In this document: piece by piece, positions 1 to 41,326 of the stretch
Position numbering within the stretch: the first letter of the stretch is position 1
Layout: every line of letters begins with the position of its first letter
Assembly: GCA_039832905.1 (NCBI GenBank)
Contig: JBDOLX010000112.1
Location: 806 to 42,131, forward strand
Direction of reading: 5' to 3'
Length of the DNA stretch: 41,326 nucleotides
Origin: Desulfurobacteriaceae bacterium
Lineage (GTDB): Bacteria; Aquificota; Aquificia; Desulfurobacteriales; Desulfurobacteriaceae
Notes under the pieces: model-generated
Seen by the model: the letters and a program-made list of their open reading frames with translations, nothing else
The model's database searches: none
What the model was told of the DNA's origin: nothing
Position numbers and translations under genes: made by a program

Positions 1-81
1 ACCCTTTCTGGAAAAGTAACAATGTGCAAATGTAAAAAGTGTGGTCATGAATGGGAGTGTGTAAAAGTTTCTTCCGTTTAA
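1..81 (+). CDS. C-terminal end of a zinc-ribbon protein (5' truncated)
   Basis: Frame 1 is open from the window edge to a TAA at 79-81 and encodes the last 26 residues of a protein. The tail has four cysteines in CKCKKCGHEWEC, a typical small zinc-binding ribbon. An internal ATG at 22 would give only 19 residues, so this is probably the end of a longer gene. The family cannot be named from this fragment. It lies 31 bp upstream of the next gene on the same strand and may share its operon. Confidence 0.5.
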   Translation, partial: TLSGKVTMCKCKKCGHEWECVKVSSV

Positions 82-112
82 AGCTTAGATCTTTAACCAC
101 AAGGAGGTAACG

Positions 113-619
113 GTGAAACAAAAAAATCATGATGATATCTACCAAGCAATAGAAGAGATCATTTCAGAAAAAGAAAAAGAGTGTAAAATCTTTGAAGAAG
201 CAATAACTAAGAAAAACCCGACAATCATCGTCGGAAACGAAGATTATAAGAAGAAACAGAAAGCCTCTGAATTCCTAACAGGTCTTTTGTCTGCAGAAAG
301 CATTCAAGGAGCTAAAGAAGTTGTAGAAATTTACAAGGGAATTAGAGAAGCTGATGCTAAGCTTGCCCAGATTTACAAAGAACTAGAATTGGAAACTAAA
401 AAATTAGAGGTTAGAAAGTATTCCATAGAAGAAAAATCAAAAACTTTTAGAGAACTAATTCAAAGCCATCAAAAACAGGTAGAGTTTCTTATTCAGTTTA
501 TCGAAAAGCTTCCTGTTGAAAGTGAAAAAGATTTTGAAAGGCAGTTAGAACTTATTAACCGTTTAACTAATCTTCTAGATAAGATGTTATCACTTACGCT
601 CAAATACCTTTCTATCTAA
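113..619 (+). CDS. Hypothetical coiled-coil protein
   Basis: Unrecognised 168-residue protein. The GTG start at 113 is chosen because AAGGAGGT lies directly upstream (101-108). It is rich in Lys and Glu, has no signal peptide or membrane segment, and residues 70-165 look like long amphipathic helices with heptad character. It is the first of three consecutive unrecognised genes (gap of 14 bp to the next) that run into endonuclease III, so they are probably co-transcribed. No function is proposed; a structural or scaffold role for a complex with the next two products is only a guess. Confidence 0.7.
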   Translation: MKQKNHDDIYQAIEEIISEKEKECKIFEEAITKKNPTIIVGNEDYKKKQKASEFLTGLLSAESIQGAKEVVEIYKGIREADAKLAQIYKELELETKKLEVRKYSIEEKSKTFRELIQSHQKQVEFLIQFIEKLPVESEKDFERQLELINRLTNLLDKMLSLTLKYLSI

Positions 620-633
620 AATGGGGGAAGTAA

Positions 634-1434
634 ATGCCATTAGCTACTGAAAAGGTCGAAAATCTCTTTAAGGGAGAACTGAACGAAATAGATGAGTTTA
701 TGGATCAAATTCGTGAAGTTATAGATAACAATTTGGAAATTCTTAGAAATAGTGTAGAAAACGTTCAAGGGGAATTTTCAGAAGTTATAAGGGAATATAA
801 TTACTTAATAAATAGGTCAAAGGAAATGTTAAATGAAGCTTTAACATCATTAGAAAGTGCTGCTAAAGGTGAGAAAAGTTTAATTTATGCTGCTGGAGAA
901 TCTTTTCTCAAATTAGTTGGTTCTGGTTGGAACTTCGTAAAGGCATGGTATACAAAGAAAACGGGAATGAGTGCTGTTATAAGCAAAATTGAAGAAATAA
1001 AAGCTTTAAGGTTAGAGATAATCGCTGAGAAGGTTGAACAGTTCAAGGAAGTTAGAGAGGATATCCTTCCTGAAATAAGAAAAAACATATACAGAATTTT
1101 TATTGTCTTAAACTTCTTAACAAATAAAAGCGAACAACTTGCAAAGAGAAGACTTATTAGGAAGGAAAATGTGGTTCCCCTAATAAAAGAAAGGATAGAA
1201 GATCTTCTCCTACTTTATTTGAAAACGGAAATGGTGGATTTTCTAGTATATCAACTGTTTTGCGCCTTTGAAAACGCTTTAGAAGGGAAGCTTTTTCTCT
1301 TCAATGAAAATATTACAGAGGATCTTCTTCTCGTTCCTAAGAAGGTTAGAGATGATATAGAAAGGTACGGTTGGATTAAGAATCCAATAGTGGCTTCTAT
1401 TGTGTCCCAATCTTCCATTTTTGGAGGGAAGTAA
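634..1434 (+). CDS. Hypothetical helical protein
   Basis: Unrecognised 266-residue protein with an ATG start preceded by GGGGGAAG. Residues 1-80 and 110-170 look like long charged helices. A short, more hydrophobic glycine-containing stretch at about residues 82-105 separates them and could be an amphipathic membrane-contact helix or a hinge. The C-terminal part (about 185-266) is compact and mixed. Its stop codon is 2 bp before the next start, which suggests translational coupling to the membrane protein at 1437. Function unknown. Confidence 0.7.
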   Translation: MPLATEKVENLFKGELNEIDEFMDQIREVIDNNLEILRNSVENVQGEFSEVIREYNYLINRSKEMLNEALTSLESAAKGEKSLIYAAGESFLKLVGSGWNFVKAWYTKKTGMSAVISKIEEIKALRLEIIAEKVEQFKEVREDILPEIRKNIYRIFIVLNFLTNKSEQLAKRRLIRKENVVPLIKERIEDLLLLYLKTEMVDFLVYQLFCAFENALEGKLFLFNENITEDLLLVPKKVRDDIERYGWIKNPIVASIVSQSSIFGGK

Positions 1435-1436
1435 CA

Positions 1437-2162
1437 ATGGAGAGTAAGCTTGACAAATTTTACAGAGAGGACTTTTCACAACTTTACGAACTTTTCGATA
1501 GAGAGGAAAAAGAAAGAAACAAAACAATTGAAGCTTTAATTTCTTCTAAAAAGGAACTTGATTCTCTCTACAAACACCGCTTTTTCTTCATGCCAGCTAG
1601 TGAGATACCAACATGGTTTGAATATATGAAAAGTTACGTTCACAAACTATTAAACAGTAGCAACTTAAAAATTGAAGATGGAGTTCTTATTAAACAGCTA
1701 AACAGTTTTTCTATTGATACAAACCAGTATAAAAAACTTGTGGATGAGAATCTGCAAAAGTATTCTTTTTCAATCTTATTGATGATCCCTATACTTTTCT
1801 ATCTAAATAAATACCTCTTGTTGCATGGTCATTTCACTATCTTCCTAGTAATCAATGCTATCCTGTATTTCTTTAATCTCCAATCTCCTCCTCTACGAAA
1901 ACTCGTTTTCTGGATGTTTACATTAACATTTTTGGCGTTTCACTTTCCGCCTACTTCAAACTCAGAAAATTTTTTGATAAAAAAAACCTTTGAATATTGG
2001 GAAAATCTAAGTATTGCCTACAAAGTAGTTTCACTTATAGGTATTTCTATCATTTACGCTATAATTTCTGCATTTAGGGAAGCAAAATATGACGCATTAT
2101 CTTTAAAATATCAATTACTTTACAACTGGTTTAGGGAGTTAAAGGAAAAAATAAATGGCTGA
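1437..2162 (+). CDS. Hypothetical membrane protein with cytoplasmic coiled-coil N-terminus
   Basis: Unrecognised 241-residue protein. Residues 1-105 are charged and helical. Four hydrophobic segments follow, at about 111-129, 131-148, 153-170 and 195-213, and then a basic tail. This suggests an inner-membrane anchor with cytoplasmic ends. It is tightly coupled to its neighbours: the start is 2 bp after the preceding stop, and the end overlaps the endonuclease III start by 8 bp. It may anchor the two preceding soluble helical proteins, but that is only inferred from gene order. Confidence 0.7.
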   Translation: MESKLDKFYREDFSQLYELFDREEKERNKTIEALISSKKELDSLYKHRFFFMPASEIPTWFEYMKSYVHKLLNSSNLKIEDGVLIKQLNSFSIDTNQYKKLVDENLQKYSFSILLMIPILFYLNKYLLLHGHFTIFLVINAILYFFNLQSPPLRKLVFWMFTLTFLAFHFPPTSNSENFLIKKTFEYWENLSIAYKVVSLIGISIIYAIISAFREAKYDALSLKYQLLYNWFRELKEKING

Positions 2163-2835
2163 AAAAGAAGCTATTCTCAAGAGTATAAGAGAGATCGATA
2201 CTGAACTTAAAAAACTTTTCCCAATTCCACACCGTCCAAGTAGAACTCCTTTGGAACAGATGATTTTTACAATACTTAGTCAAAATACTACCGATAAAAA
2301 TGCAGAAAAATGTTTAGAGAACCTAAAAAAAATTACTGACAATGACCTTCGCAAACTCTTATCTATACCGAAAGAAACACTTATTTTGGCAGTCCGTTCA
2401 TGTGGAATGTACAGACAGAAAACACAAGCTATTTTAAATGTGCTGAAAGACTGGGATAGTTTAGAGAGAAAACTACATAAACTTTCTCCTAAAGAGGGAA
2501 TAGAACTTTTAAAGAGTTATCCCTATATTGGTTCTAAAACGGCAAGGGTTGTTCTAACTTTTGCTTTTAATAAAAATACTTTCCCAATTGATACCCACTG
2601 CTGGAGAGTTTTAAATAGGTTGGGGATTTTTCCAAAATCTTGGAATAAAGATAAGATTTCTGAGTTTATGGAAGAAAATTTCAGTTCTGAGTTTAACCAA
2701 AGATTTCACTACAACCTTATAAGGTTCGGAAGAACTGTGTGTAAAGCTATTAAACCTAAATGTTCAGAATGTCCCCTCATAAAGAAATGTTCTTTCAATA
2801 AAGAATGGGAAGCTAACGCTTCCCAAAAATCTTAA
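2155..2835 (+). CDS. nth: Endonuclease III (DNA glycosylase/AP lyase)
   Basis: Base-excision repair enzyme that removes oxidised pyrimidines and cleaves abasic sites. The 226 residues match the usual family length. The helix-hairpin-helix and catalytic lysine are visible in YIGSKTA (Lys128), and the catalytic aspartate in PIDTHCW (Asp146), so it should be a bifunctional glycosylase/lyase. The [4Fe-4S] loop has the canonical C-x6-C-x2-C-x5-C spacing at Cys196, 203, 206 and 212. The ATG overlaps the preceding gene by 8 bp. Its stop overlaps the convergent CCG-domain gene by 4 bp, with no terminator hairpin seen between them. Confidence 0.95.
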   Translation: MAEKEAILKSIREIDTELKKLFPIPHRPSRTPLEQMIFTILSQNTTDKNAEKCLENLKKITDNDLRKLLSIPKETLILAVRSCGMYRQKTQAILNVLKDWDSLERKLHKLSPKEGIELLKSYPYIGSKTARVVLTFAFNKNTFPIDTHCWRVLNRLGIFPKSWNKDKISEFMEENFSSEFNQRFHYNLIRFGRTVCKAIKPKCSECPLIKKCSFNKEWEANASQKS

Positions 2836-3680
2836 TCTTTTTTAACTTCAACCAAGTGGTGAGAAAGGCCTGAAACTTCCTTACTTAAACCAAAAGCGTA
2901 AGCCATTAGTTCTGGTAAAAAGCTTGCAGGTATCATAGGAGGTTTTTCCATCTGTGGCTGATAGATGTCAAAAGCTTTAAAACATAGAGGACAAGGGGTT
3001 GCTATTATGTCAGCTTGAGTTTTTTTAATGTTGCAAAGAATTCTACTGAGTTTCTTCATTGTCATGCTTTTATCTGTAAAGAAAGAGTGGTAACCACAGC
3101 AAGCATCCCTTTCTTCGTAATCATCAATCACCTCTGCTCCAAGAGCTCTAAGTATCTCTTGTAATGATGAGGGGTTATCGCTATTGTCTATTGCTATTTC
3201 TTTAGGATACAGGACATGACAGCCATAAAATGCAGCTACTTTCCAACCTTTAAGTGGTCTTTTAACGGCTTTCTTTATTTTTTCATAGCCAACCTTATCC
3301 CTAAAGAAATCTAAAAGATGCCATATTTTGGAGGTTCCTCTGTATTCTAAGCCCTCTTCTTTTAAAAGTTGATTTATTTCATCTCTTAGTTTTTTGTTTG
3401 TGTCGAGTGCTTTCTTCGCTTTAGCTATTACCATGTAACATGTATTGCAAGAAATTAGAAGGTCTAATTCTTTACTTTCTGCAATTGCAATGTTTCTTGC
3501 ATTTATCGTATAGGAAAGTTTTCTGCTTTCCTCATCTATTGTATTTCCGCCACAACATGTGGTCTCTTCAAGTAAAAGAAGATCAACATCTATCATTTTA
3601 AAAGTTTCTTTCATTGTTTCAAACATGTGAACATCTTGTCCTTGAAAACAGCATCCTTGGTAAAAACCAACCTTAATCAT
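2832..3680 (-). CDS. Fumarate reductase/succinate dehydrogenase CCG-domain subunit (SdhE/HdrB-like), copy 2
   Basis: A 282-residue protein with two complete CCG domains, as in heterodisulfide reductase HdrB, the C-terminal half of thiol:fumarate reductase TfrB, and SdhE of non-classical succinate:quinone reductases. Motif cysteines are Cys10/11, Cys42-43 and Cys78/81 in the first domain, and Cys154, Cys194-195 and Cys230/233 in the second. In known members these bind Zn and noncubane [4Fe-4S] clusters and handle electron exchange with thiols or quinone. There are no membrane segments. It overlaps the Fe-S subunit gene by 8 bp, so it is translationally coupled. The physiological electron partner cannot be read from sequence. 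Confidence 0.85.
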   Translation of the reverse strand: MIKVGFYQGCCFQGQDVHMFETMKETFKMIDVDLLLLEETTCCGGNTIDEESRKLSYTINARNIAIAESKELDLLISCNTCYMVIAKAKKALDTNKKLRDEINQLLKEEGLEYRGTSKIWHLLDFFRDKVGYEKIKKAVKRPLKGWKVAAFYGCHVLYPKEIAIDNSDNPSSLQEILRALGAEVIDDYEERDACCGYHSFFTDKSMTMKKLSRILCNIKKTQADIIATPCPLCFKAFDIYQPQMEKPPMIPASFLPELMAYAFGLSKEVSGLSHHLVEVKKD

Positions 3681-4794
3681 CTTTTCCCCCTGAGATAAGC
3701 TCCTTCAACTTGTCAATGAGCCCTTTGCTCTTTTCACTTTCGTGAGCTTTATCAATAATCGTACATATATCAGCTTTGAAGATTTCACTAACTTTCTTGT
3801 CTATTCTTCTAACGTGGGAGAAATCGAGTTCTAAAGGTTTATCCTCTTTTGAGAGAACTTCTAAGTAAATATCTCTAAACTTTAAAAGACCTTTTACAGG
3901 TTTTGGAACTTCCCAAACTTCTACTCCCATTGACTTGTAAGTTTTTGTAAGTTTATCCTTAGCTTCCTTATTACCGTAAACCTCTTCTGGTAGATACAGT
4001 CTGTTTATCTGACCTGTAGCGTATATCCAGTCAACGTAATGTTTAAGCTTTTTCGCCCCAGGTTTGTCGGTAAACCCTTTCTTGATTGACTGTCCTCTTA
4101 AGTTCTGAATGTCTTCCGCAGGCCTAACTCCTTTTGGACAAACATAGAGACATTTTTGGCACTGAACACAGCTCCAAAGTCCTCCCGAAATTGAGTATCT
4201 AATTCTCTTTTCTTTGGCGGTCTCTATATCCCTTCTATCAACCTGAAATCTGTATGCCCGTGAAAACGCAAAAGGCCCTCTGTATTTTTCATTGTCTTTT
4301 ACCGCTTCACAAGTGGAATAACAGGAAAAGCAAAGCATACAGTCAATCTGCTTTTTATACTTTTCCATTTCCTCGGGATAGATAATGCTTTCGTGCCGAG
4401 GATCTTGAGGAACAACGTGGGGGTCAGGAACAAGCCAAGGAATAAGAGTCTTCATCTTTTCTATAGGTTTATCAATATCTACAACTAAATCTCTTATAAC
4501 GTTTAAGTGGTTCAAAGGATCTATTTTTAAAGGTTTTCTATTCCAAGTTTTAACAAGAGTCTCCATTGGCGTTTTACAGGCTAGTTTCGTTTTTCCGTTT
4601 ACTCTAACAGAACAAGAACCACAGACTTCACTTCTACAGAAGACCCTAAATGAAAGAGTAGGGTCTAATCTTTCCTTTATGTAAAGGAGGGCGTCAAGAA
4701 GAGTACCTTCTACTGGAACTTCGTAATCTTGGTAGTAAGGAGATTTATCAACTTCAGGATTAAACCTGAAAACCTTTAGAACAACAGTTTTCAT
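3673..4794 (-). CDS. Fumarate reductase/succinate dehydrogenase iron-sulfur subunit, copy 2
   Basis: A 373-residue SdhB/FrdB/TfrB-family subunit that passes electrons between the flavoprotein and the CCG subunit. The plant-type [2Fe-2S] site is Cys53, 58, 61 and 73. The two ferredoxin-like motifs are Cys152/155/158/162 and Cys209/212/215/219. The extra cysteine in the second motif (CVQCQKC) predicts a [4Fe-4S] rather than the classical [3Fe-4S] third centre, as in TfrB and SdhE-type enzymes. It is about 50 residues longer at the C-terminus than its paralog at 8418. It starts 18 bp after the flavoprotein gene with an AGGAGG ribosome site. Confidence 0.9.
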   Translation of the reverse strand: MKTVVLKVFRFNPEVDKSPYYQDYEVPVEGTLLDALLYIKERLDPTLSFRVFCRSEVCGSCSVRVNGKTKLACKTPMETLVKTWNRKPLKIDPLNHLNVIRDLVVDIDKPIEKMKTLIPWLVPDPHVVPQDPRHESIIYPEEMEKYKKQIDCMLCFSCYSTCEAVKDNEKYRGPFAFSRAYRFQVDRRDIETAKEKRIRYSISGGLWSCVQCQKCLYVCPKGVRPAEDIQNLRGQSIKKGFTDKPGAKKLKHYVDWIYATGQINRLYLPEEVYGNKEAKDKLTKTYKSMGVEVWEVPKPVKGLLKFRDIYLEVLSKEDKPLELDFSHVRRIDKKVSEIFKADICTIIDKAHESEKSKGLIDKLKELISGGKDD

Positions 4795-4812
4795 TTTTTC
4801 CTCCTAAACTAT

Positions 4813-6507
4813 CTAATACTTTCTTTCTTCTGGAGGGAACTTCTTAATTACAACCGGTTTCCAAGAGAGTTCGTAATCGTTATCCTCTTTTAGTGTGATT
4901 ATTGAGTGTTTTAAGAAGTTCTTATCATCTCTTTGAGTATAGTCCTTTCTTGCGTGAGCTCCTCTGCTTTCTTTCCGTTCAATAGCAGGAATTGCAATTG
5001 GTATTGCAAGGTCTAATAGGTTTAAAAATTCAAGGGTTGAGATAAGTTCTGTATTAAACCTTTTGCTTGTATCGTGAACTTTGATATGTCTAGCTCTTTC
5101 TTTTAATTTCCAAAGTTTTTCCAGTCCTTCTTTCATTGAACTCTCTTCACGAAAGACTCCAAAATGTTTAATCATGATTTTTCCAAGTTCTTTTCGGAGC
5201 TCTGCCATGTTTTCTTTACCATCAGCTTCCATAAGCTCAAGTATCTTTTTCTCATCGTCTATAGCTTTTACCAGAGAAGGCCTAGGTTCAGGAGCTTCAT
5301 CTGCATATTCAACAGCTCTTAAAGCGGTAAGCCTTCCGAAAACCAAAATATCAAGTAGTGAATTACCACCCAGTCTATTTGCTCCATGGACAGATACACA
5401 AGCACACTCTCCTGCAGCGTAAAGTCCTTTTATAGGTGTTTCACCAAATTTATTTGTGTCGATACCTCCCATTGAGTAGTGGGCAGTAGGAGCGACCGGT
5501 ATTGGCTCTTTTACAGGATCTATCCCTTCATAGAGGATTGCATGCTCTCTTGTCTGGGGAAGTCTTTCGTTGATCTTTTCTTCTCCAAGATGGGTAAGGT
5601 CTAAACAAACGTAGTCTCCGTTCGGCCCACAACCTCTTCCTTCATCTATTTCTGTTTGAATTGCTCTTGCAACAATATCTCTTGGAGCAAGTTCCATTCT
5701 TTCTGGAGCGTATCTTTTCATAAACCTTTCACCATCTCTGTTTCTCAAGAACCCCCCTTCCCCTCTAGCACCTTCAGTAACGAGAATTCCAGTCTTTGCA
5801 AGTCCCGTTGGATGAAACTGAATGAATTCCATATCTTTTAGAGGAAGACCTGCTCTTAAAACAGCAGCAGTTCCGTCTCCAGTGTTTCCAAGGGCGTTTG
5901 AAGTTCTGTTCCAGTAAACTCTTCCGTGTCCACCTGTAGCTAAAATTACAGCTTTTGTTTTTATAAGATGGACACCTCCATTCCTAATGTCCCAAGCGGT
6001 AACACCCTCCACTTTTTCACCGTTATGGATTATGGAAAGTAGGAACCACTCATTTAAAAATGTCACGTTGTTCTTTAGACATTGCTCGTAAAGGTTTTGA
6101 AGGATGTAGAAACCTGTTTTATCTGCAGCGTAACAAGTTCTAGGAAAAGAAGCTCCTCCAAATGGTCTTTGTGCTATTCTTCCATCTGGTCTTCGTGAGA
6201 AAGGAACGCCTCTGTTGGCAATGTCATAAATAACAGCAGCTCCCATTTTACACATGATATCTACGGCGTCTTGATCAGCTAAAAAATCACTTCCCTTGAC
6301 TGTATCGTAGGCGTGAGCTTCTGGACTATCTCCAACGGAATGGGTAAGAACAGCGTTTATTCCACCTTCTGCTGCACCTGTGTGGGAACGCATGGGATAG
6401 ACTTTTGTCATTACTGCAACTTTTAAGATTGTGTTTTCTGCAGCCCAGAGCGCTGCATAGAGTCCTGCACCACCTCCACCTACTATGAGTATGTCGTATT
6501 CAAGCAT
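4813..6507 (-). CDS. Fumarate reductase/succinate dehydrogenase flavoprotein subunit, copy 2
   Basis: A 564-residue SdhA/FrdA-family catalytic subunit that interconverts fumarate and succinate on FAD. It shows the N-terminal dinucleotide fold ([11 protein letters not shown]), the histidine normally linked covalently to FAD (His42 in [10 protein letters not shown]), and the substrate and active-site blocks [13 protein letters not shown] and [10 protein letters not shown]. There is no Tat or signal peptide, so it is cytoplasmic. It heads a minus-strand operon A-B-E and diverges from a full-length paralog at 6705. Direction (fumarate reduction in the reductive TCA cycle, or succinate oxidation) cannot be decided from sequence. 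Confidence 0.93.
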
Positions 6508-6547
6508 AAGAACCCTCCTGGAAATATTAAACAGACTTAATTTTATT

Positions 6548-6576
6548 AAATTAGGAAACTGGTTAATATTTTACAA
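6548..6576 (-). promoter_or_regulatory. Candidate sigma-70 promoter for minus-strand fumarate reductase operon
   Basis: On the minus strand a TTGTAA -35 (6576-6571) and a TAATTT -10 (6553-6548) are separated by exactly 17 bp, about 40 bp upstream of the flavoprotein start. The surroundings are very AT-rich, which raises the chance-match rate. The -35 overlaps the first of three tandem repeats. Confidence 0.4.
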
Positions 6577-6601
6577 TTTTTTTACAGAATTTTTACAACT
6601 T
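6569..6601 (+). repeat. Three tandem 11-bp repeats beginning TTTTACA, candidate operator
   Basis: TTTTACA occurs at 6569, 6580 and 6591, exactly 11 bp apart, so the copies lie on the same face of the helix. The full units are TTTTACAATTT, TTTTACAGAAT and TTTTACAACTT. An inverted TGTAAA is present at 6664-6669. They sit between the two divergent fumarate reductase operons, where a regulator could control both. Confidence 0.5.
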
Positions 6602-6704
6602 TGATAAACTTTCTGTGCAAAAGAGCAATGGAACTTTTCTTCATTGACTAGATGTTAAAATCTTGTAAACAGAAATCCATTATATAAACGTATTAGGAGG
6701 AGAA

Positions 6705-8405
6705 ATGCTTCAGTACGACATACTTATCGTTGGAGCAGGAGGTGCTGGTCTTTACGCAGCACTTGAAACAAGTAAAAGAAAAGGTCTAAAGGTTGCTGTC
6801 ATTTCTAAAGTTTTCCCTACCCGTTCTCATACAGGTGCAGCTCAAGGTGGAGTAAATGCAGCTCTTGGAAATGTTGCTCCTGATAGTCCTGAAAAACACG
6901 CTTACGACACAGTGAAAGGTAGTGACTTCTTAGCTGACCAAGACGCAGTAGAGCTTATGTGTGAAATGGCTCCAAAGATAATCAGAGAAATGGAGCACAT
7001 GGGACTTCCTTTTTCAAGACTTGAAAACGGAAAGATTGCTCAAAGACCTTTCGGTGGAGCATCCTTCCCAAGAACCTGTTATTCAGCAGACAAAACAGGG
7101 CACGTAATGCTTCAAACCCTTTATGAACAGTGTATTAAGAACAACGTAACCTTTTTAAACGAATGGTTTGCTCTATCTCTTGTTCATAACGGAGAAAGAA
7201 TTGCTGGAGTCGTAGCTCTTGACCTTAGAACTGGAGAAATCCATGGAATGAGAGCAAAGGCTGTAATCCTTGCAACTGGTGGACACGCTCGTATTTACTG
7301 GAAGAGAACTTCAAACGCTCTTGGGAATACTGGTGATGGTCCAGCAATGGCTCTAAGGGCAGGTGTTCCTTTAAAGGATATGGAGTTTGTTCAATTCCAC
7401 CCAACAGGTTTGAGAAGAACCGGTATTCTAGTTACAGAAGGTGCAAGGGGTGAAGGTGGATACCTAATTAACAAAGACGGCGAAAGATTCATGAAAAGGT
7501 ATGCTCCAGAGAAGATGGAGCTTGCACCGAGAGACCTTGTTTCAAGAGCTATCGAAACAGAAATAATGGAAGGTAGAGGATTTAAGGACAGTGAAGGAAA
7601 CGAGTTTGTTTACCTTGACCTGAGACACCTTGGAAAGAAGAAAATCCTCGAAAGACTTCCTCAGATTAGAGAGCTTGCAATAGACTTTGAAGGAGTTGAT
7701 CCAATAGAGGAACCAATTCCGATTAGACCTACGGCTCACTACTCAATGGGTGGTATAGATACAGACATTTACGGAAGAACAATTATCAAAGGTCTTTATG
7801 CTGCTGGAGAGTGTGGCTGTGTTTCTGTTCACGGAGCAAATAGACTTGGGGGAAACTCGTTACTTGACATAGTTGTATTTGGAAAACTTGCAGGAGAAGA
7901 TGCTGCCAACTTTGTAGCTGAAAACAGCTTTATCCCATTTGACGAATCTGAAGTCAGAAAAGAGGAAGAAAAAATTAAAGCTCTTTTTGACAACGATGGA
8001 AAAGAAAGACTTGTTGACCTTAGAAACGAACTTAGTGATGTAATGACTTATGGTGCTGGAATCTTTAGAGAAGAGAAGAAAATGAAGGAAGCTCTTGAAA
8101 AGGTTAGAGAAATTAAAGAAAGAGCCAAGCATATTAAAGTTTATGATAAGGATATGACATTTAACACAAACTTACAGCAAACTCTTGAGTTCTTAAACAT
8201 GGTTGAAGTGGCTGAGACAATCGTTCTTGGAGCTCTTGAAAGGAAAGAAAGTAGAGGAGCTCATTCTAGAACAGACTATCCAAAGAGAGATGATGAAAAC
8301 TTCCTCAAGCACTCAATAATTGAAAGAACTCCTGACGGTGATCTCAAGATAAGCTGGAAACCAGTAAAGATTACCAAGTTCCAACCTGAGGAGAGAAAGT
8401 ATTAA
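6705..8405 (+). CDS. Fumarate reductase/succinate dehydrogenase flavoprotein subunit, copy 1
   Basis: A 566-residue paralog of the divergent flavoprotein at 4813-6507, similar over its whole length including the shared C-terminal PEERKY. It has the FAD fold ([11 protein letters not shown]), the FAD-linking histidine His42 in RSHTGAAQGG, and the active-site blocks [13 protein letters not shown] and [10 protein letters not shown]. It is cytoplasmic, with no signal peptide. AGGAGG is placed 6 bp before the ATG. It starts the plus-strand operon A-B-E. It likely serves as fumarate reductase in the reductive TCA cycle, but which copy has that role cannot be assigned from sequence. Confidence 0.93.
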   Translation: MLQYDILIVGAGGAGLYAALETSKRKGLKVAVISKVFPTRSHTGAAQGGVNAALGNVAPDSPEKHAYDTVKGSDFLADQDAVELMCEMAPKIIREMEHMGLPFSRLENGKIAQRPFGGASFPRTCYSADKTGHVMLQTLYEQCIKNNVTFLNEWFALSLVHNGERIAGVVALDLRTGEIHGMRAKAVILATGGHARIYWKRTSNALGNTGDGPAMALRAGVPLKDMEFVQFHPTGLRRTGILVTEGARGEGGYLINKDGERFMKRYAPEKMELAPRDLVSRAIETEIMEGRGFKDSEGNEFVYLDLRHLGKKKILERLPQIRELAIDFEGVDPIEEPIPIRPTAHYSMGGIDTDIYGRTIIKGLYAAGECGCVSVHGANRLGGNSLLDIVVFGKLAGEDAANFVAENSFIPFDESEVRKEEEKIKALFDNDGKERLVDLRNELSDVMTYGAGIFREEKKMKEALEKVREIKERAKHIKVYDKDMTFNTNLQQTLEFLNMVEVAETIVLGALERKESRGAHSRTDYPKRDDENFLKHSIIERTPDGDLKISWKPVKITKFQPEERKY

Positions 8406-8417
8406 GGGAGGAAAAGA

Positions 8418-9383
8418 ATGGAAAGTAGAAAGGTTATTTTTAGAATAAAAAGATTTAATCCAAAAAAGGATGAAAGGCCTTACTATAAGGAATATGAAAT
8501 AGATGTTCCAAAGGGAATGACCATTTTGGAAGCCCTCCAGTACATAAAAGATAACATTGATCCAACTTTAGCCTTTAGGGCTTTCTGTAGAAGTGCTATC
8601 TGTGGTTCCTGTTCCGTAAAGATAAACGGATATCCAAAACTTGCTTGTAAAACACAAGTTTTCAATGAACTTGACGTATATAACACGAACATTCTCACCA
8701 TAGAACCTATAGACAATATGGAAGTAATTAGAGACCTTATTGTTGATTGGGACAGTGCTATTCAAAAGATGGAGAAAATGAGACCATACCTCATTCCTGA
8801 TCCTGAAGTTGTTCCAGAGACACTTGATGAAGAGTGTAAGGTATATCCTCATGAACTAAAGAAATTTGATAAGTTTACAGACTGTATTCTCTGTACTACT
8901 TGCTACTCTGCCTGTGGAATAGTAAGAGTTGACAGCAATTACGGTGGACCTTTCCCACTTGCGAGAGTTTACAGATTTGCCGTTGATCCTAGGGATTCTT
9001 TAAAGAAAGAAAGGGCAAAGATTGGATTCTCCTTTGACATGTGGAACTGTGTTAGATGTAACAAGTGTGCTGATGTGTGTCCAAAACACATAGCACCTGT
9101 AGATGGAATAATGAAGCTAAGAGGTCTTTCTATAGAAATAGGTCTAAGAAACAACCCTGGAGCTCGCCACGTCATGGCGTTCTATAAGTCTTTACAGGAA
9201 TCTGGAATGCTCAACGAAGTTCTACTACCTCTTAGAACAAAAGGAATTAAGGGAGTTCTTGAAAACCTCTCAATTGGTATTAAGATGATTCTAAAAGGAA
9301 AGGCCCATTCCCCAATTATGAAACCAATTAAAGAACATGAAACTCTCAAAGAAGTTATGAAACGTGCTATGGAGGTTGAATAA
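8418..9383 (+). CDS. Fumarate reductase/succinate dehydrogenase iron-sulfur subunit, copy 1
   Basis: A 321-residue Fe-S subunit. The [2Fe-2S] ligands are Cys57, 62, 65 and 77. The two bacterial-ferredoxin motifs are Cys156/159/162/166 and Cys211/214/217/221. As in the paralog, the second motif (CVRCNKC) has an additional cysteine that predicts [4Fe-4S] in place of [3Fe-4S]. It lies 12 bp after the flavoprotein gene with a GGGAGG ribosome site, and its stop shares one base with the start of the CCG subunit (TAATG). Confidence 0.9.
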   Translation: MESRKVIFRIKRFNPKKDERPYYKEYEIDVPKGMTILEALQYIKDNIDPTLAFRAFCRSAICGSCSVKINGYPKLACKTQVFNELDVYNTNILTIEPIDNMEVIRDLIVDWDSAIQKMEKMRPYLIPDPEVVPETLDEECKVYPHELKKFDKFTDCILCTTCYSACGIVRVDSNYGGPFPLARVYRFAVDPRDSLKKERAKIGFSFDMWNCVRCNKCADVCPKHIAPVDGIMKLRGLSIEIGLRNNPGARHVMAFYKSLQESGMLNEVLLPLRTKGIKGVLENLSIGIKMILKGKAHSPIMKPIKEHETLKEVMKRAMEVE

Positions 9384-10252
9384 TGGGAAAGTATGCATTT
9401 TATCCAGGGTGTGCTGCTAAAGGGGCATCAAAAGAACTATATGAAGCAACAATAGCCGTTTCAAATAAACTAAATCTTGACATGGTAGAGCTTCCAGAGT
9501 TTAGCTGTTGTGGAGCAGGTGTTCTTGAGGAGATAAAAGAAGTTCTTGATATTGCAGTAAATGCAAGAAACTTAGCTTATGCTGAGAGAGAAGGTAGAGA
9601 TATCGTTACAGTTTGTAGCACATGCCTTTTGGTTTTAAGAAAAGCAAAATATCTTCTTGACAACGATGATGAATTAAGAGAAGAAGTAAACGAAATACTA
9701 AAGGAATCTGGCCTTGAATATAAAGGAACTGTTGATGTTAAGCACTTTCACTGGGTTCTTCTTGAGGAGTTCGGAGAAGAAGGATTAAAAGAAAAAGTTG
9801 TTAAACCGTTAACAGGACTAAAAGTTTATCCGTACTACGGTTGTCATACAGTAAGACCAAAAGACATAATAGGATACGAACCCTCTGAAAATCCTCAGTC
9901 TCTTGAGAAAATAATTAGGGCTCTTGGGGCCACTCCTGTTTGTGGTGAAAGAAGACTTGAATGTTGCGGTTTCCACGCTTTTTGGCCAGCTCCAAATATA
10001 TCAATGAAACTTACGGGTTTAAACCTTAAGGATGCTAGAAAGGAAAGTGCTGACTGTATTGTTACACCTTGTCCACTTTGCCACATGAACCTTGATGCTA
10101 ACCAAGAGAGAGCTCTAAAAGAGGTTGGAGAGAACTTCAAAATGCCCGTTTTACACGTTCCGCAACTTGTAGGTTTAGCTCTTGGAATCTCTCCAAGGGA
10201 ACTTGGAATCCATAGAAACATTACACCTGTTAACTGTGTTCAAATTTCTTAA
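9383..10252 (+). CDS. Fumarate reductase/succinate dehydrogenase CCG-domain subunit (SdhE/HdrB-like), copy 1
   Basis: A 289-residue protein with two full CCG domains: Cys10, Cys42-43 and Cys78/81, then Cys154, Cys194-195 and Cys230/233. The positions match the copy at 2832-3680 exactly. The family supplies the electron entry or exit site in TfrB- and SdhE-type enzymes. There is no membrane helix and no SdhC/D anchor gene in either operon, so the complex should be soluble or only peripherally bound. It is the last gene of the operon and is followed by a hairpin at 10266-10285. Confidence 0.87.
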   Translation: MGKYAFYPGCAAKGASKELYEATIAVSNKLNLDMVELPEFSCCGAGVLEEIKEVLDIAVNARNLAYAEREGRDIVTVCSTCLLVLRKAKYLLDNDDELREEVNEILKESGLEYKGTVDVKHFHWVLLEEFGEEGLKEKVVKPLTGLKVYPYYGCHTVRPKDIIGYEPSENPQSLEKIIRALGATPVCGERRLECCGFHAFWPAPNISMKLTGLNLKDARKESADCIVTPCPLCHMNLDANQERALKEVGENFKMPVLHVPQLVGLALGISPRELGIHRNITPVNCVQIS

Positions 10253-10265
10253 ATTAAATATCTTC

Positions 10266-10285
10266 GGAGGGGAATTTTCCCCTCC
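10266..10285 (+). terminator. Hairpin terminator after the plus-strand fumarate reductase operon
   Basis: A GC-only 7-bp stem GGAGGGG (10266-10272) / CCCCTCC (10279-10285) closes a 6-nt loop 13 bp after the stop codon. The T-tract that follows is poor (TTGAT), so termination may be partial, allowing read-through into hypF. Confidence 0.55.
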
Positions 10286-10316
10286 TTGATAAAAATAAAA
10301 TCCCCTAAAGGATAAG

Positions 10317-12578
10317 ATGGTTTTAGTTTTAAAAGTTCAAATAACAGGAGTTGTTCAAGGGGTAGGTTTTCGTCCCTTTGTCTATAGACTTGCCAAAAAA
10401 CTTGGACTCAAAGGATACGTCTCAAACACAGAGTTTGGCGTAATAATAGAAGTAGAAGGGGAAAAAGAAAAACTTGAGGAGTTTCTAATAAGACTTCAAG
10501 AAGAAAAGCCTCCAATCTCAAAAATTTACGGTTTGGAATATAAATTCCTTTCAGAAAAAGGTTTTAAAGATTTCCAAATAAAGAAAAGTAAGAAGGAAGG
10601 AAAAGTAAAAGTATCCATTTTGCCAGATATCGCTACCTGCGAAGATTGTCTACAGGAACTTTTTGACAAAAATGATAGGAGATATAGATACCCTTTTATA
10701 AATTGCACAAATTGTGGTCCTCGGTTTACGATTATAGAAAAGCTTCCTTATGATAGAGAAAATACGACGATGAAAATTTTTAAAATGTGTTCTTCTTGTA
10801 AAGAGGAATATGAAAATCCTGAAGATAGACGTTTTCACGCCGAACCCATTGCCTGTCCAGTTTGCGGTCCAAAAGTCTCTTTTGTAGACGAAACTCAAAA
10901 GATCGTTGCAGAAAAAGAGGAAGCTATAAAACTTACCGTTTCTTACTTAAAAAAAGGAAAAATAGTAGCAGTAAAAGGGATTGGAGGTTTTCACCTTATC
11001 TGTGATGCCACAAACGAGGAGACGGTAAAAAGTCTCCGTTTACGAAAACATAGAGAAGAAAAGCCTTTTGCTGTAATGTTTCCAGACTTGGAAACCCTAA
11101 AAAAATATGCAGTGGTTTCTACCTTAGAGGAAAGGGCTTTAAAGTCTCCTGAGGCCCCAATAGTTATTTTAGATAAGAAAAAAAACACAAGATTAGCCGA
11201 AAGCGTTTCTCCTCAGAATTCAACAGTTGGTGCTTTTCTTCCTTACTCTCCCCTTCACCACCTAATTTTAAAGGACTTTGGGAAGCCTGTAGTTGCTACA
11301 AGCTTTAACATAACAGACGAACCTATCATAAAAGATAACGAAGAAGCTATAAAGCAGATTGGGAAGATCGTAGATGCAGTTCTTATTCACGATAGACCAA
11401 TAAAAAGAAGGTGTGATGATTCTGTCGTAAGAATATTGGCGGGAAAACAGGTTCCAATAAGACGATCGAGAGGTTTTGCTCCTCTACCGGTAGTTTTGCC
11501 TTTTTCGACAGAAAGAACTGTTTTAGCTCTTGGCGTTCATATGAAGAATACTGTGGCAGTTTTGAAAGGGAACAAGGTTTACATTTCTCAACATATTGGT
11601 GATATAGATAATCCAAAAGCAGAAAGTTTTTTTGAAGAAGTTGTAAGTGATATGTTATCTCTTTTTGAAGTTCAGCCGGACGTCGTTGTTTGTGATTATC
11701 ACCCTCATTACTATTCCACAAAATTTGGAGAGAGATATTTTAAAGATAAGCTTCTAAAAGTTTACCATCACCATGCACACATAATTTCAGTAATGGCGGA
11801 AAACGAGATTCCGAAAGAAGAGAAGGTTATAGGTTTTGCATTTGATGGAACTGGCTATGGAAAAGACGGAACAATTTGGGGAGGAGAGGTTCTAATAGCG
11901 GACTATATCGACTTTGAAAGAGTTTTCCACCTTGATCCTTTTCTTTTACCAGGTGGAGAAAAAGCTGTAAAAGAACCTTACAGAGTTGCAGTTTCACTAT
12001 TAGTAAAATCCGGTATAGAACCGGAAGATATTCTAAAAACCGAAAAAAGGAAAGTTAGATTTGTAAAACAAATGGTAGAAAAAAAGATAAATTCTCCTAT
12101 AACTTCAAGTATGGGAAGGTTATTTGATGCGGTAGCAGCTATTCTTGGTATAAGAGAAACCGTTTCTTACAATGCCCAAGCTGCAATCTTGCTTGAACAG
12201 TATGCATTAAAATCAAAAGAAAAAGATTTTTACCAGTTCTCAATAGAAGGTGGAAAAATTAAGTGGAATGAAATAATTAAAGGAATAGTTAATGACCTAT
12301 TTGCAGAAAAGCCAATTTCTGACATAGCGAGAAAATTCCATAACACGGTAGTAAGGATAATTGCTGAAATTTCTAAAATCCTTGGAGAAACTTACTTAAT
12401 TAATACTATAGCACTTTCAGGTGGCGTTTTTCAAAACAGAATTCTGCTAGAAGAAAGTGTAAAAGAACTAGAGAATTTAGGTTTTAGGACTCTAATTCAC
12501 CAAATCGTTCCTTCAAATGATGGGGGGATTTCTCTAGGACAGGCAGTTTACGGGGGACTACTTGAGAAAAGTAGTTAA
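10317..12578 (+). CDS. hypF: Carbamoyltransferase HypF, [NiFe] hydrogenase maturation
   Basis: Makes the carbamoyl group that HypE converts to the CN ligands of the [NiFe] site. The 753 residues have the family order: acylphosphatase domain (about 5-90, GVVQGVGFRPF), two zinc-finger motifs (Cys108/111/130/133 and Cys158/161/180/183), a YrdC-like domain (about 195-375), and a Kae1-like domain with the YHHHAH metal motif. It is separated from the other hyp genes and placed at the head of the FrhAGB-like hydrogenase genes. Its 3' end overlaps the next gene by 17 bp. The ribosome site (AAAGGA) is modest. Confidence 0.96.
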   Translation: MVLVLKVQITGVVQGVGFRPFVYRLAKKLGLKGYVSNTEFGVIIEVEGEKEKLEEFLIRLQEEKPPISKIYGLEYKFLSEKGFKDFQIKKSKKEGKVKVSILPDIATCEDCLQELFDKNDRRYRYPFINCTNCGPRFTIIEKLPYDRENTTMKIFKMCSSCKEEYENPEDRRFHAEPIACPVCGPKVSFVDETQKIVAEKEEAIKLTVSYLKKGKIVAVKGIGGFHLICDATNEETVKSLRLRKHREEKPFAVMFPDLETLKKYAVVSTLEERALKSPEAPIVILDKKKNTRLAESVSPQNSTVGAFLPYSPLHHLILKDFGKPVVATSFNITDEPIIKDNEEAIKQIGKIVDAVLIHDRPIKRRCDDSVVRILAGKQVPIRRSRGFAPLPVVLPFSTERTVLALGVHMKNTVAVLKGNKVYISQHIGDIDNPKAESFFEEVVSDMLSLFEVQPDVVVCDYHPHYYSTKFGERYFKDKLLKVYHHHAHIISVMAENEIPKEEKVIGFAFDGTGYGKDGTIWGGEVLIADYIDFERVFHLDPFLLPGGEKAVKEPYRVAVSLLVKSGIEPEDILKTEKRKVRFVKQMVEKKINSPITSSMGRLFDAVAAILGIRETVSYNAQAAILLEQYALKSKEKDFYQFSIEGGKIKWNEIIKGIVNDLFAEKPISDIARKFHNTVVRIIAEISKILGETYLINTIALSGGVFQNRILLEESVKELENLGFRTLIHQIVPSNDGGISLGQAVYGGLLEKSS

Positions 12579-13734
12579 TATAGAGGGGATTTCTCTTACT
12601 GAAGGACATTCTGGACTTCACCTTGAAGTAGAAGATGGGATCATTAAACAAGGTTACTACTATGCCCTTGTTCCTGTAAGGGGTTTTGAAACACTTTTAC
12701 TTAATAAAGAAGCTGTTTTGGCTCCTATCCTTTCTTCTAGAATTTGTGGACTCTGTCAGATAACTCACTCAATAGCTTCAGCAAGAGCAGTAGAATCTGC
12801 TGCCAACATTGATGTTCCTGAAGAAGCTCAAAAACTTAGAGAAGTTCTTGGTCTTGCTGTAAGAATTTACAACAATCTCCTTCATCAAATAGTGATTTCT
12901 GAAGACCTTTTCTTAGATGAAGAAGAAAGGTTTGCCTTTATCAGAAAAGTCCAGAAGGTGAGAAAATTTACAGGAGAAGTTTTGGAGTCTATCGGAGGAG
13001 AAATAGTTCATTCTCCAAACATCAGAGTTGGGGGTATTTCAGAACCTCTGGAAGATTTTGTTAGAGATAAAATTCTTTCTTCCTGTGAGGAAATTGAACC
13101 TATTTTAAGAGAAATCTTTGAAGAGTTTAAGGAGAGAATAGATCTTCTATGGAAAAGGGAAGGACTGCCTGAAGATTTTGGAAAACACGACTTTCCATTC
13201 TTTGCCACAGATACTTTCTATGGGAAAAGCGTTGACTATAGTCGTATATCCTTTAAGTATCCTCAAGAAATTTTTGACTATCCCTTAAAAAGGGAAGTTG
13301 CGAACTTATTCCCATTCATAGACGGAAAAGTTTTTGAAACAGGTCCTAGGGCAAGGAAAGTTCTTTTTGAGGGTTACAAGCCTAAAGGGGGGGTTAAAGA
13401 ACTTCACATTTTACGGGCTTTGGAGACTTTGGAAGCTCTCATAAGGATAAAAGAAATCCTTGAAAGTTCCTCTTTTGAAGTCGATATGTGGAATAGAACT
13501 TTTCCGACCTCAGATGGAGAAATTAAAGGAGTAGGAGTTCACGAAGCTCCAAGGGGAACAAACATACACATTGCAAGTTTAGACAAGCGAGGAAAAATAG
13601 TGTACTATAAAATAATAGTACCAACTGAAATAAATTTTTCAGTAATAGCAAAAGCTATTGAGGGCGTACATATATCAAAAGTGGAACTCTTAATAAGAGC
13701 TTATGACCCTTGTGTTGTATGTGCTGTCCACTGA
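12562..13734 (+). CDS. Cytoplasmic [NiFe] hydrogenase large subunit, FrhA/MvhA-like, without C-terminal extension
   Basis: A 390-residue group 3-like large subunit. The Ni-binding motifs are intact: RICGLC with Cys62/Cys65 plus His69, and DPCVVC with Cys384/Cys387. An EAPRGTNIH block is also present. The protein ends exactly at His390, the residue after which maturation proteases normally cut, so the gene encodes an already 'processed' end and should not need an endopeptidase. The TTG start lies inside hypF with GGGGGA 5 bp upstream; no better ATG fits. There is no signal peptide. The absence of an extension resembles regulatory hydrogenases (HoxC/HupV) and some energy-converting types, although the partner subunits resemble FrhG and FrhB. 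Confidence 0.88.
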   Translation: MRKVVNIEGISLTEGHSGLHLEVEDGIIKQGYYYALVPVRGFETLLLNKEAVLAPILSSRICGLCQITHSIASARAVESAANIDVPEEAQKLREVLGLAVRIYNNLLHQIVISEDLFLDEEERFAFIRKVQKVRKFTGEVLESIGGEIVHSPNIRVGGISEPLEDFVRDKILSSCEEIEPILREIFEEFKERIDLLWKREGLPEDFGKHDFPFFATDTFYGKSVDYSRISFKYPQEIFDYPLKREVANLFPFIDGKVFETGPRARKVLFEGYKPKGGVKELHILRALETLEALIRIKEILESSSFEVDMWNRTFPTSDGEIKGVGVHEAPRGTNIHIASLDKRGKIVYYKIIVPTEINFSVIAKAIEGVHISKVELLIRAYDPCVVCAVH

Positions 13735-13752
13735 AAGAGTCAGAGGAAAAAA

Positions 13753-14493
13753 ATGTTTTTCTTTCATGAAGGTTGGGAATTTGATGATGACTTTAAGGTA
13801 AAACTTGGCTTTTTCCACTTTTCAAGTTGTTCTGGATGTCAAGTGGCTTTTTTAGATATATTTGATGACTTTGTAGAGATACTTGATACTGTAGAACTTG
13901 CTTATGCTAACATGTTAACTAAGAAAAAAGAAATTCCTAAGCTCCATATTGCTTTTGTGGAGGGTGCTTTCTGTATAGAGGATAGAAGACATATTGCTCT
14001 TGCAAAGGAACTTGCTGAAAAAGCCAACATTCTTGTTACAGTCGGTGGATGCGCTTCTTTTGGTGGAATTAGAAGATTAAGTGTAGGAAGTCAATCTCCT
14101 CAACCCTCCCATCAATCATTTGTTCCACTAACAGAAGTAGGTATACTGAGGAAAAAAATAAAGTATGCAATTCCAGGATGTCCACCCAATCCTTCTTTAC
14201 TCTACAACTTTATAATAGCTCTTTTGGAAGTTAACGAAGATTTTCTTCAGCCATTTGAGTTTATGGCAAACTCACAAGATGCTAGCGGTTTTGATATAGT
14301 AAAAGAAGTGATAAATAAGGGATTGTGTGTTGGTTGTGGAACGTGCGTGATGGCTTGTTCTTCGAGAGCTATGAACTTTAATCAACTTGTTAATAGACCA
14401 ACTTTCAATCCTTCTCTTTGTATACATTGTGGTTCTTGTTTGGCTGCTTGTCCTCAAAGTTTTAAACCTTATCCTCAACCTACTTATACTTAA
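13753..14493 (+). CDS. Cytoplasmic [NiFe] hydrogenase small subunit, FrhG-like with 2x[4Fe-4S] ferredoxin domain
   Basis: A 246-residue small subunit. The proximal cluster ligands are Cys26, 29, 100 and 143 (SSCSGC, GGC, PGCPPNP). The C-terminal domain has two ferredoxin motifs, Cys192/195/198/202 and Cys223/226/229/233, giving three [4Fe-4S] clusters in all, as in the F420-reducing hydrogenase subunit FrhG. There is no Tat signal and no membrane anchor, so it is cytoplasmic. It lies 18 bp after the large subunit with an AGAGGA ribosome site. Electrons from H2 would pass through these clusters to the FrhB-like product of the next gene. Confidence 0.9.
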   Translation: MFFFHEGWEFDDDFKVKLGFFHFSSCSGCQVAFLDIFDDFVEILDTVELAYANMLTKKKEIPKLHIAFVEGAFCIEDRRHIALAKELAEKANILVTVGGCASFGGIRRLSVGSQSPQPSHQSFVPLTEVGILRKKIKYAIPGCPPNPSLLYNFIIALLEVNEDFLQPFEFMANSQDASGFDIVKEVINKGLCVGCGTCVMACSSRAMNFNQLVNRPTFNPSLCIHCGSCLAACPQSFKPYPQPTYT

Positions 14494-14505
14494 AAGGGGA
14501 CTTTG

Positions 14506-15408
14506 ATGTTAAGACTTGATAAGAAGTTCCTTTTTGGAAAGTATAAGGTGTTATATAAAGTCGAGTGTCAGGGAATCAATCCTTTAGAGTTTATCCTTAA
14601 GAAAATGATGGATGAAGATTTAATAGACGGTGTTATAGCTCCCTCACAAACAGGAACAAAAATAGAACCTAAACTCTTTACCCAAGTAGAAGACATAAGA
14701 CTTGCAAGGCTTTTTTTCTATTCAGGACAGAACACTCTACTTAAAAAGGCAATTCAAAAGTATAGGTTAAATAAAATTGTAGTGGTTGCCCCTTCATGTA
14801 TCTTGGACGGTCTTAATAAAACCCAATATTATGGAATAGGGTGCAATTGGACAAAAACTGCTGTTGCTCTTAAGGCTGGTATTCTATGTTTAGGTATTCT
14901 TTCTCCAGCTTCTGTTGAGTCTTTAAGTATAGACATAACAGGAAAAAAACAAAAAATTACAAGAAACTTCTTATCTCCCGATGGCTATTTTTTTGAAACA
15001 GAAGAGAAAGAAAAGGTGAAAGTTGATATAGAGATTTACCACCATTACATAAATTCAGGTTGTAGATACTGTCTGAACTTATCAGCAAAAGGATCAGACA
15101 TTACCTACGTTCCAATGGAAAGAGAAGAAAGTGGAATTTTGATAGTTAGAAGCGAAAGAGGACTTAGAACTTTAAGTATTCTTCAAAAGAAATTTATGAA
15201 ATCGTTTCACTTTAAACCATTGAGTTCTAATGATCTAGATTACATAGAAAGATTATTGAAAGAAAAACTCTTACTTAATATTGATCAAATTCTAGAAAGA
15301 GTAGAAGTTGGTCTACCAGTTCCTAAGTGGAATGGAAATAAATTTCAAAAATTTTACAGCCTTTGGAACAGTATAAATAGCACTAACATAGAAGAGGAGG
15401 TATTCTAA
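14506..15408 (+). CDS. FrhB/FdhB-like flavoprotein subunit (divergent)
   Basis: A 300-residue protein resembling the F420-hydrogenase/dehydrogenase beta family. The N-terminal DLIDGVIAPSQ block and the C-terminal CRYCLNLSAKGSDI block (Cys186, Cys189) align by eye with the FrhB signatures. Other cysteines that could bind a cluster are Cys98 and Cys113. Known members hold FAD and one [4Fe-4S] cluster and reduce F420 or another acceptor. Whether this host makes F420 cannot be seen here, and the sequence is diverged enough that the acceptor is unknown. ATG 14506 (AAAAGGGGA upstream) is preferred over the TTG at 14503. Confidence 0.75.
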   Translation: MLRLDKKFLFGKYKVLYKVECQGINPLEFILKKMMDEDLIDGVIAPSQTGTKIEPKLFTQVEDIRLARLFFYSGQNTLLKKAIQKYRLNKIVVVAPSCILDGLNKTQYYGIGCNWTKTAVALKAGILCLGILSPASVESLSIDITGKKQKITRNFLSPDGYFFETEEKEKVKVDIEIYHHYINSGCRYCLNLSAKGSDITYVPMEREESGILIVRSERGLRTLSILQKKFMKSFHFKPLSSNDLDYIERLLKEKLLLNIDQILERVEVGLPVPKWNGNKFQKFYSLWNSINSTNIEEEVF

Positions 15409-15409
15409 G

Positions 15410-15700
15410 ATGATTTCTGGTCTTTTCGTGGAGGAGAGGGAACTTCTCACAAAAGCTGAGCTACTAAAAGTTCTTGGGCATCCAGAAAGGTTAGCTATCT
15501 TACTTCTGGTTTATGATGAAGAAATGTGTGTGAAGGATCTAATGGAAGCTCTTGGTATTTCACAGCCAAAAGTTTCTCAGCACGTAGGACTTATGAAGGA
15601 ACTGGGTATTTTATCCTGCAGGAAGGAGAGGACAAAGGTTCTTTATAAACTTTCTAATCCTGTGGTCAAAGAAATAATGGATATTCTTTTTAGACAATAG
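15410..15700 (+). CDS. ArsR-family winged-helix transcriptional regulator
   Basis: A 96-residue DNA-binding protein. The winged helix covers about residues 12-90, with the recognition helix in ISQPKVSQHVGLMKELG. The ArsR metal motif ELCVCDL appears as EMCVKDL, with only one of its two cysteines (Cys43), plus one further cysteine (Cys65). Classical As/Sb/Cd sensing is therefore doubtful, and a thiol/redox or other signal is possible. It starts 1 bp after the FrhB-like stop with GAGGAGG upstream, and it is the last gene before the group 1 hydrogenase promoter region, so it is a natural candidate regulator of either operon. Confidence 0.88.
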   Translation: MISGLFVEERELLTKAELLKVLGHPERLAILLLVYDEEMCVKDLMEALGISQPKVSQHVGLMKELGILSCRKERTKVLYKLSNPVVKEIMDILFRQ

Positions 15701-15747
15701 TTTATAACAATCTAGGGGGGATAAACAGTTTGTATTCGTGCTGTAAC

Positions 15748-15776
15748 TTGAAGATGGACTTTTTTTCTTGTAAAAT
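15748..15776 (+). promoter_or_regulatory. Candidate upstream promoter (P2) for hydrogenase operon
   Basis: TTGAAG (15748-15753), a 17-bp spacer and TAAAAT (15771-15776), 106 bp upstream of the second candidate promoter. It could give a longer leader for the hydrogenase transcript. The region is AT-rich, so a chance match is possible. Confidence 0.4.
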
Positions 15777-15853
15777 GCAAAAAATCTTATATTAAAGAAC
15801 TTGAGAAAAGCTAAACCATTCGAGATATAGAAAATAAAATTTTTATGATACTC

Positions 15854-15882
15854 TTGACGAATAATTAAATATCCTCTAAAAT
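15854..15882 (+). promoter_or_regulatory. Sigma-70-type promoter (P1) for group 1 hydrogenase operon
   Basis: TTGACG (-35, 15854-15859), a 17-bp spacer and TAAAAT (-10, 15877-15882), with the start predicted near 15889, about 37 bp before the small subunit ATG. This is the best sigma-70 match seen in the window. Together with P2 it fills the 225-bp gap between the ArsR gene and the hydrogenase. Confidence 0.62.
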
Positions 15883-15892
15883 CCAAAATTGA

Positions 15893-15907
15893 GGTTGGTA
15901 TACAACC
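15893..15907 (+). promoter_or_regulatory. Palindromic operator candidate at the hydrogenase promoter
   Basis: Perfect 5-bp inverted repeat GGTTG-GTATA-CAACC located just after the predicted transcription start, the usual place for a repressor such as ArsR. The gene directly upstream is an ArsR-family regulator. The repeat also lies 11 bp before the ribosome site, so a weak RNA stem-loop is an alternative reading. Confidence 0.5.
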
Positions 15908-15925
15908 AGATGAAAGGAGGACAAG

Positions 15926-17005
15926 ATGGATAGAAGCATTTTTATGGGGGGAATACCAGGAACAACCTCCCGTAGAGGGTTCTTAAGGGCTTGTGCCATT
16001 GCTACAGCTGCTATGGGTCTTCCTATGGAAATGGTTTCTAAAGTTGCTGAGGCTGCTAAAAGTCCTGAAAGACCTAGAGTTGTCTGGCTTCATTTTCAAG
16101 AATGTACTGGATGTTCTGAATCATTATTAAGGGCTTCTCATCCAGATTTGGCATCTCTTATTCTTGATCTTATTTCTTTAGACTATCACGAAACCCTAAT
16201 GGCTGCTGCTGGTAAGCAGGCTGAAGAAAACCTTGAAAAGGCTATAGAGGAAGGAAACTATCTCCTCGTTGTCGAAGGTAGCATTCCACTAAAGGACGAT
16301 GGGATCTACTGTAAAGTTGCAGGAAAAACTGCAAAGGAAATCTTGGAAAAGGCTGCAGAAAAGGCAATAGCGATTATAGCTATTGGAACCTGTTCTGCTT
16401 ACGGTGGAATTCCTGCAGCAAAACCAAATCCAACCGGAGCTGTTGGAGTTCAGGATATAATCAAGAATAAACCAATAATAAACGTACCTGGATGTCCTCC
16501 AAACCCACATAACTTCCTATCAACTGTTCTTTATTACCTAACTTTCAAAAAACTACCCCCAACAGACAGATGGGGAAGACCTCTCTTTGCTTACGGTAGA
16601 AAGATTCACGACCACTGTGAAAGAAGACCTCACTTTGACGAAGGTAGATTTGTTGAACAGTTTGGAGATGTTGGACACAGACTTGGATACTGTCTATATA
16701 AAGTTGGATGTAAGGGACCAGAAACTTACTCTAACTGTCCTGTGATTAGATTTAACGATGTAGAAGTATGGCCAGTTTCCGTTGGAAACGGTTGTTATGG
16801 TTGTACAGAACCTAACTTCTGGGATACTATGACTCCATTCCGTAAAAGACTTCCAAACATTGAGATACCTGGTAGTGGTATTCAAGCAAGTGCTACACAG
16901 GTTGGAAAAGTTGCTCTCGGAGTTACCGCAGCAGCCCTTGCAGCTCACGCTACAGTTGGTATAGCTAAAAAGGTAATTACAGGTGGAAATAAGGAAGAAG
17001 AATAA
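15926..17005 (+). CDS. Group 1 [NiFe] hydrogenase small subunit, Tat-exported and membrane-anchored
   Basis: A 359-residue small subunit of an uptake hydrogenase, carrying the Fe-S relay. The twin-arginine signal is SRRGFLRA (Arg16/Arg17) followed by a hydrophobic stretch. The proximal site begins with Cys60/Cys63 (CTGC) and continues with GTCSAYGG and PGCPPNP. The medial/distal cluster region (HDHCERRPHFDEG, the GCKGP block, NGCYGC) is complete. A C-terminal hydrophobic helix (about 326-350) should anchor it on the periplasmic face. It has the GGAGGACAAG ribosome site and is first in the operon after P1. Called HydA, HynS or HynB in different nomenclatures. Confidence 0.96.
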   Translation: MDRSIFMGGIPGTTSRRGFLRACAIATAAMGLPMEMVSKVAEAAKSPERPRVVWLHFQECTGCSESLLRASHPDLASLILDLISLDYHETLMAAAGKQAEENLEKAIEEGNYLLVVEGSIPLKDDGIYCKVAGKTAKEILEKAAEKAIAIIAIGTCSAYGGIPAAKPNPTGAVGVQDIIKNKPIINVPGCPPNPHNFLSTVLYYLTFKKLPPTDRWGRPLFAYGRKIHDHCERRPHFDEGRFVEQFGDVGHRLGYCLYKVGCKGPETYSNCPVIRFNDVEVWPVSVGNGCYGCTEPNFWDTMTPFRKRLPNIEIPGSGIQASATQVGKVALGVTAAALAAHATVGIAKKVITGGNKEEE

Positions 17006-17011
17006 TTTAAA

Positions 17012-17034
17012 AAACCTTGATCGCAAGGAGGTTT
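17012..17034 (+). promoter_or_regulatory. Hairpin masking the ribosome site of the hydrogenase large subunit
   Basis: In the 34-bp gap between small and large subunit genes, CCTTG (17015-17019) pairs with CAAGG (17024-17028), and alternatively AAACCT (17012-17017) pairs with AGGTTT (17029-17034). Either stem covers part of the AAGGAGG ribosome site. It could tune subunit stoichiometry or temperature response, but short stems at SD sites also arise by chance. Confidence 0.35.
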
Positions 17035-17039
17035 AGACA

Positions 17040-18770
17040 ATGGCTAAGAGAATAGTGGTTGACCCTATTACAAGAATAGAGGGTCATCTTAGAATAGAAG
17101 TTCTTCCTGAAAATGGTTATATCAAAGATGCATACTCTTCTGCTCAAATGTGGAGAGGAATAGAAATTATTATGAAAGGAAGACATCCAGATGATGCATG
17201 GATGTTTGTTCAAAGATTTTGTGGAGTTTGTACAACAGTTCACGCTTTGGCTTCAGTTAGATCTGTGGAAAATGCCCTTCAGCTTGAAATTCCTTTTAAC
17301 GCTCAAATGATAAGAAACATCATTGTTGCTGCTCATGCACTCCACGACCATATCGTTCACTTCTACCATCTCTCAGCCCTTGACTGGGTAGATGTGGTTT
17401 CTGCTTTAAAAGCTGATCCTCACAAAACTGCCAAGATAGCTGAAAGTATTTCTGATTGGAAATTAAACGGAGCGTCTGTATTTAAAGCTGTTCAGGAAAA
17501 ACTTAAAAAGTTTGTAGAAAGTGGGCAGCTTGGACCTTTTGCCAACGGATACTGGGGACACCCAGCAATGAAACTACCACCAGAAGTTAACCTGCTTGCA
17601 GTAACCCATTATTTACAAGCTCTTGATTACCAGAGAAAAGCCGATATGGCTATTGCTATTTTGGGTGGTAAAAACCCACACATTCAGAACCTTGCTGTAG
17701 GTGGAGTTTCTACAGCTATCAATCCAGACAATGAAGCAACTCTCAACATGGAAAGACTTTACTACATTAAACAACTCCTTGAGGAAGTTAGGGAATTCGT
17801 TCACAAAGTTTACCTACCAGACGTTCTTGCAATTTCTGCACTCTACAAAGAGTGGCTCTCTTACGGTAGAGGAGTTGATAACTACCTTGCAGTTCCAGAA
17901 CTTCCACAAGATACAAAGGGAGAGGTCTTTGATCTCCCAGGTGGAACTATCATTGGTGGAGATCTTAACACAGTTAAACCAATTAAGGGCTTCAACGATA
18001 AGTACTTCATTAACAATGTTGTTGAAAATATTACTCATGCTTGGTATAAAGGAGATTGGACAAGACATCCATGGGAAGAAGAAACTGTTCCTGAGTACAC
18101 AGGCTTTAAAGCTGATGGAACAGTCGATGAAAAAGGAAAGTATTCTTGGTCTAAGGCACCAAGATTTAAGTACGAAGGGGACACAATACCAATGCAAGTT
18201 GGACCTCTTGCTCAAGTCCTTGTCGGATACGCTCAAGGACATAAACTTACAAGAAAATACGTTGATGAAGCCCTCTCTACTCTTAGCAGCTTAGTAGGAG
18301 AAAGAGTAGGTGTTGAAGTTCTCCAGTCTACAATGGGAAGACACATCGCAAGGGCAATTAGAGCTAAAATGCTTTCAGACCTTGTTATCAAGCAATGGGA
18401 ACAACTTGTTGATAACATTGGAAGAGGAGATCTTGAAATCTTCAATCCACCATCCTACCCAGCTGGAGAAGTTAGAGGATGTGGAATGTTCGAAGCTCCA
18501 AGAGGAGCTCTTTCCCACTGGATAGTTATAGAGAACGGAAAAATCAAGAACTACCAAGCTGTTGTTCCATCTACATGGAACTCCGGTCCAAGAGACGCTA
18601 AAGGACAAATGGGACCATATGAAGCATCTCTTATCGGAAACCCAATAGAAGATCCTGAGAAGCCCCTTGAAGTTCTAAGAACTGTTCACTCCTTTGATCC
18701 ATGTATCGCTTGTGCAGTTCACATGATTGATCCAGAAGGAAAGGAAATAGTTAAAGTTAAAGCTTTGTAG
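17040..18770 (+). CDS. Group 1 [NiFe] hydrogenase large (catalytic) subunit
   Basis: A 576-residue catalytic subunit that oxidises H2 on the periplasmic side. Ni ligands are in RFCGVC (Cys61/Cys64) and DPCIAC (Cys555/Cys558). The maturation cleavage site follows His561, leaving a 15-residue C-terminal peptide to be removed by the protease encoded at 19536. It has no signal of its own, so it should be co-exported with the Tat-tagged small subunit. The EAPRGALSHW block is intact. AAGGAGG lies upstream. The stop codon's last base is also the first base of a GC-rich hairpin. Confidence 0.97.
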   Translation: MAKRIVVDPITRIEGHLRIEVLPENGYIKDAYSSAQMWRGIEIIMKGRHPDDAWMFVQRFCGVCTTVHALASVRSVENALQLEIPFNAQMIRNIIVAAHALHDHIVHFYHLSALDWVDVVSALKADPHKTAKIAESISDWKLNGASVFKAVQEKLKKFVESGQLGPFANGYWGHPAMKLPPEVNLLAVTHYLQALDYQRKADMAIAILGGKNPHIQNLAVGGVSTAINPDNEATLNMERLYYIKQLLEEVREFVHKVYLPDVLAISALYKEWLSYGRGVDNYLAVPELPQDTKGEVFDLPGGTIIGGDLNTVKPIKGFNDKYFINNVVENITHAWYKGDWTRHPWEEETVPEYTGFKADGTVDEKGKYSWSKAPRFKYEGDTIPMQVGPLAQVLVGYAQGHKLTRKYVDEALSTLSSLVGERVGVEVLQSTMGRHIARAIRAKMLSDLVIKQWEQLVDNIGRGDLEIFNPPSYPAGEVRGCGMFEAPRGALSHWIVIENGKIKNYQAVVPSTWNSGPRDAKGQMGPYEASLIGNPIEDPEKPLEVLRTVHSFDPCIACAVHMIDPEGKEIVKVKAL

Positions 18771-18793
18771 GGGGTGGCACCTCCCCCTTTTTT
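18770..18793 (+). terminator. Terminator/attenuator between hydrogenase large subunit and cytochrome b
   Basis: GGGGG (18770-18774) pairs with CCCCC (18783-18787), with an internal GG/CC pair, followed by six T residues. It starts inside the stop codon. Because the cytochrome b gene begins only 23 bp further on, with no obvious promoter, it probably works as a partial terminator that lowers expression downstream. Confidence 0.7.
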
Positions 18794-18815
18794 AAGCCTA
18801 TAGAAGGAGGGCGAA

Positions 18816-19457
18816 ATGGCTATTTATGAAAAGAAATACGTTTGGAGTATTCTCCTTAGACTTTTCCACTGGTCATTTGCAATTTCAATATTTACTCTTG
18901 TAGTAACAGGGCTTTACATAAATTGGCCTTGGACAAATACCTGGATGGAAGGAAGCCACCAGTGGACAATGGCTATCATGAGATGGATACACTTCATAGC
19001 AGGTATGATCTTCTCCTGTGCAGTTCTTGCTAGACTTTACCTGTGGTTCTTTGGAAATAAATACGAAAAAGTTTGGGACTTTTTACCAATTACGGGGAGA
19101 AATATAAAGAACCTTTTCTCAACTCTTCTCTATTACGCCTACCTCACCGACCATCACGAAGAAAGACTTGGACATAATGCTTTAGCGGGAACAGCTTACT
19201 TTTCCACCTTAATTTTAGCTGTAATTCAGTTAATTACAGGTTTCTACCTCCTTTACCCTGAGAATGAGTTCTGGACTTCTCTTGGTTCTATCTTTGGAAC
19301 CCAACAGGAAGCAAGGTTTATCCATCACATTCTCAACTGGTACTTTGCATGGTTTGCTTTAGTTCACATTTATATTGTTGTTTGGAACGATATTAAGAAC
19401 CCAGAGGGTCTTATTTCTTCTATCTTCGATGGATACAAGTTTGCCCATAAAAAATAA
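18816..19457 (+). CDS. Ni/Fe-hydrogenase b-type cytochrome subunit
   Basis: A 213-residue membrane cytochrome b that takes electrons from the small subunit to the quinone pool. Four hydrophobic helices are visible, starting near LFHWSFAISI, WIHFIAGMIF, TLILAVIQLI and WYFAWFALVH. Histidines in or next to them (for example in LFHW, IHFIAG, FIHH and LVHI) are candidate haem ligands, as in HydC/HyaC proteins. GAAGGAGGG precedes the ATG. It lies directly downstream of the large subunit behind an attenuator-like hairpin and is followed by a strong terminator. Confidence 0.92.
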   Translation: MAIYEKKYVWSILLRLFHWSFAISIFTLVVTGLYINWPWTNTWMEGSHQWTMAIMRWIHFIAGMIFSCAVLARLYLWFFGNKYEKVWDFLPITGRNIKNLFSTLLYYAYLTDHHEERLGHNALAGTAYFSTLILAVIQLITGFYLLYPENEFWTSLGSIFGTQQEARFIHHILNWYFAWFALVHIYIVVWNDIKNPEGLISSIFDGYKFAHKK

Positions 19458-19490
19458 GTAGAATACATAAATTAGTAAATTAGCATAATG

Positions 19491-19511
19491 AGGGGGAGCT
19501 TATCTCCCCCT
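19491..19511 (+). terminator. Rho-independent terminator after cytochrome b
   Basis: AGGGGGAG (19491-19498) and CTCCCCCT (19504-19511) form a perfect 8-bp stem with a 5-nt loop, followed by a T-rich stretch (TTATTAATTTAT). It separates the structural hydrogenase genes from the maturation genes; no clear promoter is seen in the 24 bp that remain before the protease gene, so read-through is likely. Confidence 0.8.
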
Positions 19512-19535
19512 TTATTAATTTATAAGGGGTTAAAA

Positions 19536-20069
19536 ATGGAAAAAGTAGGCATTCTTGGTGTAGGAAACATCTTATTAAGAGATGAGGGTTTTGGAGTGAA
19601 ATTAATTTATACTCTGAAGGCAAAGTACGATTTCCCAAAAAATGTGGAACTAATAGATGGTGGGACTGCGGGAATTCTTCTATCTCCAGAAATAGACGGA
19701 CTCGATAAACTGCTTATAATAGACGTTGTTAATGCAGAAGGAAGTCCTGGAGAAATAAAGATTTATGAAAAAGATGATTTCTTTATAGATAGACTTCCTT
19801 TAAAACTTTCCCCTCATCAAATAGGACTTCAGGAGGTTCTGTTACTAAATGAAATGAAAGGTACCTGTCCAAAGGAAATAAAGTTAATAGGAATTATCCC
19901 TAAGTCTATAGAGACAGGAACATCTCTTACACCTGAACTTGAAGAAAAAGTAGAAGAGGTAGAAAAGCTTGTAATAGAAACTCTAAAAAGCTGGGGAATA
20001 GAAGTAAGAGAAAAAGAAAATCCAGAGATCCCGAACCTTTGGTGGGAAAAGGAAATAAAGGAGGCGTAA
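19536..20069 (+). CDS. Hydrogenase maturation protease (HybD/HyaD family)
   Basis: A 177-residue endopeptidase that removes the C-terminal peptide of the large subunit after Ni insertion. It has the family start GVGNILLRDEGFG, and the Ni-sensing residues are Glu17, Asp63 and His94 (SPHQIG). The ATG at 19536 (AAGGGG upstream) is the right start: a longer frame from 19488 would translate through the terminator hairpin. The C-terminus carries a charged tail, about residues 155-177. It abuts hypC with no gap. The likely substrate is the large subunit at 17040, because the other large subunit in the window has no extension. Confidence 0.92.
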   Translation: MEKVGILGVGNILLRDEGFGVKLIYTLKAKYDFPKNVELIDGGTAGILLSPEIDGLDKLLIIDVVNAEGSPGEIKIYEKDDFFIDRLPLKLSPHQIGLQEVLLLNEMKGTCPKEIKLIGIIPKSIETGTSLTPELEEKVEEVEKLVIETLKSWGIEVREKENPEIPNLWWEKEIKEA

Positions 20070-20318
20070 ATGTGTGTTGGCGTTCCTATGAGAATAGTTG
20101 AAATAAACTATCCAATGGCTGTAGCAGAAGCAAAAGGTGTGAAAAGGACTATAAGCCTTATGCTTTTACCGGAAGACGAGGTTAAGGTAGGCGATTATGT
20201 TATGGTTCATGTTGGAAACGCCATAGAGGTAATAGATGAAAAAGAGGCAGAAGAAATCTGGGAAGTTCTTGATGAGATAATGGAAACTATCGATACAGAG
20301 GAAAGTAAAGATGCATGA
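20070..20318 (+). CDS. hypC: Hydrogenase maturation chaperone HypC
   Basis: An 82-residue chaperone that carries the Fe(CN)2CO unit with HypD and delivers it to the large subunit. It starts MCVGVPMRIVEI with the essential Cys2. The VGDYVMVHVGNAIE block is the family signature. The start codon directly follows the protease stop, with AAGGAGG inside the protease gene, and its end overlaps hypA by 8 bp. Confidence 0.95.
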   Translation: MCVGVPMRIVEINYPMAVAEAKGVKRTISLMLLPEDEVKVGDYVMVHVGNAIEVIDEKEAEEIWEVLDEIMETIDTEESKDA

Positions 20319-20667
20319 AACCTCTATAGCTTTTGGACTACTCCAATCTTTGACTAGCCTCGCAGATAAAGAGAATGCAAAGAAGATAACGAAGGTAAGG
20401 GTAAAGATAGGGAAACTTTCAGGAATAGTAATCGATTCTTTTGTTTTTGCTTTCGATGCTTTAAAGGGAGATTTTCCAAAGTTAAAAGATACAGAATTAA
20501 TAGTGGAAGAAGTTCCAATTAGATACAGGTGTAACTCGTGCAAGACAGAATTTGAAACCGATTCAATATACTTTCCTGAATGTATGAAGTGTCAATCTAT
20601 TGATCTAACTTTGGTAAGCGGGGAAGAACTTGAAGTAGTAGATGTGGAGATTGAGGTTGGCAAATGA
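20311..20667 (+). CDS. hypA: Nickel metallochaperone HypA
   Basis: A 118-residue Ni-delivery protein. The Ni site is at the MHE N-terminus (His2, Glu3), and the structural zinc site is Cys74/77 and Cys91/94 (CNSC, CMKC). It works with HypB in Ni insertion. It overlaps hypC by 8 bp and the following methyltransferase by 4 bp (ATGA), so the three are translationally coupled. Confidence 0.96.
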   Translation: MHETSIAFGLLQSLTSLADKENAKKITKVRVKIGKLSGIVIDSFVFAFDALKGDFPKLKDTELIVEEVPIRYRCNSCKTEFETDSIYFPECMKCQSIDLTLVSGEELEVVDVEIEVGK

Positions 20668-21362
20668 AGGCGAAAGAAATTTTTAATAGCCGTTTTGCCA
20701 TATACTATGAAAAAGTAATAAACAGATTTTCAAGCCCTATTCAGATAGACAGATGGAGAAAAGAGTTAGTAAAAGGTGCTCTAGACTTTTGTCCCAGTGC
20801 TTCCGTTATTCTCGATTTTTGTTCTGGTGCAGGAAACGTTGGAAAATTCTTTCTAAAGGAAAAACCGGAAAGCATACTGATAAACTGCGATATCAGTAAA
20901 CCCCTTTTAGGTCTTGCTAAGGAAAATTTCAAGAAAGAGAGAAATGTTTATTATGTATGTTCGGATAACAGATTCTTTCCAGTAAAGGAATGTTCAGTTG
21001 ACGTAATTTTCTCTTCTTTCTGTGTTAGAAACTCTCCAGAACCTTTACTAACCATCAAAGAAGCGAAGAGAGTCCTAAAGAACAAAGGAGTGTGGGCAAT
21101 TTTGGATTTTTTCAAGATAGAAAAGGGAAATTTCTGTACTGTTACAAATAACGTAATCTTTAAGTCGTTTATGAAGCTTAACAAACTGTTTCTGCCTTCC
21201 AATTCGGAAGCTATAAATTACCTTTTCGAATCTATTGAGAAGTTTTACACAGTCAATAGATTCAAGGAAATACTTTCGTCCTATGGTTTTAAGATAGTTA
21301 GGTTTAGAAACTTCATGGGTGGAATTGCAAGTGTTTTAATAGCAATAAAAGAGGAGGTGTAA
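20664..21362 (+). CDS. Class I SAM-dependent methyltransferase (UbiE/MenG-like)
   Basis: A 232-residue methyltransferase with a Rossmann SAM site at LDFCSGAGNVG (about residues 49-59) and a second acidic motif (INCDIS). The block FCVRNSPEPLLTIKEAKRVL resembles the FGLRNVPD region of UbiE/MenG quinone methyltransferases, so a menaquinone-type substrate is possible. The similarity is partial and another small-molecule substrate cannot be excluded. It is embedded between hypA (ATGA overlap) and hypB (1-bp gap), which is not a usual hyp operon position. Confidence 0.8.
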   Translation: MKAKEIFNSRFAIYYEKVINRFSSPIQIDRWRKELVKGALDFCPSASVILDFCSGAGNVGKFFLKEKPESILINCDISKPLLGLAKENFKKERNVYYVCSDNRFFPVKECSVDVIFSSFCVRNSPEPLLTIKEAKRVLKNKGVWAILDFFKIEKGNFCTVTNNVIFKSFMKLNKLFLPSNSEAINYLFESIEKFYTVNRFKEILSSYGFKIVRFRNFMGGIASVLIAIKEEV

Positions 21363-21363
21363 T

Positions 21364-22107
21364 ATGTGTGATGTTTGTGGATGTGGAAATCATGATCATA
21401 CTAACTCTCACTCCCATTCTCACGAAATAAGGAAAGTGGAACTAAATCAGAGTTTACTTCGCGAGAATGAAAGAGTTGCTGAATCAAATAGAAAACACTT
21501 TGATGAAAAAGGAATCTTAGCTGTAAACCTTATTAGTTCTCCTGGTTCTGGAAAGACAACACTTCTTGAAAAAACAATAGAAGCTTTAAGAGATGAACTT
21601 AAAATAGCAGTTCTTGAAGGAGACATTGAGACAGAAAGAGATGCTGAGAGAATAAGAGCAAAGGGCGCTAAAGCTATCCAGCTTACGACAGGAGGATCTT
21701 GCCATCTAGAGGCTTCCTTAGTTCACAAAGGATTCCACGCTCTAGAAAAGGAAATGGAAGGAGAAACTCCGGATATTCTATTTATTGAAAACGTAGGTAA
21801 CCTTGTATGTCCATCCTCTTTTTACTTGGGTGAACATGTAAGAGTGGTTCTCGTTTCTGTTCCTGAAGGACCGGATAAACCCGCCAAGTATCCAAAAGCT
21901 TTTAAAACTTCAAACGTGTTCATCATCACAAAGGCAGATCTTCTACCTTACTTTGATTTTGACGTTGAAAAAGTTAAAAAAGAAGCTTTGTCAATCAATC
22001 CTAACCTTAAAATATTTGTTGTTTCTGCAAAGACAGGCGAAGGTCTAAATGAATGGTTTGACTATTTAAAGGAAATGGTAGCAAGGAAAAAGGGAATAAA
22101 GGTTTAA
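21364..22107 (+). CDS. hypB: Hydrogenase nickel-insertion GTPase HypB
   Basis: A 247-residue GTPase that drives Ni transfer with HypA. It has the N-terminal high-affinity metal site CDVCGCG followed by a short His-rich run (HDHTNSHSHSH), the P-loop SSPGSGKTT (residues 58-66), the interdomain metal ligands Cys113/His114 and Cys149, and the TKAD guanine motif. The His-rich segment suggests Ni storage as well as delivery. GAGGAGGTG lies upstream. It is the last gene of the plus-strand hydrogenase cluster and is followed immediately by a hairpin. Confidence 0.96.
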   Translation: MCDVCGCGNHDHTNSHSHSHEIRKVELNQSLLRENERVAESNRKHFDEKGILAVNLISSPGSGKTTLLEKTIEALRDELKIAVLEGDIETERDAERIRAKGAKAIQLTTGGSCHLEASLVHKGFHALEKEMEGETPDILFIENVGNLVCPSSFYLGEHVRVVLVSVPEGPDKPAKYPKAFKTSNVFIITKADLLPYFDFDVEKVKKEALSINPNLKIFVVSAKTGEGLNEWFDYLKEMVARKKGIKV

Positions 22108-22124
22108 GGGGGAGATGTCCCCCT
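22107..22124. terminator. Bidirectional terminator between hypB and the NifX-like gene
   Basis: AGGGGGA (22107-22113) pairs with TCCCCCT (22118-22124) around a GATG loop. It overlaps the stop codons of both convergent genes (hypB on plus, NifX-like on minus), so it can end both transcripts. The T-tracts are weak on either side. Confidence 0.6.
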
Positions 22125-22479
22125 AACCTTTAGAGTTTAAGTAGAAAACTTTTAGCTTTTTTTCCTCTAAAAGTTTTAAGGCAAAGTTTACATCATTGGT
22201 TGTCGGAGGTAACTGATATACAACAATTCCTTTTGTTAAAAGCTTCTTTAAGGGAGCTTCTGGTATTTGTTCTATAAGGAGTGCTTCTACTCCATTTTCA
22301 GCAAGAAGATCAGCAGGACTTTTACCTCCACTACATCCAACGCTGCATCCACCACAGCTGTTAAGGTTAGAAACAACTTTCTTTTCTCCACTCTCTGTAT
22401 TAATTACCAAGAAAGAAGGTGCAGAACCAAACATACTGACAACATTACCTCTTTCGTCTATCGGAAGAGCAACTATCAC
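22123..22479 (-). CDS. NifX/NafY-like iron-molybdenum cofactor-binding family protein
   Basis: A 118-residue protein of the dinitrogenase Fe-Mo cofactor biosynthesis fold (N-terminal IVALPIDERGNVVSMFGSA, then a Rossmann-like ribonuclease-H-type core). A cysteine-rich insert CGGCSVGC at about residues 42-49 is a candidate metal or Fe-S site. No nif gene is in the window, so nitrogen fixation should not be inferred; such stand-alone members are common in anaerobes with unknown roles. The GTG start at 22479 is supported by AGGAGGT. It lies 10 bp downstream of the PilZ-HDOD gene and so at the distal end of the hypE-hypD unit. Confidence 0.8.
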   Translation of the reverse strand: MIVALPIDERGNVVSMFGSAPSFLVINTESGEKKVVSNLNSCGGCSVGCSGGKSPADLLAENGVEALLIEQIPEAPLKKLLTKGIVVYQLPPTTNDVNFALKLLEEKKLKVFYLNSKG

Positions 22480-22489
22480 TTACAACCTC

Positions 22490-24319
22490 CTAAAATTTAA
22501 AAGTCTTAAGATAAGAATAAAGAACACTCTCCATATTGTCATTAACAAAAGTCAAACTTTTATCGAAAGTTTCTTTCCCTAGAACTTCCTCTAAATCTTC
22601 TCTAACCTTTTCAACCATAAAATCGAAGCTTTTAGTTTCGTACAAAAAGGAAGGAACATCTACTACGTATTCTCTTAGAATGCTGTAAAGGTCAGGATTT
22701 TCCCAATCCAAGAAAGAGTATGTTGAATATGTACAAATAATTATGCCGTCAAAATTTTCCCAAACTTTCTTAAAGTCATTGAGCAATTCCTTGTCAAGAA
22801 GATCTACATCTTTAAAGACCAAAATGTTAAATGTAGAGAAATCTTCTATTTCAAGTTCTGTATCTTGAAGGTTCTTACAAGGAATTACGCAAAAAGCTTT
22901 ATTCCTGAACTCAAACTCCTCCGCGTTTAAGATGACATTTAGAACAAAACCGGTAAAAGTTCTATCTTCGTGCCTTAAGACAAGTCTTTTCTTTACGGAG
23001 GCCACGGTGTCAACTAAGTACTTGAAGTAAATGTTGTCTCTTACCGGGAATATCCTCTGCGCTCTTATTGAACGGCTCGGATATGAAAACATTCTAAGAC
23101 TTCTTCTTAGTCCCATATGGTATAGTGCATCATTCGCATTATCTACAACATTTGAAAGGAACTTAATGGCTTTTTCAGTATTCATTCCAAGTTTTCTGAG
23201 TCTACCTAAAAGGATGTAAGCACTTTTTTTATCTTTTCCTACTATCGAGAGAACTGTTAAAAACATAAGGTAGGTTATGTAACTAAAATCCAACTTTCTT
23301 CTGCTAAGGGAAATCTTTAGGTTCTCAGGAATGTCTAAGAAAGGTGAAAGGTAGAGGTGAGCCAAGATATATCCATCATAAAGATATTTGAAAAGGTCAG
23401 AGTACTCAACTATGAATTCCTTTCCAAGCTGTAAAAAGTCTGTTCCAAAGTGAACTCTTTCTAGATATCTTGAATATGGAGAATAGAATCTATTTACGGA
23501 AGTGTAATAGTTCTTAAACCTTTCATTTACTTTCGTAAAAAATGAAAGCGGAGTAGTCTCACTTGTAAATAAAAGCCTAGCTTCGTTCCCGGTATCCTTA
23601 AAGGTTGTGTATGGGAGTATTTCTGTTAAAAAAGTTGTTTTTAGTACACTAAAACTTTCAAAACCTTCAAAATTTGAAAGATCTTTGTTTTCAAAGGATA
23701 AACTTTTTACTATTGTATTTCTTACAACCTCTTTAAGTCTTTCAAAACCTATTCTTGCTATTGCAGTAGTTAAGGATGTAATTTTTTCCTTTGCAGCGGA
23801 TTCTACACTGTTTGCAACTGTTAAAACCGCTTTTTTAACTTTTGGAATTTTCTCTATGTAATTTGTTAATTTTTCGGTAGTTGTATTTGGATTGTTTATT
23901 TCTGAAAGCAAGTTTATGATTACCTTAAACTCTGTGTTCTCTGATTCGAAACTTTCAAAATCTATTTCAAGTTTCTTCTTGTAATCCTTGAACTCCTTTA
24001 ACTTTTTAATATGTTTCTTTAAAAGTTCTTTATCTTCAAATTCTTCTAGAAATTTTAGATGAACACAGGTTGCCCTATCTTCAACAACGACGGATTTTAT
24101 CTTTTTTCCACCTATTTCTACTTCTAAAAATTCACTCTTTATCTCCTCCGGTGCATCTTTTTTTAACTCGCAACCTCCCTTAGAGATATTAGTAATAGAT
24201 CCTAAATCTTCTAAAACATATCTATCGTAACTTCGTCTATTTAGCGGTTTTTCTTTAACCTCTTCTTTTGTCTTTTTTTCCCCGTTTTTCTTTCCACCAA
24301 AGCCAAAAAATCCAAACAT
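22490..24319 (-). CDS. PilZ-HDOD domain signalling protein
   Basis: A 609-residue cytoplasmic protein. The N-terminal PilZ-type domain has the c-di-GMP motif RxxxR (Arg29-Arg33, RSYDR) and NISKGG (44-49). An HDOD domain (about 115-300) follows, recognised from NPNTTTEKLTNYIEKIPKVK and the TAIARIGFERLKEV helix. The C-terminal 200 residues are not recognised; a stretch around 500-560 is faintly reminiscent of an ATPase subdomain but has no P-loop. Such proteins act as output adaptors in c-di-GMP signalling. It is 17 bp downstream of hypD with GGGAGGG, so it is probably in the same operon. Confidence 0.7.
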   Translation of the reverse strand: MFGFFGFGGKKNGEKKTKEEVKEKPLNRRSYDRYVLEDLGSITNISKGGCELKKDAPEEIKSEFLEVEIGGKKIKSVVVEDRATCVHLKFLEEFEDKELLKKHIKKLKEFKDYKKKLEIDFESFESENTEFKVIINLLSEINNPNTTTEKLTNYIEKIPKVKKAVLTVANSVESAAKEKITSLTTAIARIGFERLKEVVRNTIVKSLSFENKDLSNFEGFESFSVLKTTFLTEILPYTTFKDTGNEARLLFTSETTPLSFFTKVNERFKNYYTSVNRFYSPYSRYLERVHFGTDFLQLGKEFIVEYSDLFKYLYDGYILAHLYLSPFLDIPENLKISLSRRKLDFSYITYLMFLTVLSIVGKDKKSAYILLGRLRKLGMNTEKAIKFLSNVVDNANDALYHMGLRRSLRMFSYPSRSIRAQRIFPVRDNIYFKYLVDTVASVKKRLVLRHEDRTFTGFVLNVILNAEEFEFRNKAFCVIPCKNLQDTELEIEDFSTFNILVFKDVDLLDKELLNDFKKVWENFDGIIICTYSTYSFLDWENPDLYSILREYVVDVPSFLYETKSFDFMVEKVREDLEEVLGKETFDKSLTFVNDNMESVLYSYLKTFKF

Positions 24320-24336
24320 ACTTACCCTCCCAATTT

Positions 24337-25380
24337 CTAATTAAATCTGTACCAAATATTACAAGCCCCCTCCATAGAGACCATACAAGGTCCCTTAGGG
24401 TTCCTTGGAGTACAAACTGTGCGGAACAGCTTACAATCGGTTGGATAAGCTTTTCCAAGTATAATCTTGTCACATATACAACCAGCAACTTTTTTCTCTT
24501 CAACCTCTTTTAGTTCGAAAACTTTTTTTGCGTCCAAGTAGCTATATTCTTCCCTCAATTCAAGCCCAGATTTCGGAATTAAACCGATACCTCTCCAGTT
24601 GACATCTGCCTTTTCAAAGTATTTGTACATAAGTTCTAAAGCTTTCTTGTTTCCTTCAGGTTTAACAACTCCTCTGTAAACGTTTTCTAAAGTGGCTTTT
24701 CCTTCTCTTAACTGCTTAAGAATTTCAAGAATTGCCAAAAGAACATTTTCAGGTTCAAAACCTGCAACAACAGTGGGTATTCCGTATTTTTCAGGAAAAA
24801 CTTTCCAAGCATTTGCTCCAACAATGGCTGAAACGTGTCCAGGAGCTATAAACGCATCGACTCCAACTTCTTGGTCTTTAACGAGAATCTCCATTATTTC
24901 TGGAGTTAACTTTTGGGAAGTAAGAATAAAAACATTCTCCGGAACTCCCATCTCTAAAAGGGCAGCTGTTGGAGCTGTTGTTGTTTCAAAACCTATTGAG
25001 AAAAAGACAATTTTCTTATCTTTATTTTCGTTTGCAATTTTCAAAACCTCAAAAGGGGCAGATACCATCTTGTAATTTCCACCGTTTGACCTTATTGAAC
25101 CAATTTGAGTTGGAACTCTTAACATATCACCGTACGTTACTAAAATTGTGTCGTTTCTTTTTGAAAGATTTATCGCGTTCATTATGTCGCTTTCAGAACA
25201 AACACATACTGGACAGCCAGGTCCGGGAACAAGTTCTATTTCTTTTGGAAGTAGTGAACGCATACCACTATGAGTAATGGTATGCTCATGAGAACCACAA
25301 ACATTCATTATTTTTATCTTCTTTCCTTTTGGAGTAAGTTCTTTGATTAACTCTAAAAGTTTTCTTATCCTCTCTCTCAT
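24337..25380 (-). CDS. hypD: Hydrogenase maturation Fe-S protein HypD
   Basis: A 347-residue scaffold that, with HypC, assembles Fe(CN)2CO. It has the N-terminal CGSHEHT block, the PGPGCPVCV redox/catalytic motif, and C-terminal [4Fe-4S] cysteines in CICDKI, PTDC, RTVCTP and GPCMVS. The ATG at 25380 with GAGGGG 6 bp upstream is preferred; an in-frame TTG at 25392 lies inside that ribosome site. It begins 1 bp after the stop of the FetB-like gene. Confidence 0.96.
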   Translation of the reverse strand: MRERIRKLLELIKELTPKGKKIKIMNVCGSHEHTITHSGMRSLLPKEIELVPGPGCPVCVCSESDIMNAINLSKRNDTILVTYGDMLRVPTQIGSIRSNGGNYKMVSAPFEVLKIANENKDKKIVFFSIGFETTTAPTAALLEMGVPENVFILTSQKLTPEIMEILVKDQEVGVDAFIAPGHVSAIVGANAWKVFPEKYGIPTVVAGFEPENVLLAILEILKQLREGKATLENVYRGVVKPEGNKKALELMYKYFEKADVNWRGIGLIPKSGLELREEYSYLDAKKVFELKEVEEKKVAGCICDKIILGKAYPTDCKLFRTVCTPRNPKGPCMVSMEGACNIWYRFN

Positions 25381-25381
25381 A

Positions 25382-26140
25382 CTACCCCTCAATCTTTATC
25401 CCGTAGAGTTTTATTAAAGTGTAAAAAGCTATTGCTGGAACGAAGGTAAATTGAAATATCATAGTAGATAGGATAGCAAATTGAATTACTGCTGCTTTAA
25501 GGGGCAAAACCCCTGCAATAAGCAGACCTACCATTACTCCCGGAATGTGGACTATACCAGAAGAACGAAACATATCTCTAACGGGAGTAGTAATATCTAA
25601 GATAAGTTCTCTGAATATCGGCTTGAATATCTCCACACTGTTTGCTCCAAGAGCTGCCATTCCTAAGATTAAGTCTTCAACATCCTTAAGCCTTCGCTTG
25701 TAGTAGCTAAAAGAAAGGGACAAACTCCTCATTCCAGAAGCAGCTATTATTCCTGCAAGGGGGATTATGCTGTTTGCTTTCAAAGTTAAAATGCCAACGG
25801 TGTAAAGAACAAAAAGTGAAATGGTAGAAATGATGGAAATCGAAAAGAGAATAGTCAGAAAGACTTTAAACTTACTGTAAGAGGTGAACTGAAACCTTCG
25901 CAAAGTTATAAGGGAAGCGTTTACGAAAAAAAGAATTGTCAACAAAAGATTTATGAGTTCCTGCTTTAAGTCTAAAAGGAAAAGTATTACAAATCCAACA
26001 CCAACAAGCTGAATAATTGAAAGAAAAGAAGAAAAAAGCAGATCTTTCCAAAAACCTATTCCATTTTTTATGTCAAAAAAGACGGTAGCAAGTATTAAGA
26101 AGTAAGCAAAGAGAACGATGAGAAGCTCGTGTTCACCCAT
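25382..26140 (-). CDS. FetB/UPF0014-like metal transporter permease
   Basis: A 252-residue polytopic membrane protein with about seven hydrophobic segments. The block ALGANSVEIFKPIFRE and the IPGVMVGLLIAGVLPLKAA region match the FetB (YbbM) permease family, whose E. coli member exports iron with the ATPase FetA. No FetA-like ATPase is in the window. It lies between hypE and hypD; the start is taken at ATG 26140, which overlaps the hypE stop (TAATG) with AAGGA 7 bp upstream, rather than the ATG at 26146. A role in Ni or Fe supply or detoxification for hydrogenase assembly is inferred only from this position. Confidence 0.75.
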   Translation of the reverse strand: MGEHELLIVLFAYFLILATVFFDIKNGIGFWKDLLFSSFLSIIQLVGVGFVILFLLDLKQELINLLLTILFFVNASLITLRRFQFTSYSKFKVFLTILFSISIISTISLFVLYTVGILTLKANSIIPLAGIIAASGMRSLSLSFSYYKRRLKDVEDLILGMAALGANSVEIFKPIFRELILDITTPVRDMFRSSGIVHIPGVMVGLLIAGVLPLKAAVIQFAILSTMIFQFTFVPAIAFYTLIKLYGIKIEG

Positions 26141-27129
26141 TAGCATATCCTTGGAAGGGGATCTTCCTCAAGAAGTTCTAGTCTTCTTTCTCCACCAATG
26201 GAAGTAATTAAATGAACTCCTTGAAATTCATCTGTAACTTCTCCGATAATTTTTGCTTCTTTTCCAAGAGGATTCTGACGAAGTTTCCCTAAGACTTTTT
26301 CTGCTTCCCTTTTATCAACAATAATTACTGCTTTTCCCTCGTTTGCCAAGTATAAAGGATCGTATCCAAGCATATCGCAAACAAAACGAACCTCTTCCCT
26401 AATGGGAAGTCTTTCTTCAAATAGTCTAACTCCAAGTTTTGAGTGTTCAGAAAACTCTATTAAAACTGTTGCTACGCCGCCTCTTGTTGGGTCTCTCATC
26501 CATCTAATACCTTCTACTTCAAAGAGAGGAACAAGTAGATTATTGAGTGGTGCACAGTCACTTATTACACCTGACTCAATCTCAAACTCTTCCCTTGCTA
26601 AAGAGACTGCTATTCCATGATCCCCTATATATCCTGAGACAATTACAACGTCTCCAGGTTTTGCAAAGGTGGGAGAAAAAGTTCTAACAATTTCTCCAAC
26701 TCCGGTTGTATTTATGTAGATACCGTCACACTTTCCTTTTTCTACAACTTTTGTATCTCCCGCGACTATTTTAACGTTTGCTTTTTTGGCAGTTTCTGCC
26801 ATACTTTTTACAACTTTTTCTAGGTCTTCGAACGGCAATCCTTCTTCCAAGATAAAACCAACAGAAATAAAAGAAGGTATAGCGCCACTTACCGTTAAAT
26901 CGTTTACTGTTCCTGAGATGCTTAGCTTACCAATATCTCCCCCAGGGAAAAAGTAAGGACTAATTACGTAAGAGTCAGTTGTCATAGCTATTTTGTTGCT
27001 ATTTATCTTTAAATAGGAGGCATCCCGTAAAGATGTAAGCTCAGGAAATGAGAAGTGTTTTAAAAAGAGTTCTTCTATTAGCTCCCTGGTTAACTTTCCT
27101 CCACTTCCGTGCCCGATTTCTATCCTCAA
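26140..27129 (-). CDS. hypE: Hydrogenase maturation protein HypE (carbamoyl dehydratase)
   Basis: A 329-residue PurM-like protein that dehydrates its own C-terminal thiocarbamate to make the cyanide ligand. The C-terminus is PLPRIC with the essential terminal Cys329, and the N-terminal GHGSGGKLT ATP loop is present. The start is TTG 27129, supported by GGAGGTG 6 bp upstream; it overlaps the cdsA stop in the sequence TTGA. hypE is thus coupled to lipid genes upstream and to the FetB-like gene downstream. Confidence 0.95.
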   Translation of the reverse strand: MRIEIGHGSGGKLTRELIEELFLKHFSFPELTSLRDASYLKINSNKIAMTTDSYVISPYFFPGGDIGKLSISGTVNDLTVSGAIPSFISVGFILEEGLPFEDLEKVVKSMAETAKKANVKIVAGDTKVVEKGKCDGIYINTTGVGEIVRTFSPTFAKPGDVVIVSGYIGDHGIAVSLAREEFEIESGVISDCAPLNNLLVPLFEVEGIRWMRDPTRGGVATVLIEFSEHSKLGVRLFEERLPIREEVRFVCDMLGYDPLYLANEGKAVIIVDKREAEKVLGKLRQNPLGKEAKIIGEVTDEFQGVHLITSIGGERRLELLEEDPLPRIC

Positions 27130-27878
27130 CTTACACCTCCAAGAGCAAGTAAAAACGGGGCTACAGCTATACTACTATCAAGTCTATCAAGAACCCCACC
27201 GTGTCCGGGTATGATGTGACCGGAATCTTTGACATCAAAAACTCTTTTTATATAACTTTCAATTAAGTCTCCAATTTGGGAAATAAAAGTAAGTACAAAG
27301 AGAATAAAAACATAAAAGAAAGAAATTTCCAGTATTCCAAGATGGTTTCCTATTATTAAGGAAGTTATTACTCCTCCGATAGCTCCTCCAATAGCCCCAG
27401 CAACAGTCTTTTTGGGACTTATTTCAGGAATGAGTTTCTTTTTCCCAAAGTATTTACCTACAAGATAGGCAAAGGTATCGGTAGACCAGACAATGCTTAA
27501 AAGGAGAAGAAAATAGGGCTTAGGAAGTTTAGCAATCGCCACAATTCCAATAAGCAAATACACAAAAAAACCAGTTATTCCTAAAAATCTCTCAGGCACT
27601 TTGCCTTCAATTATAACGAAATAGCTAAAAAGAAAAACTACGGCAACGGTAGGGAGAATAAAGTTAAAAGTTTTTAGGTGAACCCCTATGAAAAAAAGAA
27701 TAGAAAAAATAACTGTTACTGCTGTTTTGTTATCCTTGAAAGGTGTAAACTCACAAAGTTCAGAAACCATCCCAACACCAAGAAGGTAAACCAAAGAAAC
27801 ATAAAAACTTTTTGGAGAAGCAACCATAAAAGAAGCGTAAAGAACTACTAAAATGGTACCTAAGATCCTCTCTCTCAT
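27126..27878 (-). CDS. cdsA: Phosphatidate cytidylyltransferase (CDP-diglyceride synthase)
   Basis: A 250-residue integral membrane enzyme that makes CDP-diacylglycerol for phospholipid synthesis. The C-terminal signature is complete: SPKKTVAGAIGG, SQIGDLIESYIKR, KDSGHIIPGHGGVLDRLDS. Several hydrophobic helices precede it. It has a 4-bp overlap (ATGA) with uppS upstream, a common pairing in bacteria, and a TTGA overlap with hypE downstream. Confidence 0.94.
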   Translation of the reverse strand: MRERILGTILVVLYASFMVASPKSFYVSLVYLLGVGMVSELCEFTPFKDNKTAVTVIFSILFFIGVHLKTFNFILPTVAVVFLFSYFVIIEGKVPERFLGITGFFVYLLIGIVAIAKLPKPYFLLLLSIVWSTDTFAYLVGKYFGKKKLIPEISPKKTVAGAIGGAIGGVITSLIIGNHLGILEISFFYVFILFVLTFISQIGDLIESYIKRVFDVKDSGHIIPGHGGVLDRLDSSIAVAPFLLALGGVS

Positions 27879-28558
27879 TTGATACCGCCAAACCTTCTTT
27901 CTCTTTTCTTAAAGTCTTCTATTGCTCTTTTGAATTCTTCTTCTGTAAAGTCTGGCCATAAAGTTTTTGTAAACCAAAGCTCTGTGTAGGCAGACTGCCA
28001 CAGGAGAAAGTTTGAAATCCTAAGCTCTCCACTTGTTCTTATAAGAAGATCAAGGTCTGGAAGTTCTGGAAAGTAGAGATACTTTCTAATAACTCCTTCT
28101 GTGATATCCTTTTCTCCAGCTTTTATAGCCCTGTTTACAGCGTCAAGAATTTCTTGTTTTCCGCCATAATTTACTGCAAACACAGTCACCATTTTATTGC
28201 AGTGAAGGGTCTCCCTTTCTAAACGTTTAAAACCTTCTTGAAGGTATTCTGGAAGTTGCCAAATCCTTCCTATCACCTTGAAACGAATGTTGTTCTCAAG
28301 AAACATAGGAAGTTTGGTTTGAATGTATTCGTACATTAAATGAAAAAGAAAGTTTACCTCCTCTTTAGGTCTTTTCCAATTTTCAGTAGAAAAAGCATAG
28401 AGAGATAGGTACTTTATTCCTAGCTTTGCTGCAGCAATTATTATCCTTTCTGTTGTTTTCGCACCTTCTTCATGTCCTTTTATTCTTGGAAAACCTCTCT
28501 TAGTAGCCCATCTACCGTTTCCGTCCATTATTATTCCAACATGAACGGGAAGATTCAT
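27875..28558 (-). CDS. uppS: Undecaprenyl diphosphate synthase (cis-prenyltransferase)
   Basis: A 227-residue enzyme that builds the C55 lipid carrier for cell-wall synthesis. The catalytic block is GIIMDGNGRWA (Asp12), with further signature blocks LYAFSTENWKRP and the C-terminal DLLIRTSGELRISNFLLWQ. It starts 9 bp after metF and ends by overlapping cdsA. Confidence 0.95.
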   Translation of the reverse strand: MNLPVHVGIIMDGNGRWATKRGFPRIKGHEEGAKTTERIIIAAAKLGIKYLSLYAFSTENWKRPKEEVNFLFHLMYEYIQTKLPMFLENNIRFKVIGRIWQLPEYLQEGFKRLERETLHCNKMVTVFAVNYGGKQEILDAVNRAIKAGEKDITEGVIRKYLYFPELPDLDLLIRTSGELRISNFLLWQSAYTELWFTKTLWPDFTEEEFKRAIEDFKKRERRFGGIK

Positions 28559-28567
28559 AGTTTCTCC

Positions 28568-29455
28568 TTAGAATCTGTGGTTGTAGGGACTATCGTTTCG
28601 TAAATAATCTATAAAGTTAGCAAGTTCCTGCGTCTTTCCAACAAGCATAAAGTGGATTCCCCTTCCGAATTCCAAAACTGCATGGGCAATGTCTATGATA
28701 TAGTCCCAACCATACTGAGCAGGATCCATAGCTTTCTCTAGACCTTCTATAAGTTTGTCCGGAACAGAACTTGGATTTAGACTTTTCATAAAGTTAGCCA
28801 TTTTTAGACTTTTTATGGGAAGAAGACCTATTATCGGAACTGCTCCAAATTCTTCTACTAAATCATTCACCTCTTCTGCAACTTTCACATCGTAGATGGG
28901 CTGAGTTTGAATAAAAGAAGCCCCAGCGTCTATTTTCTTCTTAAGTTTTATTTCTTGTAAAACTTTTGGACCTGCAAAAGGGTTATAAACTGCTCCAACC
29001 GTAAATTCCAATTTACCCTTTACTTCTTTTCCATTTAAAAGTTTTCCGCTTTCTAAAATCTTTGCAATTTCAATAAGCTGAACGGAGTCTACGTCGAAAA
29101 CGGGTTTAGCTTTTGGTTCATCTCCTAAGCTTGTAAAGTCTCCAGTCATAAGACAAATGTTCTTCACTCCGAGTGCTGCAGCTCCCAAAAGATCCGATTG
29201 TAGTGCTATCCGGTTTCTGTCTCTACATGTAAGCTGCAAAATAGGATCGAATCCATAGTCAAGAAGGAACTTTGCCATTACCAATGAGGACATTCTTACC
29301 ATAGAACGTTGGTTGTCTGTTATGTTAAAAGCATCAACTTTGCCTTTTAAAGGTTCTATTCCTTTAATTACTGATTTCCAATCTGTTCCTCTTGGAGGGG
29401 CTATTTCTGCAGTTATTATGAACTTTCCATTTTTCAACTTTTCTGAAAAGTTCAA
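28568..29455 (-). CDS. metF: 5,10-methylenetetrahydrofolate reductase, MetF family
   Basis: A 295-residue TIM-barrel flavoprotein that reduces methylene- to methyl-tetrahydrofolate. It has the N-terminal TAEIAPPRGTDW, then ADNQ-like NITDNQRS, the LMTGD block and the AGASFIQTQPIYD block. TTG 29455 is the likely start, with GGAGGAAACAAC upstream and TTGA overlap with metV. The pairing with MetV is characteristic of acetogen-type and reductive C1 pathway enzymes rather than of methionine synthesis alone. Confidence 0.92.
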   Translation of the reverse strand: MNFSEKLKNGKFIITAEIAPPRGTDWKSVIKGIEPLKGKVDAFNITDNQRSMVRMSSLVMAKFLLDYGFDPILQLTCRDRNRIALQSDLLGAAALGVKNICLMTGDFTSLGDEPKAKPVFDVDSVQLIEIAKILESGKLLNGKEVKGKLEFTVGAVYNPFAGPKVLQEIKLKKKIDAGASFIQTQPIYDVKVAEEVNDLVEEFGAVPIIGLLPIKSLKMANFMKSLNPSSVPDKLIEGLEKAMDPAQYGWDYIIDIAHAVLEFGRGIHFMLVGKTQELANFIDYLRNDSPYNHRF

Positions 29456-30096
29456 GTTGTTTCCTCCACTTCCAGTTTTCTTGGGTAAACAGCCAGTCTA
29501 TAATCTTTAAAAGGAGCTCTTTCTCTTAAGACTTCTAACTTTTGTAAACCCTCTAAACGCTCGGCAATTTTATACCAGATACAAGGAATAGAGGAGTCAA
29601 CTTCGCACTTTCCGTTTATTGCTCCGCCACATGGACCGTTCACCAAGGACTTAGGACACCTTGCTACTGGGCAGATACCCCCAGTATCCGAAATAATACA
29701 ATCACCACAGGCTATACAGTACTCGTCAAAGTATTTTCCTTCTTTTTCTGCTCCTATAAACAGAGTACTTACTCCTGTGATTACAGGAAGATTGGTGTTC
29801 TCTGCTATAACCTGTGTTCCTGCTCCACAAGCTAAGGATATTACAACTTCACAACCTTTTTCAATTTCAAGGAGAGGCTTTGAAACTTTTTCCAAAATAC
29901 ACGTTCCACCTGGACTTTTTACACTGATAACCTCAAAACCTTCCTTCTCCAAACTATTTTTAAGTTGGAGTGCTTCCTTTAGTCCTCCGTTCTTACACCT
30001 TGCAGACCCTAGCTCACACCCAAAAATGGCGATTTTTTTGAAACCTCTTAAGTTTTTTAGGATTTCACTTAAAGGTTTGATCTTAACAACTACCAC
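29452..30096 (-). CDS. metV: MetV, zinc/Fe-S partner subunit of methylenetetrahydrofolate reductase
   Basis: A 214-residue protein of the MetV/MTHFR C-terminal family (PF12225-like). Cysteine-rich motifs include CIACGDC, GGICPVARC and GPCGG, which in the family bind metal or Fe-S clusters. It is known to pair with MetF in Wood-Ljungdahl bacteria, where it helps electron entry. The GTG start has GGGGAG upstream. It is coupled to metF by a 4-bp overlap and lies 3 bp downstream of the parvulin gene. Confidence 0.87.
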   Translation of the reverse strand: MVVVKIKPLSEILKNLRGFKKIAIFGCELGSARCKNGGLKEALQLKNSLEKEGFEVISVKSPGGTCILEKVSKPLLEIEKGCEVVISLACGAGTQVIAENTNLPVITGVSTLFIGAEKEGKYFDEYCIACGDCIISDTGGICPVARCPKSLVNGPCGGAINGKCEVDSSIPCIWYKIAERLEGLQKLEVLRERAPFKDYRLAVYPRKLEVEETT

Positions 30097-30099
30097 TTC

Positions 30100-30966
30100 T
30101 TACTCCCCGTGGAAGTAGATTTTCACGCTTGCCTTTTTCTTGATGGAGTCAAGGTACTCTTTAAGAGCTTTTCTAAATCTCTTCATGTAGAGTTCTTTCC
30201 TTATTTCATCTTTATTGCATCCTTCCTTTTCTTCTTTCTTGACGTACACTAGGTAGTATCCGTTATCTCCTTTAACAACTTTGTACTTTCCCGGTTTTAT
30301 AGACCAAACTGTAGAGTCAACAGGTTCTATTAACATTCCTTTCTTAACTTTTCCTACATATCCACCACGTTTTGCAGTAACGGGATCTTCTGAAAACTCT
30401 TTTGCAACTTTTTCAAAGGGCTTTTGTGATGCTAGAAGTTTCTCTATTTCCTTTAATTTTTCAGAGGAAGTCACAAAAATATAGTAAACTTCCCTTAAAA
30501 CGTTACCTTTCTTAGCTCTGCATACTTTTTCCACCTCTAAACCAGAAACTCTAACTTTTGACCTTACATTCTTTCCGATAAGTTTGGATATCAAGATCTG
30601 TTCTTTAATCTTTTCTTTAACTTCCTCGAGGGTAAGTCTTTCCTTCTCCAAGGCTTTTATAAACTCTTTATCAGAGATAAATCCATTACTCTTTTTCAAA
30701 TCTTTTAAGGCATCCTCTATCTCTTTGTCGGAAACTCTTATTCCCTCACTCTTGGCTTCAGTTAAGAGCATCTTTTTCTCTATTAAGGAGTTTAAAGCTA
30801 CCTTTAAGTCTGTAATTCCGTTTTCCTTAGCATAGCTCTTAAGCTCGCTGTAAAGAACTGGTTCGTCATTTACAACAGCTACAATGTAGTCAACAACCTT
30901 AGCCTTTAATGGCAGGAAGGGAATAAACAGAAGAAAAAGGAGAACGACTACTTTCCTCCATACCAT
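30100..30966 (-). CDS. Periplasmic peptidyl-prolyl isomerase (SurA/PpiC parvulin type)
   Basis: A 288-residue exported foldase. Residues 1-22 form a signal peptide (hydrophobic core after MVWRKV, cleavage near LKA). A SurA-type N-terminal chaperone domain (about 25-150) follows, then one parvulin domain (about 155-250: FEKVAKEFSEDPVTAKRGGYVG). It would assist outer-membrane or secreted protein folding. The ATG overlaps the stop of the upstream, frameshifted SurA-like gene (ATGA), so the two were probably translated together. Confidence 0.85.
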   Translation of the reverse strand: MVWRKVVVLLFLLFIPFLPLKAKVVDYIVAVVNDEPVLYSELKSYAKENGITDLKVALNSLIEKKMLLTEAKSEGIRVSDKEIEDALKDLKKSNGFISDKEFIKALEKERLTLEEVKEKIKEQILISKLIGKNVRSKVRVSGLEVEKVCRAKKGNVLREVYYIFVTSSEKLKEIEKLLASQKPFEKVAKEFSEDPVTAKRGGYVGKVKKGMLIEPVDSTVWSIKPGKYKVVKGDNGYYLVYVKKEEKEGCNKDEIRKELYMKRFRKALKEYLDSIKKKASVKIYFHGE

Positions 30967-31515
30967 CAGTAGAACACCTCTACCTTGTTTCTTTTCTTTA
31001 GATCCTCTATAAACCTGTTAAAAGCAGCCATAAGAGCTTCCCGTCTCTTTTGCTCTTTTAGAGTTTGAATTATAAACGGTTTTAAGGATTCAAAAGGTAT
31101 TTGTTTACCATTTGCATCGATAAACCGAGTTTTGTTTCTTTCATAAAAAGCTCTTGCTTCTTTCTCAGAGATATTTATTTCTTCTAAATTTAAGATGTTT
31201 CTTGAGCAAGGCATTGATTATTATCTTTTTTTTAGCTTCTTCAATTTGTTTTCTTACCTTAGGATTTTGAGGAATACCTTCTTTTTGAGCTTCCTGAAAG
31301 AGAAGTTCCTGATTTATTAAAGTCTCTAAAACTCTTTTCCTGAATTCAGTATTTCCTTTTACGGAAGAATATTTTTCGGGTAGGCTATTTAGAGCCTTGT
31401 TTAAATCCGATTCTGTGATAGGCTTTCCGTTAACCTTAGCCAATACCTTGTCTCCGGCAAGAGAGTTTGAACTTACTAGTGCTATAATTGCAGTTGCCAA
31501 GACTAGCTTTTTCAT
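30966..31515 (-). pseudogene. SurA-type N-terminal-domain chaperone split by a frameshift
   Basis: Two overlapping minus-strand frames together make one SurA_N-like protein of about 183 residues: signal peptide MKKLVLATAIIALVSSNSLA, then VLAKVNGKPITESDLNKAL, then (other frame) LEEINISEKEARAFYERN to the end VEVFY. Skipping one T at the AAATTT run (plus-strand 31186-31191) joins them; otherwise the first frame ends at 31165. The start ATG 31515 has GGAGGA upstream. The downstream half still reads well and overlaps the parvulin start, so the break is recent, a sequencing error, or a programmed shift. There is no parvulin domain. Confidence 0.65.
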
Positions 31516-31568
31516 GGAATCCTCCAATATAGTGAATTCTTGTTAAACTTATTGAAGGTTTCATAGAT

Positions 31569-31597
31569 TTGCAAAGTAGGTTAAATTTTCATAATTT
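31569..31597 (+). promoter_or_regulatory. Candidate promoter for the yceD-rpmF-plsX operon
   Basis: TTGCAA (31569-31574), a 17-bp spacer and TAATTT (31592-31597), 32 bp before the yceD start. TTGCAA is its own reverse complement; on the minus strand the same hexamer followed by 17 bp and TAAGTT could serve the divergent SurA-like gene. Confidence 0.45.
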
Positions 31598-31629
31598 ACC
31601 AACGCAAACTTTATCTTGCAGGTTAAAAG

Positions 31630-32157
31630 ATGAAAAGGAGAATCAACCTTAATGAGATAACCCAGAAAGAGCCTATGAAGGTTGATACGGAAATTCAACC
31701 ATCAATCATGGATTTGCCGAAAGAGGAGGTTATTTCATCTACGCCTTTTAAACTTCGCATAGAGGTTTACAAAAAGCCTGTTGGCTACGATGTTTATGGG
31801 AAGATTGAGGGTGAAGTAGAACTTCTCTGTAGTAGATGTAACAAAAAGTTTAAGGAAAAACTTAATAAAAACTTTTACTACCAACTTATACCGACGTCAG
31901 AGATTGCTGGTGGAGAGATAAAATCTTCCGATCTTGATATAAAATTCTCTGACGAAAATTTCTTGGATCTTGCAGAGGTTGTAAAAGAGCAGATTTTGCT
32001 TAATCTTCCTGTAAAACCTTTATGTAGTGAAAACTGTGAGTATTCAACTTTTGAAGTTGGAGAAAAACCAGAGACTTTTGAAGAGGAAACCCAAGAGGTC
32101 GATAGACGCTGGGAAAAACTAAAAGCTCTTAGAGATAAACTTAAGAGGAAGGAGTGA
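31630..32157 (+). CDS. yceD: YceD/DUF177 family protein
   Basis: A 175-residue protein of the DUF177 family, which almost always precedes rpmF in bacteria and is linked to 23S rRNA or large-subunit metabolism. The central LLCSRCNKKFKEKLN with two cysteines is the recognisable block; another pair lies at about residues 134-138 (CSENC), so a zinc site is possible. It is 3 bp upstream of rpmF. The ribosome site is weak (AGGTT). Confidence 0.85.
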   Translation: MKRRINLNEITQKEPMKVDTEIQPSIMDLPKEEVISSTPFKLRIEVYKKPVGYDVYGKIEGEVELLCSRCNKKFKEKLNKNFYYQLIPTSEIAGGEIKSSDLDIKFSDENFLDLAEVVKEQILLNLPVKPLCSENCEYSTFEVGEKPETFEEETQEVDRRWEKLKALRDKLKRKE

Positions 32158-32160
32158 AAG

Positions 32161-32340
32161 ATGGCAGTTCCAAAGAGGAAAGTATCAAGGACAAGAAGAG
32201 ACAAAAGGAGAACACACTGGAAAGCACAAAAACCAGCACTTTCAGTATGTCCAAACTGCTACAGCCCTAAGCTTCCTCATAGGGTTTGTAAATCCTGTGG
32301 CTATTACAAGGGAGAAGTTGTTGTAGAGGTAGAGGAATAA
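32161..32340 (+). CDS. rpmF: 50S ribosomal protein L32
   Basis: A 59-residue ribosomal protein that is easily missed by length filters. It starts [17 protein letters not shown] and carries a zinc ribbon CPNC...CKSC, so it is the zinc-binding (C+) form of L32. AAGGAGTGAAAG precedes the ATG. Its stop is immediately followed by the plsX start (TAAATG). Confidence 0.96.
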
Positions 32341-33354
32341 ATGAAAGTTGTTCTGGATGCTATGGGGGGAGATTTTGCCCCCCAAGTTCCAGTTGAAGGG
32401 GCTATTCAAGCAGCTAAAGAGTTTAACATTTCTGTTATCTTAGTTGGAGATGAAGGAACTATAAAAAAGGAACTATCTAAATATTCTTATCCTAAGGGAA
32501 AAATAGAGATTGTCCATGCTGAAGATCAGGTTTTAATGGACGAACAGCCATCAAAGGCTCTGAAAAAGAAAAACTCTTCTATTCATATTGGAACTAAGCT
32601 TTTAAAGGATGGACTTGCAGATGCTTTCTTAAGTGCAGGAAATACCGGTGCAGTAATGGCTATATCCCTTTTTACTCTTGGAAGAATTAAAGGAGTGGAA
32701 AGACCGGCGATTTCAACGATACTTCCTAATCAGAACGGGAAAACTTTCCTCCTCGACGTTGGTGCAAACGTTGACTGTAAGCCCTATCATCTTCTCCAAT
32801 TCGCAATAATGGGTGAAGCATACGCGAAATATGTTCTAGGAGAAAAAAATCCTAGAGTAGGACTTCTGAATATTGGAGAGGAAGAAACTAAAGGGAATGA
32901 ATTGACTAAAGAAGCGTATAAACTTTTAAAGGAAGCTAGAAAAAAGGGATTAAACTTTGTTGGAAATGCTGAAGGTAGGGATATTTATTCTGGAAAGTTT
33001 GATGTTATAGTATGTGATGGCTTTGTAGGAAATGTAGCATTAAAACTTAGTGAAAGTCTTGCGAAAATTTTAGCTCAAATCCTAAAGGAAGAGATTGAAG
33101 GACATTTTATTTCAAAAATAAGTGCTATTACTTTAAAACCTGCAATAAAAGGGTTTAAAAAGAGAACGGATTACGCAGAATGGGGTGGAGCACCCCTTTT
33201 AGGAATCAGAAAGCCTGTAATAATATCACATGGAAGTTCAAATGCAAAAGCTATAAAAAATGCCATTAGAGTCGCTTCTCAATTTGCTAAATCCAACCTT
33301 GATGAGCACATAGAGAAAAATATTGAAAAGTACGGGAAACAGGATGGGTATTAA
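32341..33354 (+). CDS. plsX: Phosphate acyltransferase PlsX
   Basis: A 337-residue enzyme that makes acyl-phosphate from acyl-ACP for phospholipid synthesis. It starts [13 protein letters not shown], with later blocks [10 protein letters not shown] and [11 protein letters not shown]. It lies directly after rpmF, as in many bacteria, and overlaps fabH by 11 bp. Confidence 0.95.
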
Positions 33355-34285
33355 GATAGTCTCTACAGGATCTTACGTTCCATCTAAGGTTCTCACGAAC
33401 TTTGATCTTGAGAAGATGGTAGACACATCTGATGAATGGATAACAACTAGGACTGGAATAAGAGAAAGGAGAATTAGCGATAAGGAAACAACTTCTAGCC
33501 TTGCGGTAAAGGCATCATTGAAAGCCTTAGAAGGTAGAAACCCTCAAGAGTTGGATTTAATAGTAGTAGCAACTGCTACTCCTGACGCTTTTTTCCCTTC
33601 TACTGCCTGTAAAGTTCAAGCAGAACTAAACAATAAGAAGGCAATTGCCTTTGATGTTTCTGCTGCCTGTACTGGTTTCATCTATGCCCTTTACATTGCA
33701 GATTCAATAATGAGGAGTAAAAAACTGAAAAAAGCTCTTGTCATTGGTGCGGAAAGGTTTTCAAAGATAGTTGATTGGGGTGATAGAAGTACATGTATCC
33801 TTTTTGGTGATGGAGCAGGATCTGTTTTACTCGAAAAGGACGAGGAAGAAGGAATATTAGGTTTTGACCTTGGATCAGATGGTTCTTATGGAGAATTTCT
33901 TTACGTTTCATCCGTTGGTTCAAATGAAGAGTATCCTTTTTACGTAAAAATGAAAGGGAATGAAGTCTTCAAAGTAGCAGTTAGAACTATGGTTGAGTCG
34001 GCAAAGAGAGTTCTTGAAAAGACGGGGATATCCTCGAAAGAAATAAAACTGCTTATCCCACATCAGGCAAACCTCAGGATAATAAATGCTATAGCAGAGA
34101 GACTAGGAATAGACAATGGAAAGATATTCGTAAATTTAAATAAATACGGTAATACAAGCGCAGCTTCCGTTCCTCTTGCTTTGGATGAGGCTGTAAAAGA
34201 AGGTAGAGCGAAGAAAGGTGATCTTGTTCTACTTGTAGCTTTTGGTGGTGGTTTTACGTGGGGATCGTGTGTTTTACGTTTATAA
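33344..34285 (+). CDS. fabH: 3-oxoacyl-ACP synthase III (FabH)
   Basis: A 313-residue condensing enzyme that starts fatty-acid synthesis from acyl-CoA and malonyl-ACP. The catalytic triad is Cys109 (SAACTGF), His240 (PHQAN) and Asn270 (YGNTSAAS). The ATG at 33344 gives the normal FabH N-terminus ([13 protein letters not shown]); a TTG at 33323 would add seven residues inside plsX and is less likely. Confidence 0.95.
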
Positions 34286-34303
34286 CTTGAAAGTGGAGGG
34301 AAG

Positions 34304-35251
34304 ATGATAAAGACGAGAGTTTGTGAACTTTTAGACATAGAGTATCCTGTACTACAGGGTGGGATGGCTTGGATAGCGGATGCAAAGCTTGCAGCTGCCG
34401 TTTCGAACGCAGGAGGACTTGGAATAATTGCTGGTGGAAATAGAAGTGCGGATGAGCTTAGAGAAGAAATTAGAAAATGTAAGGAGCTTACAGATAAGCC
34501 TTTTGGCGTTAACATAATGCTTATGATGCCTAATGCCGAAGAAATTGTTAAAGTTTGTTTAGAAGAAGGAGTCTCTGTTGTAACAACAGGAGCGGGAAAT
34601 CCTGGAAAGTACATTCCAGCCTTTAAAGAGAAAGGGATAAAAGTTATTCCTGTCGTTGCTAGCGATGCACTTGCAAAACGTATGGAAAGAATAGGCTGTG
34701 ATGCTGTGATTGCAGAAGGTATGGAAGCTGGAGGACACATAGGTAAGCTTACAACTATGGTGCTAATTCCTTCCATTGTAAGGGCTGTAAACATTCCCGT
34801 AATTGCTGCAGGTGGCATTGCTTTAGGAGAACAAGCGGCTGCTGCATTTGCTCTAGGGGCTGAAGGTATTCAAGTTGGAACAAGGTTTTTAGCCGCAAAA
34901 GAGTGTAACGTTCATCCAAACTACAAGCAAAAGGTTTTAAAGGCAAGGTTTAACCAGATTACTGTAACTGGGCTTACTACAGGACATCCTGTTAGACTTA
35001 TTGAAAATAAGCTTACGAAGAAGTTTGCAGAACTTGAGTTCTCCGGAGCTTCAAAAGAAGAACTAGAAGAACTTGGGAAAGGAAGGTTAAGACTTGCTGC
35101 TGAGAAAGGTGATGTTGACTGGGGTTCTGTAATGGCAGGACAGGTTGTTGGATATATAAATAAGGAAGAAACAGCAGAAGAAATAATTAAAGACATTATG
35201 GAAGGAGCTGAGAAAGTTCTAAAAGAACTTTGTAATCGTTACGCAGAATAA
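34304..35251 (+). CDS. fabK: Enoyl-ACP reductase II (FabK)
   Basis: A 315-residue FMN-dependent TIM-barrel enzyme of the FabK/nitronate monooxygenase family, completing the fatty-acid elongation cycle. It has YPVLQGGMAWIAD at the N-terminus, AEGMEAGGHIG at the FMN/substrate site, and PVIAAGGIALGEQAAAAFAL. The context next to fabH and plsX favours FabK over nitronate monooxygenase. No fabI is seen in the window. AAGTGGAGGGAAG is upstream. Confidence 0.9.
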   Translation: MIKTRVCELLDIEYPVLQGGMAWIADAKLAAAVSNAGGLGIIAGGNRSADELREEIRKCKELTDKPFGVNIMLMMPNAEEIVKVCLEEGVSVVTTGAGNPGKYIPAFKEKGIKVIPVVASDALAKRMERIGCDAVIAEGMEAGGHIGKLTTMVLIPSIVRAVNIPVIAAGGIALGEQAAAAFALGAEGIQVGTRFLAAKECNVHPNYKQKVLKARFNQITVTGLTTGHPVRLIENKLTKKFAELEFSGASKEELEELGKGRLRLAAEKGDVDWGSVMAGQVVGYINKEETAEEIIKDIMEGAEKVLKELCNRYAE

Positions 35252-35269
35252 GAAAGCGAGGTTAGAAAG

Positions 35270-35731
35270 GTGAAGTTAATAGAAGGAAAGCTAAAAGCAG
35301 AAGGGATAAAGTTTGCAATAGTTGTTAGTAGATTTAATTCTTTTATTACAGAAAGGTTATTGGAAGGTGCAATAGACTGTATAGTTAGGCACGGTGGGAA
35401 GGAAGAAGATATAACAGTTGTAAAAGTACCGGGAGCTTTTGAACTACCATTGGTTGCTAAAAGACTTGCAAAGATGGACTTTGATGCAGTTATAGCTCTT
35501 GGGGCAGTGATAAGAGGAGAAACTCCTCACTTTGACTACGTTGCAGCAGAGGTTAGCAAAGGTATTGCAACTGTATCCTTAGAAGCTGAAAAGCCTGTAG
35601 CTTTTGGAGTTCTCACAACCGATACAGTAGAACAGGCAATAGATAGAGCTGGAACGAAAGCTGGAAACAAGGGGTGGGAAGCGGCTCTATCTGCCATAGA
35701 AATGGTAAACGTTCTGAGGGAGATCTCATGA
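35270..35731 (+). CDS. ribH: 6,7-dimethyl-8-ribityllumazine synthase
   Basis: A 153-residue riboflavin-pathway enzyme. It has [17 protein letters not shown] at the N-terminus, the [14 protein letters not shown] block, and the catalytic histidine region GETPHFDYV. It starts at GTG 35270 with a GCGAGGT ribosome site. Its stop overlaps nusB (ATGA), the common ribH-nusB pairing. Confidence 0.95.
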
Positions 35732-36150
35732 CCAACAAAGATAAAATGAAGGCAAGGGAACACGCTTTTTTAATGATGTATCAATACGATCTTGGAAAAT
35801 TGTCTCCAGAAGAAGTTATTCTTAACTATTGGGAAGATAACAAGGAAAAAGAAGAAGTTAAACAAATGGCAAATAGACTTTTTGAAAAAGCGGTGAAGAA
35901 TCAAAAGTCTATTGATATGGAAATATCTAAGTACCTTAAAAAAGGTTGGTTTATATCAAGACTCTTACCTATGGATAGATCTATTTTGAGAGTGGCTACA
36001 TATGAAATACTAAATGAAAACTACTCTCCAGTTGAAGCAGTCATAAACGATGCAATAGAGCTTGCTAAGGTTTTTGGGGAAGACCCTAAATCTTCCAAAT
36101 TTATCAATGCTATCTTAGATAAAATAGCAAAATCCAAGGCAAATCAATGA
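35728..36150 (+). CDS. nusB: Transcription antitermination factor NusB
   Basis: A 140-residue all-helical rRNA antitermination factor. It starts with [20 protein letters not shown] and ends with the typical [34 protein letters not shown] region (quoted blocks: [22 protein letters not shown]). ATG 35728 overlaps the ribH stop and has GAGGGAG upstream; a longer frame from 35674 would run inside ribH and is rejected. It overlaps the next gene by 4 bp. Confidence 0.94.
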
Positions 36151-36941
36151 AATTAGGTCTTCTTGCTGGTAGTGGAGAACTTCCTTTAGAATTCCTTAAA
36201 TCTGCCAAAAGCAAAGGTCATGAAGCAATTACTTTTGCCCTTGCAGGAATTACATCTCCTGAGGTAGAAAGATTATCTTACAAGGTTATTTGGATAAAAC
36301 CTTTTAAACTTGGAAAATTCCTAAAAGAACTTTCAAAAGAAAAGGTAGAAGAAATCGCTATTTTAGGGAAGGTAGAACATAAGAATGCTCTTTCAATTAC
36401 AGGTTTAGACCTAAAGGGTATTTCTTTTTTATTCTCTTTAAAAGAGAAAAAGCCTGAAACAATATTAAGAGGAATAATTAAAGAGATTGAAAAAGAAGGT
36501 GTAAAAGTTATAGATCCAACTCCTTACCTTTCCCATCTTTTATGTGAAAAAGGAGTTATTTTTGGGAAACTTACTCAAGATTTAGCTGAAGAAGCAGAAT
36601 TTGGAATGAAGGTAGCTAAGGAAATTGCTTCCTTAGATATTGGACAAACGGTTGTTATTAAAGACAAAGCTGTAATTGCTGTTGAGGGAGTAGAAGGAAC
36701 GGATAAGTGTATAGAGAGAGGGGCAGAACTGGCAGGGAAGGATTTTATCGTATGTAAAGCTGCTAGAAAGAAACAAGATATGAGAATAGATGTTCCAACA
36801 GTTGGAGAAAAGACAGTAGAACTTGTCGGAAAGTTAGGGGGAAAAGCAATATTTTTTGAGGCCGGAAAGACGTATTTTCTTAATAAAGAAAAGATAAAGA
36901 TTCTTGCAAAGAAATATAACCTTGTTATAGCTTCTGTTTAG
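36147..36941 (+). CDS. lpxI: UDP-2,3-diacylglucosamine pyrophosphatase LpxI
   Basis: A 264-residue enzyme of lipid A synthesis (DUF1009 family), which hydrolyses UDP-diacylglucosamine to lipid X in place of LpxH. It has the N-terminal LGLLAGSGELPLEFLKSAK and the C-terminal VVIKDKAVIAVEGVEGTDK block. It starts by ATGA overlap with nusB. Its presence indicates a Gram-negative outer membrane with lipid A. Confidence 0.92.
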   Translation: MKLGLLAGSGELPLEFLKSAKSKGHEAITFALAGITSPEVERLSYKVIWIKPFKLGKFLKELSKEKVEEIAILGKVEHKNALSITGLDLKGISFLFSLKEKKPETILRGIIKEIEKEGVKVIDPTPYLSHLLCEKGVIFGKLTQDLAEEAEFGMKVAKEIASLDIGQTVVIKDKAVIAVEGVEGTDKCIERGAELAGKDFIVCKAARKKQDMRIDVPTVGEKTVELVGKLGGKAIFFEAGKTYFLNKEKIKILAKKYNLVIASV

Positions 36942-37016
36942 TTCTTTAAATACCTTCAACATTAAAAATTTGTAAAATAATGTTCACTTAATATCAAATT
37001 CCTAAGGAGGTGAGTG

Positions 37017-37889
37017 GTGACGCTTGAGAAAAAATTAAGAAAAAATTTTCTATTTTCATTCTTTGCGCTGTTTGTTCCCGTTTTGGTCTTAGCGTTTTTA
37101 CTAATTACAAATGCTTACAAACAGTATGAAGAGGCGAATTCTCTAGAAAAAAGCATAATTCTTTCTACAAAAATTTCTGCTGTTATCCACGAGCTTCAGA
37201 AAGAAAGGGGAAGAACTGCTGGTTTCTTAGGAAGTGGGGGTAAAGAATTTATTGAAGAGCTTAGAACTCAAAGAACTATTACAGATGAGAAAATAAGGGA
37301 ACTTAAGAACTTCTTTGATATAAGATACTTATCTTCCTTACCTGCTAAATCCCAGCAAATAATTAAAGAAGTAATTTCAACAGAATTAAACTCTTTAACA
37401 GAAATAAGACTGAAAGTTGATAAACAAAAGATTTCTGTAAAAGAAGCTATTAATTTTAACCTTTTAAACTCTATAGGCATGATTGCTAAATATGCTTCAG
37501 ATGCTAAAGTTTCTCGGGAACTTATTGCTTATACAGACTTGATTCTTGTTAAGGAAAAAATGGGACTTGAAAGGGCTATTTTGTCAATTGCTTTTACTAA
37601 AGATATATTTACAAAAAAACTTTTTGAAAAATTTCTCTATTTCAAAGCCGAACAGTTAGCTTTTATAAGAGCTTTTAAACTGACAGCTCCTGAAGAGGTA
37701 GTGAAGTTTTATGAAAAGACTTTGAAAGGGGAAGCTGTTGATGAAGTTGATAGAATGGAAAGGTTAGCCCTAGCAACACCATTCACCGGAAACTTTAACG
37801 TTGATCCAAACTATTGGTTCAATACAATAACCAAGAAAATTAACCTCGTGAAAAAAGTTGAGGATTTTGTATCTCAGAAGCTAATATAA
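37017..37889 (+). CDS. NIT (nitrate/nitrite-sensing) domain membrane sensor, probably truncated
   Basis: A 290-residue protein with one N-terminal membrane helix (about 10-31) and a periplasmic NIT-type domain (VIHELQKERGRTAGFLGS and the following helices, about 45-280). In other proteins NIT domains bind nitrate or nitrite and pass the signal through a second helix to HAMP, kinase or MCP modules; here the frame stops before any. A second helix is encoded in another frame just downstream (37885-37992). GTG 37017 is favoured over GTG 37014 because AAGGAGG is better spaced. The neighbours are a two-component pair. Confidence 0.75.
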   Translation: MTLEKKLRKNFLFSFFALFVPVLVLAFLLITNAYKQYEEANSLEKSIILSTKISAVIHELQKERGRTAGFLGSGGKEFIEELRTQRTITDEKIRELKNFFDIRYLSSLPAKSQQIIKEVISTELNSLTEIRLKVDKQKISVKEAINFNLLNSIGMIAKYASDAKVSRELIAYTDLILVKEKMGLERAILSIAFTKDIFTKKLFEKFLYFKAEQLAFIRAFKLTAPEEVVKFYEKTLKGEAVDEVDRMERLALATPFTGNFNVDPNYWFNTITKKINLVKKVEDFVSQKLI

Positions 37890-37992
37890 AATCAAAATTG
37901 AGAAGAAAAAAGAACTAGCTGTAACGATTGCTATTTCTGTATTCGTTTTTCTTATAATCCATTTAATAAATTATCTACAGATTAGTGGTTAG
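37885..37992 (+). other. Out-of-frame transmembrane segment following the NIT sensor
   Basis: In the +1 frame relative to the NIT gene, 37885-37992 is open and encodes YKIKIEKKKELAV followed by a hydrophobic run TIAISVFVFLIIHLINYL and a stop (TAG 37990-37992). It has no start codon of its own. Skipping one base near 37884 would fuse it to the NIT protein and give a TM-NIT-TM topology of about 325 residues. Confidence 0.45.
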
Positions 37993-38003
37993 GTCCACAA
38001 AAG

Positions 38004-39314
38004 ATGGAAAAGTGTAAGGTTTTAGTAGTAGAGGATGATGATATTCAGAGAGAACTTTTAAAGGAGATTTCAGAGGAGGCAGGATTTTCTGTCCTTGCTT
38101 CCTCTACTGCTGAGAATGGACTAAAAATGGCGTTAAAAGAAAACCCTTTGGTTGTTGTTAGTGATGTAAGACTTCCCGGAACGGACGGTCTTGAGTTTCT
38201 AAAACAGTTAAAAGAAAAAGTTGAAAATGTGGAAGTAATAGTAATTACTGCTTTTAGTAGCGTTGAAGATGCAGTCAATGCAATTAAAGCCGGTGCATTC
38301 CACTATATTACCAAGCCCTTTGACCCCGAAGTGTTGATAAACTTAATAAATAAAGCTTGCCAACTTGCAAAATTAAGAAGTTTCCCAAAGATAGAAAAAG
38401 ATGTAGTATTTGCCTCAAAGGTAATGGAGGAAATCTTAAAAAAAGCGTTCCTTTTTGCAAAAACAGAAGCTCCTATCTTAATCTTAGGAGAAAGTGGAGT
38501 AGGTAAGGAAGTTCTGGCAAGGTTTATTCATAAGGAAAGTGGAAGAAAAGGAAAATTTGTTTCTGTTAACTGTGCAGCAATTCCATCTGAACTTTTTGAA
38601 AGTGAGCTTTTCGGATATGAGAAAGGAGCCTTTACAGGAGCTCTACGTTCAAAACCAGGACTTTTTGAAGAAGCTGATGGAGGAACCATATTCTTAGACG
38701 AAATAGGAGAACTTCCTCTACACCTTCAAGTAAAGCTTTTACGGGTTCTTCAAGAAAAGGAAGTTAGAAGAGTGGGGTCTACCAATTGTAAGAAAGTAGA
38801 TGTAAAGGTTATCGCTGCTACAAATCAGAATTTAGAAAAACTTGTTGAAGAAGGAAAGTTCAGAGAAGATCTTTACTATAGATTGAACGTTTTAACTTTA
38901 AAAGTTCCTCCATTAAGAGAGCGGCCTGAAGATATCTTAGAACTTACAGGATATTTTCTTAAAAAATATGAAAAAAAGTATGGCAAGAAAGTGGAAATAA
39001 CTCCTGAGGCATTAGAGATACTTTTAAACTATAACTTTCCTGGAAACGTTAGAGAACTTGAAAATTTAATTCACCGTTTAGTTATTACAACCTCTAAAAT
39101 AGAACCTAAGGATTTAGAGGATCTTAAAAATAAAGAGAAACCTTGTGAAGAAATAGATTTTTCCAAACCTTTGCCAGAAAAACTCAGAGAGTTAGAAAAA
39201 AGAATGATAGAGGAAGCTCTTAAAAGAACGAACTATGTTCAATTGAAGGCTGCAAAGCTACTTGGAATAGACGAAAAGTCTCTAAGGTACAAAAGGAAAA
39301 AGTACGGAATATGA
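38004..39314 (+). CDS. Sigma-54-dependent NtrC-family response regulator
   Basis: A 436-residue transcription activator. The receiver domain (1-120) has acidic residues Asp11/Asp12, phospho-acceptor Asp54 and Lys104. The AAA+ domain (about 135-370) has Walker A GESGVGKE (162-169), the sigma-54 contact motif GAFTGA (208-213) and Walker B IFLDEIGE. The C-terminal Fis-type helix-turn-helix is AAKLLGIDEKSLRYK. All active residues are intact. It overlaps its kinase gene by 4 bp (ATGA). A matching sigma-54 promoter with two dyads follows the kinase gene. The ribosome site before the ATG is weak. Confidence 0.95.
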   Translation: MEKCKVLVVEDDDIQRELLKEISEEAGFSVLASSTAENGLKMALKENPLVVVSDVRLPGTDGLEFLKQLKEKVENVEVIVITAFSSVEDAVNAIKAGAFHYITKPFDPEVLINLINKACQLAKLRSFPKIEKDVVFASKVMEEILKKAFLFAKTEAPILILGESGVGKEVLARFIHKESGRKGKFVSVNCAAIPSELFESELFGYEKGAFTGALRSKPGLFEEADGGTIFLDEIGELPLHLQVKLLRVLQEKEVRRVGSTNCKKVDVKVIAATNQNLEKLVEEGKFREDLYYRLNVLTLKVPPLRERPEDILELTGYFLKKYEKKYGKKVEITPEALEILLNYNFPGNVRELENLIHRLVITTSKIEPKDLEDLKNKEKPCEEIDFSKPLPEKLRELEKRMIEEALKRTNYVQLKAAKLLGIDEKSLRYKRKKYGI

Positions 39315-40426
39315 AAAAATATCTTGTCCTTATAGGTTTACTTCTTGGTCTATTTGTAGCAGTTCTTTCAAACCTATATTTTTTGGGGCAAGAGTTAAAA
39401 AGCTTTTACCTAATAGTGGTAAAGGAAGAAACCTCGAGGGTAAAGTCGGTAATAGAGGGAACAATAGCTGGTGGTGGAGACCCTGTTGAGGCTTTATCCT
39501 CCTACATGGAGAACTCGAAATTTCTGAAGGGAGCCACTTTTAAACTGGAAGGTAGAGAAGTAATCGTTCCTGGTTCAGATATATCGAAAGATTACTACTC
39601 TGAGTCGTTAAAGGTTTCTCCTTTCTATTTTACTCTTTATTTTGACTTTTCCTATGTCAAGGAATTCAATAGGCATCTCACTTATACGGTCGTCACCCTT
39701 TTGTTTTTCAGTCTGTTATTCACTCTTATTACAGTTTTACTTGTTAGAGAATATTTTAGGGAAAAACTTCTCTTTGAAAAGGAAAAACAGGAAAGAGAGA
39801 AACTTGAGAGTATCAATCTAGTAATACATTCTTTAATTCACGAAGTTAAAAATCGACTCAATGTTTTAAGGCTTCTTGTTTATAGGCTAAAAAATACTCT
39901 TGATAAAGTCTACTTAGATAAGCTACAAGGGGAAATAGATAAACTTGGTAAATACGTTGAAGAAACAGCTAATCTGAGAAAACCCATTACCATTTCAAAG
40001 AGTACGGTAAGTACAAAAGACCTTATAAATGAAGCTGTTTCTAAATTTGAGGAATTATTGGAAAACAAGGAAATTATTCTGGAGATTACTGTTGAAGATA
40101 AAAAGTTAAGAGTTGATTATGAAAAAATGGTTTCTGTTCTCATAGACCTTCTGAAAAACGCTATAGAAGCTTTAGGGAAAAAAGAAAACAAGAAGATAAA
40201 GATAGTAGGAAGGGAAGAAAAAAATTTCTTTACCATTTTGGTGATGGATAGTGGAGGAACTTTAGACAGTAAAAATCTTTTTAAACCTTTTTACTCGACT
40301 AAAGAAAAAGGATTTGGTCTTGGGCTTTACAATGCTAAAAGAATTGTAGAAGCTCACGGAGGACAAATAGAAGCTTTTACCGAAAAAGGGTGGACAGTTT
40401 TTAAAATTTCTCTTCCAAGTTCTTAA
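39311..40426 (+). CDS. Membrane sensor histidine kinase, partner of the NtrC-type regulator
   Basis: A 371-residue kinase. Membrane helices at about 4-24 and 123-146 frame a small periplasmic domain (about 98 residues). The dimerisation/phosphoacceptor site is LIHEVKNRL (His177). The HATPase domain (about 265-371) has the N box (LIDLLKNAIEAL), a G1 box (VMDSGG), and the GFGLGLYNAKRIVEAHGG G2 region. The periplasmic domain resembles no fold recognised by eye, so the stimulus is unknown; the NIT protein two genes upstream could supply or modulate it. Confidence 0.93.
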   Translation: MKKYLVLIGLLLGLFVAVLSNLYFLGQELKSFYLIVVKEETSRVKSVIEGTIAGGGDPVEALSSYMENSKFLKGATFKLEGREVIVPGSDISKDYYSESLKVSPFYFTLYFDFSYVKEFNRHLTYTVVTLLFFSLLFTLITVLLVREYFREKLLFEKEKQEREKLESINLVIHSLIHEVKNRLNVLRLLVYRLKNTLDKVYLDKLQGEIDKLGKYVEETANLRKPITISKSTVSTKDLINEAVSKFEELLENKEIILEITVEDKKLRVDYEKMVSVLIDLLKNAIEALGKKENKKIKIVGREEKNFFTILVMDSGGTLDSKNLFKPFYSTKEKGFGLGLYNAKRIVEAHGGQIEAFTEKGWTVFKISLPSS

Positions 40427-40428
40427 GT

Positions 40429-40477
40429 TTCGGAAAAATTTCCGACCTTATCCATCTATTTCGGAAAAAGCTCCGAA
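40429..40477 (+). promoter_or_regulatory. Two dyad activator sites upstream of a sigma-54 promoter
   Basis: Site 1 is CGGAAAAATTTCCG (40431-40444, arms CGGAAA/TTTCCG plus flanking T/A). Site 2 is CGGAAAAAGCTCCG (40462-40475, arms CGGA/TCCG plus flanking TT/AA). The starts are 31 bp apart, about three helix turns, and they lie 40-100 bp upstream of the -24 box, the normal layout for an NtrC-type enhancer. Confidence 0.65.
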
Positions 40478-40516
40478 TTATTCTCTCAGAACATGTTGTC
40501 TCTTTTACTTTTAAAT

Positions 40517-40533
40517 TTGGCACGAAATTTGCT
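40517..40533 (+). promoter_or_regulatory. Sigma-54 (-24/-12) promoter
   Basis: TTGGCAC-GAAAT-TTGCT matches the sigma-54 consensus TGGCAC-N5-TTGCW exactly, with GG at 40519-40520 and GC at 40531-40532 separated by 10 bp. Transcription should begin near 40544 and read into the DUF2202 gene. It lies just downstream of the NtrC-type regulator and kinase genes. Confidence 0.82.
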
Positions 40534-40557
40534 TAAAGTGTGTTAGAAAACAGTTTT

Positions 40558-40607
40558 AGGAGGTAAAGCCTTAGCTTTACCGGTAGTACTCTTAACTTTT
40601 GGAGGTG
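40558..40607 (+). promoter_or_regulatory. Leader hairpin overlapping a ribosome site, plus second ribosome site
   Basis: GGTAAAGC (40562-40569) and GCTTTACC (40574-40581) form a perfect 8-bp stem with a CTTA loop. The left arm includes the end of an AGGAGGT sequence (40558-40564). A second GGAGGTG lies at 40601-40607. Neither has an in-frame ATG, GTG or TTG at normal spacing for the DUF2202 frame. Confidence 0.4.
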
Positions 40608-40645
40608 ACAAGAAGGCAAATTCTCAAAATTTTAAGACTTACGGA

Positions 40646-41326
40646 ATGTATTACGTGGAGAACCTTCCAAAGCAAAGCTTATCAGAAGAAGAAATAAGAG
40701 ATCTTCTCTATATGAGAGAGGAAGAAAAGCTTGCTAGAGATGTGTATTTAACACTATCAAAGATTTACCCTATACCGGTATTTAGAAACATTGCCAAGTC
40801 TGAACAGCAACATATGAACATGGTAGGGGTTCTTATCAGAAAGTACAACTTAGAAGATCCAGTTAAAGAAACGGGAAACAGAATTGGGGTATTTAAGGAT
40901 CAAAAGCTACAAAAACTTTATAACCAGCTTGTAGAAAAAGGAAAAAGATCTTTAATAGACGCTTTGCAGGTTGGGGCAACTATTGAGGATGTTGATATTA
41001 AGGATCTTGAAGATGCGATAGAAAGGACAGACAACAAAGATATTAAGGTCGTTTATCAGAATTTGATGAAAGGTTCAAGAAACCATATAAGAGCTTTTGT
41101 CAGGATTCTTAGAAGGTTTGGAGGAGATTACAAGCCCCAGTTTATTTCTGAGAAAGAATTTAAGAAGATACTTTCTACTAAGCACGAAGCAGGATTTTAT
41201 GGAGTAAACGGTTCTCTATATCCTTCAATTTCCATAAATAAGATAGAAGGAACGGTGAAAAAAGTTAAAAAGGTTCCAGGTTGGGGAAGGAAAAGGATAG
41301 ATTGGTGGGTTTTAGAAGTTGAAACT
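40646..41326 (+). CDS. DUF2202 ferritin-like protein (3' truncated by window end)
   Basis: At least 227 residues. The DUF2202 core is clear: MREEEKLARDVYL, NIAKSEQQHM, ALQVGATIEDVDIKDL and GSRNHIRAF, with the Glu and His residues of a ferritin-like helical bundle that could bind a di-metal site. A second segment after about residue 185 (IEGTVKKVKKVPGWGRK) looks like a beta-rich domain and runs off the window. ATG 40646 is the first in-frame start but has a poor ribosome site; the same frame is open back to 40447 and shows a signal-peptide-like run (KALALPVVLLTF). Expression should depend on the sigma-54 promoter. Confidence 0.75.
   Translation, partial: MYYVENLPKQSLSEEEIRDLLYMREEEKLARDVYLTLSKIYPIPVFRNIAKSEQQHMNMVGVLIRKYNLEDPVKETGNRIGVFKDQKLQKLYNQLVEKGKRSLIDALQVGATIEDVDIKDLEDAIERTDNKDIKVVYQNLMKGSRNHIRAFVRILRRFGGDYKPQFISEKEFKKILSTKHEAGFYGVNGSLYPSISINKIEGTVKKVKKVPGWGRKRIDWWVLEVET

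Follow-up and report, generated by a model that had tools for sequence, protein, structure and literature searches.

A conserved frhAGB-arsR cassette in the Desulfurobacteriaceae as a candidate H2- or redox-sensing hydrogenase module

A [NiFe] hydrogenase of the F420-reducing (Frh) type that lacks a maturation tail and is encoded directly ahead of an ArsR-family regulator raises the question of whether it serves as an H2 sensor or as a metabolic enzyme. The locus was analysed in a 41,326-nucleotide stretch of contig JBDOLX010000112.1 (the window) from a heat-loving vent bacterium of the Desulfurobacteriaceae. A first-pass annotation had proposed that the enzyme acts as an H2 or redox sensor on the ArsR protein. 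Candidates for the sensor, the regulator, the operator and the targets are all supplied by the cassette, which makes this question directly testable.

The cassette and its conservation

The four genes, frhA-like, frhG-like, frhB-like and arsR, were confirmed in the window (Table 1). The frhA-like gene starts with TTG within the 3' end of hypF, and the resulting overlap of 17 bp implies that the cassette is read from an upstream transcript. Overlaps of 17 or 4 bp are found in the 16 genomes with the order hypF-frhA. An in-frame TTG at 14503 is an alternative start of the frhB-like gene. As previously described, arsR begins 1 bp after this gene and the next operon encodes another hydrogenase. 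The latter starts past a 225-bp gap, and its large subunit HynL (17040-18770) carries a normal tail of 15 residues. This neighbouring hynSLC operon is a probable target of the regulator.

Table 1. Positions of the cassette and of neighbouring features in the window
Feature	Position	Strand	Evidence
hypF, carbamoyltransferase for NiFe cofactor	10317..12578	+	TIGR00143 900 bits
frhA-like [NiFe] large subunit, 390 aa	12562..13734	+	TIGR03295 332.6 bits, cut-off 392.5
frhG-like small subunit	13753..14493	+	TIGR03294 235.3 bits, cut-off 245.5
frhB-like subunit	14506..15408	+	model pLDDT 83.6, loop comparison
arsR ribosome-binding site GAGGAGGT inside last frhB codons (EEEV)	15394..15401	+	sequence reading
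ArsR-family winged-helix regulator, 96 aa	15410..15700	+	PF01022 49.7 bits, NF033788 78 bits
degenerate copy AAAATGCAAAAAATCTTATATT of hyn palindrome, clear right half only	15772..15793	.	score 5.2
sigma70-like hyn promoter TTGACG-N17-TAAAAT	15854..15882	+	hynS upstream alignment; position conserved across family
hynSLC-hupD-hypCA-methyltransferase-hypB operon	15926..22107	+	TIGR00391 and related matches; synteny

The frhA-like gene is present in 20 of 22 Desulfurobacteriaceae genomes, and its products are 52-80% identical across the family (n=20). In all 20 genomes, which represent seven genera, arsR lies -1 to +2 bp from frhB. In one genus the cassette has been relocated away from hyn, and arsR is still attached to frhB. 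The coupling is more conserved than the first-pass annotation could know. In the neighbourhoods of the 20 genomes, the cassette contains no gene for a kinase, a thioredoxin reductase (TrxR) or a thiol carrier; frhD is likewise absent from it.

Hydrogenase subunits: maturation tail, iron-sulphur chain and flavin loops

FrhA terminates with YDPCVVCAVH followed by TGA, its final residue being the His that is normally exposed by maturation proteases. The earlier observation that no cleavable peptide follows this residue thus holds, and it extends to all 20 orthologues, which end in DPC[IVT][VA]C[AS]xH and then stop. A local truncation or frameshift is thereby ruled out, and the shared end is neither chance nor sequencing error. 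Relatives with a normal extension, which the first-pass annotation had named as grounds for refutation, were thus not found among the 20 genomes. Methanogen FrhA sequences encode 17-19 more residues (PMC3591093), in agreement with the statement that F420-type large subunits are normally extended.

The first-pass annotation had likened the missing tail to that of group 2b sensors. No kinship with these is seen in the large-subunit tree, which rules out descent from group 2b/2d sensors and places the FrhA-like protein as sister to methanogen FrhA (support 100/100, two methanogen FrhA proteins). In this tree, which contains no proteobacterial HoxC, the branch is also separate from a tail-less group-2-like clade of Aquificota. 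Tail loss alone is no proof of sensing, because the catalytic groups 4c and 4e (PMC7294309) and an Mvh-like enzyme are tail-less as well. The large subunit of the latter lacks the tail in the genome of the window and in a sister family and has it in genome G008. Owing to this variation among relatives, the rule that a missing tail denotes a sensor was rejected. Among the [NiFe] groups listed in the literature as tail-less (PMC7294309), group 3 does not appear; it would join them if the sensor reading is true.

The catalytic site of FrhA looks fully competent, judging from the retention of all catalytic and Ni-ligand residues: C62, C65, C384, C387, H69, E14, R331 and H390 are invariant in the 20 genomes. 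In the group 2b RH, Gln replaces a conserved active-site His (PMC5665086); H69, which follows the first Cys pair, is only the presumed equivalent of this position. FrhG provides ligands for three [4Fe-4S] clusters, and its 12 ligand cysteines do not vary among the 20 genomes.

The FrhB-like subunit is predicted to adopt the FrhB fold, with a TM score of about 0.76 to FrhB of M. barkeri. Its cluster cysteines C98, C128, C186 and C189 are kept, and the FAD/F420 loops QDGG, GTKYT and MENF are replaced in all 20 genomes. All three hydrogenase subunits score below their NCBIfam cut-offs, the FrhB-like one with 70.3 bits against a curated frhB cut-off of 331.5. The FrhB-like subunit also has an extra conserved C-terminal tail, KW...WN...EEEVF. 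The EEEVF end is not claimed as an ArsR-binding motif, since the same codons carry the arsR ribosome-binding site in the window.

CofD was not found in the 22 genomes, while methanogen controls were positive; the organism is therefore concluded to have no F420. The CofH family overlaps with menaquinone-synthesis enzymes, and for this reason CofH matches were set aside as evidence for F420.

The ArsR regulator, a shared palindrome and the response to H2

The winged-helix domain of the regulator scores above cut-off (PF01022 49.7 bits, NF033788 78 bits). In an alignment of 19-20 ArsR orthologues, C40 is the only invariant Cys and the recognition helix is near-invariant. These orthologues have neither the CxC metal pair on helix alpha3, where ExCVK stands instead, nor a CxxC pair of the SurR type. 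The protein shares 50% identity with its nearest paralogue in the genome, the trxA-trxB regulator. The sulphide/sulphite sensor BigR is found among its weak NCBIfam matches and as a near PDB match. Each genome encodes 3-7 ArsR proteins.

Upstream of hynSL, other genera carry the palindrome AATATAAAGAATTCTTTATATT, with scores of 18-26 against 5.2 in the window; in genera g1, g3 and g4 the copy ahead of hyn is degenerate. The palindrome recurs upstream of the H2-regulated hydBCDA-ech operon in most genera but is weak in the genus of the window. Both hydrogenase operons are known to respond to H2. With a matrix derived from the hyn palindromes, hydB promoters rank next among 91 intergenic regions, and 15 of 17 exceed shuffled sequences at P<0.05 (genus-level combined P about 4e-6). 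The hydB copy is unconvincing in G008 and G013, and the published H2 response was measured in the genus of G008. The likely regulon includes hydBCDA-ech no less than hyn. Single weak matches were not taken as evidence, because a pattern search with three mismatches also returned sites within coding sequence. In the window, the spacer (6508-6704) that separates the divergent fumarate-reductase operons was rejected as an operator site, with a best score of only 1.8. A second conserved element, TTTCTAAAAATAGAAA, lies near the hyn -35.

Frh was undetected in two proteomes of relatives growing on H2 and CO2, and in one of these Hyd, Ech and Hyn rise strongly at low H2 (PMC12724263; PMC5441870). The non-detection is also compatible with plain low expression.

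Readings of the cassette and comparison with known systems

The cassette is tentatively read, at a little short of an even chance, as a module whose hydrogenase, a descendant of the F420-reducing family, serves regulation by sensing H2 or redox state. FrhA would split H2 at a [NiFe] site assembled without tail processing, and electrons would pass through the three FrhG clusters to one FrhB cluster. As its flavin site is lost, FrhB would not transfer hydride to F420 or NAD(P) and would instead act as a relay, either one-electron or conformational, and determine the state of a partner protein. The co-translated ArsR repressor would be that partner, contacted either without an intermediary or via a thiol carrier that acts on its only conserved Cys. 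By binding the AT-rich palindrome, ArsR would control hydBCDA-ech and hyn; low H2 would lift the repression and raise hydrogenase synthesis. FrhAGB itself would be scarce and turn over H2 slowly.

Several observations favour this module reading: the tail loss is conserved, arsR stays coupled to frhB in every one of the 20 genomes, including those whose cassette no longer adjoins hyn, FrhB has lost the FAD loops and kept the Fe-S ligands, and CofD is absent from the 22 genomes. Frh escapes detection in proteomes while Hyd, Ech and Hyn respond to H2, the hyn palindrome appears at hydB promoters too, and ArsR is kin to the trxA-trxB regulator. A precedent is found in Thermococcus, where Frh is proposed to act through TrxR on SurR (PMC10025317). 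The seemingly lost output chemistry and the constant presence of arsR in one operon make the cassette a good candidate for the H2 sensor that sets the levels of other hydrogenases. Weighing against the module reading are the multiplicity of ArsR genes, the weak palindrome in several genera, including its degenerate hyn copy in the window, and a complete catalytic site without the RH-type His-to-Gln change at the presumed position. In a stricter form, judged to be possible but rather unlikely, a dedicated H2 sensor would signal straight to a one-component ArsR repressor without kinase or soluble carrier; here the Fe-S end of the flavin-less FrhB would address ArsR, and the pair would set hydrogenase levels family-wide.

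The main rival is a metabolic H2:ferredoxin hydrogenase that delivers single electrons for CO2 fixation, with a co-transcribed ArsR that tunes neighbouring expression and takes no signal from the enzyme. Such a role was proposed for Frh of T. ammonificans (PMC5441870), and it fits the complete active site and Fe-S chain as well as the reduced ferredoxin required by the reductive TCA cycle of the organism. It is considered unlikely, however, as Frh is undetected in both proteomes of H2/CO2-grown cells, Ech and an Mvh/HdrA-like set already fill this role, and the permanent arsR-frhB linkage is left unexplained. The enzyme might also be an H2-driven reductase of the thiol pool, with ArsR monitoring this pool as a general thiol-redox regulator and responding to H2 indirectly. 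Neither a TrxR nor a thiol carrier is encoded in the cassette of any genome read, and ArsR lacks the second Cys that SurR and RexT use; despite the conserved Cys, the paralogue that precedes trxA-trxB and the reduction of TrxR by Thermococcal Frh (PMC10025317), this explanation appears less probable still. Least probable, and indeed very unlikely, are two unrelated functions in one operon, with ArsR answering sulphide, polysulphide or metal and another factor binding the palindrome. The BigR matches and the several ArsR genes of each genome would suit this arrangement, whereas the absence of both a CxC metal pair and a second redox Cys, and a translational coupling to frhB that is fixed across seven genera, do not. 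If the module reading is true, a conserved vent enzyme that is currently annotated as F420- or ferredoxin-reducing would need a new annotation.

With methanogen FrhAGB (group 3a) the cassette shares three homologous subunits, the FrhB fold and a full Fe-S chain. Unlike that enzyme, it has a tail-less FrhA, an FrhB without FAD/F420 motifs, arsR in the operon and no frhD, and its Desulfurobacteriaceae hosts, lacking CofD, do not share the F420 of methanogen hosts. The best reading of the module is that of a bacterial counterpart, in compact form, of the Frh-TrxR-SurR route proposed for the Thermococcales. The F420-less Frh of the vent organism Thermococcus onnurineus, encoded by frhAGB, has been suggested to be a regulatory hydrogenase that acts on SurR, a hydrogenase regulator of the ArsR family (PMC10025317, PMC6367845); Thermococcal Frh is reported to reduce TrxR, from which SurR is supplied (PMC10025317). 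Both cases would thus combine an F420-less Frh in a vent organism with a proposed action on an ArsR-family hydrogenase regulator. The Thermococcal regulator is separately encoded, carries a CxxC switch and receives its signal via thioredoxin reductase and Pdo, whereas the cassette encodes its single-Cys regulator in one translationally coupled gene. If the module reading is true, the two systems would suggest that F420-type hydrogenases of non-methanogens were repeatedly converted to regulatory use, in every case paired with a protein of the ArsR family.

The group 2b sensors HoxBC/HupUV resemble the cassette in the missing C-terminal tail, the cytoplasmic location and the idea of a low-abundance sensor. 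In contrast to them, the cassette is kin at the superfamily level only, has no histidine kinase, contains an extra FrhB subunit and keeps His at the presumed position of the RH Gln. Its regulator shares with RexT and other thiol-sensing ArsR proteins the fold, a Cys on helix alpha3 and a nearest paralogue beside trxA-trxB; RexT uses two vicinal Cys (PMC8960804), while the cassette ArsR keeps one.

Conservation and phylogeny of the cassette

The window lies on contig C112 of G000, a Desulfurobacteriaceae assembly of 1.66 Mb in 120 contigs. Genera of the family are labelled g1 to g7. The window's own genus, g1, includes G008, a genome assembled as one contig of 1,541,968 bp.

Features of the window and of related loci (G, genome; C, contig; L, locus read)
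Feature	Position	Strand	Remark
Two divergent fumarate-reductase operons	4813-10252		adjoin hydrogenase cluster; one with HdrB/SdhE-like subunit
hypF	10317-12578	+
frhA-like	12562-13734	+	protein ends YDPCVVCAVH, then stop
frhG-like	13753-14493	+
frhB-like	14506-15408	+
arsR	15410-15700	+
hynS-hynL-hynC-hupD-hypC-hypA-methyltransferase-hypB	15926-22107	+	starts after 225-bp gap behind arsR
Methyltransferase-like gene	20664-21362		between hypA and hypB wherever operon was readable
Second tail-less large subunit	L146:7462-11374 (G000:C92)		ends SFDPCTACSIH
Same gene order, sister family	L148:2087-6772 (G135:C56)		ends SIQ
HdrA-FlpD fusion, small subunit, Mvh-like large subunit	L147:2995-7557 (G000:C108); L140 (G008)
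ArsR paralogue	L151:1152-2679 (G000:C51)		directly before trxA and trxB
Transposase-like repeat	L099:1-309 (G001:C34)		replaces hynS upstream sequence
Second inverted repeat	L051 about 11270-11310		example of TTTCTAAAAATAGAAA
Site before nuoA	L071 near 1501 (G013)
Site before nap-like operon	L075 near 1501 (G019)
Group 3b HydA loci	L004, L008 (G000:C32); L031-L033, L036, L037, L039

The first-pass annotation described a large subunit that ends at the last His, lacking the C-terminal tail normal for F420-type FrhA, and an arsR gene close behind frhB. These readings are confirmed. A full-length FrhA orthologue is encoded in 20 of the 22 family genomes (52-80% identity), the other two being assemblies that are 83% complete, and every orthologue stops exactly at the His. 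Methanogen FrhA proteins continue for 17-19 residues beyond it. Across the 136 genomes of the phylum, no comparable FrhA was found outside the family, the next best match reaching 164 bits versus 316-363. The frhB-to-arsR spacing is 1 bp in the window and -1 to +2 bp across all 20 cassette-bearing genomes. In g3, the cassette is placed behind mfd and retains arsR, with neither hypF nor hyn nearby; therefore, arsR is the fixed partner and hyn a dispensable neighbour. In the arrangements read, frhA starts within the 3' end of hypF or mfd, and thus a promoter gap is absent immediately upstream. Expression of the cassette is likely low and steady.

A large-subunit tree was built by maximum likelihood from 12 sampled Frh-like proteins, two methanogen FrhA and other [NiFe] large subunits. 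The Frh-like proteins form a single clade (100/99), sister to the methanogen FrhA (together 100/100) and far from tail-less group-2-like Aquificota sequences, Hyn, and the same family's group 3b and Mvh-like enzymes. Judged from this sister position, the Frh-like hydrogenase is a derived group 3a enzyme. In HydDB, the group 3a members from Aquificae and Thermococci were already suspected of using a different partner (PMC5037454). The naturally tail-less groups listed are 2b, 2d, 4c, 4e and 4g, with group 3 absent from the list (PMC7294309). The missing tail, the first-pass annotation's main clue to sensing, is a conserved trait but the weakest link in the case. The Mvh-like large subunit is tail-less in G000 and in the sister-family genome G135 but extends by about 26 residues in G008; tails can therefore be lost between close relatives.

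The FrhB-like subunit and ArsR

The AlphaFold model of the FrhB-like protein (mean pLDDT 83.6) resembles methanogen FrhB with a TM score of ~0.76, and its four cluster cysteines are invariant. Three loops bind FAD in Methanothermobacter marburgensis FrhB: 23-30 (QDGG), 71-77 and 131-138 (PMC3930138). None of these loop motifs is retained in any of the 20 genomes, and the positions aligned to D25, G27, T30, E136 and F138 are altered in all of them. The methanogen stretch GSVGSPDGWSTV is replaced, and a Pfam search of the protein did not find the FrhB N-terminal domain. CofD, needed for F420 synthesis, is missing from all 22 family genomes, with methanogen controls positive. We infer from the sequences that flavin is truly absent from this subunit. 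FrhA and FrhG keep all Ni, Fe-S and catalytic residues checked, and the predicted chain comprises the [NiFe] site and four [4Fe-4S] clusters, without a hydride-passing end.

The cassette ArsR, a short winged-helix protein, has a recognition helix that hardly varies (ISQPKVSQHVG) and a single invariant cysteine, C40; a CxC metal pair and a further redox cysteine are both missing from its alignment. The window's genome has four ArsR-family genes, and none of the other three adjoins a hydrogenase. One paralogue, with a single cysteine and 50% identity to the cassette ArsR, precedes trxA-trxB, which hints at a redox role.

A palindrome before two hydrogenase operons

In 10 genomes, the region before hynS carries a shared palindrome near AATATAAAGAATTCTTTATATT, ~145 bp ahead of the start codon; G020 has an eleventh copy that the contig end interrupts. 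In a ranking of 91 intergenic regions (median score -1.2) by a matrix derived from these ten copies, next after the training regions came almost exclusively the promoters of hydB, first gene of hydBCDA-ech; one non-hydB region, in the G008 locus, scores 14.1. Seventeen hydB promoters were long enough to be compared with dinucleotide shuffles; 15 scored better than these at P<0.05, and combining the genus medians gives P ~4e-6. The distances of the sites differ from genus to genus, a pattern that fits a binding site better than plain homology. The predicted hydB site covers the -35/-10 spacer in the window's genome and g3, a position that would fit a repressor. ArsR is a candidate for the factor that binds the palindrome.

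In a direct pattern search of 22 genomes, a large fraction of the hits lay before hyn and hyd, and most of the other examined sites fall inside genes. Single palindrome-like sites stand directly before nuoA and a nap-like cytochrome/nitrate reductase operon, possibly further regulon members. The hyn palindrome is degenerate in g1, g3 and g4, and G008 has no convincing copy at either hyn or hydB. A second conserved inverted repeat, TTTCTAAAAATAGAAA, lies beside the hyn -35 in g2, g5 and g7; a different AT-rich element takes its position in g1 and g6. In G001, the transposase-like sequence, itself repeated, cuts hyn off from its promoter region.

A proposed sensing role, alternatives and other hydrogenases

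The likeliest role for FrhAGB is that of a low-abundance H2 or redox sensor. It would set the state of the ArsR made together with it, and this ArsR would repress hyd-ech and affect hyn; we infer both this signalling and the direction of control. The earlier idea of a sensor acting on ArsR is better supported than the window alone could reveal. In D. thermolithotrophum HR11, the rise in abundance at 2 relative to 43 uM H2 was 10.5-17.7-fold for HydBCDA, 7.8-15.2-fold for Ech and 2.5-3.1-fold for Hyn; the fumarate-reductase operons were likewise up at low H2, and FrhAGB was undetected (PMC12724263). Of four hydrogenase groups, only Frh was not found in the T. ammonificans proteome (PMC5441870). 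Sensor hydrogenases have low turnover (PMC5665086).

A metabolic role as an H2:ferredoxin enzyme is possible, as is a thiol-reducing role. In Thermococcus, the frhAGB hydrogenase reduces thioredoxin reductase, which in turn supplies SurR, an ArsR-family regulator, and a role as a regulatory hydrogenase has been proposed for it (PMC10025317); when frhA was deleted there, a CO-dependent hydrogenase cluster was more strongly expressed (PMC6367845).

The second tail-less large subunit of G000 shares an operon of overlapping genes with a Tat-type small subunit and a HAMP/MCP chemoreceptor. The sister-family counterpart is 63% identical, and the operon occurs in only 2 of 136 Aquificota genomes. It may encode a periplasmic H2-taxis receptor. 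It is separate from the cassette, yet it is another tail-less subunit encoded alongside a signalling protein.

For the group 3b HydA large subunit, most members of the family carry an in-frame TGA where the C-terminal motif would have its first Cys (DP-TGA-IACAVH), so selenocysteine is likely at this position; g3 has Cys instead.
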